Positions 1 through 64,000 of a stretch of DNA of 64,000 nucleotides are shown piece after piece (within the stretch, counting starts at the first letter, position 1; the number at the start of each line of letters is the position of its first letter). The notes under the pieces are model-generated. The model was not told the DNA's origin and ran no database searches. It saw only the letters and a list, made by a program, of their open reading frames with translations. A program made the translations under genes and the position numbers. The stretch is taken from assembly GCF_029338355.1 (NCBI RefSeq), contig NZ_CP119802.1, positions 1,860,001 through 1,924,000 on the forward strand, read 5' to 3'. The DNA is from Halosegnis marinus (GTDB lineage Archaea; Halobacteriota; Halobacteria; Halobacteriales; Haloarculaceae).

Positions 1-662
1 CGACGAACCAGTCGTGGGCCGGGCGGGACATGACGTGGCACGCCGGCCCGACCGGCATCGAGGAGACGGAGCGCGGCTACGCCGTCGAGGGGACGCCTTC
101 GGACGCGGTGGCCGTCGCGCTCTCCGTGCTCGACATCGACCCGGACGTGGTCGTCGCGGGGGTCAACGACGGCATGAACCTCTCGGCGCACATCCTCGAA
201 CGCTCCGGGACGGTCGGCGCGGCCGTCGAGGCCGCCCACTTCGGCGTGCCGGCGGTGGCCGTCTCCACGGCCGACCACACCGACCCCGCGCCGCCCCACG
301 AGGACCCGGAGACGTTCGAACTCGCGGCCGAGGCGGGCGCGTTCGTGACCGAGCGCGCGCTCGACTCCGGGGTCTTCGCGGCGGCCGAGTACCTGAACGT
401 GAACGCCCCGGCCTTCGCCGACGACCCGGAGGTCCACCTCACGCGGCCCGCCCGCGAGTACGCCGTCGAGGCCGACCGGGTCGAGGACGGGGAGGTGGAA
501 CTGCGCGACGGCGGCTGGGAACGCTTCCTCGACGGCGAGACGCGCGACGACCCCGAGACGGACCGCCACGCCGTCCTCGCGGGGAACGTGAGCGTCACGC
601 CGATGCGGCTCCCGCGGGCCGCGGACGCCGAGTTCGACCTGAGCGGCTTCGACGCGACCTGA
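1..662 (+). CDS. surE: 5'-nucleotidase SurE, 5'-truncated by window
   Basis: SurE is a metal-dependent nucleoside monophosphate phosphatase acting in the cytoplasm. The frame is already open at base 3 (codons read TNQSWAGRDM before the first internal Met), so the N-terminus with the metal-binding NDDG motif lies outside the window. Visible family signatures are GVNDGMNLSAHILERSGTVG and the following AAVEAAHFGVPAVAVS, which match the SurE glycine-rich and SGTVGAA core. The C-terminal part carries the usual N-[VL]-[NT]-AP strand (LNVNAPAF). It is convergent with the permease downstream, with stops four bases apart. The family call is secure; only the substrate is open. Confidence 0.9.
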   Translation, partial: TNQSWAGRDMTWHAGPTGIEETERGYAVEGTPSDAVAVALSVLDIDPDVVVAGVNDGMNLSAHILERSGTVGAAVEAAHFGVPAVAVSTADHTDPAPPHEDPETFELAAEAGAFVTERALDSGVFAAAEYLNVNAPAFADDPEVHLTRPAREYAVEADRVEDGEVELRDGGWERFLDGETRDDPETDRHAVLAGNVSVTPMRLPRAADAEFDLSGFDAT

Positions 663-666
663 AATC

Positions 667-2016
667 CTAGTCCTCGCGGCCGGGCAGTCGCGCGTCGAGC
701 GCCCGCTCGAACGAGCGCGCCCCGGAGACCATCCGTTCGCCCTCGAAGTAGAGCAGTTCCACGGCGACCACGACGACGGCGACGGCGAGCACGGACCAGA
801 ACACCTCGCGCTGTGCGGTGTAGAGGTGGAAGACCAGCAGCGGGAAGAACGCCCCCGTGCCGAGGACGCCGACCGCGGGTATCGCGCCGTTGACCCCCTC
901 CGCGTCGCGCTTCGTGAACGCGATGAACGACATGACGCCGAAGACGACCATGAACGCGAGCGAGCCGAACGAGGTGATGGCGTCGAGCGAGCCGTAGGCG
1001 GTGAAGGCGGCCGCGAGCGCGCCGATGACGAGAAGGGTGCGCTCGGGTGCGCCGTCGGCGTCGGCCGACCCCGCCCGGTCGGGAATCAGCCCGTCCGCGA
1101 GCATCCCCTTGGCGAAGTGAGCCGAGGAGAACAGCGTCCCGTTGATGGCGCTCCCCGTCGAGAACAGCGCGGCGACGGCGACGAAGACGAACCCGAGGCT
1201 CCCGAGGAACGGCTCGACGGCGCGTGCGACGGCGATTTCGGGCTGTCGCCGGATGACGTCGGTCGCCACCGTGCTCGTGACGAGTATCGCCACCATGCTG
1301 TCGATGACGATCGCGCCCACGATGGAGGTGTAGATGGCCTTCGGAATCGTCTCCTCGGGGTCGCGCACGCTCCCGTAGTCGTAGACGAGCAGCTGCCACC
1401 CCTGAAAGGAGACGAACGAGACGGCCGTGGCCGTCACCAGCCCGAGGTCGTCGAGCCGACCGAAGCCGAAGGAGAGCCCGTCGTGGGTCGCACCGTACCA
1501 CAGCCCCCACGCGCTCACGCCGAAGAGGACGACGAGCTTCAGCCCGACGAGCACCTTCTCGGAGGCCCCCGTCGCCCGGGCCCCGACGACGTTGAGCACG
1601 ACGAACAGCGCCACGGCGAACACCGAGTAGGTCGGGCGGAGCGGGAGCGGCACCGCCTCCCGGAGCCACGCCGGGGACAACTCCACGGCGAAGCCGCCGA
1701 ACGCGAACGCGTAGACGGCGATGGCCCCGACGTAGCCGACCAGCAGGGTCCACCCGACCATCCCCGCGGCGTCGCGGTTGCCGAGGAACTGCTCTATCTG
1801 GGTGACCGACCCGCCGTGTTCGTCGCCGAGCTCGTTGAGCTTGATGTAGCTGTACGCCGCGCACATCGAGACGAGGCTCGCCGCCGTGAACGCCAGCCAC
1901 GCGGCGCCCCCGGCGATGGAGACGACGACGCCGAGGACGGAGAACACGCCGCCGCCGATCATCCCCCCGAGGCCGATGGCGGCCGCGCCGGCGAAGCCGA
2001 GTTCGTCCTCGCTCAC
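667..2016 (-). CDS. APC-superfamily amino acid permease
   Basis: A 449-residue integral membrane protein with about 12 hydrophobic segments, the typical size of APC amino acid/polyamine permeases. The first helix carries the APC signature IGLGGMIGGGVFSVLG, the unwound substrate/cation-binding stretch of LeuT-fold transporters. The GTG start at 2016 is chosen because a TATA-like TCTTTAACG lies about 25-33 bases upstream (2041-2049), fitting a leaderless transcript. It presumably imports or exchanges amino acids across the cytoplasmic membrane; the substrate cannot be read from sequence. It ends convergent with surE, and its neighbour on the same strand (TRIC-like gene, ending at 2058) is separated by this promoter, so it is probably transcribed alone. 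Confidence 0.85.
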   Translation of the reverse strand: MSEDELGFAGAAAIGLGGMIGGGVFSVLGVVVSIAGGAAWLAFTAASLVSMCAAYSYIKLNELGDEHGGSVTQIEQFLGNRDAAGMVGWTLLVGYVGAIAVYAFAFGGFAVELSPAWLREAVPLPLRPTYSVFAVALFVVLNVVGARATGASEKVLVGLKLVVLFGVSAWGLWYGATHDGLSFGFGRLDDLGLVTATAVSFVSFQGWQLLVYDYGSVRDPEETIPKAIYTSIVGAIVIDSMVAILVTSTVATDVIRRQPEIAVARAVEPFLGSLGFVFVAVAALFSTGSAINGTLFSSAHFAKGMLADGLIPDRAGSADADGAPERTLLVIGALAAAFTAYGSLDAITSFGSLAFMVVFGVMSFIAFTKRDAEGVNGAIPAVGVLGTGAFFPLLVFHLYTAQREVFWSVLAVAVVVVAVELLYFEGERMVSGARSFERALDARLPGRED

Positions 2017-2057
2017 GGCCCCGAGTCACGCCGCCATCCAACGTTAAAGAGGGGGGC

Positions 2058-2672
2058 TCACAGGGAGGGGAGCGACCAGTCGTAGCGAATCGCCGCCAGT
2101 CTGAGCGCGAGCGTGACGCCGACGCAGGTCGCGGTCGGGGCCGGCGGCGCGACGTTCGCGGCCCGCACCGCGAGCAGGGCGACCCCGCCCGCGAGCGCGG
2201 GTGTCGCGTAGAAGTCCTCGCGGAGCACGACCGGGACGCGGGTGAGGAGCAGGTCCGACAGCGACCCGCCGCCGACGCCCGTCAGCGTGGCGAGCAGGAC
2301 GACGCCGAAGGGGGAGACGCCGGCGTCGACGCCGACGAGCGCGCCCGTGGCGGCGAAGGCGGCGAGTCCCACGCTGTCGGCGAGCGCGAGCGCCGGGTGG
2401 TCGCGCCCCGCGACGCCCGACAGCGAGAGGACGACGGCCACGGCGACGCCGACGAACGCGAAGGTCACGTCGCCGGTCGTCAGCAGCGAGGCGGGCGTCC
2501 GCCCGACGAGCACGTCGCGGAGCGCGCCGCCGCCGAAGGCGGTGAGCAGACCGAGGACGACCACGCCGAACGGGTCGAGGTCCGCCTCCGCGCCCTTCAG
2601 CGCCCCCGCCGCGCCGAAGGCGACGAGGCCGAGCGCGTTGGCGACCGCGAAGGGGTCCGGGGGCGCGACCAC
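2058..2672 (-). CDS. TRIC / UPF0126-family membrane protein
   Basis: A 204-residue, almost wholly hydrophobic protein made of two repeated halves, each with three membrane segments. Each half has a glycine-rich signature (TAFGGGALRDVL around residue 45 and TGVGGGSLSDLL around residue 130), typical of the prokaryotic TRIC cation channel / YadS-YicG family (once annotated as glycine transporter). GTG start, four bases after the stop of the SAM hydroxide adenosyltransferase gene, so it is the third gene of a nadM operon. The probable role is a homotrimeric cation channel in the cytoplasmic membrane; the ion is unknown. Confidence 0.8.
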   Translation of the reverse strand: MVAPPDPFAVANALGLVAFGAAGALKGAEADLDPFGVVVLGLLTAFGGGALRDVLVGRTPASLLTTGDVTFAFVGVAVAVVLSLSGVAGRDHPALALADSVGLAAFAATGALVGVDAGVSPFGVVLLATLTGVGGGSLSDLLLTRVPVVLREDFYATPALAGGVALLAVRAANVAPPAPTATCVGVTLALRLAAIRYDWSLPSL

Positions 2673-2676
2673 GCGC

Positions 2677-3432
2677 TCACCACCCGAACTCGACCGTGTC
2701 GCCCGGCCCGAGGCCGAACGTCTCGTCGCCGCGCCCCCGGTTCACGGCGAGTTCGGCCTGCCCGTGACTCCCGACGGTGACGAGTCGCTCGCCCGCGCCG
2801 ACGTGGGCGTACGAGGGCGCGACGGGGACGGACTCGCCGTTCACCGTGACGGCGTCGCGCCCCTCGACCCTCGTGCCGGCGAGGTTCGTCACGGCGTTGC
2901 CGAAGCCGTCCACGACGAGCACCTCCGCGGTCGCGCCGTCGTCGCGGACCTCGGGCGCGGGGAAGGCGAGGTCGGCGTACTCGCGGGTCGGCGAGAGGGC
3001 GGGCAGCCGGTGGAGGTCGTCGATTCCGACATCGTGGCAGTCGGCGGCGACGGGCGCGAACACGTCCCGGCCGTGGAAGGTCTGGGAGGCGGGGTCCTTC
3101 ACGCGGACCTCGAAGACCTCTATGTCGCCGCCGTCGGCGAGCGCCCGCGCCGGAGGGAACAGGACGCCGTTGTCCGGCCCGACGAGCGCGTGGCCGCCGG
3201 CGCGGACGACGAGCGCCTTCCGGTCGGTGCCGACGCCGGGGTCCACGACGATACAGTGGACCGCCGGCGGGAACTCCGGGAGGACGAACCGGAGCCAGAA
3301 CGCCGCGGCGCGGGGGTCCTGCCGGGGGAGTTCGTGGGCGATGTCCGTCACGTCGGCGTCCGTCCGCCGGGCGACGACGCCCTTCATCGCCGCGGGGTAC
3401 GGCTCGCCGAAGTCGGTAGCGAGGGTTATCAC
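2677..3432 (-). CDS. SAM hydroxide adenosyltransferase (DUF62 family)
   Basis: 251 residues. Family signatures are TLATDFGEPYPAAMKG at the N-terminus, the VVDPGVG strand-turn, the QTFHGRDVFAP motif that contacts SAM, and VDGFGNAVTNL opening the C-terminal domain. Members hydrolyse S-adenosylmethionine to adenosine and methionine, using water where the related fluorinase and chlorinase use halide. The GTG start at 3432 overlaps the nadM stop (GTGA), which argues for translational coupling and against the longer in-frame extension through nadM. The family is known; the physiological reason for SAM hydrolysis is not established. Placement between nadM and a TRIC channel is seen directly; any metabolic link to NAD is inference. 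Confidence 0.85.
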   Translation of the reverse strand: MITLATDFGEPYPAAMKGVVARRTDADVTDIAHELPRQDPRAAAFWLRFVLPEFPPAVHCIVVDPGVGTDRKALVVRAGGHALVGPDNGVLFPPARALADGGDIEVFEVRVKDPASQTFHGRDVFAPVAADCHDVGIDDLHRLPALSPTREYADLAFPAPEVRDDGATAEVLVVDGFGNAVTNLAGTRVEGRDAVTVNGESVPVAPSYAHVGAGERLVTVGSHGQAELAVNRGRGDETFGLGPGDTVEFGW

Positions 3433-3947
3433 GCTTCGCCGCTGTCGGTGTCCGTCACCTGTTTCAGCCGGGCGACGCCGTCTATCTCGGCGATGGTATC
3501 GACGACGGCCCCGGGGACGAGTTCCTCCCAGTCCCGCCCGCCGGCCATCCGCTCGCGCACCTCGGTCCCCTCGAACTCCTCGCGGCGGAACATCGGCGAC
3601 TGGCGCACCTCGACGCCCGCCTCCTCGAACAGGCGGACGACGAGGGGGTTGTTCGAGTAGGCCACGTCGAACCGGGGGCTCATGCTCTGGACGTGGCTCA
3701 CCCACACCGCGTTGCGGTTCAGGTCCTCGATGGGGACCGCGTAGGTGATGAGGTCCATCGGCGCCGTCGCCTTCGTCACCATCTCGATGCGCTCGCCCGC
3801 CGTGAACGGGTTCCGCTCCGTGTGCGACTGGTCGGCGCTCCCGATCCCGAGCACGAGTTCGTCCACCTCGCCGGCGATGCGCTCGACCATCGCGTGGTGG
3901 CCCTCGTGGTAGGGCTGGAACCGCCCGATGTAGAAGCCGCGGGTCAT
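3429..3947 (-). CDS. nadM: Nicotinamide-nucleotide adenylyltransferase (archaeal NadM)
   Basis: 172 residues, normal for archaeal NadM. It joins NMN (or NaMN) with ATP to give NAD, the last step of NAD synthesis. The nucleotidyltransferase motif GRFQPYHEGHHAMVERI lies at residues 8-24, followed by GIGSADQSHTERNPFTAGER; the C-terminal substrate loop SPMFRREEFEGTEVR contributes the expected basic residues. The ATG at 3947 is preceded by TACTTATACC about 25 bases upstream, so the mRNA is probably leaderless. It leads an operon with the SAM hydroxide adenosyltransferase (GTGA overlap) and the TRIC-like gene. Confidence 0.92.
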   Translation of the reverse strand: MTRGFYIGRFQPYHEGHHAMVERIAGEVDELVLGIGSADQSHTERNPFTAGERIEMVTKATAPMDLITYAVPIEDLNRNAVWVSHVQSMSPRFDVAYSNNPLVVRLFEEAGVEVRQSPMFRREEFEGTEVRERMAGGRDWEELVPGAVVDTIAEIDGVARLKQVTDTDSGEA

Positions 3948-4115
3948 ACCCGGGGGTCGGCCCCCCGCGGTATAAGTACGGCGAGTCCGGGAACGCGACC
4001 GCCCGACGGCGGCCAGTCGCGCCGCCCTCTGTCGGTTTTTCGAACCGTTCCGAGCCGTCCCGGGAGAAAGTATATCAGTCGAGCGTACCTCGTATCGAAC
4101 GACGAAACCCGTTCT
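3948..4115. promoter_or_regulatory. Divergent nadM / lonB promoter region
   Basis: Leftward, TACTTATACC (3967-3977) sits about 25 bases before the nadM ATG. Rightward, GAAAGTATATC (4066-4076) sits about 43 bases before the lonB ATG, implying a short leader of roughly 15 bases for lonB. No strong dyad operator was seen between the two. Confidence 0.55.
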
Positions 4116-6185
4116 ATGAGCGACGAAATCGAAACGAACGACGCCCCCGACGGGGAGCGGCCCGACCCGGAGACGGGACGGAGCAACTCCAACGACCCCG
4201 ACGGGGAGATGACGCCCATCGACGAGGCGACCGAGGAGCTCGGGAGCGACGTCGCCGAGAACCCCGCCGTCGAGGTCGACGAGAGCGAGGAGGACGGCCT
4301 CCTCGGGGGACTCCAGATCGACACCTCGGCTGACATCGAGGTCCCCGACCGCCTGGTCGACCAGGTCATCGGGCAGGACGACGCCCGCGACATCATCCTG
4401 AAGGCGGCGAAACAGCGCCGCCACGTGATGATGATCGGCTCGCCGGGGACCGGCAAGTCGATGCTCGCGAAGGCGATGTCCCAGCTGCTCCCGCGCGAGG
4501 AGCTGCAGGACATCCTCGTCTACCACAACCCCGACGACGGTAACGAGCCGAAGATACGCACCGTGCCCGCGGGCAAGGGCGAGCAGATAGTCGAGGCCCA
4601 CAAGGAGGAGGCCCGCAAGCGCAACCAGATGCGGAGCTTCCTCATGTGGATAATCATCGCGGTGGTGTTCGGCTACTCGCTGCTCATCGCCGGACAGCTC
4701 CTGCTCGGCATCCTCGCGGCGGGTGTCATCTACCTCGCCTTCCGCTACTCCTCGCGGGGCTCCGACGCGATGATTCCGAACCTGCTGGTCAACACGGCCG
4801 ACCAGCAGACCGCTCCCTTCGAGGACGCGACCGGCGCCCACGCCGGCGCGCTGCTGGGCGACGTGCGCCACGACCCGTTCCAGTCGGGCGGGATGGAGAC
4901 GCCGAGCCACGACCGCGTCGAGGCCGGCGCCATCCACAAGGCGAACAAGGGCGTGCTGTTCGTCGACGAGATCAACACGCTCGACATCCGCTCCCAGCAG
5001 AAGCTGATGACCGCCATCCAGGAGGGGAAGTTCTCCATCACGGGCCAGTCCGAGCGCTCCTCGGGCGCGATGGTCCAGACGGAGCCCGTCCCCTGCGACT
5101 TCGTGATGGTCGCGGCGGGCAACCTCGACGCGATGGAGAACATGCACCCCGCGCTCCGCTCGCGCATCAAGGGGTACGGCTACGAGGTGTACATGGACGA
5201 CACCATCGAGGACACCCCGGAGATGCGCCGGAAGCTGGCGCGCTTCATCGCCCAGGAGGTCGACAAGGACGGCCGGCTGCCGCCCTTCACCAACGAGGCG
5301 ATGGAGGAGGTCATCCTGGAGGCGCAACGGCGCGCCGGCCGGAAGGGCCACCTCACGCTCGAACTCCGCAACCTCGGCGGCCTGGTCCGCGTCGCGGGCG
5401 ACATCGCCCGCGCCGAGGACAAGGAGGTCACCGACCGCGCCGAGGTGCTGCAGGCGAAGGAGCGCTCCCGCTCCATCGAACAGCAGCTCGCGGACAACTA
5501 CATCGAGCGCCGGAAGGACTACGACATGACCGTCAACCAGGGCGACATGGTGGGCCGCGTCAACGGCCTCGCCGTCATGGGCGACGACTCCGGTATCGTG
5601 ATGCCCGTCATGGCCGAGGTCACCCCCTCGCAGGGCCCCGGCGAGGTCATCGCCACCGGGAAGCTCCAGGAGATCGCGATGGAGGCCGTCCAGAACGTCT
5701 CGGCCATCATCAAGAAGTTCTCCGACGAGGACATCTCCCAGAAGGACATCCACATCCAGTTCGTCCAGAGCTACGAGGGCGTCGAGGGCGACTCCGCCTC
5801 CGTCACCGTGGCGACGGCGGTCATCTCCGCGCTGGAGAACATCCCCGTCGAGCAGGACGTCGCCATGACCGGCTCGCTGTCGGTCCGCGGCGACGTGCTC
5901 CCGGTCGGCGGCGTCACCCACAAGATCGAGGCCGCCGCCAAGACCGGCCTCGACACGGTCATCATCCCGAAGGCGAACGAGCAGGACGTGATGATCGAGG
6001 AGGAGTACAAGGAGCAGGTCGAGATCGTTCCGGTCTCGCACATCTCCGAGGTGCTGGAGGTCGCGCTCGCGGGCGAGCCCGAGAAGGACTCGCTCGTCGA
6101 CCGCCTCCGCTCCATCACGGGCAAGGCGCTCGAAAGCGGTTCGGACGCGCGTCCGGGCGGCTCCCCCAGCCCGAGCGACGACTGA
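4116..6185 (+). CDS. lonB: Membrane-anchored archaeal Lon protease LonB
   Basis: 689 residues. The order is: acidic haloarchaeal N-terminal extension (1-75), AAA+ domain with Walker A GSPGTGKS (108-115), a membrane insertion of about two helices (residues 174-209) between Walker A and Walker B, Walker B GVLFVDEIN (279-287), and a C-terminal protease domain with the Ser-Lys dyad (Ser about 560 in EGDSASV, Lys about 603 in THKIEAAAK). This is the archaeal LonB layout. It is an essential ATP-dependent protease at the cytoplasmic membrane, and in Haloferax it controls carotenoid/lipid balance. The ATG at 4116 was chosen by the TATA position and the acidic start MSDEIETND. A CPBP protease follows six bases after the stop. 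Confidence 0.95.
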   Translation: MSDEIETNDAPDGERPDPETGRSNSNDPDGEMTPIDEATEELGSDVAENPAVEVDESEEDGLLGGLQIDTSADIEVPDRLVDQVIGQDDARDIILKAAKQRRHVMMIGSPGTGKSMLAKAMSQLLPREELQDILVYHNPDDGNEPKIRTVPAGKGEQIVEAHKEEARKRNQMRSFLMWIIIAVVFGYSLLIAGQLLLGILAAGVIYLAFRYSSRGSDAMIPNLLVNTADQQTAPFEDATGAHAGALLGDVRHDPFQSGGMETPSHDRVEAGAIHKANKGVLFVDEINTLDIRSQQKLMTAIQEGKFSITGQSERSSGAMVQTEPVPCDFVMVAAGNLDAMENMHPALRSRIKGYGYEVYMDDTIEDTPEMRRKLARFIAQEVDKDGRLPPFTNEAMEEVILEAQRRAGRKGHLTLELRNLGGLVRVAGDIARAEDKEVTDRAEVLQAKERSRSIEQQLADNYIERRKDYDMTVNQGDMVGRVNGLAVMGDDSGIVMPVMAEVTPSQGPGEVIATGKLQEIAMEAVQNVSAIIKKFSDEDISQKDIHIQFVQSYEGVEGDSASVTVATAVISALENIPVEQDVAMTGSLSVRGDVLPVGGVTHKIEAAAKTGLDTVIIPKANEQDVMIEEEYKEQVEIVPVSHISEVLEVALAGEPEKDSLVDRLRSITGKALESGSDARPGGSPSPSDD

Positions 6186-6191
6186 ACCGAC

Positions 6192-6968
6192 GTGACCGAC
6201 TGGGCCGCGTTCGCCGGCGTCACGACCGCGGCCACCCTTCTGCTGTTAGCGCTCGCACGCGTGAGCAGCGTCGGGGGCGCCTTCCCGACCCGCGAGGAGG
6301 TGGAGTGGCTCGACGCGCTCCCCGACGACGCCGACCACCTCGCCGCGACGACGGCGACGACGCCCGGCGGCGACCCCGAGCGGTTCTCCTCCGGTCTGCT
6401 GTTCGTGAACGTGCTCGTCACGCACGGCCTCTTCCTCCTCGTGCTCGTCGGCGCGGCGCTGTACGCCCGCGTCCCGGCGAGCGCGTTCGGCCTCTCCGTC
6501 TCGCTCCGCGAACTCGCGCTCGGCGTCGGCTTCGGCCTCCTCCTCTCCGTGCTCAACACCGGGGCCGGGGCGCTCGCTGAGGCGTCCGGCTACGCGCCGA
6601 GCGAGGAGCTCCGCGGGATGCTCGCGCCCGACTCCGCGGGCGGCTGGCTCCTGCTCATGGGCGGGACGCTCCCGCTCGTGGCCGTCTTCGAGGAGGCGCT
6701 GTTCCGCGCGGCGCTGGTCGGCGCGTTCGCCGCCGGCCTCGGGGCGTCGCCGTGGGCGCTCGCCGTCGTCTCCTCGGTCGCGTTCGCGCTCGCCCACGAG
6801 GCGCAGGGCCCGGCCGGCGTCGCCGTGACCGGGACGCTGGGGTTCGTGCTCGCGGCCGGCTACATCGCCACGGGGAGTTTCCTCGTCGTCGCCGTCGCTC
6901 ACTACCTCGTGAACGCCGTCGAGCTCGTCGTGTACGAGGGGCTCGGCGTCGAGCGGCTCGGGGCCTAA
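6192..6968 (+). CDS. CPBP-family intramembrane metalloprotease
   Basis: 258 residues with about seven hydrophobic segments. The CPBP (Abi/Rce1-like) motifs are present in order: EEALFR (Glu167-Glu168), AHE (His202) and HYLVN (His about 236), which form the presumed glutamate/histidine metal site within the membrane. The GTG start lies six bases after the lonB stop, so it is probably cotranscribed with lonB and may share membrane proteostasis; that link is inference. The substrate is unknown. It ends convergent with the next gene, overlapping by four bases. Confidence 0.8.
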   Translation: MTDWAAFAGVTTAATLLLLALARVSSVGGAFPTREEVEWLDALPDDADHLAATTATTPGGDPERFSSGLLFVNVLVTHGLFLLVLVGAALYARVPASAFGLSVSLRELALGVGFGLLLSVLNTGAGALAEASGYAPSEELRGMLAPDSAGGWLLLMGGTLPLVAVFEEALFRAALVGAFAAGLGASPWALAVVSSVAFALAHEAQGPAGVAVTGTLGFVLAAGYIATGSFLVVAVAHYLVNAVELVVYEGLGVERLGA

Positions 6969-7423
6969 AGTCCCTCCAGCGACCGGAGCCGCTGTTCCAC
7001 TTCGGGCGGCGCGGCGCTCGGGCCGTCCCGGACGCGGTGGTCGCCGACGACGAGCGGCGCGGGGTTGGCCGCCAGCGCCTCGCGGACGAGCTGGTGGTCG
7101 TCCGCCTCGCCGTCGACGAGCCCGGCCGTCATCCGCGCGAGCTCGGCGACGGTGACGTTCTCGCCGTAGGGGACCTGTCTGAGCGATTCGAGCACGCCGC
7201 GCCGGTCGGTCGGCAGCGTCAGCGCGACCTCTACGTCGTCGAAGTCGTCGCTCGCGCCCTCCAGGTACGCGCCGATGCGGTCGAGCAGGGGGTGCTCCGG
7301 CTCGGCGTTGTCGTCCGGCTCCGTCGGGAACGACACGGAGAGCAGTTTCCCCGAGGCGTGGCCGAACTGGACGTACCGGTCGAGGTACGTCGCCTCCCGC
7401 GCGTAGATACCCGCGTCCTCCAT
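6965..7423 (-). CDS. MGMT-family DNA-binding protein lacking the alkyl-acceptor cysteine
   Basis: 152 residues. The C-terminal half has the MGMT helix-turn-helix signature PYGENVTVAELARM and the NPAPLVV strand that normally runs into PCHRV. Here the tetrad reads GDHR, so the methyl-accepting cysteine is replaced by aspartate. The protein therefore cannot act as a suicide alkyltransferase, and resembles alkyltransferase-like (ATL) proteins that bind O6-alkylguanine and recruit repair. The N-terminal ~75 residues are haloarchaeal-type. The ATG at 7423 starts MEDAGIY. It is convergent with the CPBP gene. The DNA repair role is inference from the fold. Confidence 0.7.
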   Translation of the reverse strand: MEDAGIYAREATYLDRYVQFGHASGKLLSVSFPTEPDDNAEPEHPLLDRIGAYLEGASDDFDDVEVALTLPTDRRGVLESLRQVPYGENVTVAELARMTAGLVDGEADDHQLVREALAANPAPLVVGDHRVRDGPSAAPPEVEQRLRSLEGL

Positions 7424-7480
7424 ACCCCGTGGTCGGCCGTCCCCCACATGAGATTTCGGGGCGACGTTCGCCCCTTCGAC

Positions 7481-7514
7481 ACCCCTTTAAGCCACGGCGG
7501 AGTAGCACGGGGTA
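7481..7514 (+). promoter_or_regulatory. Leaderless promoter of the Nudix gene
   Basis: TTTAAG at 7486-7491 is centred about 27 bases before the ATG at 7515, the usual spacing for a leaderless haloarchaeal transcript. Confidence 0.55.
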
Positions 7515-8006
7515 ATGATAGAGGCCACGAGTGCGGGAGCCATCCTCTTCCGGGATACCCGTGGCCGGCGTGAGTACCTGCTGCTCAAGTCCCGGCCCGG
7601 CGACTGGGAGTTCCCCAAGGGCGGAGTCGAGGGCGAGGAGGAGCTACAACAAACCGCCATCCGCGAGGTCACGGAAGAAGCCGGAATCGAGGACTTCCGG
7701 CTGTTGGACGGGTTCCGCGAGGACTACGATTACGTGTTCGAGGCGAACGGCAACACCATCCACAAGACGGTCCACCTGTTCGTCGCGAAGTCGTTCGAGG
7801 CGTCCGCAGAGCTGTCGAAGGAGCACCGCGACCTGCAGTGGCGCGACTACGAGCAGGCCATCAACACCATCACGCAGGACGGGCCGCGCGACATCCTCCG
7901 GGAGGCCCACGAGTTCCTCGACGCGTACTTCGAGGCGCAGGAGGGCGACGCCGCGGAGGCCGAGGAGGTCCCCGAGACCGCGGAGGCCGAGGAGACCGGC
8001 GAGTAG
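7515..8006 (+). CDS. Nudix hydrolase, Ap4A-hydrolase-like
   Basis: 163 residues. A complete Nudix box runs from GGVEGEEEL to REVTEEAGI (residues about 36-58), fitting the GX5EX7REUXEEXGU pattern that binds the catalytic metal. The small early domain starting SAGAILFRD resembles bis(5'-nucleosyl)-tetraphosphatase members, which clean up Ap4A-type dinucleotides or similar pyrophosphates in the cytoplasm. The last ~25 residues are a low-complexity acidic tail rich in Glu and Ala. A TATA box at the right distance supports the ATG at 7515. The next gene follows after nine bases. Confidence 0.85.
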   Translation: MIEATSAGAILFRDTRGRREYLLLKSRPGDWEFPKGGVEGEEELQQTAIREVTEEAGIEDFRLLDGFREDYDYVFEANGNTIHKTVHLFVAKSFEASAELSKEHRDLQWRDYEQAINTITQDGPRDILREAHEFLDAYFEAQEGDAAEAEEVPETAEAEETGE

Positions 8007-8015
8007 GGGCGCCCC

Positions 8016-9023
8016 GTGGAACCGGAGTTCCTCTTCGAGTTGCGCGTCTGCCGGTGGGCCGAGCGGGCGTGGACGCCCGCCGACCCCGACGACGCCGTCC
8101 TCGTCGCCCGCCAGCTCGGCGTCCGTTCCCGGCGGTGGGACACCCTGATACTCGAGTGCGACCCCGACGGCCTCGACGCGCGGGCCGTCTTCGGCGACGA
8201 GCGGCTCGACTCGGACCTGCTCCACGTCGTCCGCAACGCGCCCGGGAGCTACGCGTACTACCGCGACGCGCTCCCCGACCCCGGCTACGGCTGGCGCTAC
8301 GTCCGCGAGGCGATACACGAGGCGGCCGACCGCGGCCTCGTCGAGACGCGCCGGAACGGCAACCGCATCGAACTCAGGCGGAAGTACCGCTACCCGGACT
8401 GGGTGAACCGCGTCGTCGCCGTCGAGAACAAGCCCGACCTCTCCGCGAGCGCGGCCCGGGCGCTCGGCGACCAGCTCGAACGCGACGTGGCGCTGGGGCT
8501 CGCCGACGAGGTGTGGGTCGCCACCCGCGCGACGGGCGACGACGTGGCGCCGGCGCTGTACGAGCGGCTCCCCGTCGAGGCGGGTATCCTCGCGGTCGGC
8601 GACGGGGTCGAGACGGCGTGGAACGCGACCGCGCTCGCCGTCGCCGAGCCGGGCACGCGCATCCTCGACCGGCCCTCGGGGGGCGAGCACGACCGGAGCG
8701 CCGCGCGCTTCGAGTACGTCTCGCCCGAGTGGAAGGCCGACAAGCGCCGCGAGATAGCCGAGCGCGCCTACGAGCGCGGCTGGCGTTCGTTCCTCGACAC
8801 GATGCGGCCCGACTGCCGGAGCTTCGAGGTTCGCGACCCGGACACGCCGCTCCCGTACTGTACGGCGAAGGGGCGCCACGTCACCGCGGCGGAGTGTAAG
8901 GGGTCGTGTCCGGAGTTCGCGCCGGAGCCGCCGGCGTGGCGGTCGAAGGGGTGGCCCGTGGACGGCGGCCCGGGGAAGGCGCTCCGGCGGGTGCTGGAGC
9001 GCCAGCGGGCGCGCCGCCGCTAG
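8016..9023 (+). CDS. Haloarchaeal conserved protein (DUF5787-like), possible PD-(D/E)XK nuclease fold
   Basis: 335 residues from a GTG nine bases after the Nudix stop. I recognise it as a conserved haloarchaeal protein of unknown function. The central stretch RVVAVENKPDLS resembles the E-x-K strand of PD-(D/E)XK nucleases, followed by a helix (LGDQLERDVALGLADEVWVAT) as in that fold. Near the C-terminus three cysteines (PYCTAKGRHVTAAECKGSC) could bind metal or an iron-sulfur cluster, as in RecB/Cas4-type nucleases. This functional reading is inference only. The 3' end overlaps the convergent gene by four bases. Confidence 0.65.
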   Translation: MEPEFLFELRVCRWAERAWTPADPDDAVLVARQLGVRSRRWDTLILECDPDGLDARAVFGDERLDSDLLHVVRNAPGSYAYYRDALPDPGYGWRYVREAIHEAADRGLVETRRNGNRIELRRKYRYPDWVNRVVAVENKPDLSASAARALGDQLERDVALGLADEVWVATRATGDDVAPALYERLPVEAGILAVGDGVETAWNATALAVAEPGTRILDRPSGGEHDRSAARFEYVSPEWKADKRREIAERAYERGWRSFLDTMRPDCRSFEVRDPDTPLPYCTAKGRHVTAAECKGSCPEFAPEPPAWRSKGWPVDGGPGKALRRVLERQRARRR

Positions 9024-9520
9024 TCGTCCAGTTCCTCGACCTCGAGGTCGTCGCGCGAGACGGCGAGCCGGAAGGTGGGTACCGTCCGCTTGACCGTCTC
9101 GACGACGCCCTTGCTCGCGAGCGAGCGCAGCCCCGAGCGCACCTCGTCCACCTCGGGGTCGAACCCGGCGTCCCGGAGCTTGTGGAGGACGCTGACGACG
9201 CTCTCCGGGTCGTCGTCGCGGGCGGCCAGCACCTCGACGATGCCGACCTGAAGCGCCGGGACGCGGACGACGCGGGGGCCGTCCTCGCCCTCCCCCTCGA
9301 TGCCGGGGGCCACGTCGACCAGTTCGGCGGCCTCCGGCGTCGCGCGGATGAGGCTGTTCTCGTCGCGGTAGTAGAACTCCTTCAGCTCCCCCTCGAGGAA
9401 GCCGTGGACCTCGCTACCCGACTCCATCCCCCACCGCTCCTGTAGCTCCTTGTTCTTGGTCGGCTGGAGGGCCACCACGTCCGCCAGCCGTTCCTTCGCT
9501 TCCTCGGAGAGCTCGGTCAT
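9020..9520 (-). CDS. Haloarchaeal conserved protein (DUF5797-like), winged-helix-like
   Basis: 166 residues, acidic. It starts MTELSEEAKERLADVVALQ and contains two helix-rich segments resembling winged-helix units (residues 20-60, NKELQERWGMESGSEVHGFLEGEL, and 110-150, VVSVLHKLRDAGFDPEVDEVRSGL). A DNA-binding or regulatory role is plausible but not shown. I chose the ATG at 9520 over in-frame upstream codons because the product then begins like its relatives. It is convergent with the DUF5787-like gene. Confidence 0.65.
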   Translation of the reverse strand: MTELSEEAKERLADVVALQPTKNKELQERWGMESGSEVHGFLEGELKEFYYRDENSLIRATPEAAELVDVAPGIEGEGEDGPRVVRVPALQVGIVEVLAARDDDPESVVSVLHKLRDAGFDPEVDEVRSGLRSLASKGVVETVKRTVPTFRLAVSRDDLEVEELDD

Positions 9521-9621
9521 CGCTCGTCCGTAGAGGGGGTGCCCATTTCGGCCTAGCGGTTCCGGCCGCCCTCGCGCGCGGACCGCAAGACCCGTAAGCC
9601 GTCCCCCTATCGGACGCACGT

Positions 9622-10626
9622 ATGCAGACGAACCACGAGGTCAGGGTCGCCGACGCGCGCGACCTCTCGCTCGCGGAGCCCGCGGACCTCGTGGTCACTT
9701 CGCCCCCGTATCCGATGGTGGAGATGTGGGACGACTGCTTCGCCGCGCAGTCGCCCGAGGCCGCCGAGGCGCTCGCCGCCGACGAGGGCGACCGCGCCTT
9801 CGAGGCGATGCACGACGTGCTGGACGGCGTCTGGTCGCGGCTCGCCGACGCGGTCCGGGAGGGCGGCATCGTCGCCGTCAACGTCGGCGACGCCACCCGG
9901 AACCTCGACGAGTTCCAGCAGTACCCCAACGCCGCCGAGATAACGCGCCGGATGCGCGGCCACGGCTTCCGGACGCTCCCGGACCTGCTGTGGCGCAAGC
10001 CGACCAACTCCACGGCGAAGTTCATGGGCAGCGGGACGCTCCCGACGAACGCCTACCCGACGCTCGAACACGAACACGTCCTGCTCTTCCGCAACGGCGG
10101 GACGCGCGACTTCCCCCCGAGCGACGAGACGCGCTACGAGTCGGCCTACTTCTGGGAGGAGCGCAACACGTGGTTCTCGGACACGTGGGAGATACGCGGC
10201 GAGCGGCAGGCGCTCGCGGGGGAGGGGCGCGACCGCTCCGGGGCGTTCCCGTTCGAGGTGCCATACCGGCTCGTCTCGATGTTCTCGGTGTACGGCGACA
10301 CCGTGCTCGACCCGTTCTGGGGGACGGGCACCACGTCGCTCGCGGCGCTGGTCGCCGGCCGGTCGAGCGTCGGCTACGAGCGCGACGGCGACCTCGTGGC
10401 GGGGTTCGCGGAGGCGGCCGAGCGCGCGCCCGCGCTCTCCCGCGAGGTGGTCCGCGAACGGCTCGCCGACCACCGCGAGTGGGCCGCCGACCACGATCCC
10501 GGCTACGCGGCCGACCACTACGACTTCGGCGTGAAGACGAGCCTCGAACGCGGTATCCGCCTCTACGAGGCGACCGACGTGACCCGCGACGGCCGCGAGT
10601 GGACCGCGAGCTACGACCCCGTCTGA
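9622..10626 (+). CDS. Orphan DNA methyltransferase (beta-class, m4C/m6A type)
   Basis: 334 residues. Catalytic motif IV TSPPYPM is near the N-terminus (residues about 29-35), and the SAM-binding DPFWGTGTTSLAAL motif is near residue 230, the motif order of beta-class amino-methyltransferases. The SPPY form favours N4-cytosine but does not exclude N6-adenine. No restriction endonuclease gene lies next to it, so it is a solitary modification enzyme. Haloarchaea widely carry an orphan CTAG methyltransferase and avoid CTAG sites; this gene is a candidate for that enzyme by inference. CCGTAAGCCG about 25 bases upstream may serve as its TATA element. Confidence 0.85.
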   Translation: MQTNHEVRVADARDLSLAEPADLVVTSPPYPMVEMWDDCFAAQSPEAAEALAADEGDRAFEAMHDVLDGVWSRLADAVREGGIVAVNVGDATRNLDEFQQYPNAAEITRRMRGHGFRTLPDLLWRKPTNSTAKFMGSGTLPTNAYPTLEHEHVLLFRNGGTRDFPPSDETRYESAYFWEERNTWFSDTWEIRGERQALAGEGRDRSGAFPFEVPYRLVSMFSVYGDTVLDPFWGTGTTSLAALVAGRSSVGYERDGDLVAGFAEAAERAPALSREVVRERLADHREWAADHDPGYAADHYDFGVKTSLERGIRLYEATDVTRDGREWTASYDPV

Positions 10627-10660
10627 GTGGGTTTTTGCCGCGGGCCGCACAGTCCGCGGT

Positions 10661-11347
10661 ATGGACCTCGACTTCGACGCCTTCCGGCTCGCGGCCTCGA
10701 CGGCCGACCTCGCCGAGGAGCCGGCCGCGCGCGACCACGCCGACCTCGTGGAGTTCCGGATGGACCTCGCGGACGACCCCCTCGACGCGCTCGACGGCTA
10801 CGACGGGGAGCTGCCGCTGCTGTGTACGAACCGCGCCGCGTGGGAGGGCGGCGACGCGGCCGAGGACGGCCGGCTCGCGGCGCTCGAACGCGCGGCCGAA
10901 CACGACGCCGTCGTCGCCGTCGATGTCGAGGTAGCGGCCATCGAGGACGGCGCACAGCCGACGGTGGACCACGCCCACGACCACGGGGCGCGGGTCGTCG
11001 CCAGCGTCCACGACTTCGAGGGGACGCCGACGGGCGACGAACTCGCGCGCCTGCTCGCCCGCGCCGCGGCCGCCGGCGACGTGGGGAAGCTCGCCGTCAC
11101 GGCCGAGTCGGCCGACGACACGCTCCGCCTGCTCTCGGTGACGCGGGCGATGGCCGCCGAGGGCGCGACGGTGGCGACGATGGCGATGGGCGAGGCGGGC
11201 CGCCACACCCGTGCCGTCGCGCCGCTGTACGGGTCGCGAATCGGCTACGCGCCGGTCGCGACCGAGAACGCGACCGCGCCCGGCCAGTACGACCTCGCGA
11301 CGCTCTCGGACCTCGTCGCGCGGCTGTCGGGCGAATCCGGGGTTTGA
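10661..11347 (+). CDS. aroD: 3-dehydroquinate dehydratase, type I
   Basis: 228 residues, a class I Schiff-base dehydratase converting 3-dehydroquinate to 3-dehydroshikimate in the shikimate pathway. Features are VEFRMDL (substrate-binding Glu/Arg, residues about 30), the HDF histidine region VVASVHDFEGTP, the catalytic lysine in GDVGKLAVTAES, and the C-terminal GQYDLATL loop. GTTTTTGCC about 27 bases before the ATG may be its TATA element. DHQ synthase II and ADTH synthase, which act earlier in the same archaeal pathway, lie 2-4 kb downstream. Confidence 0.92.
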   Translation: MDLDFDAFRLAASTADLAEEPAARDHADLVEFRMDLADDPLDALDGYDGELPLLCTNRAAWEGGDAAEDGRLAALERAAEHDAVVAVDVEVAAIEDGAQPTVDHAHDHGARVVASVHDFEGTPTGDELARLLARAAAAGDVGKLAVTAESADDTLRLLSVTRAMAAEGATVATMAMGEAGRHTRAVAPLYGSRIGYAPVATENATAPGQYDLATLSDLVARLSGESGV

Positions 11348-11374
11348 TGCCCCTCGCGCGGTAAGCCGACGCCG

Positions 11375-11767
11375 ATGGACAGACGGGCGTGGCTCGCGGC
11401 CGGGTTCTCCTTCCTCCAGCCGGGGCTGGGCCACCTCTACCTGCGCGCCTACCGCCGCGCCGTGACGTGGTTCCTCGTGTGGGCCGCCGTCACCGCGGCG
11501 CTCGTCGACCTGCCGACGCCGGAGCCGACGCTCTCGGGCCTCGTCGCGGCCGCCACACAGCTGTTCGCCGCGCTCGGGGGGCTGGACCTGATCCCCTCGC
11601 TCGTCATCTCGGCGGTGACGGCGTTCGCCATGGTGGACGCCTTCAGGCTGGCCGAGGCGCGGATGCGGACCGACGACGACACTCCCCGGTGTCCGTCGTG
11701 CGGGAAGGAACTCGACGGCGACCTCGACTTCTGCCCGTGGTGTACGGCCGACCTCTCAGGCGAGTAA
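11375..11767 (+). CDS. Small membrane protein with C-terminal zinc ribbon
   Basis: 130 residues. There are two or three hydrophobic segments (residues about 7-40 and 55-90), then a C-terminal zinc ribbon with two CxxC knuckles (CPSCGKELDGDLDFCPWC). The GLGHLYLRAYRRAVTWF start resembles small haloarchaeal zinc-ribbon membrane proteins. No enzymatic motif is visible. The gene is 27 bases after aroD, possibly in the same transcript, and its end overlaps the convergent CPBP gene by 12 bases. Confidence 0.7.
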   Translation: MDRRAWLAAGFSFLQPGLGHLYLRAYRRAVTWFLVWAAVTAALVDLPTPEPTLSGLVAAATQLFAALGGLDLIPSLVISAVTAFAMVDAFRLAEARMRTDDDTPRCPSCGKELDGDLDFCPWCTADLSGE

Positions 11768-12538
11768 CGCCGCGACGCTCGCGCCGACGGCGACGACGTG
11801 AGCGAGCGCGTGCGCGACCATCGCCGCCTCCAGGCTCCGCCGCCAGTAGAGCCAGCCGAAGACGACGCCGGCGACGGTGTTGCCGAGTATCACGAACGCG
11901 AGCACCGGGAGCGTGAGCCCGCCGTAACTGCTCGCCGCGGCGGGGAGGTGGCCGACGCCGAACAGCACCGCGGAGACGAGTACGGCGGCCCAGCCGACCC
12001 CCGCGGAGAGGTCGCCCTCGGCGCCGTTCGCGCGCCACAGCAGATAGGCGACGAGCGAGAGGACGCCCCACCGCAGGAGGAGTTCCTCGGTGATACCCCC
12101 GTAGAGCACGCGGAGCGGGAGGCTCCCGAGGAGCGCTCCCACGGTCCCTTCGGGGGCGCCGCCCGCCGGCGTCGGGGCGACGAAGCCGGCGAGGAACAGC
12201 AGGACGCCGACGAGGACGCCGCCGGCGACGGCCGCGCGGGCCTGTCCGCGGAGCGCCGAGAGCAAGGGTTCGCCGTCGGAGACACGCTCGAGGAGGAGCG
12301 AGCGGAGGCCGACCCGCGGCGCGAGGCCGAGGCCGAGGAGGACGGCGACGGCCACGAGCGCGAGCGACTGGCCGGCCGTCGCGGCCATCACGACGGCGAC
12401 GGACTGGCCCGCGCCTTCGGCCGCCCGTTCGTAGGCCGCGCGGTCCGTGGTGAGGACGAGCGCGGCGACGCCGACGGCGCCGAGCGCGAACAGCGGGAGG
12501 AAGCGGCGGGCGGTGACGCTGGGGTCGCGGTCGGTCAT
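11756..12538 (-). CDS. CPBP-family intramembrane metalloprotease (second copy)
   Basis: 260 residues with about eight hydrophobic segments. CPBP motif 1 is EELLLRWG (residues about 150-157), motif 2 is the histidine in GVGHLPAAA, and a later HALAH supplies further histidines. It is clearly of the same family as the protein encoded at 6192-6968 but not a close copy. It is downstream of DHQ synthase II on the same strand with a 45-base gap. The substrate is unknown. Confidence 0.78.
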   Translation of the reverse strand: MTDRDPSVTARRFLPLFALGAVGVAALVLTTDRAAYERAAEGAGQSVAVVMAATAGQSLALVAVAVLLGLGLAPRVGLRSLLLERVSDGEPLLSALRGQARAAVAGGVLVGVLLFLAGFVAPTPAGGAPEGTVGALLGSLPLRVLYGGITEELLLRWGVLSLVAYLLWRANGAEGDLSAGVGWAAVLVSAVLFGVGHLPAAASSYGGLTLPVLAFVILGNTVAGVVFGWLYWRRSLEAAMVAHALAHVVAVGASVAALLA

Positions 12539-12583
12539 CGCTCGCGAGTGAACGGCGACGGGGGAAAAAGCGTCCGACCGACG

Positions 12584-13744
12584 TTACTTCTCGATGATGC
12601 TCTCGTCGACGGCCTCGCCGAAGTGGCGCGCCGTGTCCTCGTAGTAGACGAGGAGTTCGTCGCCGGCTTCGAGGTCGGTGACGGCCTTCCGCCCCGCCTC
12701 GGTGGCGACCTTGATGGTCTCGGCGTTCTGGAGCAGCGTCTCGATGCGGTCGCCGTTCTCCGTCTCGGCCTCGACGCGGAACATCGGGCGCCGCTCGATC
12801 TTCGACCGGCCGACGATGGCCTCCCGCGTGGAGCCGTCCGTCGAGACGACCTGCACCTCGTCGCCCGACTTCAGTTCCGAGAGGTACTTCGTCCCGCCGC
12901 CGGGGGTGCGGACGTACGCGTGGACCGCGCCCGCGTTGACGCGGAACGGCCGCGAGGCGACGTACGGCGACTCCGCGGTCTCCGCGTGGACGAAGAAGAG
13001 GCCGCGCGACATCGACCCCACGAGCATCCCCTCGTCGTCGTTCATCATCGTCCCCGTATCGACGCAGACGCGGTCGGCGCTGCCCGTCTCCTCGACGGCC
13101 GTCACCGTGGCGTACTGCATCGAGAGCTGTTCGCGCTCGGACTCGTCGCGCACGTCCACCGTGTCGCGGATGACGCCCGGGTCGTCGGTGTCGAGCAGGA
13201 CGGCGTCGGCGCCGAGCTCCAGCGTCTCGAAGGCGGTGCGCGCCTCCTCCGCGGAGCGGACGCCGGCGACGAGGTCCGTCTCCTCCCCGATGCGCGCGAT
13301 GAGGTTCTCCAGCGGGATTATCTTCCAGTCGTCGCCCACGACGACGGTGTAGTCGGCCTCGGTCGCGGCCTCCTGTGCGAACGCCTCGTAGTCCTCGTTC
13401 AGGATGCGGACGTACGACGCGTTCGCGCCGTCCCGGCGCAGGGTGGTCAGGTCCGCGCTCCCCGAGAAGTCGGAGGGGAGGTCGACCGTGCCGTCGCCCT
13501 CGCCGCCCTTCCCGACGACGGCGATGTCCGGCTCGCCGCCCTCGTCGTCCGCGTCCATCACGTGGACATCGTCGCCGGTGAAGGCCGCGACCGTCACCTG
13601 CCCGAGTTCGCGCACCCGGTCAACGTCGCGCTGGTCCACCAGCACCACGTCGACCCCGGCCTCCAGACCGGCGGTGATGCGCGCCCGTCGCGCGTCCCAG
13701 TCGCCGACCTCGTCGTCGGCCTTCAGCCAGACGGAGCGTGTCAT
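12584..13744 (-). CDS. aroB': 3-dehydroquinate synthase II (archaeal type)
   Basis: 386 residues, normal for the archaeal enzyme that oxidises and cyclises 2-amino-3,7-dideoxyheptulosonate (ADTH) to 3-dehydroquinate using NAD, replacing bacterial AroB. Signatures are MTRSVWLKAD at the start, VGDDWKIIPLENLIA, GSMSRGLFFVHAET and the NAGAVHAYVRTPGGGTKYLSEL core. The ATG at 13744 is supported by a TTCAATACC element about 25 bases upstream. The upstream-acting ADTH synthase is encoded at 14553-15347, with one unrelated HAD gene on the other strand between them. Confidence 0.93.
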   Translation of the reverse strand: MTRSVWLKADDEVGDWDARRARITAGLEAGVDVVLVDQRDVDRVRELGQVTVAAFTGDDVHVMDADDEGGEPDIAVVGKGGEGDGTVDLPSDFSGSADLTTLRRDGANASYVRILNEDYEAFAQEAATEADYTVVVGDDWKIIPLENLIARIGEETDLVAGVRSAEEARTAFETLELGADAVLLDTDDPGVIRDTVDVRDESEREQLSMQYATVTAVEETGSADRVCVDTGTMMNDDEGMLVGSMSRGLFFVHAETAESPYVASRPFRVNAGAVHAYVRTPGGGTKYLSELKSGDEVQVVSTDGSTREAIVGRSKIERRPMFRVEAETENGDRIETLLQNAETIKVATEAGRKAVTDLEAGDELLVYYEDTARHFGEAVDESIIEK

Positions 13745-13850
13745 ATCGGTGCGTCGGGAGGTCCGGTATTGAACGTGGCGACTCGGGCGACAGTGCGGTT
13801 CTTCCGGAACCGCGCGAACGGACAGAACCCTTATCCGGGGCGATTCACCT

Positions 13851-14543
13851 ATGAACAGCATGCCCGGTTCGCCCTCCGTCGCCGCGGTCAGCTTCGACCT
13901 CGACGACACCCTCATCCGCTACGACCACGACCCCGACGAGGTGCTCGACGAGGCGTTCCGCCGCGCGGGCGTCGGCCCTTTCTGTACCCCGGACGAGCTG
14001 TGGGCCGTCGCCTCGGAGACGCCGGACGCCGACAGCGACCACCAGTTCCTCACCTACCTGTTCCGCGCGGCCGCCGACCGGTACGGCGGTCCGACGGAGT
14101 CGGCGGCGACGCTCGCGCGCACCTACGAGGCCGCGACGGACCACACCGCCGTCTCCTTTCGCCCCGGCGCCGAGGCCGCGCTCGCGGCCGCCCGCGAGGT
14201 CGGTCCGGTCGGGCTCATCACCAACGGCGGCCGCGATGTCCAGGAGGTGAAGCTCCGCGAACTCGGCCTCACCGGCGCGTTCGACTCGGTGGTGTTCGCG
14301 GGCGAAGAGACCCGCCCGAAGCCGGCCCGCGAGCCGTTCGAGCGCGCGCTGACGGAACTGAGCGCGGACCCGACGGAGACGCTGTACGTCGGGAACTCGC
14401 TCCACCACGACGTGGCGGGCGCGAAGCGCGCGGGCTGGCACGCGGCGTGGTATCCCCGCGAGTCCGACCGCGACGAGTCGCCCGAGGAACACGCGCCCGA
14501 CTACACGTTCGAGACGCTGTCGGAGCTAGAGGAGGCGTTCTGA
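13851..14543 (+). CDS. HAD-family hydrolase
   Basis: 230 residues. HAD motif I FDLDDTLI (nucleophile Asp about residue 17), motif II ITNGG, motif III lysine in RPKPAREPFERAL and motif IV GNSLHHDVAGAKRAG are all intact, with a small helical cap between motifs I and II. This suits a small-molecule phosphatase (phosphoglycolate- or pyrimidine-nucleotidase-like); the substrate is unknown. ATGs at 13851 and 13860 are both possible. CTTATCC lies 19-25 bases upstream of the first. It sits between two aromatic-pathway genes but on the opposite strand. Confidence 0.82.
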   Translation: MNSMPGSPSVAAVSFDLDDTLIRYDHDPDEVLDEAFRRAGVGPFCTPDELWAVASETPDADSDHQFLTYLFRAAADRYGGPTESAATLARTYEAATDHTAVSFRPGAEAALAAAREVGPVGLITNGGRDVQEVKLRELGLTGAFDSVVFAGEETRPKPAREPFERALTELSADPTETLYVGNSLHHDVAGAKRAGWHAAWYPRESDRDESPEEHAPDYTFETLSELEEAF

Positions 14544-14552
14544 CCGGCGGCG

Positions 14553-15347
14553 CTACAGTTCGACGGCGAGGCCGGCCCGTTCGAGCGCAGTCTCCGTGTC
14601 GGCGTCGTCGTGGATGACGGCGCTGACGGCCGTCGTGATGGCCTCGGGGTCGTCGTGCTGGAAGATACTGCGCCCCATCGAGACGCCCGCGCCGCCGGCG
14701 TCCATGACGCCGCGGACCGCCTCGACCGTCTCGCGGTCGGTGCCCTTCGCGCCGCCGGCGATAACGACCGGCAAGCGCGTCGATTCGACCACGTGTTCGA
14801 AGCTCCCCGCGTCGCCGGAGTAGCCCGTCTTGACGATATCGGCACCGAGCTCCTCCGCGAAGCGAACGGCGTGGCCGAGCGCCTCGGGATCGGTCGAATC
14901 GACGCCGGGGCCGCGCGCGTACGCCATCGCGAGGACGGGGACGCCGAGGCGGCCGGCCTCCTCCGTGACGCGGGCGAGGTCCTCCAGCTGTTTCGGCTCG
15001 TAGTCGGAGCCGACGTTGATGTGGAGCGAGACGGCGTCCGCGCCGACGCGGACGGCCTCCTCGACGCTCCCGGAGATACGCTTGTCCTGTTCGTCCGGGC
15101 CGATGGTGGTCGAGGCGTTGAGGTGGACGATGTACCCCTTCCCGTTCTTGTTCGGGTGGACGCGCGGCGCGATGCCCTTCTGCGTGAGGACGGCGTCGGC
15201 GCCGCCGCGGGTGACGCCGTCGATGGTCGATTCGATGTCCTTCAGGCCCGTGACGGCACCCATCGTGATGCCGTGGTCCATCGGGACGACGAGGTATCGC
15301 CCCCCTGTGCCGATGCGGTCGAGTCGTGCTGAGATTCCCGTGTCCAT
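14553..15347 (-). CDS. aroA': 2-amino-3,7-dideoxy-D-threo-hept-6-ulosonate (ADTH) synthase
   Basis: 264 residues, a class I aldolase of the DhnA / archaeal FBA family. Signatures are VVPMDHGITMG, the NASTTIG strand, the Schiff-base lysine in DIVKTGYSGD (residue about 180), VVIAGGAKG and the C-terminal phosphate-binding GGAGVSMGRSIFQ. In archaea lacking DAHP synthase it makes ADTH for DHQ synthase II. Its location directly after trpCBA and near DHQ synthase II supports this role over fructose-bisphosphate aldolase. The gap from trpA is 26 bases. Confidence 0.88.
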   Translation of the reverse strand: MDTGISARLDRIGTGGRYLVVPMDHGITMGAVTGLKDIESTIDGVTRGGADAVLTQKGIAPRVHPNKNGKGYIVHLNASTTIGPDEQDKRISGSVEEAVRVGADAVSLHINVGSDYEPKQLEDLARVTEEAGRLGVPVLAMAYARGPGVDSTDPEALGHAVRFAEELGADIVKTGYSGDAGSFEHVVESTRLPVVIAGGAKGTDRETVEAVRGVMDAGGAGVSMGRSIFQHDDPEAITTAVSAVIHDDADTETALERAGLAVEL

Positions 15348-15373
15348 GATACGTTAGCGTGTGGCAGAGTGAT

Positions 15374-16207
15374 TCAAGTCCGTTCCGGTGTCGTCGCGCG
15401 CGAGCCGGCGACCGCGCCCTCCTTCAGTTCCCGGCAGAGGGCTTCGAGGCGGTTCGCCGTCTCGCCGACCGGGGCGTCCGACTCGTGGCCCTCGGCGACG
15501 ATGTCCACGAGCGCCGAGCCGACGATGATGCCGTCCGCGCCCCCGGCGACGACACGCTCGGCGTGTTCGCCCGTCTTGATGCCGAAGCCGACGGCCTTCG
15601 GGACGTCGTAGCCGGCCAGCCGGTCGAGGCTCGCCGTCGTCTGGTCGCTCACGTCGTCGCGCGCGCCGGTGACGCCCAGTCGCGCCTGCACGTAGAGGTA
15701 GCCCGACGACAGCGACACCAGCCGTTCGAGTCGGTCGTCGTCCGTCGTCGGCGCGACGATGAAGACGAGGTCCAGCCCGTGGTCCGTGCAGGCCTCGCGG
15801 AGCGGGTCGGCCTCCTCCGCGGGGAGGTCGGGGACGACGAAGCCGTCGATGCCGGCCTCCTTCGCCCGGCGGACGAACGGCGCCGGTCCCTCCTCGTCGC
15901 CGTACTGGTAGATGAGGTTGTAGTAGGTCATACACACCAGCGGCACGTCCACGTCCGCCTCCTCGACGAACTCGAAGTAGCGGCCGACGGTCATCCCACC
16001 CGCCAGCGAGCGAACGATGGCGCTCTGGATGGTGGAGCCCTCGGCGATGGGTTCGGAGAACGGGAGGCCGAGTTCGATGATGTCGGCGCCGCCCCGTTCC
16101 AGCGCCTCGACGTATTCCAGCGAGGCCTCGTAGTTCGGGTCGCCCGCGGCGAGGTAGGGGATGAACGCCGGGCCGTCCGCGAACGCGGCGGCGATGTCGG
16201 CGTTCAT
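15374..16207 (-). CDS. trpA: Tryptophan synthase alpha chain
   Basis: 277 residues. It cleaves indole-3-glycerol phosphate to indole and glyceraldehyde 3-phosphate. Family signatures are [11 protein letters not shown], the catalytic Glu in [27 protein letters not shown], the catalytic-region DLPAEEADP, and the phosphate-binding [11 protein letters not shown] and [12 protein letters not shown]. The start overlaps the trpB stop (ATGA), so translation is probably coupled. Order in the operon is trpC-trpB-trpA then ADTH synthase. Confidence 0.95.
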
Positions 16208-17454
16208 TCGAAGACCCCCATGTCCGGCGCGTTCGGCAGGTCGCGCTTCTCCGTCTCCTCGATGGCCGCCTCGAGGTCCTTGTCGCCGCGGCCGGAGACG
16301 TTCACCACGACGAACTCGCCGAGATCCTCGTCTGTCTCCTCCAGGAAGGCGAGCGCGTGGGCCGTCTCCAGCGCGGGGATGATGCCCTCGTCCTGCGAGA
16401 GGCGGTGGAACGCCTCCAGCGCCGCGTCGTCGTCGACGTTGACCGCGTTCACGCGCCCCTCGTCGACGAGGTACGCGAGTTCGGGGCCGACCCCGGCGTA
16501 GTCCAGCCCCGAGGAGACGGAGTGGGACTCCATTATCTGGCCGTCGCCGTCCTGGAGCAGTTTGGTGCGCGCGCCGTGGAGCACGCCCTCGCTCCCCGTC
16601 GAGAGCGACGCGGAGTTGGGCGCGACGCCGCGCTCCTCGTCCACCGACAGCGAGGAGCCGCCGGCCTCGACGGCGTAGAGGCTCACCCCCTCGTCGCCGA
16701 CGAAGTCGGAGAAGATGCCCATCGTGTTCGAGCCGCCGCCCGCGCAGGCGACGACCGCGTCCGGCAGGCGGCCGTACTGCTCCTCGGCCTGTCGGCGCGT
16801 CTCCTCGGCGATGACGCGGTGGAAGTCCCGCACCATCGCGGGGAACGGCGCCGGGCCGACGACGCTCCCGATGACGTAGTGGGTCGTCTCCACCGTCGTC
16901 GCCCAGTCGCGCATCGTCTCGGAGATGGCCTCCTTCAGCGTGCCCCGGCCGATGTCGACGGGGTTGACCGCCGCGCCGTTGATGCGCATCCGGAAGACGT
17001 TGGGCCGCTGGCGGTTCACGTCGCGCCGGCCCATGTATATCTCGCAGGGCATGTCGAGGTGGGCCGCGGCCATCGCCGTCGCGGTGCCGTGCTGGCCCGC
17101 GCCCGTCTCCGCGATGATGCGCTCCTTCCCCATGTACTTCGCCAGCAGCACCTGCCCGAGCGCGTTGTTGAGCTTGTGTGCGCCGCCGTGGAGCAGGTCC
17201 TCGCGCTTCAGGTACACGTCGGAGCCGTACCGCTCCGAGAGGTTGTCCGCGCGCTGGAGCGGCGTCGGCCGCCCGCCGAAGTCGCGGATGCGCTCGCGGA
17301 ACTCGTCCATGAATCCGTCTTCGTTGTCGAGGACGTACCGCTCGTAGGCGTCCGTCAGTTCCTCGATGGCGGGCATCAGCGCCTCGGGGACGTACTGGCC
17401 GCCGTAGTCGCCGAACTTCCGCTCGGACCGTCGCTTTGAGTTACTCTCGGGCAT
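16204..17454 (-). CDS. trpB: Tryptophan synthase beta chain
   Basis: 416 residues. It condenses indole with serine using PLP. Signatures are [15 protein letters not shown], the PLP lysine in [25 protein letters not shown], the glycine-rich PLP phosphate loop [10 protein letters not shown] and the C-terminal [11 protein letters not shown]. The start overlaps the end of trpC by 14 bases and the stop overlaps the trpA start, giving a compact trpCBA operon. This is the TrpB1 type that pairs with TrpA. Confidence 0.95.
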
Positions 17455-18199
17455 GGGTGAGTCGGTGGGTGTTCTCGCGGACGTTCCCGTCCATTATCGC
17501 GGAGCCGACGAGCAGGGCGTCGGCCCCGGCCCGCCGCATCCGTCGCACGTCGTCGGTCGTCGTTACGCCGCTCTCCGCAATCAGGGTGACGCCCTCGGGA
17601 ACGGCCGGGGCGACGCGTTCGAAGGTGCCGAGGTCCACGTCGAGTTCGGCGAGGTCGCGGTTGTTGACGCCGACGACGTCGGCGCCGGCCGCGACAGCGG
17701 CCTCGACCTCCTCGCGGGTGTGCGTCTCGACCAGCACCTGAAAGCCCCGGTCGCGCGCGGCCGCCACGAGGTCGGCGAGGTCGTCGCCGACGAACCGTGC
17801 GATGAGCAATATCACGTCCGCCGCGACCACGTCCAGCCCCGCCTCGTCGAGGACGAAGTCCTTCCGCAGGACCGGCACGTCCACGGCCGCGCGGACGCGT
17901 TCGAGCGTCTCGGGCGAGCCGCCGAAGTGGTCGGGTTCGGTGAGGACGGACAGCGCCGCCGCGCCGCCCGCGACCATCTCCCGGGCGAGCGCGACCGGGT
18001 CGTCCGTGCGCTCGCCCTCGGTGGTCGGGCTCGTCGGCTTCACCTCGGCGACGAGCGGGACGCGCCCGTCGGCCTCCGCGGCGGCGAAGGCGTCCGCGAG
18101 CGAGCGCGGGTCGACCGAGAGGCGGTCGCCGCCCCCGCCGCGCGACCGCGCCGCGTCGAGGATGGACCGCACCTCGGGGGCGATTCCGTCGGTGTTCAT
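17441..18199 (-). CDS. trpC: Indole-3-glycerol phosphate synthase
   Basis: 252 residues, a TIM barrel closing CdRP to indole-3-glycerol phosphate. Visible are [13 protein letters not shown] (catalytic Lys), [21 protein letters not shown] (catalytic Lys), [13 protein letters not shown] and [15 protein letters not shown]. It is the first gene of the trpCBA operon. The ATG at 18199 lies at the expected leaderless distance from a TTTGTACAAA element that is also a palindrome. Confidence 0.95.
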
Positions 18200-18240
18200 G
18201 TATGTACATCATCGGACTGATTTGTACAAAAGGCTTGCGT
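18200..18240 (-). promoter_or_regulatory. trpC promoter with two TGTACA palindromes
   Basis: Two perfect palindromes sharing TGTACA lie upstream of trpC: ATGTACAT at 18202-18209, just outside the start codon, and TTTGTACAAA at 18221-18230, at the TATA position (about -27). Their centres are 20 bases apart, close to two helical turns, as expected for a dimeric or tetrameric regulator binding one DNA face and blocking TBP. The regulator is unknown; a tryptophan- or Lrp-type repressor is a guess. Confidence 0.5.
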
Positions 18241-18312
18241 CCCCCGGCGGCTCGGGACGCGCCCCGGCCGCCGAACGGCGTGCTTTTGGGGGCGCACGCC
18301 GTGTGCCCGGTA

Positions 18313-18639
18313 ATGCCCTTCGTCACGAAGCTCACGTTCGAGTCCGGGGACAGGGAGGTCCTCGACCGCGTCGTCGAGGACATCAAGGAGAGCGCCGAGC
18401 GGAAAGGCGTCGAGATGAAGGGGCCGCACCCCCGCCCCGCGACCGACCTCTCGGCGCCACAGCAGAAGCGGCTCGCGCCCGGCGACTCCTTCGAGGCGTG
18501 GAACTTCCAGGTGTACACGCGCGACGTGGAGATACACGGCTACGACGAGTTCGCCCGCCGCGTCGCGGGCGACGACTACCCCGCCAGCGTCCACGTCTCC
18601 GCGGACGTGAAACAGACGAAGGGGCTCGGCCGGAACTGA
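18313..18639 (+). CDS. S10-like (uS10 family) protein, paralogue
   Basis: 108 residues with the uS10 fold signature: PFVTKLTFESGDREVLDRVVEDIKE helix, KGPHPRP, and EIHGYDEFARRV near the C-terminus. In the ribosomal protein this region binds rRNA or NusB. It is not next to the usual tuf or rps12 neighbours, so it is probably the extra S10-like protein of Halobacteria, with unknown function, rather than the main ribosomal S10. CTTTTGGGG about 27 bases upstream supports a leaderless ATG at 18313. Confidence 0.65.
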   Translation: MPFVTKLTFESGDREVLDRVVEDIKESAERKGVEMKGPHPRPATDLSAPQQKRLAPGDSFEAWNFQVYTRDVEIHGYDEFARRVAGDDYPASVHVSADVKQTKGLGRN

Positions 18640-18686
18640 GACGGACGGCGAGGGGTCTTTCTATCCGCGGCGCACAGAGGCGAGCC

Positions 18687-19952
18687 ATGAGCCTGACGAG
18701 CCGCGACTCGCTCGTGGAACTGCGTCGCGACCTGCACCGCTACCCGGAGCCGGCCTGGCGGGAGTTCTACACCACCTCCCGCATCGTGGACGAGATAGAG
18801 GCCGTCGGCGTGGACGAACTGTACGTCGGGCGCGACGCGCTCGCGAGCGACGAGCGCATGGCCGTCCCCGACGACGAGGAACTGGACGCGTGGTTCGAGC
18901 GCGCCCGCGAGGCCGGCGCGCGCGAGGACGTCCTCGAAAAGACGAAGGGCGGCCACACCGGCGCGGTCGCGGTCCTGCGGAAGGGCGAGGGGCCGACCGT
19001 CGCGCTCCGGGTGGACATCGACGCGCTCCCCCAGCGGGAGTCCGACGACGCCGACCACTACCCCGCCGCGGAGGGGTTCCGCTCGGGCAACGAGGGGTAC
19101 ATGCACGCCTGCGGCCACGACGCCCACGCGACCATCGGCCTCGGCATCCTCGAACGCGTGAAGCACTCCGACTTCTCGGGCACGTTCAAGGTGTTCTTCC
19201 AGCCCGCGGAGGAGGTCGTCGGCGGCGGGAAGGCGATGGCCCGGTCCGGCCACCTGGACGACGTGGACCGCCTGCTCGCGCTCCACGTCGGCCTCGACCA
19301 CCCGACGGGCGAGATCGTCGCCGGCATCGACGGCTTCCTCGCCGTTTCACAGCTCCACGCGGAGTTCACCGGCTACCCGGGCCACGCGGGCGCGAAGCCG
19401 GAGGAGGGGCGCAACGCGGTCCAGGCGATGGCCGCCGCGGTGCAAGGCCTCTACGGCATTCCGCGCCACTCCGACGGCCAGACGCGCGTCAACGCCGGCC
19501 GCGTCGAGGGCGGCACGGCCTCGAACATCATCCCCGAGTCCGCCCGCATGGAGATCGAGGTGCGCGGCGAGACGACGGAGCTGAAGGAGTACATGTACGA
19601 CCGCGCGACGCAGGCGCTGGAGGGCTCGGCGGCCGCGTACGGTTGTGAGGTCGATGTGGACGTGGTCGGCGACGCCCCCAGCGCGACGAGCGACGAGGAA
19701 CTGGTCGATATCGTCCACGACGTGGCGGGGGGCGTCGCGGGCGTCACCTCCCGGCTGCGACGCGACGCGCTCGGCGGGAGCGAGGACGCGACCTACCTGA
19801 TGCAGTACGTGCAGGACAACGGCGGACTGGCGTGTTACGTCGGCGTCGGCACCGACCACCCCGGCGGCCACCACACCGCCACGTTCGACACGGACGAGGA
19901 CACCATCGAGCAGGGTATCGAGACGCTCGTCGGGACGGTCCTGCGGCTCTAG
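18687..19952 (+). CDS. M20-family amidohydrolase (aminobenzoyl-glutamate/amino-acid type)
   Basis: 421 residues. M20 metallopeptidase signatures: VDIDALP (metal Asp), HACGHDAHATIG, QPAEEVVGGGKAM (catalytic Glu-Glu), a lid domain around GHAGAKPEEGRNAVQ, and the final metal His in GTDHPGGHHT. It probably hydrolyses an N-acyl amino acid or p-aminobenzoyl-glutamate in the cytoplasm. It has a ~60-residue insertion near the N-terminus (VDELYVGRDALASDE to KTKGGHTGAV) as in AbgB-like members. GTCTTTCTATCC about 27 bases upstream fits a leaderless start. Confidence 0.85.
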   Translation: MSLTSRDSLVELRRDLHRYPEPAWREFYTTSRIVDEIEAVGVDELYVGRDALASDERMAVPDDEELDAWFERAREAGAREDVLEKTKGGHTGAVAVLRKGEGPTVALRVDIDALPQRESDDADHYPAAEGFRSGNEGYMHACGHDAHATIGLGILERVKHSDFSGTFKVFFQPAEEVVGGGKAMARSGHLDDVDRLLALHVGLDHPTGEIVAGIDGFLAVSQLHAEFTGYPGHAGAKPEEGRNAVQAMAAAVQGLYGIPRHSDGQTRVNAGRVEGGTASNIIPESARMEIEVRGETTELKEYMYDRATQALEGSAAAYGCEVDVDVVGDAPSATSDEELVDIVHDVAGGVAGVTSRLRRDALGGSEDATYLMQYVQDNGGLACYVGVGTDHPGGHHTATFDTDEDTIEQGIETLVGTVLRL

Positions 19953-20740
19953 AGCCGGTCGAGCGTCTCCGCGACGTGGGCCTTCCCCTCCCTATCCCAG
20001 TGGAGCCCTACCAAGCGGAGCGGCTTCTCGACCGCCATCGGCACCAGCCCGTGCTTCCGGCAGAACACCGTCCAGAAGTCGGCGACGAGGTCGCGGTCGT
20101 CGCGGTCGCGGTACGCGAGGTCGAGGCCGCCGAGCTTCCGGGTGACGCGGAACAGCGTGTAGTCGACGGGCATCCGGAGCCACCGCGTCCCGCCGAGTTC
20201 GCGCACCTGGTCGTGGACCGTCCGGAGCCAGAACGGCGTCGTCACCACGTCGCCGATGCCGGGCAGGGCGTACCGGCGCACGTCGCGGGCGACGTGCGGG
20301 GCGACGTAGTCGTGGCGCGCGAACAGCGTCCGGGGGTCGCCGTCGAACTCCTCGTGAACCGTCGCGGCGCAGGTGTGCCACCAGCGCGCGTCGTACTCGT
20401 CCATGGCTTCGAGGTTGTCGAACAGGCGAACGAGTCGCGACTCGCCGTCGTCGGCTATCTCGCCGGGGTCGAACGTCCACGGGTGTTGCCGGCGGAGGGT
20501 GGCACACACCTGCCAGAGGCCGCCGCGGCCGACCTCGCGTTTCGGGTCGCCAGACGGGTGGGTGTGGAAAGGGACGACCGAGAGGGTGACGAACAGCGCC
20601 CGCTCGCGCGGCGTGAGGTCGAGCGAACGCATCGCCTCGTACTCGGGGAGGGTGTGGCGCGCGAAGAAGCCCGTCTGCTCGCGGTACTCTCGGCCGAGTC
20701 GCGTCACGAGCGCGCGGAGCCGTCCCTCCTCGTCTATCAT
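19949..20740 (-). CDS. Conserved hypothetical protein, 263 aa
   Basis: I do not recognise this protein. It is soluble and rich in Trp, His and Arg. It has an N-terminal helix (EEGRLRALVTRLGREYREQTG), then LTPRERALFVTLSVVPFHTHP, ARWWHTCAATVHEEFDGDP, and a central YALPGIGDVVTTPFWLRTVHDQV. The last resembles a helix-hairpin-helix LPGIG turn as in HhH-GPD glycosylases, but no catalytic Lys/Asp pair is clear. The C-terminus has a conserved-looking DFWTVFCRKHGLVPM. It overlaps the convergent M20 gene by four bases. Confidence 0.6.
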   Translation of the reverse strand: MIDEEGRLRALVTRLGREYREQTGFFARHTLPEYEAMRSLDLTPRERALFVTLSVVPFHTHPSGDPKREVGRGGLWQVCATLRRQHPWTFDPGEIADDGESRLVRLFDNLEAMDEYDARWWHTCAATVHEEFDGDPRTLFARHDYVAPHVARDVRRYALPGIGDVVTTPFWLRTVHDQVRELGGTRWLRMPVDYTLFRVTRKLGGLDLAYRDRDDRDLVADFWTVFCRKHGLVPMAVEKPLRLVGLHWDREGKAHVAETLDRL

Positions 20741-20786
20741 CGCACGCTCGCCAGTCGGGGCCGAGCCGTAAAACCGTACGCCCGCC

Positions 20787-22157
20787 TCAGTACTTCGGCT
20801 CCGCGCCGGTCTCCGCGTACACGTCGTCCATGATGGAGTCGCGTTCCGTGCGCCACGCCTCGAAGCCGTCGGGGTGCGAGGGGTACTCCTCGTAGTGGGC
20901 CAGCAGGCGGTCGGCGAGCCCCTTCGTCGAGTAGAGGTCGAACATCGTGCCGAGGTGGCCGCGCGCCTTCCACAGCGTCTTGAGCGCGAGCACCGGCGAA
21001 ACGCCCGACGACCCGGAGTAGAGCGCGTCGGCGATCTGCTTGCCCGGGAGCGCGCCGGCCAGCGCCGCGAGGTCGTCTATCTCGTAGGCCGTCGAGAAGA
21101 TGTTGTACACGTCGAGCGCGGCGTAGCGCCCGCCGAAGTGGTCCATCACCCGGCTGTTGTACTCCCACAGCGCGGCCTCGTCGCCCGTCGCGTCGTTCTC
21201 GATGGCCTCCATCGCCTGCTCGGCGGCGTACTTGCCGGCGTACGCGGCCCCGGCGATGCCGCCCCCGGAGATGGGGTTGACGTGTGCGGCCGAGTCGCCG
21301 GCTGCGATGTATCCGGGCGCGGTCGCGGAGTCGTACGTCCGGCGGGTGGGCAGCGCCGCGCCGAGCTTGTCCACGACCTCCGCGCCCTCGAACTCGGGCC
21401 GCCGGCTGATGTCCTCGCGTAAGTCGTCCACGAGCTTCATCGGCTCCTCGCTCATCTGGAAGCCGAGGCCGACGTTGATCTCGGTCGGCGTGCGCGGGAA
21501 GTACCACAGGTAGCCCGCCGAGCGCTTGGTCGGCTTGAACACGAGCGCGTCGGACCACTCGACCGGCTCCTCGACCTCCAGCACCTCGCGGTACGCCGAG
21601 GAGAACTGCGAGTAGCGGACGTTCGTGTCGAACGTCGCCTCGGAGAAGTCGGCCTTGTCCTGCAGGATGGAGAGCGCGCCCGCGCCGTCGATGACCATCT
21701 CGGCCTCGTAGGTGACGGCCTCGCCCTTCCGCATCGCGGTCAACCCCGTGACGCGGCCGTCCTCCTGTCGCACGTCCTGGACGACGGTGTCGTAGTGGAA
21801 GTCGGCGCCCGCACGGTCGGCGGCGTCGATGATGATGCGCCCGTACTCCCAGCGGTCGATGACGGCGAGCTCGCCGGGCACGGGGATGTCGAGTTCGACG
21901 CCCTGCCGGGGGGCCTCGAACCGGCCGTGGTCCACCTCGGTGTTGGTGAAGGCGGGTTCGAGCGTCGATTTCGGGATGGCGTCGGGGAAGTTGTTCGCCC
22001 CCTTCAGCGCGTCCCCGCAGGCGATGTGGCCCGCCTCCTCGGCGTCCTTCCGCTCGACGATGACGACGTCGTAGCCCTCGTCGGCGAGCGTCGCGGCCGC
22101 GTAACAGCCGCTGGTCCCCGCCCCCACGATGGCGACGTCGACGGAGTGTGTGGTCAT
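20787..22157 (-). CDS. Digeranylgeranylglycerophospholipid reductase (geranylgeranyl reductase family)
   Basis: 456 residues. It has an N-terminal FAD Rossmann motif VAIVGAGTSGCYAAATLADEG, a cysteine-containing AGHIACGDALKG segment typical of the family (active-site Cys), and the second FAD motif GYIAAGDSAAHVNPISGGG. It saturates the isoprenoid chains of archaeal membrane lipids, acting at the membrane. A divergent 2Fe-2S ferredoxin gene shares its upstream region and is a candidate electron donor. AGAGTTTTC about 27 bases upstream could be its TATA element. Confidence 0.88.
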   Translation of the reverse strand: MTTHSVDVAIVGAGTSGCYAAATLADEGYDVVIVERKDAEEAGHIACGDALKGANNFPDAIPKSTLEPAFTNTEVDHGRFEAPRQGVELDIPVPGELAVIDRWEYGRIIIDAADRAGADFHYDTVVQDVRQEDGRVTGLTAMRKGEAVTYEAEMVIDGAGALSILQDKADFSEATFDTNVRYSQFSSAYREVLEVEEPVEWSDALVFKPTKRSAGYLWYFPRTPTEINVGLGFQMSEEPMKLVDDLREDISRRPEFEGAEVVDKLGAALPTRRTYDSATAPGYIAAGDSAAHVNPISGGGIAGAAYAGKYAAEQAMEAIENDATGDEAALWEYNSRVMDHFGGRYAALDVYNIFSTAYEIDDLAALAGALPGKQIADALYSGSSGVSPVLALKTLWKARGHLGTMFDLYSTKGLADRLLAHYEEYPSHPDGFEAWRTERDSIMDDVYAETGAEPKY

Positions 22158-22258
22158 TACCCCTTCTGTCGGGGCCGCGGTGAAAACTCTTTATTCAGGC
22201 GGCGGTCCCCCCGCGCCATCGGTAAAGGGTTTTGTCGGGGGTGGCTGTAACACGGACC
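22158..22258. promoter_or_regulatory. Divergent reductase/ferredoxin promoter region
   Basis: Leftward, AATAAAGAGTTTTC (about 22183-22194) precedes the geranylgeranyl reductase ATG. Rightward, GGTAAAGGGTTTTG (22221-22234) precedes the ferredoxin ATG at 22259 by about 30 bases. The two core promoters are only some 30 bases apart, which would allow joint control. Confidence 0.5.
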
Positions 22259-22597
22259 ATGACCGAGTACGAGGTCGAGTTCGTCGGGACGGGCGAGACC
22301 ATCACCTGCTCCGACAAGCGGACCATCCTCTCGCGGTGTCTGGAGGAGGGTATCGCCCAGGAGTACTCCTGCCGCGTCGGCATGTGTCTCGCCTGCTCGG
22401 CGGAGATAATCGAGGGTGAGGTCGAACAGACCGTCGTGACGAAGCGCGGCTTCACCGAGGAGGAGGCCGAGAAGTACGCGCTGACGTGTATGGCCCGCCC
22501 GCAGTCCGACCTGAAGCTCGACCGCGGGAAGTACCCGCCGAGTATCGAGGACGCGGATGCCGTGGAGGACGCCGGCTCCGCGTTCGCGGACGACTAG
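22259..22597 (+). CDS. Plant-type [2Fe-2S] ferredoxin
   Basis: 112 residues. Cluster ligands are in CRVGMCLAC (Cx4Cx2C, residues about 38-46) and a fourth Cys about 30 residues later (ALTCMARP), the plant-type [2Fe-2S] pattern. The N-terminus is short, without the large acidic insertion of the main haloarchaeal ferredoxin. It sits head-to-head with the geranylgeranyl reductase and probably supplies electrons to it (inference from context). Its stop overlaps the stop of the convergent secreted-protein gene. Confidence 0.88.
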   Translation: MTEYEVEFVGTGETITCSDKRTILSRCLEEGIAQEYSCRVGMCLACSAEIIEGEVEQTVVTKRGFTEEEAEKYALTCMARPQSDLKLDRGKYPPSIEDADAVEDAGSAFADD

Positions 22598-23451
22598 CTC
22601 CCGGTCTCGGTCGCCGTGGCGGTCGGGGTCGCCGTTTCCGAGGCCGACTCCCACGGCGGGGTCTGGTCCTCGTTGAGGCGTTCCGTTCCTCCCGACCCGC
22701 TCTGCTTCTTCGTCTCGAAGTCGAACTTCGTGTTGACGTAGGTGCCGTTGTTCTCGGTTACAACGGCGACGAGGTCGGCGCTGCTTCCGCGGGTACTCGA
22801 CTGCTCGACGAACTCGTCGTCGCTCGGGACGTAGTAGACGTAGGTCTCGACGGTGAAGTTCCCCGTATCGACGTTGCCGGACCCCTTGAACACGACTTCG
22901 TCCTCGCCCGGTTCGGCCTCGCCGTCACCGCTACCGCCGCCTGTCGCCGGCCGCTCACACGTCACGGTAAGCGTCTTGTCGTAGCGGGTCGCGTCCACGC
23001 CGTCCGTCTCGACGCCGAGCGTCACGTCGAGGGTCACGGTGTCGACCTCGTTCCCGCTGGGGTCACAGACCCCGGATACGTCCGCACGGACGACTCCCGA
23101 CTCCCCGACCGCGAGGTCGTCGTCGAGGTCCAGCCCGTCGTCGACAGCCCGCACAGACGTGCCATCGCTCGTCTCGATGCTCACGCGCGTCACGGTCATC
23201 TCGGAGGCGAACTGGTTCGTCACCCGCAACAGCGGCGTGTCAGCACACGACTCGTCCGGCTGGGTCCCGCTTCCCGGTATCTCGCGACACTCGACGGTCC
23301 GGTCCTGCAGCCCGAGGAAGGCGCTCTCGTCGTCCACGACCGCCACCGAGACCCCGCGGTCGACCGTCGCACTCGTGAAGCCGAACGCGCCGCTCGCGAA
23401 GACGGCGACGGCGGCCACGGCGACGACGGCGAGCGCGAGGCGGCGGGCCAT
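22594..23451 (-). CDS. Secreted DUF1102/TasA-like protein
   Basis: 285 residues. It has an N-terminal hydrophobic segment (about residues 4-24), then GAFGFTSATVDRGVSVAVVDD, which parallels the GAFTSVSANRTVSVNVADD stretch of the tandem array 1 kb away. A beta-rich extracellular domain follows, with a cysteine pair-like pattern (VECREIP, ESCADTP, GVCDPSG, TVTCERP). The C-terminus is a Thr/Ala/Pro-rich stretch (TATPTATATETGS) that stops without a membrane anchor, whereas the relative at 27365 has such a linker followed by a helix. One base separates it from the upstream regulator gene, so they are cotranscribed. Assignment to the TasA/camelysin-like group is inference. Confidence 0.65.
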   Translation of the reverse strand: MARRLALAVVAVAAVAVFASGAFGFTSATVDRGVSVAVVDDESAFLGLQDRTVECREIPGSGTQPDESCADTPLLRVTNQFASEMTVTRVSIETSDGTSVRAVDDGLDLDDDLAVGESGVVRADVSGVCDPSGNEVDTVTLDVTLGVETDGVDATRYDKTLTVTCERPATGGGSGDGEAEPGEDEVVFKGSGNVDTGNFTVETYVYYVPSDDEFVEQSSTRGSSADLVAVVTENNGTYVNTKFDFETKKQSGSGGTERLNEDQTPPWESASETATPTATATETGS

Positions 23452-23452
23452 C

Positions 23453-24058
23453 TCAGGCGTCGTGTGCCGGCGGGCTCTCGCCCCGCCCGAGCTGCATCGA
23501 GTGGTTGTAGTACGTGTGGACGGCCGCGGAGATGGCGAGCGTCGTGACGGCGAAGACGCCCCACGCGAGGTCCGGCAGAAGGACGAACGGCCACGCGTTC
23601 GCGCCGACGGCCGCGAGCAGGCCGACGTTCACGGCCGCGAGCCCGAGGTAGTACTGGCTCCACGGGATGTCCTTCCCCTGGACGACCTCCAGGTAGAGGT
23701 CGAGGTTCTCCGCGGCGTCCGACAGCGCCACCTCGCCGGCGCGCTCGTCGAACTCCACGACGCCCTTCTCGTCGAGCTTCGGCAGGTGGAACTGCTGGAG
23801 CGAGGTGTACACCCGCTTTCGCTCCGCGCTCGTCACCTCCGCCGGCTCGGTGTCGTTCTCCCAGGCGGCGATCTGCCGCGACAGCCCGCCGATGTCCGTG
23901 TCCTCCACGCGCTTCAGGTGGTGGATGGCGTACCGCCGGCGGTGGTTGCTCAGCAGCTCGAACGTCTCGTCGGGCGTGAGGTCCGCGGGCGCGGACTCCT
24001 CGGGCTCGCCGACGCTCGGCTCCTCGGTCGCGGCCGTTCCCCCGGCGGTCGCGCTCAC
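23453..24058 (-). CDS. Winged-helix regulator with two C-terminal membrane segments (DUF7344-like)
   Basis: 201 residues from a GTG. After an acidic leader, residues about 25-110 form an ArsR/PadR-like winged helix (LTPDETFELLSNHRRRYAIHHLKR, ERKRVYTSLQQFHLPKLDEKGVVEF), a layout common among haloarchaeal regulators. Two hydrophobic helices follow (about 140-160 and 165-185), placing it in the membrane. It is the first gene of the leftward unit and faces the DUF1102 array across a 359-base intergenic region rich in inverted repeats, so it probably controls the surface-protein cluster (inference). Confidence 0.72.
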   Translation of the reverse strand: MSATAGGTAATEEPSVGEPEESAPADLTPDETFELLSNHRRRYAIHHLKRVEDTDIGGLSRQIAAWENDTEPAEVTSAERKRVYTSLQQFHLPKLDEKGVVEFDERAGEVALSDAAENLDLYLEVVQGKDIPWSQYYLGLAAVNVGLLAAVGANAWPFVLLPDLAWGVFAVTTLAISAAVHTYYNHSMQLGRGESPPAHDA

Positions 24059-24417
24059 GCGGTCTCACCCCGGCGATGGTTCCGCCCCCCTCGTTCGTCC
24101 CCCTGCGCCCCCGTCGGATGTGTTAGTAGTCCCTGCATAGGTACCCCCGTACCGCGGCACTTCTCTCGTCAGACACGTATAGCCTGACTGGTATAATCCT
24201 TTCCTCAGTTGTCCGATACCGGATATGATTTCTCCGGCATCAGGGACCGCTATACCGGTTTCAGGCCGTGCTTACCGGTCCGTATAGCCGACTCTGACGC
24301 GTCACAAAGGCGACCTGTGACACCGGATGGCGTCTCAATACAATGGGTGTAGGGTGTCTGGGCTGGAGTAAGCGCGGCCCGCCAGCGAGGCGGGGTCGTG
24401 CGGGGGAAACTACGACA
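24059..24417. promoter_or_regulatory. 359-base regulatory region of the DUF1102 cluster
   Basis: No gene is seen here. The stretch is richer in A/T than its surroundings and contains GTATAGCC (24177-24184), GGTATAATCC (24190-24199, TATA-like), an inverted pair GCTATAC (24249-24255) / GTATAGC (24282-24288), and a second inverted pair GTCACA (24301-24306) / TGTGAC (24316-24321) with nine bases between. A hairpin CCCGCC-agcga-GGCGGG (24378-24394) and a purine run CGGGGGAAAC precede the first array ATG. This looks like a multi-site control region serving both divergent units. Confidence 0.55.
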
Positions 24418-25011
24418 ATGGAACGACGCAAATTCCTGATCGGTGCGGGCTCGCTGGCGGCCGGCGCGGCCGCTGCTACTGGTACTGGTGCGTTCACGAG
24501 TGTGAGCGCGAATCGAACAGTCACGGTCAACGTTGCTGGCGATGCCAGCGCGCTGCTGGCAATTGAGCGTGCTGAGGAGGGTGGAAGCACGACTCCAAAC
24601 GCGCAAGACTACGTGAATATCGAGAGCGACAACACGGTCAAGCTCGACTTCACCGGCTCAGACAACGGGGCCTCCGGCATTAACGACGACGCGAGCACGA
24701 AAATCGCGAACCTCCTAGACATCACGAATCAGGGAACCCAGACCGTTGAGGTGTACCCCAGCGAGGATCAGCCGGGGAACATCGCGTTCTTCGCCGAGGG
24801 CCCGGACACGAACACCGGTACTAACGGCAATCCGAACTACCCAGATCCTGACAACGACGGCGATCAGGATCAGGGCGCCGGATTCAGCGATGACGATCCG
24901 GTTATCCTTGGGACCGGTGATACGGTGGAGAATATCGGAGTCCGGATGGAAGGTGACGCGACCGGAACCACGCTCACGCTCATAGCCGAAGAAACCGACG
25001 CGAGTAACTGA
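24418..25011 (+). CDS. DUF1102 (TasA/camelysin-like) secreted protein, array copy 1
   Basis: 197 residues. The signal segment begins MERRKFLIGAGSLAAG (twin-arginine RRKFL, then an Ala/Gly-rich hydrophobic core) and ends GTGAFTSVSANRTV, which resembles the A-F-S/T-D/S cleavage region of camelysin/TasA proteins. The mature part has the array's common core (NLLDITNQGTQTVEV) and a very acidic Asp/Asn-rich loop (YPDPDNDGDQDQ). Codon use is visibly less GC-biased than in flanking housekeeping genes. Three stop codons in a row (TGA TAA TAG) end the frame. Export by Tat and maturation by the SipW-like peptidase encoded at 29074 are inferences. Confidence 0.78.
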   Translation: MERRKFLIGAGSLAAGAAAATGTGAFTSVSANRTVTVNVAGDASALLAIERAEEGGSTTPNAQDYVNIESDNTVKLDFTGSDNGASGINDDASTKIANLLDITNQGTQTVEVYPSEDQPGNIAFFAEGPDTNTGTNGNPNYPDPDNDGDQDQGAGFSDDDPVILGTGDTVENIGVRMEGDATGTTLTLIAEETDASN

Positions 25012-25021
25012 TAATAGGGCC

Positions 25022-25717
25022 GTGGAACGACGCAAATTCCTAATCGGTGCGGGCTCGCTGGCGGCCGGCGCGGCCGCCGCTACCGGCACGGGCGCGTTCA
25101 CGAGTGTGAGCGCGAACCGAACCGTCTCGGTGAACGTCGCCGACGACAGCAACGCACTACTATCGCTCGTCCCCGGCGAATCGGGACTGGTCACACAGCA
25201 GGACGGAACGCTGCAGGTCAATATCGACGGCACCCAGTCGGCGGGGACCGGCGCGAACATGGACGCCGTGACGACCATCGGCGACCCCGAAAACCCGGCG
25301 GACGACCACGCGTTCAAGATCGTCAACCAGGGGACCCAGAGCCTGATGTTCAAGATGAATTACTTCTTCGAGAACACGGGCTGGCTGGAGAACCGCGGCA
25401 AGGGCCAGTCGCACCTGAACTTCGAGGTGTTCGACGTGAGCACCGGTAGCACCGACGCGGCCGGCTCGTACGCCGAGGACTACCCCCACCAGAGCTACAA
25501 CAGGGACTCCTCGCTCGGCCAGCCGGCGGGGAGCGGCTTCGGCTCGAACAGCGACTACTACCGGTTCGACGTGGGCGAGGAGCTGTACATGGTCCTCACC
25601 GTCGACACGACGGGCGAGAACGCCTCGCTCGACGACGACCTCTCGGGAACCGCGGTCATCGAGGCCGGCACCGAGACGAGTCAGGACTCCTGGTACCCGT
25701 CGGACCCGCCCGCCTGA
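25022..25717 (+). CDS. DUF1102 (TasA/camelysin-like) secreted protein, array copy 2
   Basis: 231 residues from a GTG ten bases after copy 1, with no hairpin element at this junction. The first 38 residues are the same RRKFL signal segment. The mature domain has the MDAVTTIGDP and FKIVNQGTQSLMFKMNY core, an aromatic-rich loop, and DVGEELYMVLTVDTTGE near the end. It is most like copy 4 in the mature part (TTIGDP, NQGTQ, DTTGE), while its signal DNA is closest to copy 3, pointing to segmental exchange between copies. Confidence 0.78.
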   Translation: MERRKFLIGAGSLAAGAAAATGTGAFTSVSANRTVSVNVADDSNALLSLVPGESGLVTQQDGTLQVNIDGTQSAGTGANMDAVTTIGDPENPADDHAFKIVNQGTQSLMFKMNYFFENTGWLENRGKGQSHLNFEVFDVSTGSTDAAGSYAEDYPHQSYNRDSSLGQPAGSGFGSNSDYYRFDVGEELYMVLTVDTTGENASLDDDLSGTAVIEAGTETSQDSWYPSDPPA

Positions 25718-25731
25718 ACTCTACCGCTGTC

Positions 25732-25792
25732 ACCCACGTTCGGCGTACGGCGGTTCGACTCCGCCGGTGGGTTTCCCTTCGGGGGTACAACT
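25732..25792 (+). repeat. Intercistronic tRNA-T-arm-like element, copy A
   Basis: It folds by eye as CGGCGG (25748-25753), seven-base loop TTCGACT (25754-25760), CCGCCG (25761-25766), stacked directly on ACCCAC (25732-25737) / GTGGGT (25767-25772), with a ten-base bulge on the 5' side. Loop and stem match the T-arm of a tRNA (GGTTCGACTCC fits the B-box pattern), on an acceptor-like helix. A small CCCTTCGGG hairpin (25775-25783) overlaps the purine tract before the ATG at 25793. The sequence from CCCACG to GGGGGTA is identical to copy B. It could be an RNase Z/P-type processing site or a translation element. Confidence 0.6.
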
Positions 25793-26404
25793 ATGCAACG
25801 ACGCAAATTCCTGATCGGCGCGGGCTCGCTGGCGGCCGGCGCGGCCGCCGCTACCGGCACGGGCGCGTTCACGAGTGTGAGCGCGAATCGAACCGTCTCG
25901 GTGAACGTCGCGGACGACGCTGACGCGCTCCTCGCGCTGGAAGGCGCGGGAGAGGGTAACGATGCCTACCTGACTGAGGACGGCACCGGCGGAGAGCTCG
26001 CGTTGGCTCTCGATTCGTCCAACAACGCCATCGACGGAACGGGAGTCAACGAGGAGGCAGTCACCGTAATCAATGACCTGTTCACGGTTCAGAATCAGGG
26101 TACGCAATCCGTGGCGATCAGCGGCACGAAGAGCGGCGACTACACGGACAACGTCGTCTTCGGCGTGAACCAGGCCACGGGCGGTTTCTCGAGCAGAAAC
26201 ACGTTCCATACGCTCGACCCGAGCGCACCGACGGGTATCTCGTCCTCCCTGCTGCTGGGCGGCCAGCAACCTGTCGGGAACCAATCGTGGACGCTTTCCA
26301 CCGGACAGAGCGCCTACGTCAGCGTCCTCATCGACACGCGTGGTATCGACCCCACGGGCACGCTCATCGACAGTATGACCATCGAAGCGGTCGCCAACGA
26401 GTAG
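25793..26404 (+). CDS. DUF1102 (TasA/camelysin-like) secreted protein, array copy 3
   Basis: 203 residues. Signal segment as in the other copies except Met-Gln at the start (MQRRKFLIG). The mature core is VNEEAVTVINDLFTVQNQGTQSVAI followed by a Ser/Gly/Asn-rich variable part and QSAYVSVLIDTRG. It is preceded by the 61-base hairpin element and followed eight bases after the stop by the second copy of that element, so it is the only cistron flanked on both sides by it. The mature part is the shortest after copy 1. Confidence 0.78.
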   Translation: MQRRKFLIGAGSLAAGAAAATGTGAFTSVSANRTVSVNVADDADALLALEGAGEGNDAYLTEDGTGGELALALDSSNNAIDGTGVNEEAVTVINDLFTVQNQGTQSVAISGTKSGDYTDNVVFGVNQATGGFSSRNTFHTLDPSAPTGISSSLLLGGQQPVGNQSWTLSTGQSAYVSVLIDTRGIDPTGTLIDSMTIEAVANE

Positions 26405-26410
26405 ACTTCA

Positions 26411-26471
26411 GCCCACGTTCGGCGTACGGCGGTTCGACTCCGCCGGTGGGTTTCCCTTCGGGGGTAAAACA
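26411..26471 (+). repeat. Intercistronic tRNA-T-arm-like element, copy B
   Basis: Second copy of the element, identical through about 54 bases (26412-26465) to copy A, 679 bases downstream of it. The helix is CCCAC (26412-26416) with GTGGG (26446-26450) and CGGCGG-TTCGACT-CCGCCG between. The base before CCCAC is G here but A in copy A, so the outer pair is lost. The identity continues, with few changes, into the signal-segment codons of array copy 4, making a repeated unit of about 170 bases. Confidence 0.6.
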
Positions 26472-27185
26472 ATGGAACGACGCAAATTCCTGATCGGCGC
26501 GGGCTCGCTGGCGGCCGGCGCGGCCGCTGCTACTGGTACTGGTGCGTTCACGAGCGTGAGCGCCAATCGAACCGTCTCCGTGAACGTGACCGGGGACGAG
26601 TCAGCACTGCTGGGAATCACGGCTAACGACGCTCAATCCGTCGGCGAGTACGTCGGAGGTACGGACGGCGGACAGCTGACAATCGACCTCGACGAGGACG
26701 AGAACGGCGATGCCGAGGGGCTGAATCAAGACGCGGTTACGACCATCGGCGACCCGGACGACTACGAAACCGAGTACGTCTTCAAAATCGAGAACCAGGG
26801 GACACAGCCGGTGTTTATCCAGCTCAGCTACGACTTCACCGATGCGAGCTGGGCTGACGCCGGTAAGGACCAGTCGTACCTCGAATTCATCGGCCGCGGG
26901 AACGAACTTGAGCGTGTGGTCGGCGAGTACCGTCACCGACACGTAGGGACGTTCCCGATGCAGCGCCCCGACGGCACCACCGTCGGTGGAGGTCCGGCAG
27001 GGGGCTCCGGCCGGTTCGGTCAAAAGCAGCAGATATACGGATGGACCCGGAGCGACGAGTATCAGACTCTCGACGTGGGCGAGTCCTGGTACTTCACTAT
27101 CCTCGTTGATACGACCGGTGAGGACGCACAGCCGAGCGACGACCTGTCCGGAACGCTGAATATCCACGCCAACGCCGAACTCTAA
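26472..27185 (+). CDS. DUF1102 (TasA/camelysin-like) secreted protein, array copy 4
   Basis: 237 residues, the longest copy. RRKFL signal segment, then LNQDAVTTIGDP, FKIENQGTQPVFIQLSYDF and DVGESWYFTILVDTTGE, a layout shared with copy 2. The middle carries an extra basic/aromatic loop (ELERVVGEYRHRHVGTFP). Part of its signal DNA (GCTGCTACTGGTACTGGT) matches copy 1 rather than copies 2 and 3. It is the last gene of the tandem array; the next cluster gene has its own promoter. Confidence 0.78.
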   Translation: MERRKFLIGAGSLAAGAAAATGTGAFTSVSANRTVSVNVTGDESALLGITANDAQSVGEYVGGTDGGQLTIDLDEDENGDAEGLNQDAVTTIGDPDDYETEYVFKIENQGTQPVFIQLSYDFTDASWADAGKDQSYLEFIGRGNELERVVGEYRHRHVGTFPMQRPDGTTVGGGPAGGSGRFGQKQQIYGWTRSDEYQTLDVGESWYFTILVDTTGEDAQPSDDLSGTLNIHANAEL

Positions 27186-27298
27186 CACGACGTGTCGCAC
27201 GAGCAGGAAAGTACGATTCCGGCCGGCACCGCAAGGCCTCCGGGACCGTTGCCGAACCCGAGACGCCACTCGGGTCGCACGCGCGCCACCGAGTAGGG

Positions 27299-27340
27299 TT
27301 CCATACTGGAATCGTCGCCATCGCCGTCGATGGCTATAAT
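27299..27340 (+). promoter_or_regulatory. Promoter and dyad upstream of the anchored DUF1102-like gene
   Basis: CTATAAT (27334-27340) lies 25-31 bases before the GTG at 27365, the expected spacing for a leaderless mRNA. A dyad TTCCA-TAC-TGGAA (27299-27311) lies about 20 bases further upstream, in the region where BRE-proximal regulators bind. Confidence 0.5.
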
Positions 27341-27364
27341 TCCGGGCTCCGAATTCAACAACTC

Positions 27365-28195
27365 GTGAACAGGAAGGCCGCACTGACACTCGTACTCGCC
27401 TGCGCCGTCGCCGCGACGGTGCTCCCGTCAGCCGCGGCACCGTGGAGCGACACCGTCAACGAGGACCTCACGCTCCAGCCCACGACGGGCCCGAACGGCG
27501 CGTACGCGTATTACGAGGACGAGGAACTCGTGCTCGGCTTCGGCGCGGCGAACCCGAACGTCGAGGGTGAGGGCGTGCCCGCGGACACGGTGACGCCGTT
27601 CGACCGCGTGTTCGTGGTCACGAACACCGACGAGGACCCCGGGCGGGTGTGGCTCACGGCCGACACGGACGCGGTCCTGTTCTACAACGACACGGACCCG
27701 ACCGACTCCGTGACCGGCGAGGCGAACGCGGTCGTGCTGGCACCGGGCGAGAGCCTGACCGTCGGCGTGCTCGTGGACGCGACGGACGAGCGCGTCGAGG
27801 CGACGAGGGAGTTCACCCTCCACGCCGAGCCGGTCGAATCGGGAACCGAACGCACGGAAACGCCAGGCACGCCGGTCGAGACGGAGACGCCCACGGCCAC
27901 GTCGACGGCGACACCCACGTCGACGGCGACGCCCACACCGACCTCCACGGCCACCGGGACGGACACGCCGGCCGGGGCGACGGACGTCGGGACGTCGACA
28001 CCCACGCCGACGCCGACCGACACGCCGGCCGGCGAGACCGGAACGGCCGGTACCGACGGCGATACGGCGACGCCCACGCCCGAACAGTCGCAGGGGGCGT
28101 TCGGCCTGCCGCCGCTCGCCCTGTCGCTGGGCGGCGTCGGGCTGCTCGGCGCTCTCGGAATCGTTATCCTGCTCCGTTCCGGCTTGCTCGCGTGA
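27365..28195 (+). CDS. DUF1102/TasA-like protein with Thr-rich stalk and C-terminal membrane anchor
   Basis: 276 residues from a GTG. A Sec-type signal helix (residues 5-25, ending PSAAAPWSDTV, close to the SDT of camelysins) is followed by a domain of about 135 residues with ADTVTPFDRVFVVTNTDEDPGRVWL, the anchored counterpart of the F-x-I-x-NQGTQ core. Residues about 165-235 are a Thr/Pro/Ala stalk suited to O-glycosylation, and a single C-terminal helix (GLPPLALSLGGVGLLGALGIVILL) ends in a short basic tail. It probably stands on the cell surface. The stop overlaps the rhomboid start (GTGA). Confidence 0.68.
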   Translation: MNRKAALTLVLACAVAATVLPSAAAPWSDTVNEDLTLQPTTGPNGAYAYYEDEELVLGFGAANPNVEGEGVPADTVTPFDRVFVVTNTDEDPGRVWLTADTDAVLFYNDTDPTDSVTGEANAVVLAPGESLTVGVLVDATDERVEATREFTLHAEPVESGTERTETPGTPVETETPTATSTATPTSTATPTPTSTATGTDTPAGATDVGTSTPTPTPTDTPAGETGTAGTDGDTATPTPEQSQGAFGLPPLALSLGGVGLLGALGIVILLRSGLLA

Positions 28196-29007
28196 GCCGG
28201 GAGCCGTTCCTCGCCGCCCTCCGTCGCCGCGCAAGGGTCGCCGACCTCCTCGCGCTCGCGGCCGTGCCCGCGGCCCTGCTCCTCGTGTTCCGGCTCCCCG
28301 AGCCCACGCGTCGCGGACTCGCGCTGTCGCACGCCGACCCCTCGCTCGCGTCGGCGTACACCGCACACTTCGTCCACCTCGACGCGGGCCACCTCGCCGC
28401 GAACCTCGCGGTGTACGCCGTCCTCGCGCCCGTCGTGTACGCGTTGTGTGCGCTGGCGGGTCGCCGCCGGCTGTTCCGGGTCGCGTTCGTCACCTACCTC
28501 GGCGCGTTCCCGTTCGTGCTGTCCGCGCTGAACCTCGCGCTCCCGCGCGACGTGCTGGAACTCGGCTTCTCGGGCGTGGCGATGGCGCTGTTCGGCCTCC
28601 TGCCGCTGGCGCTCGCGGAGTACGCCCGGGCGACGTTCGACGACGACCTCGACGCGCGGGCGTCGCCGGCCCTCTTCTTCGCCGCCACGAGCGTCGCCGC
28701 GCTCGCCGCCGCGCCGTTCGACCCACGGACGGCCGGCGTCTCGCTCGCCTCCCTGCTCGCGGCGGCGCTGTACTCCGAGCGGGCGCTCGGCTCCGTCCGG
28801 CTGCCGGCGCTCGGGGACCTGCGCCGGGCGGCCGACCGGACGGGCTACTTCGAACTGGTCGCGCTCGCGGCCGTGTTGCTCGTCGTCGTTCCGTTCGTCG
28901 CCCTCCGGGGCGCGGCGGTCGGGGCCGCGAACCCGTACGTCCACCTGCTCGGGTTCGCGCTCGGCTACGTCTCGACGTACGTCACCGCGCTCGTCGTCGC
29001 GGAGTGA
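28192..29007 (+). CDS. Rhomboid-like intramembrane serine protease
   Basis: 271 residues from a GTG that overlaps the previous stop. Six or seven hydrophobic segments are visible. Rhomboid signatures are HLDAGHLAANLAVY (the HxxxN helix), GFSGVAMALFGLL (the GxSG catalytic serine) and YVHLLGFALGY (catalytic histidine helix). The protease may therefore be active, cutting membrane-anchored substrates within or near the bilayer. Its coupling to an anchored surface protein makes that protein or its relatives possible substrates (inference). Rhomboids are not a standard part of bacterial SipW loci. Confidence 0.75.
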   Translation: MSREPFLAALRRRARVADLLALAAVPAALLLVFRLPEPTRRGLALSHADPSLASAYTAHFVHLDAGHLAANLAVYAVLAPVVYALCALAGRRRLFRVAFVTYLGAFPFVLSALNLALPRDVLELGFSGVAMALFGLLPLALAEYARATFDDDLDARASPALFFAATSVAALAAAPFDPRTAGVSLASLLAAALYSERALGSVRLPALGDLRRAADRTGYFELVALAAVLLVVVPFVALRGAAVGAANPYVHLLGFALGYVSTYVTALVVAE

Positions 29008-29073
29008 CCGGGACGGCCGCCCCGGCGTGGGAAAACTACATATCGGTGACACCCCTCGCCCCGACAGGACGCG

Positions 29074-30213
29074 ATGAAACGGGGGCTCGTTCGGGGGGGT
29101 GAGCTGTTGGTCGTCTGCTTCGTCCTCGCGATGGTGGCGGGACAGTTGCTCGGCCAGCCCGTGCTCTTGAGCTACGTGACTACCGGGAGCATGTCGCCGA
29201 CGCTCGACCCCGGAGAGGGGTTCGTCGCCGTTCCCTCGGCGGTCGCCGACGTCGAGGAGGGCGACGTGGTGACGTTCCGCGCCGAGGAACTCAACGGCGG
29301 CGGCCTCACCACTCACCGGGTCGTCGGCGAGACGGAGCGCGGCTACGTGACGAAGGGCGACGCCAACCCCTTCACCGACCAGGACGGCGACGAGCCGCCC
29401 GTCAAGGAGAGTCAGATCGTCGCCGTCGCGTGGCAGCCGGGCGGGCAGGTGCTCGCGGTGCCGTTTGTCGGCACGCTCGTCGAGGGGTCGCGCATGGCGC
29501 TCGCGGGGACCCAGCGCCGGCTCGCGGCCGCGCTCGGCACCCGCTCGCTGCTCGGGACGACGGGGCTCGCGTACCTCGTCTTCGCGCTCTCCGTCGTCTG
29601 GTACCTCGTCGAGGCGTACCGCGACCGCGGCGCGGGCCGCGAGCGGACGCGCGACCGGTCGCGCGACGACGGCTTCGACCCGCGGGTCGTCGTCGCCCTG
29701 CTCGCGCTCGTCGTCGTCGCCTCGGCGACGGCTGCGATGGTCGTCCCCGCGGGCGCACAGAAGTACGGCGTCGTCAGCGCCGAGAGCGACGCGCCCGGCC
29801 CGCGCGTCATCGAGACGGGTACCGAGGAGACGGTCACCTACCCGGTGGGCAACGGCGGCGTGATTCCCGTCGTCTCCTTCCTCGAACCCGGAAGCGAGGG
29901 GGTGGCGGTCGAACCGGGCGAGGTCAGCGTCGGCCCGCGGGCGGTGCGGAACGCGACCGTGACCCTCTCCGCGCCGCCGGAGACGGGCTACTACCGGCGG
30001 TTCGTCGTCGAGCACCGCTACCTCGCGCTGCTCCCGCGGAGCCACATCCGGGCGCTGTACGGCGTCCACCCGTGGCTCCCGCTCGTCGCCATCGACGCCC
30101 TGCTCGCCGGTTCGTTCTACGCGGTCGGGACGGCGATGGTCGGCTCCGGCCGCGTCCGGTCGCGCAAGCGCGAGGGGCGGAACACGGGCCTCCTCGGGGG
30201 GATACTGCCGTGA
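29074..30213 (+). CDS. SipW-like (ER-type) signal peptidase I with extended C-terminal domain
   Basis: 379 residues. After one membrane helix (about 8-28) the catalytic serine is in TGSMSPTL (Ser39). The general base is histidine (TTHRVV, His81) rather than lysine, as in ER-type/SipW peptidases, and box E reads TKGDANPFTD. A second helix follows (about 157-177). Unlike a minimal peptidase it continues with a third helix (about 205-222), a ~100-residue beta-rich external domain and a fourth helix near 340. GAAAACTACATA (29031-29042) may be the promoter. It lies downstream of six TasA-like genes and overlaps the DUF5305 gene (GTGA), so it probably matures those proteins. Confidence 0.82.
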   Translation: MKRGLVRGGELLVVCFVLAMVAGQLLGQPVLLSYVTTGSMSPTLDPGEGFVAVPSAVADVEEGDVVTFRAEELNGGGLTTHRVVGETERGYVTKGDANPFTDQDGDEPPVKESQIVAVAWQPGGQVLAVPFVGTLVEGSRMALAGTQRRLAAALGTRSLLGTTGLAYLVFALSVVWYLVEAYRDRGAGRERTRDRSRDDGFDPRVVVALLALVVVASATAAMVVPAGAQKYGVVSAESDAPGPRVIETGTEETVTYPVGNGGVIPVVSFLEPGSEGVAVEPGEVSVGPRAVRNATVTLSAPPETGYYRRFVVEHRYLALLPRSHIRALYGVHPWLPLVAIDALLAGSFYAVGTAMVGSGRVRSRKREGRNTGLLGGILP

Positions 30214-31313
30214 CCGACGCCGAACTCCGCGCCCGGCGGCTGCTCGCGGACAACCTCGCCGTCGTCGCGCTCGTCGTGCTCGTCGTCGCGGGCGCGGGGG
30301 CGTTCCTCACCTACGACGCCCACCTCGCCGACGAGACGACGACCGAGACGGAGACGGTCGTCGTCTACGAGACCGTGCCCGCCTTCACCCACGGCGCGAC
30401 GGTCCGCCGCGAGAACCCCGTCTTCGAGGTCGGGACGCGGCTGGAGGAGCGGGGCCAGTACTACACCCGTATCGCGCCCGTCGTCGACGGGGAGTTCCGG
30501 TTCACCTACGTCGCGGACGACGGCGACACGACCGTCCGGCTGGCGGCGGACCGGGTCATCCGCGCCGTCGCCGAGGACGGCACCGTCCTGTGGGAACAGC
30601 GCCGGGCGCTCGACACCGCGGAGGCGACCGGCCTCGCCCCCGGCGAGACGGCGACGGTCCCCTACCGCGTGAACGTCTCCGAACTCCAGTCGCGGGTCGA
30701 CAACGTCACCGAGGCGCTCGGCACCGGCGGCTCCGGCGTCGAGACGGTCGTCGCCGTCGAGGTCCGCATGACCGGCACCGTCGGCGGGGAGCGCGTCAAC
30801 ACGACGCGGACGCACGACCTCGAACTGTCGGCCGGGGACGGGACGTACAGCGCCACGGGCAACGCCTCGGGAACGACGGAGCGCCGCGAGCGCGTTCGCA
30901 CCGTCCCCGCCGAGGCCGGCCCCCTCGCCGCGACGGGCGGCCCGGTCCTGCTCGCCCTCGGCCTGCTCGGTGGCGGCGCGCTCGCCGTCGGACGGCGTCG
31001 CGGTCTCGTCGAGGTGAGCGACGCCGAGCGCGCGCGCCTCGCCTTCGCCGGGGAGCGCGCGGAGTTCGACGAGTGGATAACCGCCGCCGAGCTCCCCGAC
31101 TCCGCGGTCGGCGACCCGGCCGACCACATCCGCGTCGCCGACCTCGAAGGGCTGGTGGACGTGGCCATCGACACGGACGGTCGGGTCATCGAGGACGAGT
31201 CGCGCGGCGGCTTCTTCGTGGTGAGCGGCGACCGGACGTACCGCTACGACCGGCCGGCACCGGCGGACGGGGACGACCCGCTCGAACCCGCGATACGCCG
31301 CGTCGAGGACTGA
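30210..31313 (+). CDS. DUF5305-like membrane protein
   Basis: 367 residues from a GTG overlapping the signal peptidase stop. One N-terminal helix (about 14-36) and one later helix (about 245-265) bracket an extracellular domain of ~200 residues (VYETVPAFTHGATVRRENPVFEVG, YYTRIAPVVDGEFRFTY). The C-terminal ~100 residues are cytosolic and acidic with Arg-rich start (GRRRGLVEVSDAERARLAF). I recognise it as the DUF5305 type that accompanies SipW-like peptidases in Halobacteria. Function is unknown; a partner of the peptidase or an assembly factor is a reasonable guess from coupling. Confidence 0.7.
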   Translation: MTDAELRARRLLADNLAVVALVVLVVAGAGAFLTYDAHLADETTTETETVVVYETVPAFTHGATVRRENPVFEVGTRLEERGQYYTRIAPVVDGEFRFTYVADDGDTTVRLAADRVIRAVAEDGTVLWEQRRALDTAEATGLAPGETATVPYRVNVSELQSRVDNVTEALGTGGSGVETVVAVEVRMTGTVGGERVNTTRTHDLELSAGDGTYSATGNASGTTERRERVRTVPAEAGPLAATGGPVLLALGLLGGGALAVGRRRGLVEVSDAERARLAFAGERAEFDEWITAAELPDSAVGDPADHIRVADLEGLVDVAIDTDGRVIEDESRGGFFVVSGDRTYRYDRPAPADGDDPLEPAIRRVED

Positions 31314-31319
31314 CCCCGG

Positions 31320-32756
31320 CTACGCGCCCGGATACGTGTCGGCCCACGGGTTCGCGCGCTCGAAGGCGGCCGCCACGGCCAGGAGCGACTCCTCGTCGTA
31401 GCGCCGGCCGACGACCTGCAGTCCGACGGGGAGGCCCTCGTCGGTCAGCCCCGCCGGCACGGAGACGACGGGGTGGCCGGTGACGTTGAACACCCACGGG
31501 AGCGACCAGTCCGTGAGCGTGCCGTTGGCGGGTTCGCCGGCTATCTCCGTCGGGTCCGGCTCCGAGAGCGGGAACGGGGGGACGGCGAGCGTCGGGCAGA
31601 CGAGCGCGTCGTGGTCGCCGATGGCGTCGTTCACCGCGTCGTACATCCCGGTCCGGACGACGTTCTGGACGTTGTGCTCGACGGCCTCGTGGCCCCGTCC
31701 GACGGCGACCGTCGCCTTCAGCGAGTCGGACACCTCGCAGTCGGGGGCGGCGAGGTCGACGCCGTGCTCCTCGTCGATCTCTCGCGCCAGCGTGGCGAAC
31801 TTCGCCGTCGCCTGCACGGAGAAGGCGTGGTTGAGGTCGCCCTTCGCGGGCCCCTCGACCGCGACCTCCTCGACGGTCGCGCCCGCGTCGGCGAGCGCGT
31901 CCACCGCGTCCCCGACCGCGTCGGTCACCGCCTCCTCGACGGTGAACAGGTCGAGGTCGGGCGAGTACGCGACCGATACCTCCGCCGTCGGTCGCTCCGT
32001 CGCGCCGCGGTAGTCGGCGTCGGGCGCGGGCACGGAGAACGGGTCGCCGTCGTCCGGCCCGACGAGCACGTCGAGCATCACGGCGAGGTCCTCGACCGAC
32101 CGCGCCATGGGGCCGACGACGCCCGTCGGGGTGTGCGAGGAGAAGGCGTCCGGGCGGCGCGCGCTCGGTATCAGCCCGAACGAGGGCTTCACCGAGACGA
32201 CGTGACAACAGGAGGCGGGGACGCGGAGCGACCCGCCCACGTCCGACCCCGTCGCTATCGTCGCCAGGCCGTCCGCGAGCGCCGCCGCGCTCCCGCCCGA
32301 CGACCCGCCCGCGATGCGGTCCGGGGCGAACGGGGTTCCGGTGGGGCCGACGAGTTCGTTGTCCGTGCGGGGCTTGTGGCCGAACTCGGGCGTGTTCGTC
32401 TTGCCGAGCGGCACCGCGCCCGCGGCCTCCAGCCGCTCGGTGATGAGCGCCGACTCCTCCGGCACGTGGTCGGCGAACGGCTTCGCGCCGAACGTCGTGC
32501 GGACGCCGGCCTTGTGCGCGTAGAGGTCCTTCAGCGCGAGGGGAACGCCGTGGAGCGGGCCGAGGTCCTCGCCCGCCTCCGCGGCGCGTTCGGCCTCCCG
32601 TGCGGCCTCACGCGCCTCCTCGGCGATGACGGTGATGTAGGCGTTCGTCCCGCGCGCCTCGATACGTTCGAGCATCGCGTCGACGAGCGCGACGGGCGAC
32701 AGGTCGCCGGCCTTCACCGCGTCGGCGACGGCGACGGCGCTCCGGTAGGTGTCCAT
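31320..32756 (-). CDS. Amidase (amidase-signature family)
   Basis: 478 residues. Amidase-signature catalytic triad region: the Lys in GVPLALKDLYAHK, the Ser-rich GGSSGGSAAALADG, and the nucleophile serine in TGSDVGGSLRVPA. It hydrolyses an amide bond in the cytoplasm; the substrate is unknown. GatA is unlikely because no gatB/gatC lies near and the specificity loops differ. It lies 42 bases downstream of the thioredoxin-reductase-like gene on the same strand and is convergent with the DUF5305 gene, with a six-base gap. Confidence 0.85.
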   Translation of the reverse strand: MDTYRSAVAVADAVKAGDLSPVALVDAMLERIEARGTNAYITVIAEEAREAAREAERAAEAGEDLGPLHGVPLALKDLYAHKAGVRTTFGAKPFADHVPEESALITERLEAAGAVPLGKTNTPEFGHKPRTDNELVGPTGTPFAPDRIAGGSSGGSAAALADGLATIATGSDVGGSLRVPASCCHVVSVKPSFGLIPSARRPDAFSSHTPTGVVGPMARSVEDLAVMLDVLVGPDDGDPFSVPAPDADYRGATERPTAEVSVAYSPDLDLFTVEEAVTDAVGDAVDALADAGATVEEVAVEGPAKGDLNHAFSVQATAKFATLAREIDEEHGVDLAAPDCEVSDSLKATVAVGRGHEAVEHNVQNVVRTGMYDAVNDAIGDHDALVCPTLAVPPFPLSEPDPTEIAGEPANGTLTDWSLPWVFNVTGHPVVSVPAGLTDEGLPVGLQVVGRRYDEESLLAVAAAFERANPWADTYPGA

Positions 32757-32798
32757 GGCCGTCGCTCTCGGCGGAGGGAGTAAAGAGATGCGGGGCGC

Positions 32799-33857
32799 TC
32801 AGTCGTCCGCGGGTTCGGGCTCGCCCTCCTCGACGGGCGGCGCGGCCGCGTTCGCGTTGTGCTCGCGGGCCCGCTCGCGGAGGCGGTCGGAGACGCCGGG
32901 GGCGGCGCCCTCGGGGGCCGAGCCGCCGTGTTCGTCGAGCTCCTCGACGGACATCGGGAACGTCCGCAGGTCGTAGTGGTTCTGGATGCCGCAGCGCGCG
33001 CCCTCGCCCATCGCGGTGGGAATCTGGTTGTGGCCGGGCGTCACGTCGCCGACGGCGAAGACCCCGTCCGCCGAGGTCTGCCCGTGGTCGTCCACGGCGA
33101 TGGTGCCGTCGTCGTTCAGCTCCGCGCCGAGCGACTCGGCGAGCGCCGTGTTGTAGTCGCTCCCGTACATCGGGAAGCCGCCGCGGAACTCCCGTGTCGT
33201 GCCGTCCGCGAAGGTGAACGACTCCAGCCAGCCGTCCTCGCCCTTCTCCATGGACTCGATCTCCTCGTGGACGACCTCGACGGGGTGGCCGTCGAGCTGG
33301 CGCTGCGTCTCCTCGGACCACTCCGGCTCGTCGCCGCGCGTCAGCAGGCTCACCTCGTCGGTGAAGTTGAGCATTATCATGGCGACCGCGGCGGCCGACT
33401 CGCCGACGCCCATCACGAAGACGGGCTGGTCCACGAACATGTACGCGTCGCAGTGGAGACACCAGTGGAGCCCGCGGCCCGTGCGCGGTAGCGGCGGGTC
33501 CGGGCGCACGTCCGAGAAGCCCGTCGCGAGCACGACGTGCTCGGTGACGACCTCGACGTTCCCGGCGGTCACGTCGAAGCGGCCGTCCTCGCGCCGCTCG
33601 ATGTCGCTCACGAAGTCCTGGTGGTAGTCGGCGCCGTACTCCTCGATCTGCTCGCGCGCCGTCTGGAGGAACTCGTTGCCCGACACCTCCTCGGGGACGC
33701 CGATGACGTTGTGGGTGTCGAGCATCATCGCCGCGCGGCCGCCGCCGCGGTTTATCATCGCGGTGTCGTGGCCCAGCCGCGTCGTGTACAGCGCGGTCGT
33801 GAGTCCGGCGGGGCCGCCCCCGACGACCGTGACCTCGTACTCCGGAGTGTCGGACAT
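32799..33857 (-). CDS. Thioredoxin-reductase-like FAD/NAD(P)-binding oxidoreductase
   Basis: 352 residues. FAD motif VTVVGGGPAGLTTALYT at the start, redox-type CxxC in HWCLHCDAYMF (residues about 133-143, the position of the TrxB disulfide), an NAD(P) fold with GVGESAAAVAM replacing the usual GGGDSA, and the C-terminal FAD motif GVFAVGDVTPGHNQ. A ~50-residue acidic tail is added. It resembles the ferredoxin/TrxR-like flavoproteins of haloarchaea; the physiological acceptor is unknown. GAGTTATGCG about 27 bases upstream suggests its own promoter. Confidence 0.82.
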   Translation of the reverse strand: MSDTPEYEVTVVGGGPAGLTTALYTTRLGHDTAMINRGGGRAAMMLDTHNVIGVPEEVSGNEFLQTAREQIEEYGADYHQDFVSDIERREDGRFDVTAGNVEVVTEHVVLATGFSDVRPDPPLPRTGRGLHWCLHCDAYMFVDQPVFVMGVGESAAAVAMIMLNFTDEVSLLTRGDEPEWSEETQRQLDGHPVEVVHEEIESMEKGEDGWLESFTFADGTTREFRGGFPMYGSDYNTALAESLGAELNDDGTIAVDDHGQTSADGVFAVGDVTPGHNQIPTAMGEGARCGIQNHYDLRTFPMSVEELDEHGGSAPEGAAPGVSDRLRERAREHNANAAAPPVEEGEPEPADD

Positions 33858-33917
33858 ACCCGACCTAACGGCGCGCGACGCATAACTCCCATGTGAGCCG
33901 GAGGTAACCGCGGGTAA

Positions 33918-34289
33918 CTACCCGCGCTCGGCCTCCAGTTCGGCGAGCGTGTCCGGGGTGTCGAGCAGGCGGTCGAGCCGCGCGTCGAACTCCGCGTCGT
34001 CGATGTCGCCGTCGGCGTAGCGCCGCTTCAGCGTCTCGACGGGGTCCGCCCCGGGGGTCGGTTCCGGCTCCGAGTCGTCGTCGACCATCCCCATCGCGTC
34101 GCGCCAGAAGGCCTCGTCGTCGGACAGCGTGTCGAGGAAGGAGCCCCACACGAGCAGGTAGAACAGCCAGAACCAGAACCCGCTCGTCGTGAGCGCGCCG
34201 GCGAGCAGGCCGGCGACGCCCACCGCGGCGAGGCCGACGGCGATGACGTGCGCCAGATACGAGTCCACGAGCCGGTCCGAATCGACCAT
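33918..34289 (-). CDS. Small membrane protein with C-terminal SHOCT-like motif
   Basis: 123 residues. Two adjacent hydrophobic segments (residues about 10-50) and a C-terminal helix pair VETLKRRYADGDIDDAEFDARLDRLLD, the SHOCT oligomerisation motif often found in short haloarchaeal membrane proteins. The ATG at 34289 is preferred over the one at 34316 because TTTATG (34314-34319) then falls at the TATA position. Confidence 0.75.
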   Translation of the reverse strand: MVDSDRLVDSYLAHVIAVGLAAVGVAGLLAGALTTSGFWFWLFYLLVWGSFLDTLSDDEAFWRDAMGMVDDDSEPEPTPGADPVETLKRRYADGDIDDAEFDARLDRLLDTPDTLAELEAERG

Positions 34290-34364
34290 GCCGACCGCTT
34301 CGCCGCTCCCGGGCATAAACACGGCGCGTCCGCTCCCGGTACGGGGAGCTTTACATCCACAGTC

Positions 34365-34489
34365 TCTCCCTGTATAACCGGTGTGGTCCGTTCGTCGAAG
34401 GCGAGACACTATACGTACGCAGTCCCTAGTGACGACCGACCCTGCGGATTCGGGGGGCGTCGCCCCCACCAGGGACGAGGGATACCACA
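34365..34489 (+). promoter_or_regulatory. Leader with tight GC hairpin before DUF7110-like gene
   Basis: TATA-like TGTATAACC (34371-34379) and ACTATACG (34407-34414) lie far upstream of the ATG at 34490, so the mRNA has a leader of roughly 50-90 bases, unusual in haloarchaea. The leader contains GGGGGC-GTC-GCCCCC (34453-34467), a six-pair stem with a three-base loop, then AGGGACGAGGG as possible ribosome-binding sequence. Confidence 0.45.
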
Positions 34490-35122
34490 ATGACAAGCCG
34501 CGTATTCAGACTCCACTCGACGCTCGAACTCCCGCTCGACGACGTTCATCGCTTCTTCGACGAGGAGGTCGAGCTCCCCGTGGAGATAGAGGACGTCGAG
34601 ATAACGCGACGGAACAACACGCTCATCATCAAGGCCGTCTCGGCCGAGGACAACATCTCGAAGTACACGCCGACGGCCCAGCTGAAGGCCAGCGTGACGG
34701 AGAACCGCGTGTACGAGAACGAGGACGGCGAGTGGGTGGAGGAGCCGCCCGAGGAGACGGAGCCGAGCTTCGGCGGCGGCGACGACGGCGAGGGCCCCTC
34801 GTGGGGCTCGCTCGCGGCCGCCGAGGAGGAGGAGCCGGAGATCAACTCCAAGCTCCGCGAGTACGCCTGCTTCAAGGGCGACCGCGAGACGGTGCTCCAG
34901 AACACCGCCCTGCAGTATCCCATGTTCGAGGTGCTGTGTGACCTCGCGCGCTTCGCCGGCCGCGGCGAACTCACCGCCATCGCGGCGGTCGACGACGAGC
35001 TCGAAGCCCACCGCATCGTGGAGGGCGAGGACCGCGCCGCCACCATCGAGATCGTCGAGGACCCCCGCGAGCGGGACGCCGACCACGCCGTGCAGTGGCG
35101 CGACAACAAGTTCATCAACTGA
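34490..35122 (+). CDS. Haloarchaeal conserved protein (DUF7110-like)
   Basis: 210 residues, soluble and highly acidic. The N-terminal part TSRVFRLHSTLELPLDDVHRFFDEE and the basic EITRRNNTLIIKAVS strand precede an acidic/Gly linker (residues about 85-125). A C-terminal domain contains REYACFKGDRETVLQNTALQYPMFEVLCDLARFA. I recognise it only as a conserved haloarchaeal protein. Its long structured leader and terminator-like hairpin downstream suggest a well-expressed single-gene unit. Function unknown. Confidence 0.7.
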   Translation: MTSRVFRLHSTLELPLDDVHRFFDEEVELPVEIEDVEITRRNNTLIIKAVSAEDNISKYTPTAQLKASVTENRVYENEDGEWVEEPPEETEPSFGGGDDGEGPSWGSLAAAEEEEPEINSKLREYACFKGDRETVLQNTALQYPMFEVLCDLARFAGRGELTAIAAVDDELEAHRIVEGEDRAATIEIVEDPRERDADHAVQWRDNKFIN

Positions 35123-35160
35123 ATCCCCTCCGTTCTCGCGTTCCCCGTCCCGACAGCGAC

Positions 35161-35199
35161 GGGTCGTGCGCGCGGGCGCGCGACCCGCCCCTCGTTTTC
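35161..35199 (+). terminator. Hairpin terminator-like structure after DUF7110-like gene
   Basis: GGGTCGTGCGC (35161-35171), loop GCGG, GCGCGCGACCC (35176-35186): an 11-pair stem with one G-U, followed by CCCCTCGTTTTCGG. Archaeal termination mainly needs T tracts, so the short TTTT may be the active part. The hairpin could instead protect the mRNA 3' end. Confidence 0.5.
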
Positions 35200-35296
35200 G
35201 GTTCGTTGTCTCGCCCCGTTCCGCCCTGTGACGGCCTCTCACCCGGCTCCGCATCCACAAGGGCTTTGAGACGGTAATGAGATATAATTAGCCGAG

Positions 35297-36268
35297 ATGA
35301 GCCAGTTCCCGGACTACGTGGACGTCGATTACACGGACGGCGAGGGCGAGTCCCCCGACGACTACCCGAGCATCGAGCACAAGCTCGAGAAGGCGCTGGA
35401 GGTCGTCGAGACCGGCCTGCGCGAGTACGAGAACCCCGCGGTGATGTGGACCGGCGGGAAGGACTCGACGCTGACGCTGTACTTCGTGAAGGAGGTCGTC
35501 GAGCGGTACGACGACCTCGAACTGCCGCCGACGGTGTTCATCGACCACTTCCAGCACTTCGACGAGCTGATGGACTTCGTCGAGCACTGGGCCGACGAGT
35601 GGGACCTCGAAGTCGTGTACGCGCGCAACACCGACGTGGGCGACTACGTGGACGAGAACGGGCTCACCCCCGGCGACGACATCCCCATCGACGCGCTCTC
35701 CGAGCACAACCAACACCACGTGCGGAACATCCTGGAGTACGAGGAGGAGTCGTTCCCGTTCCTGCTCGACACCTACGTCGGGAACCACCTCCTGAAGACC
35801 GTCGCGCTCAACGACGCGCTGGAGGAGTACGACATCGACGGCATCATCTCCGGCATCCGCTGGGACGAACAGGAGGCGCGCGCCGACGAGACGTTCTTCT
35901 CGCCCCGCCACGACCCGGACATCTACCCGCCCCACGACCGCATCCAGCCCATCCTGCAGTTCAAGGAGGCGGACGTGTGGGACGCCTTCTGGTACTTCGT
36001 CGTCCCGGAGACGGTCGAGGGCTACCCGGAGGACGGCTACGTGCCGCAGGACTACGACGACCTGCCGAACGGGCTGACCCACGAGGACATCCCCGTCTCG
36101 CCCAAGTACTTCGCCGGGTTCCGCTCGCTCGGCTCCGAGATATCGACCGACAAGTCCGCCGACGAGCCCGCGTGGCTCCAGGACATGGAGAACACGACCG
36201 AGCGCGCCGGCCGCGCCCAGGACAAGGAGGACCTGATGGAGCGGCTGCGCGACCTCGGCTACATGTAG
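35297..36268 (+). CDS. CysD-like PP-loop protein (sulfate adenylyltransferase small-subunit / PAPS reductase superfamily)
   Basis: 323 residues. The PP-loop WTGGKDSTLTLYF (residues about 50-62) binds ATP. The later motifs match CysD rather than PAPS reductase: SGIRWDEQEARADETFFSPR (CysD GxRRDEExxRA), GFRSLGSEIS (RTLGC-like) and the C-terminal TERAGRAQDKEDLMERLRDLGYM. The protein has no cysteine at all, so it cannot be a PAPS/APS reductase with the catalytic ECGLH. No cysN is beside it. A sulfate-activation or other adenylation role is inference. Confidence 0.75.
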   Translation: MSQFPDYVDVDYTDGEGESPDDYPSIEHKLEKALEVVETGLREYENPAVMWTGGKDSTLTLYFVKEVVERYDDLELPPTVFIDHFQHFDELMDFVEHWADEWDLEVVYARNTDVGDYVDENGLTPGDDIPIDALSEHNQHHVRNILEYEEESFPFLLDTYVGNHLLKTVALNDALEEYDIDGIISGIRWDEQEARADETFFSPRHDPDIYPPHDRIQPILQFKEADVWDAFWYFVVPETVEGYPEDGYVPQDYDDLPNGLTHEDIPVSPKYFAGFRSLGSEISTDKSADEPAWLQDMENTTERAGRAQDKEDLMERLRDLGYM

Positions 36269-36344
36269 GGTCGGCCCCTCGCTTTTCCTCTCCGTTCTCT
36301 CTCCCTCTCTCCCGTTTCCGCCCGTCGCGAGCCCCCGGCTCGCC
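36269..36344 (+). terminator. Polypyrimidine tract after the CysD-like gene
   Basis: From 36277 to about 36324 the + strand is almost only C and T (CTTTTCCTCTCC, CTCTCTCCCTCTCTCCC), with a TTTT at 36286-36289. Such T/C-rich tracts are the usual archaeal transcription terminators. It lies between two convergent genes. Confidence 0.5.
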
Positions 36345-36542
36345 TCAGGCCGTCCCCGCGCGGTGTTCGCCGTAGCGCGCCCCCAGCGCGAGACACACCA
36401 GCCCGAAGACGAGCATCGACGGCGCGACCATCATCAGTATCGTCCCCGTCGCCATCGGTATCGGGGCGAGTATCAGCGCGACGACACAGACGGCGACGAA
36501 CGCGACGAACGCCGCGGCCGTGGTGGTTCGGTCGAACTCCAT
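36345..36542 (-). CDS. Small two-helix membrane protein
   Basis: 65 residues, with hydrophobic helices at about 8-28 and 31-55 and a short charged tail (YGEHRAG). It begins MEFDRTTTAAAFVAFVAVC. Similar short proteins are common in Halobacteria, with no known function. The codon bias is that of the flanking genes, which supports it as real. It is divergent from the next gene. Confidence 0.6.
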   Translation of the reverse strand: MEFDRTTTAAAFVAFVAVCVVALILAPIPMATGTILMMVAPSMLVFGLVCLALGARYGEHRAGTA

Positions 36543-36619
36543 GCCCGGCGTACGGGCGCGACGGCCAAATACGCCGCGGCGGGGCCAACTGTCTTGACCG
36601 GGCCGCCCCTACGGAGGGT

Positions 36620-37501
36620 GTGCGCGTACTCGTCGTCGGTGCCACGGGGTTCGTAGGCGAACGGCTGGTCGCGACGCTGGCGGAGGCCGGCCACGAGGTG
36701 GTCGCGTTCTCGCGCAGCGCCGGGGACACCGACTGGCCCGACGGCGTCGAGCCGTTCGAGGGCGACCTCGGCGACCCGGCCTCGCTCGGGGGATTGTGCG
36801 AGGGCGTCGACGCCGCCTACTACCTCATCCACTCGCTGACGGCCGAGGACTTCGCCGAGCGCGACCGCCGGTACGCGGCGCGCTTCCGCGACATCGCCAC
36901 CGGGGCCGGCGTGGACCGCGTCGTCTATCTCTCGGGCATCAGCGGCGACGAGGGGGACCTCTCGCCGCACCTCGCCTCGCGGCGCGAGGTCGAGGGGGTG
37001 CTCGCGGGCGGCAGCTACGACCTCACCGTTCTCCGGGCGGCCATCATCGTCGGCCCCGAGAGCGCGAGCTTCCGCATCGTGGACGACCTCACCGACCGCC
37101 TCCCGGTGATGGTCGTCCCGAAGTGGGTGAACACCCCGTGTCAGCCCGTCGCCGTCGAGGACGCCATCGCCTACCTCGTCGGCGTGCTCGACGCCGAGGG
37201 GACGCGCGGCGGCACCTACGACATCGGCGCGTCGGAGGTGTGGTCGTACGCCCGACTGATGCGCGAGACGGCCGCGCGGAAGGGCCGGCGCGTCCTCATC
37301 GTCCCCGTCCCCGTCATGTCGCCGGAGCTCTCCTCGCACTGGCTGCGGCTCACGACGGACGTGCAGTTCCCCGTGGCGCGGGCGCTCGTGAGCAGCATGC
37401 GTCACCCGGTCACCGTCGACCCGGACCGGGACCTCCAGAACGTCGTCCCCGTCGAGCGGACCTCAATCGGGGAGGCTATCGCCCGCGCCGTCTCCGTCTG
37501 A
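36620..37501 (+). CDS. NAD(P)-binding protein, atypical SDR / NmrA-like
   Basis: 293 residues from a GTG. The N-terminal nucleotide-binding motif is VVGATGFVGERLV, with FEGDLGD and the DRVVYLSGISGD strand of atypical short-chain dehydrogenases. The active-site Tyr-x3-Lys is not evident, as in NmrA/complex-I-39-kDa-type members. It ends with a C-terminal TSIGEAI helix. It may act on lipids or quinones or serve as a regulator; the substrate is unknown. The 3' end overlaps the convergent gene by 39 bases. Confidence 0.78.
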   Translation: MRVLVVGATGFVGERLVATLAEAGHEVVAFSRSAGDTDWPDGVEPFEGDLGDPASLGGLCEGVDAAYYLIHSLTAEDFAERDRRYAARFRDIATGAGVDRVVYLSGISGDEGDLSPHLASRREVEGVLAGGSYDLTVLRAAIIVGPESASFRIVDDLTDRLPVMVVPKWVNTPCQPVAVEDAIAYLVGVLDAEGTRGGTYDIGASEVWSYARLMRETAARKGRRVLIVPVPVMSPELSSHWLRLTTDVQFPVARALVSSMRHPVTVDPDRDLQNVVPVERTSIGEAIARAVSV

Positions 37502-37915
37502 CTCCCGGACCGGAATCGCGGTGCCCTGCCCGCGGAGCCGCGGCAACAGCCCGCGCGCCTCCTCGGTGAGCCGGAAGCTCCCGTCGAGGTCGGCCGGCTC
37601 CTGTCCGTGGAGCAGTCGGCCCATCGGCCCGGCGGCGCGGCCGTAGAGCCGTTCGACGCGCGCGGCGAGGCGGTCGCCCGCGCCGTGGTCGCGCAGCAGC
37701 CGTGCCAGCGTCCGCCCGCCGGCGTGGACCTCCTCGTCGTCCACGAGGAGGAAGGCGAACGGGCGCGCGTCGAACTGAGCGTCGAGGAAGCGCTGTGCGG
37801 CGTCGGTCTGCCAGCCGACGACCCGGACCGAGTCGAGCCGCGACCCGACGGCCCGCGCGACGGCGCGGAACAGCCGCCGCCGGCCGTCGTAGATGAGGAC
37901 CGAGTCGCGTTCCAT
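37463..37915 (-). CDS. DCC (DUF393)-like protein without the cysteine pair
   Basis: 150 residues. The start SVLIYDGRRRLFRAVARAV and the middle VVGWQTDAAQRFLDAQF / AFLLVDDEEVHAGGRTLARLLR follow the thioredoxin-like DCC/DUF393 family. Where those have YDGDCPLC, here the residues are YDGRRRLF, so the redox cysteines are gone. The role is therefore probably non-redox. It lies 45 bases downstream of a membrane protein gene on the same strand, possibly cotranscribed. Confidence 0.6.
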   Translation of the reverse strand: MERDSVLIYDGRRRLFRAVARAVGSRLDSVRVVGWQTDAAQRFLDAQFDARPFAFLLVDDEEVHAGGRTLARLLRDHGAGDRLAARVERLYGRAAGPMGRLLHGQEPADLDGSFRLTEEARGLLPRLRGQGTAIPVRESDGDGAGDSLPD

Positions 37916-37960
37916 ACCCGAACCAGGGACGCCAGCGGCTTGAGGCCCGCGGTCGCGGCC

Positions 37961-38728
37961 CTACTCGTCGTCGCCGTCGTCGTCCTTCGGGCGGACCACG
38001 TCGGCGAGCGAGACGACGATGCCGAGCAGCCACCCGACCGGCACGGCGATGGCGAACCACATGATGACGTACGCGACCCCTTCGAGGTCGTAGCTCGCGC
38101 GGAGGAACCGCGAGAGCCGCCGGGGGGCGACGTTGTCGAGGAAGTACTGCGCGAGGTCGAGGCTCCCCGGGAGGACCGCGTTCGCCACGGTCGGCGAGTA
38201 CAGCGCCGCGACGACCGGCGGGAGGAACAGCGCCGTCATCGCGAACGGGTAGGCGAACAACACGGTGACTGGGCGGCCGTCGAGCCGGAGGAAGCCGTAC
38301 GCGAGCAGACTGGCGACGACGGCCGTGACGGAGGCGGCGGCGACGGCGAAGAAGCCCTCCGCGGTCGCGCCGAACCGGAAGCGCGCGACGACGGTGAGCG
38401 CGCCCCAGACCACGACGGCGAGCAGGAGCGTCCCCACGGCGCCGATGCGGGTGACGCCGCTGTCGATACGCCGGGTGTAGAAGCGGGTCGCGAAGCCGAG
38501 CAGGGCGAGCGGGTACAACACCGCGATGAGCGGGACGCCGATTGCGCTCCAGACGCGGTACTTGATCTTGTCCGCCGTCGACGTCGGCTTCCACTTGCCG
38601 AGCACGGAGTGTGCGCGTCCGCGCTGTCGCGGGAACAGCACCTGCATCCACGACTCGTGGAGGGCGACGACGTCGACCTTGATGCCGTCGAGTATCCCGT
38701 CGCGCTCGCGCCCCTGCCCGGCTGCCAT
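37961..38728 (-). CDS. Haloarchaeal multi-pass membrane protein
   Basis: 255 residues. A soluble start (KVDVVALHESWMQVLFPRQRGRAHSVLGKWKP) precedes about five or six hydrophobic helices, and an acidic tail (DDDGDDE) ends it. The start recurs in conserved haloarchaeal membrane proteins, but I cannot assign a function. It is upstream of the DCC-like gene and downstream of tfb on the same strand, with a 100-base gap from the tfb stop. Confidence 0.65.
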   Translation of the reverse strand: MAAGQGRERDGILDGIKVDVVALHESWMQVLFPRQRGRAHSVLGKWKPTSTADKIKYRVWSAIGVPLIAVLYPLALLGFATRFYTRRIDSGVTRIGAVGTLLLAVVVWGALTVVARFRFGATAEGFFAVAAASVTAVVASLLAYGFLRLDGRPVTVLFAYPFAMTALFLPPVVAALYSPTVANAVLPGSLDLAQYFLDNVAPRRLSRFLRASYDLEGVAYVIMWFAIAVPVGWLLGIVVSLADVVRPKDDDGDDE

Positions 38729-38831
38729 GCCCGATACGACCGCCCGGGTTCACGTGAACCTTCCGGCCCGGACCGGGCGACGGCGCGGCCGCTCGCGGGC
38801 TCGAACGCGGGACGGAGAAGGAACGGCCGGC

Positions 38832-39785
38832 TCAGGCCATCGGGAGGCCCTGCTCGGCCTCCAGCAGTTCGTGGTAGCGGTTGCGGATGGTGACCTCGGA
38901 GATGTCCGCCACCTCGCTCACCGCCGCCTGCGTGGTCTTCTCGTTCGTCAGGAGCGCGGCGGCGTAGACGGCCGCGGCCGCGAGGCCGACCGGCGACTTG
39001 CCGGAGTGGACGCCCTGCTCCTTCGCGTTGCGGAGCAGTTTGCGCGCACGGTTCTCCGCCTCGTCGGAGAGGCCGAGCGAGGAGGCGAAGCGGGGGACGT
39101 AGCTCTCGGGGTCGGCCGGGGCGACTTCGAGGCCGAGTTCGCGGACGACGTAGCGGTAGGTGCGGGCTATCTCGTCCTTCTCGACGCGCGAGACGTCGGT
39201 TATCTCGTCGAGGCTCCGGGGGACGCCGGCCTGCCGGGCGGCGGCGTAGACGGCGGAGGTGGAGACGCCCTCGATGGAGCGGCCGGGCAGGAGGTTCTCG
39301 TCGAGCGCGCGGCGGTAGATGACGGAGGCCGTCTCGCGGACGTTCTCCGGCAGCCCCAGCGCGGAGGCCATGCGGTCGATTTCCCCGAGCGCCTGCTTGA
39401 GGTTGCGCTCCTTGGAGTCGCGGGTGCGGAAGCGCTCGTTCCACTTGCGCAGCCGCTGCATCTTCTGGCGCTGGTTCGACGAGAGGGAGTTTCCGTAGGC
39501 GTCCTGGTCCCGCCAGTCGATGTTCGTCGAGAGCCCCTTGTCGTGCATCATGTTCGTCGTGGGCGCGCCGACGCGGGACTTCTTGTCCTTCTCCGCGGAG
39601 TCGAACGCGCGCCACTCCGGCCCGCGGTCGATGTTGTCCTCGTCCACGACGAGGCCGCAGTCCTCGCAGATGATCTCGTTCGAGCCGCTGGTGGAGAGGT
39701 CGCCGCCGCACTCGGGGCAGCCGGTCGTCTCCTCTCGTTCCTGTTCCGTCTCGTCGGTCGGTCGGGTGCGAAGGTGGTCGCTCAT
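38832..39785 (-). CDS. tfb: Transcription initiation factor IIB (TFB)
   Basis: 317 residues. An N-terminal zinc ribbon (Cys23, Cys26, Cys40, Cys43) is followed by the B-finger/linker (GPEWRAFDSAEKDKKSRVGAP). Two cyclin-like repeats come next (about 115-210 and 215-310), the first with LPGRSIEGVSTSAVYAAARQ, the second with GKSPVGLAAAAVYAAAL and a C-terminal helix-turn-helix VSEVADISEVTIRNRY that reads the BRE. TFB bridges TBP and RNA polymerase. Haloarchaea usually carry several TFBs; which one this is cannot be read here. The leader is probably about 65-70 bases. Confidence 0.95.
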   Translation of the reverse strand: MSDHLRTRPTDETEQEREETTGCPECGGDLSTSGSNEIICEDCGLVVDEDNIDRGPEWRAFDSAEKDKKSRVGAPTTNMMHDKGLSTNIDWRDQDAYGNSLSSNQRQKMQRLRKWNERFRTRDSKERNLKQALGEIDRMASALGLPENVRETASVIYRRALDENLLPGRSIEGVSTSAVYAAARQAGVPRSLDEITDVSRVEKDEIARTYRYVVRELGLEVAPADPESYVPRFASSLGLSDEAENRARKLLRNAKEQGVHSGKSPVGLAAAAVYAAALLTNEKTTQAAVSEVADISEVTIRNRYHELLEAEQGLPMA

Positions 39786-40005
39786 GGGTCTGGGTGAGTC
39801 GGCAGGGGCTACCGGGGGTCGGACGGGACCGCAAAAGCCCGGGTAGCGAACGCTTGGCTCGGCTTCGCGGAATCACCGTATAAGCGTGACGGTCCGCGGA
39901 CGACAGAACGGCAGTATTCGCCGCTTACGGCCCCTGTAACCCGGGAGTACAACGCCGTGATGGGCGAGTACCAACGACCAAATCCCCCGCGGCCCGAACG
40001 GGGGT
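39786..40005. promoter_or_regulatory. Divergent tfb / DUF84 upstream region
   Basis: 220 bases with no gene. For tfb (leftward) the best TATA candidate is CTTATACGG (39876-39884), about 95 bases before the ATG, with a weaker GCTTTTGC nearer (about 39832-39839). For the rightward gene ACCAAATCC (39977-39985) is about 25 bases before the ATG at 40006. Confidence 0.4.
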
Positions 40006-40506
40006 ATGCACGTCGCAGTCGGCAGCGGGAACCCGGTGAAGGCGGCGGCCGTCGAGGCGGCGCTGCCCGACGCCGCGGTCGAGGCGGTCCCCGTGGAGTC
40101 GGGCGTCGCGGAACAGCCGTACGGCCTCGCGGAGACCATCGCCGGCGCGGAGACGCGCGCCGAGCGCGCTCTCCCCGGCTACGACCTCGCCGTGGGCATC
40201 GAGGGCGGGGTCGCGCGCCTCCCCGACACGGAGGGGCTGTGGCTCGTGATGTGGGCTGCAGCCACGGACGGCGAGCGGTGGGGCCGGGGGAGCGGGCCGT
40301 CGCTCCGCCTGCCCGAGTCCATCGCCGCGCGGGTCGCCGCGGGCGAGGAACTCGGCCCGGTGATGGACGACGTGCTCGGCGAGGAGCACGTCGCGCGAAA
40401 GCAGGGGGCGGCCGGCGCGCTGACGGGCGGGGTCATCGACCGACAGGGGGCGCTGGAAGGTGCGGTGGCCGGGGCGCTCGGCCCGTTCCTCACCGACCGC
40501 TACTGA
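40006..40506 (+). CDS. Inosine/xanthosine triphosphatase (DUF84, YjjX family)
   Basis: 166 residues. Start HVAVGSGNPVKAAAVEAAL, the QPYGLAETIAGAETRAERAL stretch and the DLAVGIEGGV strand match the DUF84/YjjX house-cleaning phosphatases, which dephosphorylate ITP/XTP so they are not put into nucleic acids. The C-terminus has the family's KQGAAGALTGGVIDRQGAL. It overlaps the convergent glycosyltransferase gene by 17 bases. Confidence 0.85.
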   Translation: MHVAVGSGNPVKAAAVEAALPDAAVEAVPVESGVAEQPYGLAETIAGAETRAERALPGYDLAVGIEGGVARLPDTEGLWLVMWAAATDGERWGRGSGPSLRLPESIAARVAAGEELGPVMDDVLGEEHVARKQGAAGALTGGVIDRQGALEGAVAGALGPFLTDRY

Positions 40507-42334
40507 CGGAGTCGTCGGCCTCGCCCGCCCCCTCGACGGCCTCGGTGAGCGAGACGTTGAACAGGAGGGTGGAGGCGACGCCGCCGGCCACGGTGACGAC
40601 GTTCTTCACCGCGTGGTCCACGACGGCGACGGCGATGGCGACCGCGGCCGTCAGCCCCGGCACCGCGGTGAACGCCACGACGATGAGGGTGAACGCGCCC
40701 TCGTAGAGGCCGATGCCGCCGGGCGACAGCGGGATGACCTTCGCGAGGTTGCCGACGCTGACGGCGAAGAAGAGGACGGCGACGAGGTACGGCGTGAGCG
40801 CGAAGCCGAACGCCGCGACGACGACGACGGCGACGGCGACGTCCACGACCCACACCGCGAGGCTCGACAGGCCGACCCGGGCGAACGCCGCCCGGGTCCC
40901 CGCGACGGTCTGCACGTCGCCGACGAACCGCTCGATGACGCCGGTCACGTACGCGGCGTATGAGTCGTCGCTGACCCACCGGACCGCGCGGCCGACGAGG
41001 TCCGTGTCCCGGCGCGCGCTCGCGACGATGACGGCGACGGCGGCGACGGCGACGATTCCGACCCCGGCCGCCACGCGGAGGGCGGTCCGGGCCGCCTCGC
41101 CCGGCGCGATGGTCTCCCCGCCGATGGTGACGGTGCCGATGTCGGCGGCGATGGCCGCCGCGAGGCCGTCGGTCCCGCCGGTCGCCACGAGGCCGACGAG
41201 CACCGCGCCGGCGAGCGCCGTGATGGCGAGCAGGTCGAAGACGCGTTCGACGGCGAGCGAGGCGAACGCACTCGGGTACGCGACGCCGCGGCGCGCCTTC
41301 ACGACGTAGGCGCGCACGCCGTCGCCGAGGCGCGCTGGGAAGACGAGGTTCCCCGTCTGCGAGATGAATATCGCCCCGGTGAGGAAGCCGAGGTCGCCGT
41401 CGTAGCCGAGTTCCGCGAGGATGTCGCGGTAGCGCAGTCCCCGGAGCGGCCACGAGACGAGGTAGACCGCGGCCGAGACGCCGACGAGCGCCGGGTCCGC
41501 GCCCGCGATGGCGTCGAGGATGGCCGCGGGGTCGAGATACACCGTCATCAGGGCGAGCGCGACGACGACGAGCAGGGTGCCCGCGACGAGGCCCGCCCGC
41601 CGGGTGGCGCGCGGCCGGACGGAGAACTCCCACCAGACGCGGAGTATCTGGCTCCCCATCCCGAGCACGTCGCGCACGAGGTCCACCTTCGTGTCCCCCT
41701 TCGGCGTCCACCGCACGGGGAACTCCTTGACCCGGTAGCCGGCGCGCTGGGCGCGCACGAGCACCTCCGTGTCCCAGAACCAGTGGTCGTCCTCCACCTC
41801 GTCGAGCAGGTCGAACAGCGCCGCGCGGTCGAACGCCTTGAAGCCGCACTGGTGGTCGTACAGGTCCGACCGGAGGAACAGCTTGACCAGGGTGTTGTAC
41901 CCGGTGGAGGCGACGCCCCGTTCGGGTTCGCGCTCCTGCTTCTCGCCGGGCATCCGCCGGGAGCCCGTCACCACGTCGTACCCCTCCGTCCGAACGGACT
42001 CGACGAGTTCCTCCAGGTGGGCCATGTCCGTCGCGAGGTCGGTGTCGAAGTAGACGAGGGTGTCGCCGTGGCTGGCCTCGAAGGCGCGTTCGAGCGCGCC
42101 GCCGCGGCCCAGCCGCTCGTCGGAGTGGAAGTGGCGCACCCGGTCGTCCGCGGCCGCGAGGCGGTCGGCTATCTCGGGCGTGCGGTCGTCACAGCCGTCC
42201 TCGGCGACGATGACCTCGAACGACCCGGCGGGGAGGAAGGCGCCGAGGGTGTCGAGCGTCGTCTCGACGGTGTGCTCGATGGTCGCCTCCTCGTTGTACG
42301 CGGGGAGGACGACGCTCACCTCGACGCCGGTCAT
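40490..42334 (-). CDS. Glycosyltransferase 2 fused to a YbhN/UPF0104-type membrane (flippase-like) domain
   Basis: 614 residues. Residues 1-235 are a GT-A/GT2 domain of the dolichyl-phosphate sugar synthase type (VSVVLPAYNEEATIEHTVE, EDGCDDRTPE, YFDTDLATDM, QCGFKAFDR, DTEVLVRAQRAGYRVKEFPVRW). From about 245 there are eight or more helices of the lysylphosphatidylglycerol synthase TM / YbhN family (FPARLGDGVRAYVVK, ASLAVERVFDL, LSPGGIGLYEGAF). The enzyme probably loads a sugar on a polyprenyl phosphate and may move it across the membrane. The ATG at 42334 is preferred because the product begins MTGVEVSVVLPAYNE; 42361 is possible. Confidence 0.82.
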   Translation of the reverse strand: MTGVEVSVVLPAYNEEATIEHTVETTLDTLGAFLPAGSFEVIVAEDGCDDRTPEIADRLAAADDRVRHFHSDERLGRGGALERAFEASHGDTLVYFDTDLATDMAHLEELVESVRTEGYDVVTGSRRMPGEKQEREPERGVASTGYNTLVKLFLRSDLYDHQCGFKAFDRAALFDLLDEVEDDHWFWDTEVLVRAQRAGYRVKEFPVRWTPKGDTKVDLVRDVLGMGSQILRVWWEFSVRPRATRRAGLVAGTLLVVVALALMTVYLDPAAILDAIAGADPALVGVSAAVYLVSWPLRGLRYRDILAELGYDGDLGFLTGAIFISQTGNLVFPARLGDGVRAYVVKARRGVAYPSAFASLAVERVFDLLAITALAGAVLVGLVATGGTDGLAAAIAADIGTVTIGGETIAPGEAARTALRVAAGVGIVAVAAVAVIVASARRDTDLVGRAVRWVSDDSYAAYVTGVIERFVGDVQTVAGTRAAFARVGLSSLAVWVVDVAVAVVVVAAFGFALTPYLVAVLFFAVSVGNLAKVIPLSPGGIGLYEGAFTLIVVAFTAVPGLTAAVAIAVAVVDHAVKNVVTVAGGVASTLLFNVSLTEAVEGAGEADDSVSSGR

Positions 42335-42436
42335 TGGAGTCGGTTGTAAAGGGCCGGCCATGAACCTTCTGGGACGCGGTCTCGCGCCGGCACCGACGTC
42401 TAACTAAGTCGCTCCCTCGCGTAGCCGGCGACTCGG

Positions 42437-42655
42437 ATGGGCGGGGCCGCGTCGACGGACGGCGAGGGATGGCACGTGCGGAACCTCGACCGGGTGTACG
42501 AGACGTTCGACGCCGACCCGGACGGGCCCACGGCCGCGGCGGTCGTCTCGTTCGCCGTCGCGCTCGCCGCGTCGGCCATCCGCGGGGGACTCCCGCTCCC
42601 GAGAGTAGTCGCCGTCCTCGGGCCGCCGGATAAAGACGTTCGGCCTCGATGCTGA
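42437..42655 (+). CDS. Hypothetical small protein, 72 aa
   Basis: A weakly supported frame with strong C/G third positions and a plausible upstream TCTAACTAAG (42399-42408) for a leaderless ATG at 42437. The product starts MGGAASTDGEGWHVRNLDRVYETF and has one moderately hydrophobic helix (AAAVVSFAVALAASAI). Its last codons run through the TATA box of the next gene (GGATAAAGACG). No family was recognised. If it is not a gene, 42335-42744 is a 410-base spacer. Confidence 0.4.
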   Translation: MGGAASTDGEGWHVRNLDRVYETFDADPDGPTAAAVVSFAVALAASAIRGGLPLPRVVAVLGPPDKDVRPRC

Positions 42656-42744
42656 AGCTTCATCGACGGGCTCGTCGGAGTCGTAGTCGGGCGTCGGGCG
42701 GCCCGGCCGGGCCGGGCGCGTCCGCGCCGAACGGAGGCCAAGCT
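42656..42744 (+). promoter_or_regulatory. Leader with Shine-Dalgarno sequence before PRC-like gene 1
   Basis: TATA-like GGATAAAG (42627-42634) predicts a start of transcription near 42655-42660, so the ATG at 42745 has a leader of about 85-90 bases. It contains a GGAGG (42732-42736) eight bases before the ATG. The GC-rich GCGGCCCGGCCGGGCCGGGC stretch in the middle can fold. Confidence 0.45.
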
Positions 42745-42987
42745 ATGGTACGAGACTTCAAAGCCGAGGACAAGTCGAAACGAGTCGTGACCGCGGACGG
42801 CGACGCGGTCGGAACGGTGGACATGGCGGCCGGGTCGTCCGCGCACATCGCACCCGACGAGGACCTCTCGCGCAGCATCCGGCGACGGCTCGGGTGGACC
42901 GAGGAGGGCGAGGAGACCTACCGGCTCGACAAGTCGAAGGTCGACAGTATCACCGACGACGAGGTCAGGCTGAAGGGGAACCTGTAG
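42745..42987 (+). CDS. PRC-barrel-like small protein 1
   Basis: 80 residues. The KSKRVVTADGDAVGTVDMAAGSSAHIAPDEDL stretch has the R-V-x-x-x-D-G-x-x-V-G-x-V pattern of PRC-barrel/DUF2171 domains, and the end (RLDKSKVDSITDDEVRLKG) matches their last strand. A clear GGAGG ribosome-binding site decides this start over the upstream in-frame ATG at 42649, whose extra 32 residues are Arg/Gly-rich and look non-coding. It is convergent with and paralogous to the gene at 43021-43338. Confidence 0.68.
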   Translation: MVRDFKAEDKSKRVVTADGDAVGTVDMAAGSSAHIAPDEDLSRSIRRRLGWTEEGEETYRLDKSKVDSITDDEVRLKGNL

Positions 42988-43020
42988 CCGACGGGGCGGT
43001 CGCGCGTTCCCCCGCCGTAC

Positions 43021-43338
43021 TCATTTCTCGATGGCGGCTTCGAACTCCGACTCGGAGCCGGCCTCGCGTCGTTCGCGCCTCGACGCCGGGCGCTCCCCGC
43101 CGGCCGTCGCGATGACGACCCGCCGCCGGGTGATACGCTCGACGCGGCCGGCGTCGAGCCGGAAGACGCCCCGCTCGTCCCACGGGCCGGACAGCCACGA
43201 GCCGCACCCGTCGAGCAGTCCGGCCCTCGGCCGGACGTGGGCGTCGCCCGCCTCGATACGCACCACCGAGCCGACCACGTCGCCGTCGGTGGTGACGACC
43301 TCCTTCCCCTCGTCGTCGAATGTGAACGCTCGGGTCAT
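43021..43338 (-). CDS. PRC-barrel-like small protein 2
   Basis: 105 residues. EGKEVVTTDGDVVGSVVRIEAGDAHVRPRAGLLDG parallels the first PRC-like protein almost motif for motif, and FRLDAGRVERITRRRVVIA closes the barrel. A basic/acidic tail (SRRERREAGSESEFEAAIEK) is added. The ATG at 43338 has GGAGG ten bases upstream (43348-43352 on the opposite strand), with a TTTTTATACG promoter at 43418-43427, giving a ~60-base leader. The two paralogues face each other tail to tail. Confidence 0.68.
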   Translation of the reverse strand: MTRAFTFDDEGKEVVTTDGDVVGSVVRIEAGDAHVRPRAGLLDGCGSWLSGPWDERGVFRLDAGRVERITRRRVVIATAGGERPASRRERREAGSESEFEAAIEK

Positions 43339-43449
43339 GGATACACGCCTCCGGGACGCCACGGGCACCCGGTGTGTGTCCCCGTGACACTGTCCGTCCG
43401 GAGCTACGTCGAACTCGTATAAAAACGATTTCACGGTCGCCGCCGGCCG

Positions 43450-44196
43450 TCACAGCGCCGTTTCGAGGGCGTCCAGGTGTTCGATGCCGACGACGGCGAC
43501 CACGTCGCCCGCCGCGCGAAGCTCCCGGATCCGGGTCGCCATCGCGGCCTCGCGGACGGCGTCGATGCGCGCGATGGCCGGCGGCGTCTCGATGGCGCGC
43601 AGGAACGCCTGCCGCTGTCCCACGTGTGCGGCCTCGTGGTCCGCCTGAACGGTCGGGTCGTCGAGCAGCGAGCAGTCGTACTCGATGTGCGAGTACAGCC
43701 GGAGCCTGACCGGGGTGACGGCCCCGACGAGCGCGCCCAGCCGGCAGGCGAGCGCGTGGCCGACTCCCGAGACGAGGTCCCGCGCCAGTGCCCGGACGAC
43801 GCCCCTCGGCGCGGGGTTCGCGAGCAGTTCCGCCGCGAGCAGCCGGAGGTAGGTGCGGCTCGGGGCGTCGATGCCCACGGTCGGCACGTCCCCGGCGGCC
43901 TGACTCGCGGCGCTCATCTCGCCGCCGAGCCGCGGGGGGACGTACCGGTCGTCGCCGTACAGCCGGAACAGCGGCACCGAGAGCGGGGGGAGCTCCAGCG
44001 CGAGGACCGCCGGCGCGAACGCGTCGAGGAGGTGCGCGACGCGGACGACGCTCGCGGGGTGGTCGTGAACCACGCCGACGAGCAGAACCGCGCCGCGCCC
44101 GTCCGTCCCGGGGACACACCGGACGAACCGCCCGTCGAGCCGGGGGTCCGCGGACGGGCTCTCCACCGCGCTCGCGACCTCGGAGCAGTCGAACAT
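43450..44196 (-). CDS. TraB/PrgY-like protein
   Basis: 248 residues. VLLVGVVHDHPASVVRVAHLL and PAVLALELPPLSVPL match the start of the TraB/PrgY (pheromone shutdown, TIKI-like) fold, including the early His and the later Glu of its presumed metal site. AMATRIRELRAAGDVVAVVGIEHLDALE matches the family's closing R-N-x-x-M/A-A-x-x-I...G-x-x-H-x-x-G strand-helix. No membrane domain follows. Family known; function in archaea unknown. TAAGTAC (44220-44226) sits about 27 bases upstream of the ATG. Confidence 0.68.
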   Translation of the reverse strand: MFDCSEVASAVESPSADPRLDGRFVRCVPGTDGRGAVLLVGVVHDHPASVVRVAHLLDAFAPAVLALELPPLSVPLFRLYGDDRYVPPRLGGEMSAASQAAGDVPTVGIDAPSRTYLRLLAAELLANPAPRGVVRALARDLVSGVGHALACRLGALVGAVTPVRLRLYSHIEYDCSLLDDPTVQADHEAAHVGQRQAFLRAIETPPAIARIDAVREAAMATRIRELRAAGDVVAVVGIEHLDALETAL

Positions 44197-44287
44197 CGTC
44201 CGACAGTTACCCGAACGAGTACTTAGACCCGTCTCCGCCGCCGCCGAGCGGCCGAAACCGGCTCCTAACGAAGGGCGAGGGGACCAA

Positions 44288-44926
44288 GTGACTCCCGTGT
44301 TCGAGGACAGAACCGACGCCGGCCGCCGGCTGGCCGCGGTGCTCGACGACCACGACGTCGAGGCGGATATCGTGCTCGCGGTGCCGCGCGGCGGGCTCCC
44401 GGTCGGCCGGGTCGTCGCGGACGCGCTCGGCGTCGCGCTCGACATCGTCTCGGCGCGTAAGCTCGGGGCTCCGGGCAACCCGGAGCTCGCCATCGGGGCG
44501 GTCGCGGCCGACGGCACCGTGTGGCTGAACGAGTCGCTCGTCGCCGAACTGGGCGTCACGGACGCGTACGTCGAGGAGCGGACCCGCAGCGAGCGGGAGG
44601 TCGCGGCGGGGAAGGTCGAACGCTACCGGGGCGACCGCCCGCCGCTCGACCTCCGCGGGAAGCGCGTGGTCGTCGTGGACGACGGCGTCGCGACGGGCGC
44701 GACGACGACGGCCTGCATCACACAGGTGCGAAAGGCGGGGGCCGCGCGCGTCGTCCTCGCCGTGCCCGTCGCCTCGCCGGGTGCGGCCGAACGGCTCGCC
44801 GCCGAGGCGGACGAGGTCGTCTGCGTCGAGACGCCGCCCCACTTCGGCTCCGTCGGGCAGTTCTACGAGTCCTTCCCGCAGGTGTCGGACGACGAAGCCC
44901 GGGCGTCCCTCGACGCGGGGGAGTAG
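44288..44926 (+). CDS. Phosphoribosyltransferase-family protein
   Basis: 212 residues from a GTG. The PRPP-binding loop is VVVVDDGVATGATT (residues about 118-131), with an early AVPRGGLPVGRVVADAL and VSARKLGAPGNPELAIGAVA. This layout is that of the widespread predicted phosphoribosyltransferases (often beside dienelactone hydrolases) rather than of hpt or upp. The substrate base is unknown. CTCCTAACG about 22 bases upstream may be the promoter. Confidence 0.82.
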   Translation: MTPVFEDRTDAGRRLAAVLDDHDVEADIVLAVPRGGLPVGRVVADALGVALDIVSARKLGAPGNPELAIGAVAADGTVWLNESLVAELGVTDAYVEERTRSEREVAAGKVERYRGDRPPLDLRGKRVVVVDDGVATGATTTACITQVRKAGAARVVLAVPVASPGAAERLAAEADEVVCVETPPHFGSVGQFYESFPQVSDDEARASLDAGE

Positions 44927-44938
44927 GGTCGCCGCCGG

Positions 44939-45706
44939 CTACATGTACATCCGGTCGCCGGGGTACTCCCGGCCGTCCCCGCCGCTCGTCCCCTCCTGGA
45001 GCGCCGCCATCCGTTCGGCGAGGTCCGCGTAGTACTGTTTCGTCTCGGCGGCCCGCTCCCGCAGCGCCGACTCGTCGACCTCGATGCCGTACACCGGTTC
45101 GAGCGCGTCGAGCAGCCGCAGCGCCGCGTCGAAGTCGGGGCCGGGGAGATGCGTGGGCGTGACCAACACGCCGGCGGGCGGCGCGTCGCCGTCGAGGCTC
45201 CGGGCCAGCAGTTCGCCGACGACGCCGTCGAAGAACCCCCCGGCAAGGGGGCCGATGTCGGGCTCCTCCTCCGGGAAGTGCCGGCTCCGGTACGCCTCGG
45301 TAGCGACGTGGAAGACGCGGTGCTCCGTCTCGCTGTGGGGGAACGGCGCGCCGTGGAGCACGGTCGTCTCCTCGATGCCGCGCTCGTCCGCCCAGTCGAA
45401 CAGGGCGTCCGCGAGCGGGTCCGCGACCTCGACGGGGAAGAACACCTCGCTCACGAGCACCGTGACGTCGGCGTCGGGCACGCCGTAGAGCCGTATCGGG
45501 TGCCGGGGTTGCCCGTCGGTGAACGGGGTGATGTCGGGGAGGTTCCGGCTCCTGACGTGGCCCAGTCGCTCCGTCTCGGCGTGCGTGACGAAGTGGTCCG
45601 CCGCCGTCAGCCCCGCGACGCCGACGCCCGCCGTCCCGACGAGCAGCCGGCTCCCCGGCTCCGTTCCGTCCGCCGTTACCACCTCGAAGGAGGGCTCTCG
45701 CGTCAT
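44939..45706 (-). CDS. PAC2-family protein
   Basis: 255 residues. It starts with GSRLLVGTAGVGVAGLTAADHFVTH, equivalent to the G-x-x-N/GxG start of PAC2 (proteasome assembly chaperone 2-like) proteins. It continues with ITPFTDGQPRHPIRLYG, TTVLHGAPFPHSE, and PAGVLVTPTHLPGPDFDAALRLLDALEPVYGIEVD. Archaeal PAC2 homologues are linked with proteasome assembly by homology; direct evidence is thin. GGTTATTATCC (45727-45737) at about -25 supports the ATG at 45706. Confidence 0.8.
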   Translation of the reverse strand: MTREPSFEVVTADGTEPGSRLLVGTAGVGVAGLTAADHFVTHAETERLGHVRSRNLPDITPFTDGQPRHPIRLYGVPDADVTVLVSEVFFPVEVADPLADALFDWADERGIEETTVLHGAPFPHSETEHRVFHVATEAYRSRHFPEEEPDIGPLAGGFFDGVVGELLARSLDGDAPPAGVLVTPTHLPGPDFDAALRLLDALEPVYGIEVDESALRERAAETKQYYADLAERMAALQEGTSGGDGREYPGDRMYM

Positions 45707-45811
45707 AACGGCTCTTCGACGGCACGGATAATAACCGCTGGTGCCGAGGTGGCGACCGCCGGCACCCGCATCGGGGCGTAGCTTCATTACGCCGTCATCG
45801 GAGGTACCCCT

Positions 45812-46210
45812 ATGAGCGGCGTCGACGAGGAGACACGCAGTCGAATCGAGTCGGACCCGTACTGTGCGTTCTTAGGGATAACGCTCGCCTCCCTCGCGCC
45901 CGGCGCGGCACGGACGCGGCTCACCGTCGCCGAGAAGCACCTGAACTTCCACGGCACGCCCCACGGCGGGGCGATATACTCGCTCGCGGACGCCGCCTTC
46001 GCGGCCGCGTCGAACGCGGGCGACCGCACCGCCGTCGCGCTGGAGACCAACATCTCCTATCTCGAAGCCGTCGAGGTCGGGGAGACGATAACCGCGACGG
46101 CGGCCGAGACACACGACGGCGGCCGCACCGCGGAGTACGAGATCGAGGTGACGGACGGGGCCGACGAGCGGATAGCGACCTTCCGGGGCCGCGTCTACCG
46201 GCTCGACTGA
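45812..46210 (+). CDS. PaaI-family hotdog thioesterase
   Basis: 132 residues. The hotdog motif HGGAIYSLADAAFAAASN (residues about 52-69, catalytic Asp in LADAAF) and LNFHGTPHGG match PaaI. It hydrolyses acyl-CoA thioesters, and in phenylacetate degradation relieves CoA trapping by dead-end intermediates. It stands at the edge of the paa island, with its own promoter (CTTCATTACG, about 25 bases upstream), and is convergent with the UspA/Liv operon. A paa role is supported by context but not proved. Confidence 0.82.
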   Translation: MSGVDEETRSRIESDPYCAFLGITLASLAPGAARTRLTVAEKHLNFHGTPHGGAIYSLADAAFAAASNAGDRTAVALETNISYLEAVEVGETITATAAETHDGGRTAEYEIEVTDGADERIATFRGRVYRLD

Positions 46211-46219
46211 CCGCCGGCG

Positions 46220-46603
46220 CTACCGCCGGCAGAACAGCACCGGCCGCTCCGTCCGCAGCATCACCGACTGGGCGACGCTGCCGAACAGCGCCTTGCCGGT
46301 CGGCGACCGGTCGCGCCCCCCGACACAGACGGCGTCGACGTCGAGTTCGTCGGCGACGGCCACGATTCGGTCCGCGGGGTCGCCGCTCTCGCCGCGCAGC
46401 GTCACCTCGGCCCCGCCGTCGAGGAGCCGCTCCTCGGCGCGCCGGGCCGCCTCGACCTGTGACACGGAACTCCCCTCCGCGTTCTCGCCGAAGACGTGGA
46501 GCACCCACACGGTCAGCCGGTCGCCGTCGAACAGGTCCAGCAGCTGTGCCGCCTGCGAGGCCGCGCGTTCGGCGTCGTCGACGGCGAGGAGGACGACGGG
46601 CAT
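46220..46603 (-). CDS. Universal stress protein (UspA family)
   Basis: 127 residues. It starts PVVLLAVDDAERAASQAAQLL. The ATP-binding signature G-x2-G-x9-G-S/T is in CVGGRDRSPTGKALFGSVAQSVML, which favours an ATP-binding Usp. It starts one base before the LivF stop region, so it is the last gene of the Liv-type operon. Usp proteins attached to transporters often modulate them; here that is inference. Confidence 0.85.
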   Translation of the reverse strand: MPVVLLAVDDAERAASQAAQLLDLFDGDRLTVWVLHVFGENAEGSSVSQVEAARRAEERLLDGGAEVTLRGESGDPADRIVAVADELDVDAVCVGGRDRSPTGKALFGSVAQSVMLRTERPVLFCRR

Positions 46604-47320
46604 CTACCGCTCACCCCCGTCGCCGACGCCGAGGTACCGGCCGAGCGTCTCCTCGTCGTCGCGGACGTCGGCGGCCGGTCCCTCGTGGACCACCCGGCCG
46701 CGGTCCATGACGTAGGCGTGGTCCGCGACGTCGAGCGCGACCTGGACGTTCTGCTCGACCAGCAGCACCGCCATGTCCAGGTCCTCGATGACCGACTCGA
46801 TGCGGCGGACGACGTACGGCGCCAGCCCCTCGGTCGGCTCGTCGAGCAACAGCAGGTCCGGGTCGCCGACGAGCGCCCGGGCGATGGCGAGCATCTGTTG
46901 CTCGCCGCCGGACAGCACCGACGCGTGGCTGTGTTCCCGCTCCCGGAGGTTCTCGAAGGTGTCGAGCACGTCCTCGACGCCCGGCCCCGTTCCCTCGGCG
47001 CCGAGCGCGCCCATCCGGATGTTCTCGCGGACGGTCAGCCCCGGGAAGACGCGCCGCTCCTCGGGGACGAAGCCGATGCCCAGTCGGGCGGTTCCCTCGG
47101 GACCGACCGCGGTGATGTCCTCGCCGTCGAAGGTGACGGTGCCGGCCGTCGGCTCGATGTTGCCCGTGATCGCCCGCATCGTCGTCGTCTTGCCGACCCC
47201 GTTGCGGCCGACGAGCGCGGAGACCCGTCCGGCTTCGACGGCGAGGTCGACGCCCTGGAGCACCTCCGTGAGGCCGTAGCCGCCCCGGAGCCCGCGCACG
47301 GACAGTAGCGGGTCGCTCAT
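46604..47320 (-). CDS. livF: Liv-type ABC transporter ATP-binding protein (LivF)
   Basis: 238 residues. Walker A GRNGVGKTTTMRAI (residues about 38-51), ABC signature LSGGEQQMLAIARAL and Walker B LLLLDEPTEGLAP are intact. The order and size match LivF, the second ATPase of branched-chain amino acid / aromatic acid uptake systems. It starts overlapping the LivG stop by four bases. With the neighbouring paa genes, phenylacetate or a related aromatic acid is a possible substrate. Confidence 0.9.
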   Translation of the reverse strand: MSDPLLSVRGLRGGYGLTEVLQGVDLAVEAGRVSALVGRNGVGKTTTMRAITGNIEPTAGTVTFDGEDITAVGPEGTARLGIGFVPEERRVFPGLTVRENIRMGALGAEGTGPGVEDVLDTFENLREREHSHASVLSGGEQQMLAIARALVGDPDLLLLDEPTEGLAPYVVRRIESVIEDLDMAVLLVEQNVQVALDVADHAYVMDRGRVVHEGPAADVRDDEETLGRYLGVGDGGER

Positions 47321-48078
47321 CCGCGCACACCCCCGAGGTACGCCTCGTTCACGGCCTCGTCGTCGGCTATCTCGGCGGGCGGGCCGGTCGCGAGCACCTC
47401 CCCCCTCGCAAGCACGGTTATCGAGTCGGAGAGCCGCATCACCAGGTCGATGTCGTGTTCGATGAGGAGGAGCGAGCAGTCGTCGAGCACCTCGCCGATG
47501 AGTTCCATCGTGGCTCTGGTCTCGTCGCCGCTCATCCCCGCCGTCGGCTCGTCCAGCAGGACGACCTTCGGGTCGGTCGCGAGCACCAGCCCGAGTTCCA
47601 GCCGGCGGCGGTCGCCGTAGGCGAGCGTGCTCGCCGGCTCGCTCTCCACCGACGCGAGGCCGATGCGGTCGAGGACGTCGTCCGTCACCACGTTGACCCC
47701 CTCGAAGGAGTCCTTGTGCCGGAGGAACGCGTCGCGCCCCCCGACCTCCCCGGTCACCGACTGGGCGGCGAGCCGGACGTTCTCGCGGACGGTGAGCGCG
47801 TCGAAGACGTTCGTTATCTGGAACGAGCGCGCCAGCCCGCGGTGGACCCGCTCGTGCGGCGCCGTCCGCGTCAGGTCGGCTCCGTCGAACTCGACGGTGC
47901 CGTCGCTCGGTTTCATCGCGCCGGAGAGACAGTTGAACAGCGTGGTCTTCCCCGCGCCGTTCGGGCCGATGACGCTCCTGAACTCCCCCGGCTCGACGGA
48001 GAGGCTCACGTGGTCGACGGCGGTCAGTTCCCCGAACCGCTTCGTCAGGTCGCGGGTCCGGAGTATCGGCTCAGTCAT
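47317..48078 (-). CDS. livG: Liv-type ABC transporter ATP-binding protein (LivG)
   Basis: 253 residues. Walker A GPNGAGKTTLFNCL, a signature region replaced by LAYGDRRRLELGLVLA (as usual in LivG), Walker B VVLLDEPTAGMSGDE and the LivG-typical late motif LLLIEHDIDLVMRLSD. The start overlaps the permease stop region by eight bases. It pairs with LivF to drive the LivH-LivM permease. Confidence 0.9.
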   Translation of the reverse strand: MTEPILRTRDLTKRFGELTAVDHVSLSVEPGEFRSVIGPNGAGKTTLFNCLSGAMKPSDGTVEFDGADLTRTAPHERVHRGLARSFQITNVFDALTVRENVRLAAQSVTGEVGGRDAFLRHKDSFEGVNVVTDDVLDRIGLASVESEPASTLAYGDRRRLELGLVLATDPKVVLLDEPTAGMSGDETRATMELIGEVLDDCSLLLIEHDIDLVMRLSDSITVLARGEVLATGPPAEIADDEAVNEAYLGGVRG

Positions 48079-50059
48079 CGGTCGCCACCTCCTCGCGCCC
48101 CGACTCGGGGCCGGGCGGGCCGCCGCCGGCCCGCCGCCTGTCGGCGACGAGCGACGGCAGCGAGACCAGCCCCCGCGGGACGAATATCACGAACAGGATG
48201 AACACGGTCCCGACGACCAGCCGCCACTGGTCCGTGACGGAGGCGAGCACGTCCTCGACCGCGATGATGAGGCCGGCGCCGACCATCGGGCCGTACAGCG
48301 TGCCCATCCCGCCGACGAGCGTCATCACGATGACCTCGCCGGAGTGGATCCACGCCAGCGTCTGGTCGGGCGAGATGACGAACGTCGAGGGGTTGACGGC
48401 GAGCAGTCCGCCCGCGAGGCCGCCGAGCGACCCCGCGAGGACGAACGCCCGCCGCTTGTACGCCGTCGTGTCGTAGCCGATGAACTCCGAGCGCTCCTCG
48501 CTCTCCCGGATGGAGAGGAGGACGCTCCCGAACGGCGCCGACATGAGCCGGCGCGAGCCGACGAGCGCGCCGACCACGACGAGGAAGGCGAGGTAGTAGA
48601 ACACGACCGCGCCCGTTATCTCGACGCCGGCGACGAACAGTTCGATGTCGCCGAACTCGGGGCCGAACCCGGCGACGCCGAGCGTCGGCTCGAAGCCGAG
48701 CAGCCCGTCGCTGCCGCCGGTGAAGTCGAGCTTGAACACGGCCTGATACAGCAGTTCCGCGAAGGCGAGGGTTATCATGGCGAAGTAGACGCCCGAGACG
48801 CGGATGGAGACGCTCCCGACCACCCACGCGATGACCGCGCCGACCAGCGCCGCCACGAGGAGTGCGACGACGAACGACGACGAGAGGTGGAGCATCGCCA
48901 GCCCGGCGGCGTACGCGCCCGCCCCGTAGAACATCGTGTGGCCGAGCGGGACCAGCCCGGTGTAGCCCATGACGATGTCGAGGCTGAGCGCGAACAGCGC
49001 CCAGATGAGAACGGTGTTGAGGAGCGTGACGTAGTAGGGTTGCCCGACGGCGAGCAGGACGACAGGCGCGGCCGCGAGCCCCGCGACCGCGGCCCGGCCG
49101 ATTCTGGTCCGGGTCGCCGCCGTGAGGACGCCGCCGTTCCCCCCGACGAGGAGGTCGCCGTCGCTCTCCCCGCCGCCGTGGCCGGACTCGCCGAACAGCC
49201 CCTGCGGGCGGACGAGCAGGACGGCTATCATCAACAGGAAGACGGTCAGTCCCTCCAACACCGGGACGTACGTCCGGGTGAACGTCTGGACCACCCCGAC
49301 GAGGAGCCCGCCGTATATCGCGCCCCGGAAGCTGCCGAGCCCCCCGAGCACGACGATGACGAACGCCGAGACGAGGACGCTGTTGCCCATCCCCGGGCTG
49401 ACGCTCTGGTAGCCGCCGAGGATGATGCCCGCGACCGCCGCGAGCGCGGCCCCGAAGCCGAAGACCAGCGTGTAGTACCGGTCGATGTCGATGCCGAGGT
49501 TCCGCACCATCCCCCGGTCCATCGACCCGGCGCGGACGATCATCCCGTAGCGGGTCCGGTTGAGCAGGAGCCACGTCCCCACGGCGAGCGCCGTCCCGGC
49601 GACGATCATGAACGCGCTGTACACCGACGCCGAGACGCCGCCGACCGCGAGTGGCTGGTTCAACAGCTCCGGCACCGGGAGCTGGCGCTGCTGGCTCCCC
49701 CATATCAGGACGATGAGGTCGTTCAGCACCAACACCAGCCCGAAGGTGAGCAGGATGTGGTACAGGGGGTTCCGGCCGTACAGCGGTCGGAGGGTCGTCC
49801 GCTCGATGACCGCGCCGACGACCCCGACCAGCACGGGGGCGACGACGAGCGCCACGACGAACCCCGTCCCGGCCCCGAGCGGCTCGATGACCGAGAGCGC
49901 GAAGTACGCGCCGAGGGCGAACAGCTCGCCGTGCGAGAAGTTGATGACGTCCATGACGCCGAAGATGATGGAGAGACCCGCGGCTAACAGGACGTAGACG
50001 ATGCCCAGCGTGAGGCCGTTGACCAGTTGCTCTGCGAGAGCGGAGATACCGAGGGCCAT
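48071..50059 (-). CDS. Fused LivH-LivM permease of Liv-type ABC transporter
   Basis: 662 residues, the sum of two normal permeases. Residues 1-300 are LivH-like (NGLTLGIVYVLLAAGLSIIFGVMDVINFSHGE, LGGLGSFRGAIYGGLLVG). A linker (residues about 300-335, GHGGGESDGD) follows, then residues about 340-630 are LivM-like (SLDIVMGYTGLVPLGHTMFYGAGAYAAGL, GGMGTLYGPMVGAGLI). In most genomes these are separate livH and livM genes; here one frame encodes both with no stop. The C-terminal tail is cytosolic. It lies between the binding protein gene (three-base gap) and livG. Confidence 0.9.
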   Translation of the reverse strand: MALGISALAEQLVNGLTLGIVYVLLAAGLSIIFGVMDVINFSHGELFALGAYFALSVIEPLGAGTGFVVALVVAPVLVGVVGAVIERTTLRPLYGRNPLYHILLTFGLVLVLNDLIVLIWGSQQRQLPVPELLNQPLAVGGVSASVYSAFMIVAGTALAVGTWLLLNRTRYGMIVRAGSMDRGMVRNLGIDIDRYYTLVFGFGAALAAVAGIILGGYQSVSPGMGNSVLVSAFVIVVLGGLGSFRGAIYGGLLVGVVQTFTRTYVPVLEGLTVFLLMIAVLLVRPQGLFGESGHGGGESDGDLLVGGNGGVLTAATRTRIGRAAVAGLAAAPVVLLAVGQPYYVTLLNTVLIWALFALSLDIVMGYTGLVPLGHTMFYGAGAYAAGLAMLHLSSSFVVALLVAALVGAVIAWVVGSVSIRVSGVYFAMITLAFAELLYQAVFKLDFTGGSDGLLGFEPTLGVAGFGPEFGDIELFVAGVEITGAVVFYYLAFLVVVGALVGSRRLMSAPFGSVLLSIRESEERSEFIGYDTTAYKRRAFVLAGSLGGLAGGLLAVNPSTFVISPDQTLAWIHSGEVIVMTLVGGMGTLYGPMVGAGLIIAVEDVLASVTDQWRLVVGTVFILFVIFVPRGLVSLPSLVADRRRAGGGPPGPESGREEVATDD

Positions 50060-50062
50060 CCC

Positions 50063-51289
50063 TCAGTTCATCTCACAGCCGAGTTCGCTTGCGGGGGGAA
50101 GGTTGTCGTCCGTCCGGCTCAGCAGTTCGACCTCGGCGGTCTCGCCCTCGCCGGGGACCATCTCGGCCATCCACGTCGGCACGGTCGCCTGGTGATCCTC
50201 CTCGCGGAGCGTCACGTCGCCGAGCACCGTCGTCCGGGTCATCCCCTCGAGGGCGTCGCGGACGTCCGCGGGGTCGGTGCTTTCCGCCTCCTGCATCCCG
50301 GCGGCGAGATACCGGACCGACTCGTAGCCGGTGCGCTCGAAGTTGTCCGGGAGCCGCCCGTCGTTCGCCTCCCGAAACGCCTCGACGAACTGGGCGTTGT
50401 CGCCGATGTCGATGTTCGCGTTGTATCGGACGCCGCCGTAGGTGCCGACGCCCTGCTGGCCGAGCGCCTGCCGGGTGCTCTGGATGCTCATCGTCGGCGC
50501 GACGATGTTCACCTCCTCGGTGAGCCCGCGGTTCGCGGCCTGGTTCACGAAGCTCACGAGGTCGCCGCCGAGCATCCCGAGTATCACCGAGTCGGCGTCG
50601 GAGTTGCTGATCTGGCTGATGTACGAGCCGAAGTTCGACGAGCCGAGTTCCGAGGCGGTCTGTCCGACCTCGGTGAACGCGTCCGACTCCTCGCTCATCC
50701 GCTGGCGGGTCCGCTGGTACACCGAGTCGCCGTACGCGTAGTCGGCGATGTGGAACCAGACGTTCGAGCCGAGTTCGTTCACGGTGTAGTCGGAGATGGC
50801 CTCCGCTATCTGTGCCGTGTTGGTCTCGAACCGGTACACCCACTCGTTGCAGGCGCTGCCGGTGATGGGGACGGCCGCGCCGCCGGAGAAGTAGACGACC
50901 TCCTCCGAGGCCGCGAACTCGTTGAGCGACAGCGCGACGGAGCTCGATATCGCGCCCATCAGGAAGTCGGCGTCGTCCTGCTGGACGGCCTGTTGGGCCA
51001 CCTGCTGGGCGGTCCCGGCCTCCGTGGCGGTGTCCTTGTAGACGGTCTCGAAGCCGTAGTCGAACTCGTCGCCGTTGTTGACCTGCTCGACCGCCAGCTC
51101 CACGCCGGCGCGCTGGTTCGGCCCGAGCGAACTGTACGACCCGCTCATCGGATTGAGGCTGCCGAGGGTGGCGGTGTTCCCCCCGCTTCCGCCGCCGCCG
51201 CTACAGCCGGCCAGTGCTACCGCGCTCCCCGCCGCCGCCAGCGAGAGGAACGACCGCCGCGTCGTCGAACCCGTGTCCTTGGCTCCCAT
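50063..51289 (-). CDS. Liv-type ABC transporter substrate-binding lipoprotein, Tat exported
   Basis: 408 residues. N-terminal twin-arginine signal TTRRSFLSLAAAGSAVALAGC ends in a lipobox cysteine, followed by a Gly/Ser linker, so the protein is anchored outside the membrane by lipid. The mature part is a type I periplasmic-binding fold (GSLNPMSGSYSSLGPNQRAGVELAVEQVN, SSSVALSLNEFAASEEVVYFSGG). ATG at 51289; CTTTATC (51318-51324) lies 30-35 bases upstream. It leads the five-gene Liv operon ending in uspA. Ligand unknown. Confidence 0.88.
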   Translation of the reverse strand: MGAKDTGSTTRRSFLSLAAAGSAVALAGCSGGGGSGGNTATLGSLNPMSGSYSSLGPNQRAGVELAVEQVNNGDEFDYGFETVYKDTATEAGTAQQVAQQAVQQDDADFLMGAISSSVALSLNEFAASEEVVYFSGGAAVPITGSACNEWVYRFETNTAQIAEAISDYTVNELGSNVWFHIADYAYGDSVYQRTRQRMSEESDAFTEVGQTASELGSSNFGSYISQISNSDADSVILGMLGGDLVSFVNQAANRGLTEEVNIVAPTMSIQSTRQALGQQGVGTYGGVRYNANIDIGDNAQFVEAFREANDGRLPDNFERTGYESVRYLAAGMQEAESTDPADVRDALEGMTRTTVLGDVTLREEDHQATVPTWMAEMVPGEGETAEVELLSRTDDNLPPASELGCEMN

Positions 51290-51463
51290 GGTACACCCGG
51301 CGATTGGGATTGTCCATGATAAAGTTATGCATACGTCTCGGATAAACAACCGCGAAACAAGCTCTACCGCACGATTTCGACGCTTGGCAATAATGACGCG
51401 CGGGCCGGTGGGCGCGACACGCGGTCGCACGACACGGGCACACGCGGGGAACCGCGGCCCGCG

Positions 51464-52750
51464 CTATCGGTTGTCGAAGACGCGCTTCACCTTGCCCACC
51501 TCGGTCCGCGCGAGTTCCCCCGGCTCCGCCAGCCGAAGCTCGTCCGGGGTGAACGAGAGGACGTTCTCCAGCCGCGTCAGGATCTCCTCGCGGGTCTCCC
51601 CGCGGTCGCCGTCGAAGTCCTCGGCCAGCTCGACCGAGAGCTTCATCGTGTCGAGTTCGTCCTCGCGGTCGAGGTCGATGCGGTAGTACGGGGCCACGTC
51701 GTCGAACTCCAGCACGACCGACTCTATCTCGCTCGGGTAGAGGTTCACGCCGCGGACGATGAGCAGGTCGTCGGCCCGGCCGGTGACGTTGTCCATGCGG
51801 ACCATCGTGCGGCTGCACTCGCACTCCTCGTAGTCCAGCGTCGTCAGGTCGCCCGTCCGGTAGCGGAGCACGGGGACGGCCTCCTTCGTCAGCGTCGTCA
51901 GCACGAGTTCGCCCTCCTCGCCCTCCTCGACGGGCTCGCCGGTCGCCGGGTCCACGACCTCCGGCAGGAAGTGGTCCTCCCAGATGTGGAGGCCGTCCTG
52001 TGCCTCGTGACACTCGTTCGAGACGCCGGGGCCGATTATCTCGGAGAGGCCGTAGATGTCGATGCCGGTGACGCCGAGCCGCTCCTCTATCTCGCGGCGC
52101 ATCGGCTCGGTACACGGCTCCGCGCCGAAGATGACCGTCGAGAGGTCGAGGTCGGTCGGGTCGATACCCATCCCCTCGGCGGTCTCGGCGATGTACAGCG
52201 CGTACGACGGGGTACAGGAGATGACGTCGCTTCCGAGGTCCTGCAGTATCTCGACCTGTCGCTGGGTCTGCCCGCCGCCGATGGGGATGACCGTCGCGCC
52301 AAGCTCCTCGATGCCGTAGTGGAGGCCGAGACCGCCCGTGAAGAGGCCGTAGCCGTAGGCGTTCTGGACCGTGTCGCCCGGCTCGACGCCCGAGGCGGAC
52401 AGCGAGCGCGCCACCACTTCGCTCCACACGTCGAGGTCGCCGTCGGTGTAGCCGACGATCTTCGGCTTCCCGGTCGTCCCCGAGGAGGCGTGGATCCGGC
52501 GGACCTCCTCGTCGTCCACGGCGAACAGTCCGTCGGGGTACTCGTCGCGGAAGTCCTCCTTCGTCGTCATCGGTAGCTCGCGCACGTCCTCGACCGAGTC
52601 GATGTCGTCGGGCGAGACGCCGGCCTCGTCCAGCGCCTCGCGGTAGAAGGGGACGTTCTCGTAGGCTCGTGCGACCGTCTCGCGGAGCCGGTCGGCCTGG
52701 AGCTCCCGAATCGATTCCCTGTCGCGGCGTTCCACGGCGTACTCCGGCAT
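51464..52750 (-). CDS. paaK: Phenylacetate-CoA ligase
   Basis: 428 residues, normal for PaaK. It activates phenylacetate to phenylacetyl-CoA with ATP. The AMP-binding motif is HASSGTTGKPKIVGYT (residues about 89-104). YGLSEIIGPGV, ELVLTTLTKEAVPVLRYRTGDLT and GRADDLLIVRGVNLYPSEIE are strongly PaaK-like, and the C-terminal catalytic lysine lies in TEVGKVKRVFD. CTATTTGTGG (about 52775-52784) at the TATA position supports the ATG at 52750. A near-palindrome CCGTAATTCGG (52803-52813) lies farther upstream. It is transcribed away from paaABCD. Confidence 0.93.
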   Translation of the reverse strand: MPEYAVERRDRESIRELQADRLRETVARAYENVPFYREALDEAGVSPDDIDSVEDVRELPMTTKEDFRDEYPDGLFAVDDEEVRRIHASSGTTGKPKIVGYTDGDLDVWSEVVARSLSASGVEPGDTVQNAYGYGLFTGGLGLHYGIEELGATVIPIGGGQTQRQVEILQDLGSDVISCTPSYALYIAETAEGMGIDPTDLDLSTVIFGAEPCTEPMRREIEERLGVTGIDIYGLSEIIGPGVSNECHEAQDGLHIWEDHFLPEVVDPATGEPVEEGEEGELVLTTLTKEAVPVLRYRTGDLTTLDYEECECSRTMVRMDNVTGRADDLLIVRGVNLYPSEIESVVLEFDDVAPYYRIDLDREDELDTMKLSVELAEDFDGDRGETREEILTRLENVLSFTPDELRLAEPGELARTEVGKVKRVFDNR

Positions 52751-52930
52751 GGTGGTTGTGTGAAACGGGGAACCCCACAAATAGGTTCCGCCGCCGAAAG
52801 GGCCGTAATTCGGCAATAGCGGGATTCTAACTCCCTTTGACGCACACACGTGGGCGCCGCGCCGCCGGGTCGCGGCCCCGATACGTCGGGCCGACGGGGC
52901 GATTCGGACGCCCGCCGGCCCGGTCGCCGG

Positions 52931-53559
52931 CTACAGGAGCTGTTCGAACAGCGACGCCTGCCCCCGCCGGAGCCGTTCGAGGAACGCGGACTTCGAGATG
53001 TCCAGCGTCGCCGCCACCTCGCTCGCGTCGGCCCGCCGGGGAACGGCGAAGTAGCCCGCCTCGTGGGCGGCCCGGAGCGCGGCCTCCTGTGCCGGCGTGA
53101 GGTCCCACCGGCGGGCGACGGGGGTGTCGTCCTCCTCGCCGAGCGGGCTGATGCGCTCGATGCCGACGCCGACGGCCTCGCCCGCCGCCTCCAGCACCCC
53201 CTCCAGCACGTCGCGGCCGACGACCGCCCCGAGGTGGCGTTCGCGGCCCCCCCTCGAACGTCGAGGCCTCGGCGAGAAAGCCCACGTCGATGAGGTCGTG
53301 GAGCACGCACCGCTCCTTCGAGAGACAGCGGTAGTTCCACCGGCCGTCGGCCCGGGCGCCGTGGAGATAGCGGATGCGGTCGTCGGCGTCGAGGCGCTCC
53401 CCGACGACGGAATCGCCCGACGAGAACCGTAACAGCGCGTTGCCGTCGGCCCGGCGCAGCGGCGGCGCGGCCTCGGCGCGTCCCCCCCGTGGTCGCCTCG
53501 GAGAGGGGACAGCCGTCACCCTCGACGCGTATCTCGACGACCAGGCACTCCTCTCGCAT
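52931..53559 (-). pseudogene. Bat/HTH_10-type regulator broken by two +1 shifts at 7-G tracts
   Basis: The product can be followed only by changing frame twice. It starts MREECLVVEIRVEGDGCPLSEATT (ATG at 53559), then shifts at a run of seven G on the coding strand (53482-53488) to ALLRFSSGDSVVGERLDADDRIRYLHG and CVLHDLIDVGFLAEASTFEGG. A second seven-G run (53247-53253) leads to RERHLGAVVGRDVLEGVLEAAGEAV and the HTH_10 end LTPAQEAALRAAHEAGYFAVPRRADASEVA. With six G in each tract one frame of 208 codons is restored. The position beside paaABCD and paaK makes it the likely pathway regulator. It may be a true inactivation, phase variation or an assembly error. Confidence 0.7.
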
Positions 53560-53580
53560 ACGGCAGGAATCGCCGAAGAA

Positions 53581-53592
53581 GTATATAAAACC
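53581..53592. promoter_or_regulatory. Shared TATA element of divergent paaA and regulator promoters
   Basis: GTATATAAAACC contains TATATAAAA on the + strand and TTTTATATA on the - strand. For the regulator it is centred about 27 bases from the ATG at 53559 (leaderless). For paaA transcription would start near 53611, giving a ~30-base leader. I saw no second TATA candidate for either gene in the 82-base gap. Confidence 0.6.
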
Positions 53593-53641
53593 GCGCCATG
53601 GGCGGGTGAACGACCATGAGGATACGGCCGAACAGGGAGGT

Positions 53642-54583
53642 ATGGACATCGAGACGGTGAAGGAGCGAGCCGGGCCGCGGGAGTTCGGCCCGGGCGACGA
53701 GATGCCCGAGGAGTACCGGAAGGCCGCGACCCGGATGATTCAGTTCCACGCGAACTCCGAGATCATGGGCGCGCTCATCGAGCGGCCCTTCATCCGGCAG
53801 GCCCCCTCCCTCGAACGGAAGCTCGCCGTCTCCGCACAGGTGCAGGACGAGATCGGCCACGGCCAGCTGCTCTACCGGGCGGCCGAACAGCTCGGCGTGA
53901 AGACCCGCGAGGAGATGCTGGACGAACTCGCCGACGGCCGCGGGAAGTTCCTCAACTGCTTCCACTACCCGCTCGACCACTGGTACGAGCTGCCGATGAT
54001 CATGTTCTTCGTGGACGGCGCGGCGATGCGCCGGCAGGCCTCCCTCAAGCGCACCTCGTGGGAGCCGTACGCCCACGCCATCGACAAGATCTGCTTCGAG
54101 GAGGGGTTCCACATCAAGCACGGCGAGGACATCCTCCGCGAGATAGCGACCGGGTCGAAGCGCGACCGGGAACTGCTCCAGGAGGCCTTCGAGAAGTGGT
54201 GGCCCCGCATCCTCCAGTTCTTCGGGCCGACGGACGACGCCTCCACCCACGGCGGCTTCGCCCAGGAGGTCGGGCTCAAGACGATGAGCAACGACGACCT
54301 GCGCAACGCCTTCCTCAACGCCTACCTCCCGAAGGCGGAGAAGTACGGGCTGGAGATACCGGAGTACCCGCGCATCGAGTACGACGAGTCGCGCGACCAC
54401 TACGAGATCGAGAACGACGACCTCGACTGGGACGAGTTCGGCACGGTCGCCCGCAACGAGTTCCCGACGGGCCGCGAGCAGATCGACTCGCGGGGCCGCC
54501 GACAGGAGGCGGTCGAGTGGGTGCGCGAGGCGATACTCGACGACACGGCCGTCGCCGGCACGACCGGCGCGGCCGCCGACTGA
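53642..54583 (+). CDS. paaA: 1,2-phenylacetyl-CoA epoxidase, catalytic subunit PaaA
   Basis: 313 residues. Ferritin-like di-iron protein that epoxidises the ring of phenylacetyl-CoA. Metal-ligand helices are seen in SAQVQDEIGHGQLLYRAAEQLG (E-x2-H) and ICFEEGFHIKHGEDIL (E-x2-H). LNCFHYPLDHWYELPMIMFFVDGAA and MRRQASLKRTSWEPYA are typical of PaaA. GGGAGG (53635-53640) is only one base from the ATG, closer than usual for a ribosome-binding site. It is the first gene of paaABCD plus a zinc-ribbon gene, with overlaps throughout. Confidence 0.94.
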   Translation: MDIETVKERAGPREFGPGDEMPEEYRKAATRMIQFHANSEIMGALIERPFIRQAPSLERKLAVSAQVQDEIGHGQLLYRAAEQLGVKTREEMLDELADGRGKFLNCFHYPLDHWYELPMIMFFVDGAAMRRQASLKRTSWEPYAHAIDKICFEEGFHIKHGEDILREIATGSKRDRELLQEAFEKWWPRILQFFGPTDDASTHGGFAQEVGLKTMSNDDLRNAFLNAYLPKAEKYGLEIPEYPRIEYDESRDHYEIENDDLDWDEFGTVARNEFPTGREQIDSRGRRQEAVEWVREAILDDTAVAGTTGAAAD

Positions 54584-54921
54584 TGCGCTTCGAAGTGTTC
54601 CGCCAGGAGAAACGGAAGGACTACCACCAGCACGTCGGCGACGTGCACGCCCCGAACATGGAGCTCGCCAAGCAGTACGCGCAGGTGATGCACGCCCGCC
54701 GGAAGCCCGCGAACTCGCTGTGGGTCGTCCCGAAGGACGATATCGGTACGGTGGACGCCGACGAGATGGGCGTCGAGATGGGCGGTACGACCCAGAAGGA
54801 GTACCGCTGGGCGACGAACTACTCCACGGGACAGATGGCCGAGGAGATCGAGGACAGCCAGCGCGAGCAGGAGGACGCCGAGCGCGAACTGAAGGCGTCG
54901 AAGGGTGAGGGCGGTGACTGA
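54583..54921 (+). CDS. paaB: 1,2-phenylacetyl-CoA epoxidase subunit PaaB
   Basis: 112 residues. FEVFRQEKRKDYHQHVGDVHAPNMELAKQYAQVMHARRKP followed by SLWVVPKDDI matches PaaB, the small subunit that bridges the PaaAC heterodimers. The acidic tail (EIEDSQREQEDAERELKASKGEG) is a haloarchaeal addition. The ATG shares a base with the paaA stop (TGATG). Confidence 0.92.
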   Translation: MRFEVFRQEKRKDYHQHVGDVHAPNMELAKQYAQVMHARRKPANSLWVVPKDDIGTVDADEMGVEMGGTTQKEYRWATNYSTGQMAEEIEDSQREQEDAERELKASKGEGGD

Positions 54922-55750
54922 GCTCGACCCCCGCGACCTCTCCGAGCGGGAGCGCGCCGCCGTCGTCGCCGAGCTGGAGACGCTCGCGGACGACCAGTTC
55001 GTCGTCGCCGAGCGGTACATCGACTGGCAGACGCGCGGTCCCACCCTCGAAGCCGACATCGCCGTCGCCAACATCGCGCAGGACGAGTACGGCCACGCCC
55101 GCCTCTGGTACGACCTGCTGGAGGACCTCGGTCGCGCCGAGGAGGAACTCATCTGGGAGCGCGACCCGGACGCGTTCCGCCACGCCACCCTGCTCGAACT
55201 CGACTACGGGAAGGGCGACTGGGCCGACTGCGTCCTCCGCGGCTACCTCTACGACACGTTCGAGTCGCTCCACCTGGAGTCGCTCGACGGCTCGACGTAC
55301 CCCCGCATCGCGGACCGGCTCGGCAAGGTCCGCGGCGAGGAGAACTACCACCTCGAGCACACGGAGAGCTGGCTCGACCGCCTGACCGAGGACGTGGCGC
55401 CGGGCGACGAGGCGCTCGTCCGCCTGCAGGACGCGCTCGACCGGCTCTACCCCCACGCGCTGACGATGTTCGAGCCGACCGAGGAGGAGGAAGCCATCCT
55501 CGACCTCGGCGTCCGCTCGACGCCGCTCGCCGAACTCCGCGAGGACTGGCTCGCCGTCACGACGCCGTTTCTCGCGGGGCTGGGCCTCGACGTGCCCGAG
55601 CCCCGCCTCCCCGAGTCCGGGGTGCGCGGCCGCGACGGCAGCCACACCGACGACTGGCGCGGGCTCTACGACGAGTTCACGTACACCTACGAGATGCTCG
55701 GGCGCGAGCCGGCGAAGCTGATGGTCGACCCCGACGAGGTGGAGGGATGA
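54914..55750 (+). CDS. paaC: 1,2-phenylacetyl-CoA epoxidase, structural subunit PaaC
   Basis: 278 residues. Ferritin-like partner of PaaA: DIAVANIAQDEYGHARLWYDLLE and LGKVRGEENYHLEHTESWLDRL retain E-x2-H-like patterns, and LELDYGKGDWADCVLRGYLYD is the PaaC core. Two GTG starts are possible (54905 and 54914). I choose 54914 (VTELDP) because GGTGAGGG then lies at ribosome-binding distance; either start overlaps the end of paaB. Confidence 0.9.
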   Translation: MTELDPRDLSERERAAVVAELETLADDQFVVAERYIDWQTRGPTLEADIAVANIAQDEYGHARLWYDLLEDLGRAEEELIWERDPDAFRHATLLELDYGKGDWADCVLRGYLYDTFESLHLESLDGSTYPRIADRLGKVRGEENYHLEHTESWLDRLTEDVAPGDEALVRLQDALDRLYPHALTMFEPTEEEEAILDLGVRSTPLAELREDWLAVTTPFLAGLGLDVPEPRLPESGVRGRDGSHTDDWRGLYDEFTYTYEMLGREPAKLMVDPDEVEG

Positions 55751-56178
55751 GCGAGGCGCCCGAGGCCCCGTTCGACGGCCCGGAGTACTGCGGCTACACC
55801 GACTACGTCGAGGGCGTCGCCCCCGACGACCTCCCGAACACGGGCGCGGACGCGACCGGCCTCGAACGCGAGATATGGGACGCCGTCTACGAGATAGAGG
55901 ACCCCGAGATGCCCGTCTCGGTCGTGGACCTCGGGCTCATCTACGGCGTCGGCGTGCGCGAGACGGCGGAGGGCACGGAGGCGACGGTGCGGATGACGCT
56001 CACCTACACCGGCTGTCCGGCCCGCGACATGCTCACCGACGACGTGCGCGAGGCCGCCGCGGGCGTCGCGGGCGTGGACGACGCCCGCGTCGAACTCGTC
56101 TGGTCGCCGGAGTGGAACCTCTCGATGGTGACCGACGCCGGCAAGGAGTCGCTGCGCGACTTCGGGGTGAGCATATGA
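55747..56178 (+). CDS. paaD: PaaD, MIP18/DUF59-domain part only
   Basis: 143 residues. IWDAVYEIEDPEMPVSVVDLGLIYGVGV and LTYTGCPARDMLTDDVREA are the MIP18 (DUF59) domain of PaaD, needed to mature the epoxidase, presumably in iron-sulfur or di-iron assembly. Bacterial PaaD continues with a C-terminal zinc ribbon; here the frame stops after ESLRDFGVSI and the ribbon is encoded by the next, overlapping gene. The ATG overlaps the paaC stop. Confidence 0.9.
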   Translation: MSEAPEAPFDGPEYCGYTDYVEGVAPDDLPNTGADATGLEREIWDAVYEIEDPEMPVSVVDLGLIYGVGVRETAEGTEATVRMTLTYTGCPARDMLTDDVREAAAGVAGVDDARVELVWSPEWNLSMVTDAGKESLRDFGVSI

Positions 56179-56345
56179 GGGGGCAGCGACCCGACCCCTC
56201 GACGGAGACGGCCGAGACGGAGGCCGCGACGTGTCCGTACTGCGACGGCGAGAACACGACGCGCGAACACCCGAAGGGGCCGTCGCTGTGCCGCTCGATG
56301 CACTACTGCAACGACTGCGACGAGCCGTTCGAGGCGTTCCAGTAG
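56175..56345 (+). CDS. Free-standing PaaD-type zinc ribbon
   Basis: 56 residues, short of most ORF cut-offs. CPYCDGENTTREHPKGPSLCRS and YCNDCDEPFEAFQ match the C-terminal zinc ribbon of bacterial PaaD (CPxC...G-x-T/S-x-C...YxCxxCxEPFxxFK). The first 18 residues are a Thr/Glu-rich lead. ATGA overlap with paaD. The ribbon and MIP18 domain are therefore split into two polypeptides that probably work together. Confidence 0.8.
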   Translation: MRGQRPDPSTETAETEAATCPYCDGENTTREHPKGPSLCRSMHYCNDCDEPFEAFQ

Positions 56346-56396
56346 GCGCGTCCGAACCGGAAACCGGTAGGTCCGGGCACGCGAACCGACGGACGA

Positions 56397-57206
56397 ATGG
56401 CGGACACGCCCACCTTCCACGGCGTCGATTTCTCCGGGGCCGCCCGACCCGGCGACGACATCTGGCTCGCCACGGTCGCGGACGGCCGCGTCACGGCCTG
56501 CCGGTCCGCGCGCGAGGCGTTCGACGCGACCGGGCGCGACGACGTGCTGGGCGCGCTCCGCGAGTGGCTCGCGACGGCGGACGGCCCGGTCGGCCTCGAC
56601 TTCTCGTTCGGCCTCCCGCGCGCGCTGCTTCCCCCGCTCGACGACTGGCCGGCGTTCCTCGCGTGGTTCCGCGACGAGTTCGCCGACGCCGACGGGAGGA
56701 CGATGCAGACGCGCTTGAAGGACCGCGCACGCGCGGGCGCGACCGACGGCGTGGAACTGAAGCGCGCCACGGACGGCCCGGTCGGCGCGTCCTCGCCGTA
56801 CTCGTTCATCACGCGCTATCAGACGCTCCACGGGGTCCGAGACGTGCTCGCGCCGCTGGTCCTCGACGGTCGCGCCGGCGTCGAACCGCTCGCCCCGGCC
56901 GACGGCCCGACGCTGTGCGAGATATACCCCGCGAGCGCGCTGCGAGCGCTCGACCTGCCCGACGAGCGCTACAAAGGGGGGGCTCACGCGGGCGAGCGCG
57001 CGCGGCGCGAGCGCATCGTCGCGGGCCTGCGCGAACACGTCCGTCTCGACGACGCGACCGCCGACCTGCTCGTCGCCGAGGGAGGCGGGGACGCGCTCGA
57101 CGCCGTGGTCGCGGCGCTCACCGTCTCCCGTGTCGCCGAAGCGGGCTTCGCCGTCGACGCCGACCGCTACGACCCGCTGGAGGGGTACATCTACACGCCG
57201 AGGTAG
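56397..57206 (+). CDS. DUF429-family protein (RNase H-like fold)
   Basis: 269 residues. HGVDFSGAARPGDDIWLATV, VGLDFSFGLPRALL and the C-terminal GGGDALDAVVAALTVSRVAEAGF follow the DUF429 family, whose acidic residues suggest an RNase H-like nuclease or nucleotide-binding fold. PTLCEIYPASALRALDLPDERYKG is also typical. Function unknown. It contains an in-frame seven-G run (56976-56982), which shows that such tracts are not always misread in this sequence. It overlaps the convergent TspO gene by 16 bases. Confidence 0.75.
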   Translation: MADTPTFHGVDFSGAARPGDDIWLATVADGRVTACRSAREAFDATGRDDVLGALREWLATADGPVGLDFSFGLPRALLPPLDDWPAFLAWFRDEFADADGRTMQTRLKDRARAGATDGVELKRATDGPVGASSPYSFITRYQTLHGVRDVLAPLVLDGRAGVEPLAPADGPTLCEIYPASALRALDLPDERYKGGAHAGERARRERIVAGLREHVRLDDATADLLVAEGGGDALDAVVAALTVSRVAEAGFAVDADRYDPLEGYIYTPR

Positions 57207-57682
57207 ATGGCCGCGTTCAGCACCGCCGCGAACGACACCCACGCGAGGTAGGGAATCATCAGCGCGGCCGCGCGTCGGTCCACCCGGTCGAACGCGACCA
57301 TGGTGGCGACGATGGCGACCCACAGCGCCGCGATGACGGCGAGGCCGAGCCCCGGGCTCCGCAGGCCGAAGAAGGCCGGCGTCCACGCGACGTTGAGCGC
57401 GAACTGCACGCCGAACAGCGCGAGCGCGCGGGTGCGTGCCGCGCCCGCGTCGGCGCGCCACACCCGGAACAGCGCGACCCCGAGCAGGGTGAACAGGATG
57501 GTCCACACGACCGGGAACGCGATCGTCGGCGGGAAGAAGAACGGCTCGTCTATCCACGAGGTGTCCGCGCCGACGAAGGCGGCCGGGAGCGCGCCGACGG
57601 CGTTCACCGCGACGACGAACCCCGCCGCCGTCAGTACGTCACCGCGCGGCGGGAGCGAGAGCCCGCGTGTCCCGAGTTCCAT
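57191..57682 (-). CDS. TspO/MBR-family membrane protein
   Basis: 163 residues with five helices. The family's aromatic motifs are present: FFFPPTIAFPVVWTILFTLLGVALFRVW, LFGVQFALNVAWTPAFFGL and ALMIPYLAWVSFAAVLNAAIY. TspO proteins bind tetrapyrroles and act as outer or cytoplasmic membrane sensors or transporters; in haloarchaea a link with light or stress is possible but not shown here. Confidence 0.9.
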   Translation of the reverse strand: MELGTRGLSLPPRGDVLTAAGFVVAVNAVGALPAAFVGADTSWIDEPFFFPPTIAFPVVWTILFTLLGVALFRVWRADAGAARTRALALFGVQFALNVAWTPAFFGLRSPGLGLAVIAALWVAIVATMVAFDRVDRRAAALMIPYLAWVSFAAVLNAAIYLGV

Positions 57683-57713
57683 GCCCCCCGTACGCGCCCC
57701 CGGAACGTAGCCG

Positions 57714-58562
57714 TTACTCAGGACGCAGCCACAGGCGGATGCCGTCCGGGTCGGCGACGGTCACGCCCCCGTCGTCGCGCTCGGGGTCGTAGCCGGCCGC
57801 TCGGAGGCGCTCCTCGGCCGCGGCGAGCGCGTCGGCGTCCGGGAGGACGAGTTCGAAGACCGCGAGCCCCAGCCCGGTCGCCGGCTCGGTGCAGCCGTAC
57901 CACGTGTTCAGGCCGACGTGGTGGTGGTAGTCGCCCGCGGCGACGAACAGCGCCTCCGGGGCGCCGTCGCGCACCCACTCGTCGCGGACGCCGAACCCGA
58001 GCGCGCCGACGTAGAAGTCGCGCGCGGCGGGAACGTCGGAGACTTCGAGGTGGACGTGGCCCACGTCGGTCCCGTCGGGGACCGTCGCCGCGCCGTCGCC
58101 GTCCGCGCGCAGGGCGTCGGTGTCGAGCGGGAGCGAGTCCATCTCGACGCCGCCGTCGTCGGTCCGGGGCCACTCCCCGCGCGGGCGGTCGCGGTACACC
58201 TCGATGCCGTTCCCCTCCGGGTCGCGGAAGTAGAGCGCCTCGCTGACGAGGTGGTCCGACGCGCCGTCGAGGAGCCACCGGCGCTCGATGCGCTCGACGG
58301 CCGCGCCCAGCGCCGTGCGGTCCGGCACCCGGAACGCGACGTGGAACAGCCCCGTCTCGTCGTCGCCGCGCTCGGGGCGGTCGCTCGCGCGCAGTTCGAG
58401 GAACGGGTCGCCCGTCTCGGCGCCGAGAAGCGCCCGGTCGTCGCTCCGCTCGCGGAGTTCGAGCCCCACGACCCGCTCGTAGAAGTCCGCGAGGCGGTCG
58501 AGGTCCGCGACGGCGAGCGTCACGCGCCCCACACGCGTCCCCGCCGGGAGGTCGTCGTCCAT
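57714..58562 (-). CDS. Two-domain VOC (glyoxalase/extradiol dioxygenase-like) protein
   Basis: 282 residues with two VOC modules. The first (VGRVTLAVADLDRLADFYERVVGLELRE, LFHVAFRVPD, YFRDPEGNGIEVYRD) and the second (VGHVHLEVSDVPAARDFYVGALGF, YHHHVGLNTW, FELVLPDADALAA) have the His/Glu metal residues of catechol-2,3-dioxygenase-like proteins. It resembles CatE-type enzymes. Proximity to the paa island is suggestive only. TTTTCTCCC (58584-58592) is at about -25. Confidence 0.82.
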   Translation of the reverse strand: MDDDLPAGTRVGRVTLAVADLDRLADFYERVVGLELRERSDDRALLGAETGDPFLELRASDRPERGDDETGLFHVAFRVPDRTALGAAVERIERRWLLDGASDHLVSEALYFRDPEGNGIEVYRDRPRGEWPRTDDGGVEMDSLPLDTDALRADGDGAATVPDGTDVGHVHLEVSDVPAARDFYVGALGFGVRDEWVRDGAPEALFVAAGDYHHHVGLNTWYGCTEPATGLGLAVFELVLPDADALAAAEERLRAAGYDPERDDGGVTVADPDGIRLWLRPE

Positions 58563-58637
58563 GCCCGTCCATGCGCGCGCCGGGAGAAAAGCCCGCGGAC
58601 CGGCGGCGTTTTACTCCTCGACCCGCTTCGTCCGACA
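58563..58637. promoter_or_regulatory. Divergent promoters of VOC and radical SAM genes
   Basis: Leftward TATA candidate is the complement of GGGAGAAAA (58583-58591). Rightward GTTTTACTCC (58608-58617) is about 27 bases before the radical SAM ATG. Both genes appear to be leaderless. Confidence 0.45.
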
Positions 58638-60362
58638 ATGAAGGACCCGGCCGACCTCTCCGTCACGCTCGTGGACGGCTACGTGGACGAGCCGGCCCAC
58701 TTCGGCGTGCCGCCGTACATCTCCACCTACCCGCGCTACACGGCCGGCGCGCTCGTGGACGCCGGCGTCCCGGCGGAGCAGGTGACGTACCACACCATCG
58801 ACGAACTCCGCGAGGACCGCGCCAAGTGGCGCGACGTGGAGGAGGCGGACCTGTTCGTCTACATCGGCGGCATGACCGTCCCCGGCAAGTACGTCGGCGG
58901 CACCCCCGCCGAACCCGACGAGGTGCGCGAACTCGCGTGGGTCGCCGACGGCACGACGCTGATGGGCGGCCCGGTCCGGTTCGGCGTCGGCGAGGAGAAC
59001 GCCGGCGCACAGGACATGGAGCGCGACGACCTCGACTACGACTTCCTCGCGATGGCCGACGTGGAGGCCGCCGCCTACGACCTCGCACACGGCGGGCTGG
59101 AGGGGTTCGAGAACCGCTACCGCTCGAACGAGGAGGTGGCGCGGTGGGCCGCGAAGGGCGCGTTCGTCGTCGAACAGCACCCGAACCACCCCGACTACCT
59201 CATCTGCGAGATGGAGACCTCCCGGGGGTGCGCCTACCGATGCTCGTTCTGTACGGAGCCGATGTACGGCGACCCCGCCTTCCGGACGGCCGACGCCGTG
59301 GTCCGCGAGGTGGAGAGCCTCTACGACCGCGGCGCGCGCCACTTCCGCATCGGCCGGCAGGCCGACATCCTCGCGTTCGGCGGCGACGGCGAGGCCCCCA
59401 ACCCCGACGCCCTTCGCGACCTCTACGGCGGCATCCGCGAGGTGGCGCCCGACCTCGGTACGCTCCACCTCGACAACATGAACCCCGTGACCATCGTGGA
59501 CTACCCGGAGAGGTCGCGGGAAGCCATCGAAATCATCGCCCGGCACAACACCGCGGGCGACACCGCGGCGTTCGGACTCGAATCGGCGGACCCCGTCGTC
59601 CAGGAGGAGAACAACCTCCTCGTCACCGCCGACGAGTGTCTGGAGGCCGTCCGCGTCGTCAACGAGGCGGGCGGCTGGCGGCCCGGCGAGGACCCGTCGA
59701 ACGCCCCGTCTCACGGGCCGGACGCCCCGAACCGCCTCCCGAAGCTCCTCCCGGGCATCAACCTCGTTCACGGGCTGATGGGCGAGCGCCCGGAGACGTA
59801 CGAGCACAACAAGCGCTTCCTCCGCGACGTCTACGACGAGGGGCTGATGCTCAGACGCATCAACATCCGGCAGGTGATGGCCTTCGAGGGGACGGAGATG
59901 GCCGAGACGGGCGCGGACATAGCCAAGGAGCACAAGCGGAACTTCAAGGCCTACAAGCGGGAGGTGCGCGAGGAGATAGACAACCCGATGCTGAAGCGGG
60001 TCGCCCCGGTCGGCACCGTCCTCCCCGACGTCCACTTCGAGTACCACCAGGACGGGCGGACCTTCGGCCGGCAACTCGGCACGTACTCGCTGCTCGTCGC
60101 GGTCCCGGGCGAGCGCGAACTCGGGCGGACGACGGACGTGGCCATCACGGGCCACGGCTACCGCTCGGTGACGGGCGTGCCCCATCCGCTCGACGTGAAC
60201 GCCGCGTCGATGGACGAACTCACGGCCGTCCCGGGTATCGGCTCGGGCACCGCGGGCGACATCGTCGTGAACCGCCCGTACGCGGACCTCGGAGACGTGA
60301 CCGCGGGCGAGGCCGACCTGCGCGACTTCTTCGCCGTGCGCTCGCCCGGCGACGCGGACTGA
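58638..60362 (+). CDS. Radical SAM protein with C-terminal helix-hairpin-helix
   Basis: 574 residues. An N-terminal B12-binding-like region (VTLVDGYVDEPAHFGVPPYISTYPRY, ADLFVYIGGMTVPGKYVGG) precedes the radical SAM cluster motif CAYRCSFC (about residues 199-206) and the FRIGRQADIL strand. A C-terminal ~60 residues form an HhH pair (LDVNAASMDELTAVPGIGSGTAGDIV) for nucleic acid binding. The layout matches the archaeal YgiQ-like/TIGR03972-type proteins of unknown reaction. It is convergent with the CDGSH gene with one base between stops. Confidence 0.85.
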   Translation: MKDPADLSVTLVDGYVDEPAHFGVPPYISTYPRYTAGALVDAGVPAEQVTYHTIDELREDRAKWRDVEEADLFVYIGGMTVPGKYVGGTPAEPDEVRELAWVADGTTLMGGPVRFGVGEENAGAQDMERDDLDYDFLAMADVEAAAYDLAHGGLEGFENRYRSNEEVARWAAKGAFVVEQHPNHPDYLICEMETSRGCAYRCSFCTEPMYGDPAFRTADAVVREVESLYDRGARHFRIGRQADILAFGGDGEAPNPDALRDLYGGIREVAPDLGTLHLDNMNPVTIVDYPERSREAIEIIARHNTAGDTAAFGLESADPVVQEENNLLVTADECLEAVRVVNEAGGWRPGEDPSNAPSHGPDAPNRLPKLLPGINLVHGLMGERPETYEHNKRFLRDVYDEGLMLRRINIRQVMAFEGTEMAETGADIAKEHKRNFKAYKREVREEIDNPMLKRVAPVGTVLPDVHFEYHQDGRTFGRQLGTYSLLVAVPGERELGRTTDVAITGHGYRSVTGVPHPLDVNAASMDELTAVPGIGSGTAGDIVVNRPYADLGDVTAGEADLRDFFAVRSPGDAD

Positions 60363-60363
60363 T

Positions 60364-60582
60364 CTAGTCCTCGACGAGGAGGTTCACGCGCCGCCGCTCG
60401 CCGCCCTCGTACTTGTAGCGGACGCCCGGTTCCTCTCCCTCCGTGGCCCGGTGCGACCCGTCGCAGAAGGGACGGTCGTCGGAGAGCCCGCACATGCAGA
60501 CGGCGATGTCGCCGTACTCCTCGTCGATGTCCGAGGCGTCGAGCCGGACCGGCCCCGTCGCCTCGTGGGTGACCTCGCGCAT
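60364..60582 (-). CDS. CDGSH-type iron-sulfur domain protein
   Basis: 72 residues. CMCGLSDDRPFCDGSHRAT carries the C-x-C-x(n)-C-D-G-S-H motif whose three Cys and one His bind a [2Fe-2S] cluster. Single-domain CDGSH proteins act in iron or redox balance; the partner is unknown. AACCGTC/GGGAAAAC about 30 bases upstream may be its promoter. Divergent from the small zinc-ribbon gene. Confidence 0.88.
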   Translation of the reverse strand: MREVTHEATGPVRLDASDIDEEYGDIAVCMCGLSDDRPFCDGSHRATEGEEPGVRYKYEGGERRRVNLLVED

Positions 60583-60674
60583 ACCCGTGGGTGTCCGCCC
60601 GCGGGCAAGACGGTTTTCCCGGCGGGATTGCGACAGCCGGGACGTTCAAGAGTCGCGCGGGCCTACACCGGCAT

Positions 60675-60833
60675 ATGCCGAAGACCCTCGAAGCCGTCTG
60701 CACGCGCGACGACTGCGACCTCGACATGTTCGAACTCCACTACACGTACGACATGCCCGACGGGACGGGGCTGGAGGCGTTCACCTGCCCGTACTGCGGC
60801 AACGCCGACGGGCTGGAGGAGCTGACGCCATGA
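60675..60833 (+). CDS. Small zinc-ribbon protein, 52 aa
   Basis: Two cysteine pairs: CTRDDC near the start and CPYCG near the end, spaced about 30 residues apart as in a zinc ribbon. It begins MPKTLEAVCTRDDCDLDMFELHYTYD. CGTTCAAGAG (60644-60653) lies about 27 bases upstream. ATGA overlap with the following Hsp20 gene, so they are translated together. Conserved haloarchaeal type, function unknown. Confidence 0.72.
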   Translation: MPKTLEAVCTRDDCDLDMFELHYTYDMPDGTGLEAFTCPYCGNADGLEELTP

Positions 60834-61297
60834 CGGACCTACGAGAGATCGGCGAGTCGGTCGGCCGCCGGATGCTGGAGGGCGCCGGCCGCGTCTCCGC
60901 CCGCGTCCAGGAGGAGCGCCCGCTCGCCGCGGACGTGCTGGAGGGCGACGGCGCCTACCTCGTCGTCTTCGACGCGCCCGGCGTCGAGATGGAGGACGTC
61001 CAGGTCCGCTTCGAGGACGGCGCGGTCCACGTCCGCCTCGACCGCTTCCGCGACGTCCACGACGGCTACGAGATGGTGTTCCCCGGCCGCGGCCTCACGC
61101 TCGAAGGCCGCGCCGACCTCCCGGCCGGCGCGGCCGTGGAACCGACCCGCGCGGAGGCCACCCTCACCGAGAACGGCGCGCTCCGCGTCGAGGTGCCGAA
61201 GGTCGTCGCCGAGTCGGACGGCGACGACGAGGACGCGCCCGAGTCCATCGACGTGGGCGACGACGGCGATGACGCGGACGCCGACGACGAGGAGTAG
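60830..61297 (+). CDS. Hsp20-like small heat-shock protein
   Basis: 155 residues. A helical start (REIGESVGRRMLEGAGRVSARVQ) precedes an alpha-crystallin-type beta domain (YLVVFDAPGVEMEDVQVRFEDGAVHVRLDRF, YEMVFPGRGLTLEGRADLPAGAAVEP, AEATLTENGALRVEVPKV). The tail is ~30 very acidic residues. Probably a chaperone that holds unfolded proteins. Coupled to the zinc-ribbon gene. Confidence 0.82.
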   Translation: MTDLREIGESVGRRMLEGAGRVSARVQEERPLAADVLEGDGAYLVVFDAPGVEMEDVQVRFEDGAVHVRLDRFRDVHDGYEMVFPGRGLTLEGRADLPAGAAVEPTRAEATLTENGALRVEVPKVVAESDGDDEDAPESIDVGDDGDDADADDEE

Positions 61298-61302
61298 CCC
61301 GC

Positions 61303-62421
61303 CTACCGCCGCTCCACGTCCATTCCCTCGACTATCTCGAACTGTTCGTCCCCGTCGAACCGGCGGGGGTCGAACCCCTGTATCCCCTCCCCCTCGCCGA
61401 GTACCTGCGCCGCCAGCCGCTCGGCTACCGCCGGCGCGCGCATGAAGCCGTGGCCCTGCCACCCGGTCGCCACGTGGACGCCGTCGGCGAGTTCGCCGAC
61501 GAGCGGGTCCCCGTCCGGCGTCGCGGTACACAGCCCCGCCCACGAGCGCGCTTCCGGCCACGACCAGCCGAGCGCGCGCTCCTGATACGTCACGCAGTCC
61601 TCGCGGAAGTCCGTGTCCGCCTCCCGGTCCCAGTCGTCGGGGTCCTGCTCGACCGGCTCCGTGCCGTTCCCGACCAGCAGTCCCTCGCCGTGGGGCCGGA
61701 GGTAGAAGCCGTTCGTCGCGTCGAACAGCATCGGCGGGTCGGCGTCCGCGGCTTCGGTGACGAGCGCCTGCACGCGGTACGGCTTGACCGGTATCGGGGC
61801 AACGTCGCGCACCACCTCGCGGGTGTGGGCCCCCGCGGCGACGACGACGGCGTCGTGTTCTTCTATTCCGTCCGCGGTCCGCACGTCACCGTCCTCGGTA
61901 AGCGTCGCGGGCGTCCCCTCCCGGATGTCCGCGCCGCGGGCGCGCGCCAGCAGGCCGATGGTCTTCGTGTACGACTCGGGGTCGGCGTAGCCCGCCGACT
62001 CCGCGACGGCGGCGACGGCCACGTCCCCGCCGACGACGCCCGGGAACCGCGCCGCGACCTCCTCGCCCGACAGCGTCGTCACGTCGAGGCCGTGGTCGCG
62101 CATCCGTTCGGCCTGTTCGCGCACCTCGGCCGCGCGCCGCTCGTCAGCCTCCTCGCCCGTCTCCCGAACGAGCCACACGTACGGGCAGTCCGTGAACGCG
62201 AAGCCGCCCCCGCCCGCGAGGCCGCGGAACCGTTCGAGCGCCCGGGTCGCCAGTTCGGCGTCGCGGCGGTCGGAGAAGGCGTCGTAACAGAGGCCCGCCG
62301 CCCGCCCGCTCGCGCCGGCCGCGAGTTCGTCGGCCTCGTACAGCGTCACCTCGGCGTCCTCGGCGAGGTCGTACGCGAGCGTCGCGCCGACCGCGCCGCC
62401 CCCGACGACTGCGATATCCAT
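61303..62421 (-). CDS. FAD-dependent oxidoreductase (DAO family)
   Basis: 372 residues. FAD motif IAVVGGGAVGATLAYDLAED at the N-terminus, AGASGRAAG next to it, and the C-terminal GVHVATGWQGHGFMRAPAVAE of the DAO (glycine oxidase / sarcosine or D-amino acid dehydrogenase-like) family. It oxidises an amine substrate, so far unknown. I take the ATG at 62421 because it places the Rossmann strand at residue 2. It follows the creatininase-family gene by 30 bases, on the same strand. Confidence 0.85.
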   Translation of the reverse strand: MDIAVVGGGAVGATLAYDLAEDAEVTLYEADELAAGASGRAAGLCYDAFSDRRDAELATRALERFRGLAGGGGFAFTDCPYVWLVRETGEEADERRAAEVREQAERMRDHGLDVTTLSGEEVAARFPGVVGGDVAVAAVAESAGYADPESYTKTIGLLARARGADIREGTPATLTEDGDVRTADGIEEHDAVVVAAGAHTREVVRDVAPIPVKPYRVQALVTEAADADPPMLFDATNGFYLRPHGEGLLVGNGTEPVEQDPDDWDREADTDFREDCVTYQERALGWSWPEARSWAGLCTATPDGDPLVGELADGVHVATGWQGHGFMRAPAVAERLAAQVLGEGEGIQGFDPRRFDGDEQFEIVEGMDVERR

Positions 62422-62451
62422 ACGCGGGGTGGCGACCCCGCCCACTTCGCC

Positions 62452-63207
62452 CTACCGGTGCGGCTCCGGGAGCAGGTCGGCGAACGGCTCGGCCGCGAGC
62501 CAGTCGACCAGCGCCGTCAGCTCCGCGAGCGAGGCGTCGAACAGCTGTTTCCCGGCGTCGGCGCTCGCCGCCGTCGGCGTCCCCACCGCGCCGCCCTCGG
62601 AGAAGTCGGCGGTGTCGAACCCAACGTCCGCCCCGTGGACCTCGCGGCCCCACGACTCGGCGGCGGTCGCCTCCGCGTCCGCGACGCGCTCCTCGTCCAC
62701 GAGGTCGCGGGCGACGTGCAGCACCATGCTCGTCTCGACGGCGTTCGCGTGGCCCAACCCCTCACCGAGCAGGTCCTCGGCCAGCGCCGGGTCGTAGCCG
62801 TCCCACCAGTTCCACGGGACGGCGAACGCCGTCTCCTCGCGGCGGAGGGTCCGCGCCGCGCGCCGGAGCGCGTCGTCGTTGCCACCGTGGCCGTTGAGGA
62901 GGACGACCTTCCGGGTTCCGTGCTCGGCGAGCGACGCGACCGTCTCGCGGACGGCGCGCTCGAAGGTCTCGGGCGACAGCGACAGCGTGCCGTGGAACTG
63001 CCGGTGGTGGTCGCTCACGCCGACGGGGAGCGTCGGAAGGACGACGGAGTCCGCGCGGTCGAGCGCGTCGGCGAACGCTTCCGCGACGAGGTGGTCGGTT
63101 CCCAGCGGCAGGTGCGGGCCGTGCTGTTCCGTCGAGCCGACCGGGAGGACCGCCACCTCGGGGTCGGCCTCGGCGACGGAGCGCGTCGTCTCGCGTGCGA
63201 GGTGCAT
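62452..63207 (-). CDS. Creatininase-family amidohydrolase
   Basis: 251 residues. Metal-site motifs are PVGSTEQHGPHLPLGTD (Glu, His, Asp), LPTLPVGVSDHHRQFHGTLSL and LLNGHGGNDDALR, with a later GHANAVETSMVLH. In archaea the closest characterised relative is ArfB (formamide hydrolase in riboflavin/F420 synthesis), but creatinine- or mycofactocin-type substrates are also possible. Middle gene of a leftward group of three. Confidence 0.82.
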   Translation of the reverse strand: MHLARETTRSVAEADPEVAVLPVGSTEQHGPHLPLGTDHLVAEAFADALDRADSVVLPTLPVGVSDHHRQFHGTLSLSPETFERAVRETVASLAEHGTRKVVLLNGHGGNDDALRRAARTLRREETAFAVPWNWWDGYDPALAEDLLGEGLGHANAVETSMVLHVARDLVDEERVADAEATAAESWGREVHGADVGFDTADFSEGGAVGTPTAASADAGKQLFDASLAELTALVDWLAAEPFADLLPEPHR

Positions 63208-63236
63208 GGTCGCCCCTCGGACGCCGGGGCCAAAAG

Positions 63237-64000
63237 TCAGCCGCGGAACTCGTCGAGGCCGCGGGCCGGGTAGCCGACGACGGTATCGACGCCGGCCTCG
63301 CGGAGTTCGGCCACTCGCTTTGCGACCTCGGCGACGCTCCCGACGAGCGCGTAGTCGCGCACGGCCTGCGAGAGCACCTCGCGGGCGCGCCCGCCGGCCG
63401 TGCCGTCCGTCGTCGCGCCGTCGGGGAGCGCGCGCTTCACCGGGCCGCGGCGCGCGGCGTACCCGCCGACGGCGTCGAGTATCTCGTCCTCCTCGTCGGA
63501 GAGGACGACCGGGGCGTACAGCGCGAGGTCGCCGTCGAAGCCGGCGGCCCGGAGCGCCCGGACCTCCCTGCCCGTGCGCCGCGAGAGGAGTTCGTACTGC
63601 GGGCCGCCCGCGGCCATCGCCAGCCGCTCGACGCCCTCGGTGCCGACCCACGCCTCCGGGGCCGTCTCGCGGGCCGCGCCCAGCCGCGGCGCGACGGCGC
63701 GCTCGCGCTCGGCGTCGGTCAGGTACGCGGGGTTGCCCGCGACGAGGACGCGTTCGACACCGTCGGGGAGGGGGAGCAGCGAGTCGTCGCCCAGCGGGTC
63801 GAAGCCGTCCGCGCGGACGGGCGTCGTGACGGACAGGCGGGTGTGGGCGGCCAGGTCGCGCAGGGTGTCCCCGTCGGGGAACGCCTCGCGCCCCTCGTAG
63901 TCGACGTTCACGAGCGGCGCGTCGAGGTCGGCGACGCGCGCGAGGTCGTGTTCGAGCGGCTTCACGGCCACGCCGTCGAGGTCCGCCCGGGCGAGAGGGG
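63237..64000 (-). CDS. Luciferase-like-fold (F420-type) protein, 5' end beyond window
   Basis: At least 254 codons are visible; the frame stays open to the window edge (…ARADLDGVAVKPLEHD), so a few N-terminal residues are missing. The GTG at 63971 is an internal codon, not necessarily the start. It has TIM-barrel-like strands (VTTPVRADGFDPLGDD, VLVAGNPAYLTD, GDLALYAPVVLSDEEDE) and a C-terminal VGSVAEVAKRVAELREAGVDTVVGYP segment as in F420-dependent luciferase-like oxidoreductases. Conserved haloarchaeal type, reaction unknown. 29 bases upstream of the creatininase gene. Confidence 0.6.
   Translation of the reverse strand, partial: PLARADLDGVAVKPLEHDLARVADLDAPLVNVDYEGREAFPDGDTLRDLAAHTRLSVTTPVRADGFDPLGDDSLLPLPDGVERVLVAGNPAYLTDAERERAVAPRLGAARETAPEAWVGTEGVERLAMAAGGPQYELLSRRTGREVRALRAAGFDGDLALYAPVVLSDEEDEILDAVGGYAARRGPVKRALPDGATTDGTAGGRAREVLSQAVRDYALVGSVAEVAKRVAELREAGVDTVVGYPARGLDEFRG

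Follow-up and report, generated by a model that had tools for sequence, protein, structure and literature searches.

Tafi pili have been described only recently. The tafi (Tat-fimbria) system (Galeva et al. 2025, as cited in PMC12687288; PDB 9P0A) already accounts for the core of the gene set considered here, and we draw its content from that citing paper, the NCBIfam names TafA, TafC, TafE and TafF, and the PDB title of 9P0A, the Tafi pilus of Natrinema sp. J7-2. Fibre assembly by donor strands is known for TasA and AbpA (PMC9674648), and the Bacillus TapA-SipW-TasA system encodes a dedicated ER-type signal peptidase beside its fibre subunits. In the rhombosortase/GlyGly-CTERM systems of Vibrio and Shewanella, a rhomboid lies beside a single target whose tail consists of a motif, a transmembrane (TM) segment and a basic stretch; such adjacency is typical in single-target genomes, and GlyGly-CTERM is reported mainly from Proteobacteria (Haft's paper, PMC3237569).

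Here we analyze a locus at positions 22594-31313 of a 64,000-nucleotide stretch of the Halosegnis marinus genome (NZ_CP119802.1, positions 1,860,001 to 1,924,000), hereafter called the window. We conclude, with a probability of roughly 0.87, that it is a tafi-type biogenesis locus. Relative to the known tafi system it appears unusual in two respects: a four-subunit array that shares its leaders, and a rhomboid apparently dedicated to the anchor protein.

Gene content and relation to the tafi system

All genes of the locus lie where an initial annotation had placed them, and the classes that it assigned to the regulator, the rhomboid, the peptidase and the DUF5305 protein are borne out below, as is its count of one leftward and five rightward secreted proteins, four of them in tandem. 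Adjacent genes abut or overlap, as it had also stated, with a 1-nt gap in one place and 4-nt overlaps in two. Two genes occupy the reverse strand. The first encodes a TafC-like secreted protein of 285 aa (22594-23451; NCBIfam TafC E 1.6e-9, under cut-off), and 1 nt away lies the gene for a DUF7344 winged-helix membrane regulator (23453-24058; Pfam PF24035 E 2.1e-30; two TM segments predicted by hydropathy), which would regulate the locus. This regulator occurs in canonical taf loci too. The TafC-like protein has a signal followed by a GAFGFTSATVDRGVSVAVVDD tail and a Thr-rich C-terminus, and its divergent placement is conserved across loci. Canonical TafC bears a LamG lectin domain. The TafC-like protein is likely a tip or minor subunit and would take such a place in the fibre.

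The remaining genes are on the forward strand. The array begins at 24418 and encodes P1 (24418-25011, 197 aa; TafE 5.6e-20, TafA 1.1e-8, under cut-offs), P2 (25022-25717, GTG start, 231 aa; TafE 2.4e-14), P3 (25793-26404, 203 aa; TafE 3.2e-18) and P4 (26472-27185, 237 aa; TafE 1.7e-15, TafA 2.3e-11). The initial annotation had described the secreted proteins as DUF1102 type. Among the array, leftward and anchored proteins, this description fits only the anchored one (27365-28195; DUF1102 E 4.8e-8); neither the leftward protein nor any of the four in the array matches Pfam DUF1102, and all five match NCBIfam Taf fimbrial models below their cut-offs.

Downstream of the anchor and the rhomboid lies the ER-type signal peptidase I (29074-30213; TIGR02228 E 9.9e-15, over cut-off). 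Its catalytic residues are Ser39, His81 and Asp96, with motifs conserved in 62/64, and a C-terminal extension adds further TM segments (by hydropathy) and an extracellular region. The DUF5305 membrane protein (30210-31313; Pfam E 1.7e-52; two TM segments) is encoded by a gene that overlaps the peptidase gene by 4 nt and adjoins it in most loci. It probably works alongside the peptidase, in assembly or as part of a platform, and together with the peptidase's extra domain it may form a membrane platform.

The window shares with the tafi system its Tat leaders, its putative cleavage site, the fold of its subunits and anchor, and DUF5305. Both the window and canonical loci contain homologues of the tafi partner genes (TafC, the DUF7344 regulator, the peptidase and TafF). 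Given that the neighbouring genes are tafi parts and that the subunits are closest to 9P0A, the locus is of tafi type rather than a new TasA/SipW system. However, every Taf equivalog score falls far under its curated NCBIfam cut-off (TafE, 72 bits vs 155; TafA, 44 vs 190; TafF, 47 vs 420; TafC, 37 vs 410), and the locus is therefore not the canonical taf locus. It also differs from the known system in its co-directional, operon-like layout with a rhomboid and in its four-gene array with homogenised leaders. The locus type is widespread in haloarchaea and is paralogous to the canonical taf locus; some genomes (G025, G053) contain both. Since the same gene order is found again across many haloarchaeal genera, we regard the unit as real. 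One locus of the same anchor-peptidase-DUF5305 order, L090, includes a pilin that is 73% identical to the 9P0A pilin.

Export signal and fold of the array subunits

The array proteins carry twin-arginine signal peptides (RRKFL), a feature absent from the initial annotation. Across 65 homologues, R3 and R4 of the Tat leader are invariant, as are A25 and F26, which flank a putative cleavage site, GTGA/F. The closest solved relative is the Tafi pilus 9P0A, which is both the best profile match and the top Foldseek match (P3, profile E 2.4e-36 and Foldseek 7.5e-5; P4, 2.6e-11). In 9P0A, 188/215 residues are modelled, as would be expected if the mature protein began at F28, following GTGA. The AlphaFold model of the P3 monomer, of moderate confidence (pLDDT 71), matches the Tafi pilus, followed by the archaeal bundling pilus AbpA (7UEG) and the Sulfolobus threads (7PNB). 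The latter two are likewise beta-sandwich subunits, but they come from other archaea and share a sequence identity of only about 10-16%. The three closest solved structures are thus all archaeal surface filaments, the haloarchaeal one first, which agrees with the earlier proposal of an AbpA-like archaeal extracellular fibre matured by an ER-type signal peptidase. Of the folds with which that proposal invited comparison, AbpA is among the next-best matches, and TasA was not found among the 50 best PDB fold matches.

In the assembly route that we propose, Tat would export the array proteins in folded form and the peptidase of the locus would cleave them after A25. This would leave an N-terminal tail starting with F, which probably inserts as a donor strand into the subunit that follows.

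The anchor and its rhomboid

The TafF/DUF1102-like anchor (27365-28195; TafF E 1.4e-12) consists of a signal peptide, a beta-sandwich, a Thr/Pro stalk and a C-terminal TM helix. In its model, most residues between 30 and 140 have a pLDDT >90 and the helix lies at 249-270; the top Foldseek matches are 7UEG, 9P0A and 7PNB. This protein would form the membrane-held base of the fibre. Its gene overlaps by 4 nt that of the rhomboid protease (28192-29007), whose catalytic residues Ser127 (GFSG) and His251 are conserved, within GxSG and H..G motifs, and which has HxxxN in TM2. Among 116 genomes, 39/45 members of this rhomboid family lie within 12 kb of a fimbrial peptidase, and because 31/45 lie directly upstream of one, the rhomboid is a dedicated part of the fimbrial locus. 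Several tafi-type loci lack it, so it is not required for fimbriation generally.

Anchors encoded beside a rhomboid tend to end in a tail of GFG/GFD, TM segment and basic residues that resembles GlyGly-CTERM. With a regular expression written post hoc, this motif was found in 19/21 anchors from loci with the rhomboid vs 2/11 from loci without it (Fisher 9e-5). The window anchor has GAFG, not GGFG, and ends in LLRSGLLA, with one basic residue vs the usual RR; its GAFGL motif and TM segment (28094-28177) are a candidate rhomboid recognition site. The window rhomboid matches the rhombosortase model TIGR03902 weakly (E 7.4e-6; 26 bits, cut-off 84), and this is the sole family model matched by 11/15 rhomboids. 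The anchor tail and this weak match suggest an archaeal rhombosortase-like anchoring step, in which the rhomboid would probably process the anchor's tail. The likeness to bacterial rhombosortases lies in the pairing of a rhomboid with one adjacent target; the score and the GFG/GFD motif, in place of GlyGly, set the window apart. The tail is similarly tripartite to that of archaeosortase A/PGF-CTERM systems, and one congener anchor from a locus without the rhomboid (L113) carries an ArtA-type PGF-CTERM, but the archaeosortase is an unrelated enzyme and the window anchor does not match PGF-CTERM.

The shedding of membrane proteins is a task of ordinary rhomboids. The window rhomboid could accordingly be a regulator and no sortase, cutting the anchor's TM segment so as to shed fimbriae or destroy misassembled anchors. 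The translational coupling of a catalytic rhomboid to the anchor gene and the sub-threshold rhombosortase score would suit this role, and we regard it as a serious contender, if on balance improbable. A sorting pair better fits the restriction of the rhomboid's linkage to the fimbrial locus, and also the tripartite motif in anchors on the rhomboid side, mostly missing from the others. If the anchor and rhomboid are such a sorting pair, they would extend rhombosortase-type sorting to archaea.

Homogenised leaders and diverged bodies

The four array leaders are nearly identical in DNA, which the initial annotation had not mentioned. The shared tract, codons 1-40, lies at 24418-24537, 25022-25141, 25793-25912 and 26472-26591 on the forward strand and spans the Tat signal, the A25/F26 site and the start of the mature tail. 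At identical residues, codon identity within the window is 0.78 for leaders and about 0.5 for bodies; for leaders it is 0.93 within L034, a congener's locus, 0.53 between the window and L034, and 0.46 to others. In FastTree phylogenies, the leader tree joins the four window leaders (support 0.94), whereas the body tree spreads the four subunits apart. Moreover, the leaders contain incompatible blocks: 17 sites in the 5' region/codon 9 group the copies 12/34, and in codons 19-24 a run of five synonymous sites groups them 14/23. The shared leaders have been homogenised by recombination, and the bodies are old and polyphyletic. Codon bias was rejected as the source of the likeness because window and congener leaders agree merely at background level (0.53). 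Nor is homogenisation universal: most other loci are at background level, the exceptions being the window and L034 and, more weakly, L084, L087, L035 and L054.

Recent tandem duplication with fast divergence of the bodies, and no recombination, would also leave similar leaders in a tandem array. One duplication is indeed likely, since the P2 and P4 bodies are sisters (support 0.97). As the whole explanation, however, duplication is improbable: the P1 and P3 bodies are nearer to other genera (0.44 to L041 and 0.48 to L050) than to their paralogues (0.24-0.29), and the conflicting site blocks also speak against it.

A segment specific to P3 and P4 lies upstream of them (25728-25792, forward strand, matching 26407-26471 at 59/65 nt). 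An acceptor/T-arm-like hairpin there was considered as a tRNA-like minihelix. Given folding z-scores of -0.3 to -1.4 and the occurrence of the segment in just two places in the genome, we treat it as a duplicated upstream segment.

Recombination between paralogues would hold the leader and donor tail alike in four subunits while their bodies stay different. Because this end is the same in all four, the subunits could replace one another within a single heteropolymeric fibre. If recombination is confined to the leader, it would provide a simple means of holding the polymerising end constant and leaving the exposed body free to vary. We propose tentatively, at somewhat below even odds, that the locus combines rhombosortase-like processing dedicated to the base of a Tat-fimbria with a recombining leader/donor-strand cassette that keeps otherwise unrelated subunits compatible. 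If so, fibre composition could change without breaking assembly. The combination of genes had been put forward as undescribed. Its core is the known tafi set, and we found no description of a dedicated rhomboid or a leader-homogenised array in the literature, where Galeva et al. 2025 was represented by the citing paper alone.

Other assignments of the locus

A non-polymerising cell-surface coat or secreted adhesin cluster would be in keeping with the LamG, VWA or beta-helix domains of relatives, but it is very improbable for a locus whose direct homologue has been solved as a pilus (9P0A) and whose anchor has the same fold plus a stalk and TM segment. The TasA/camelysin-SipW name first given to the locus, which implies a matrix fibre of Sec-exported jelly-roll subunits matured by SipW, draws on an ER/SipW-type Ser-His peptidase beside its substrates, a weak SipW match (E 1.6e-8) and the donor-strand principle known for TasA and AbpA (PMC9674648), but is the least probable reading and is abandoned here, given invariant Tat leaders, the Tafi pilus, the thread and AbpA as the best-matching structures (TasA is missing from the best 50) and a SipW equivalog score of 34 bits vs a cut-off of 190. 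The Bacillus system also differs in its export leader and has neither a rhomboid nor DUF5305.

Occurrence within the genus

The whole unit, of 8.7 kb, is either present or absent at one single site within the genus; the initial annotation had not mentioned the empty sites in congeners. The locus offers testable answers on how Tafi pili are anchored and on how several subunits share one fibre, and the genus provides a natural experiment for them, comprising a rhomboid with a GFG-type anchor, a PGF-CTERM anchor without a rhomboid, and no locus. One occupied congener, G003, clusters with two empty genomes.

Gene content and fibre type

The open reading frames proposed in the initial annotation were all found at 22594-31313. 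They comprise a TafC-like gene (-), a DUF7344 regulator (-), the four tandem subunit genes P1-P4 with Tat leaders (+), a TafF/DUF1102-like anchor (27365-28195, +), a rhomboid (28192-29007, +), a signal peptidase (29074-30213, +) and a DUF5305 protein (30210-31313, +). Pfam assigns DUF7344, DUF5305 and, on the anchor only, DUF1102, and its Rhomboid and Peptidase_S26 matches lie slightly under their cut-offs. NCBIfam models match TafC, TafE/TafA and TafF, the archaeal signal peptidase model is matched above cut-off, and the SipW and rhombosortase matches are weak. At its C-terminal end the signal peptidase is extended by a conserved portion with extra transmembrane (TM) segments and an extracellular region; B. 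subtilis SipW, at ~190 aa, lacks such an extension.

When a profile built from 65 array homologues was run against PDB sequences, it found one clear sequence, 9P0A (E 2.4e-36), entitled "Structure of Natrinema sp. J7-2 Tafi pilus". For P3, AlphaFold gives a model (pLDDT 71) in which residues 15-34 at the N-terminus are disordered; its closest fold is that of 9P0A, ahead of 7PNB (Sulfolobus thread filament) and 7UEG (AbpA). The anchor model, with pLDDT >90 for most of residues 30-140 followed by a stalk and TM helix, matches 7UEG, 9P0A and 7PNB. The name Tat-fimbriae (tafi) comes from Galeva et al. (iScience 2025), according to a paper citing that work (PMC12687288). We consider it very likely (probability about 0.87) that the cluster is a tafi locus, broadly defined, and we regard it as a variant because of its leader-homogenised array and dedicated rhomboid. 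The earlier idea of a fibre system is retained; its TasA/SipW label is not.

In 9P0A, 188 of 215 residues are modelled, and provided that all 27 missing residues are N-terminal, the first modelled residue is F28, right after GTGA. The equivalent position in the array proteins, A25-F26, is invariant across the 65 homologues. This pattern fits a predicted A|F cleavage that would leave an N-terminal tail of ~15 conserved residues. The tail may serve as a donor strand, given the precedent of TasA and AbpA (PMC9674648).

Relation to canonical taf loci

A scan with the peptidase as query returned 63 haloarchaeal loci, most with the same gene order. Canonical taf genes exceed the NCBIfam cut-offs in genomes G010 and G025, and G053 has a near-cut-off copy. 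DUF7344, peptidase, TafC and TafF types are common to the canonical loci and the window, as is DUF5305 in G010. Since G025 and G053 contain both types, the type found in the window and canonical taf are paralogous sisters. At locus L090, a pilin 73% identical to the solved Natrinema pilin precedes anchor, peptidase and DUF5305, just as the array does in the window. Taf-type heads in related loci are fused to LamG, VWA or beta-helix domains, in tandem arrays (L071 13810-15354; L035 7006-8937; L044 8302-9858; L054 6073-7320), which would fit adhesive fibres that vary in composition.

Leader recombination among P1-P4

The first 40 codons of P1-P4 are nearly identical (leader amino acid identity 0.97, versus 0.24-0.39 for the bodies). 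Codon identity at identical residues is 0.78 in leaders and 0.50 in bodies in the window, and 0.93 and 0.43 in the congener locus L034; between window and L034 leaders it is only 0.53, the same level as in bodies. In the leader DNA tree, P1-P4 form one clade (0.94) and the two L034 genes another (0.71). The bodies give a tree in which P1 groups with Haloarcula L041 (0.88), P3 with L050 (0.73) inside a clade of eight (0.91), and P2 with P4 (0.97). P3 and P4 have the 5' region and codon 9 in common. Codons 19-24 conflict with this grouping: five synonymous sites in a row there unite P1 with P4, and P2 with P3. The simplest account is gene conversion confined to the leader and upstream DNA. In L034 the shared tract extends further upstream, in two stretches totalling ~310 nt.

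Within a common upstream segment (25728-25792 and 26407-26471), which has two copies in the genome, lies a hairpin similar to a tRNA acceptor/T-arm minihelix; its folding is not significant. In L034, 650 nt between two array genes (6740-7397) hold no clear gene and may represent a decayed subunit gene.

Rhomboid and anchor tail

Matches above 170 bits in 116 haloarchaeal genomes define a rhomboid family of 45 members, 39 of them within 12 kb of a fimbrial peptidase and 31 on the same strand, 48-226 nt upstream of it. The active-site Ser and His are conserved. Rhombosortase (TIGR03902) is the sole NCBIfam family matched in 11/15 members; the window rhomboid's own score is far under cut-off. Anchors adjoining a rhomboid end in a C-terminal motif (EPGGFGL, EPAGFGL, EPSGID etc.), a TM helix and usually RR. 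Most anchors at loci without the rhomboid lack this end, and that of L113 has PGF-CTERM. Using a regular expression written after the sequences were viewed, the motif tail was found in 19/21 anchors with the rhomboid versus 2/11 without. The window anchor is an atypical example, with GAFGL and one basic residue. At L054, an anchor with the motif has no adjacent rhomboid; this exception supports the rhomboid-anchor pairing, since G075, apparently the same genome, encodes a family member elsewhere. Of the genomes in the genus, just the two that carry this locus have the rhomboid. The adjacency pattern is the same as that in single-target genomes on which Haft's original rhombosortase argument was based (PMC3237569). 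Given a real rhomboid-anchor pair, the odds that the rhomboid would have a sortase role are roughly even. The rhomboid ORF of L072 (5451-6392) is divergent towards its C-terminal end, in a way that resembles a frameshift.

Presence of the unit within the genus

Four congeners lack the whole 8.7 kb unit (22599 to 31328). In G002 and G004 the flanking ferredoxin and amidase genes are joined directly, with 2 nt between matches; their stop codons lie together at this empty site. In G001 and G005 the gap is only ~150-180 nt. In G003, apparently the genome of L034, this site is occupied by the unit, with two clear array genes. G003 groups with G002 and G004 in flank trees; therefore, the unit has probably been lost or replaced at least once. 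Elsewhere, G002 carries another tafi-type locus (L113, G002:C6:143000-161000; 6008-12327), which encodes a long beta-helix subunit (810-aa ORF), a PGF-CTERM anchor, a peptidase and DUF5305, without a rhomboid.
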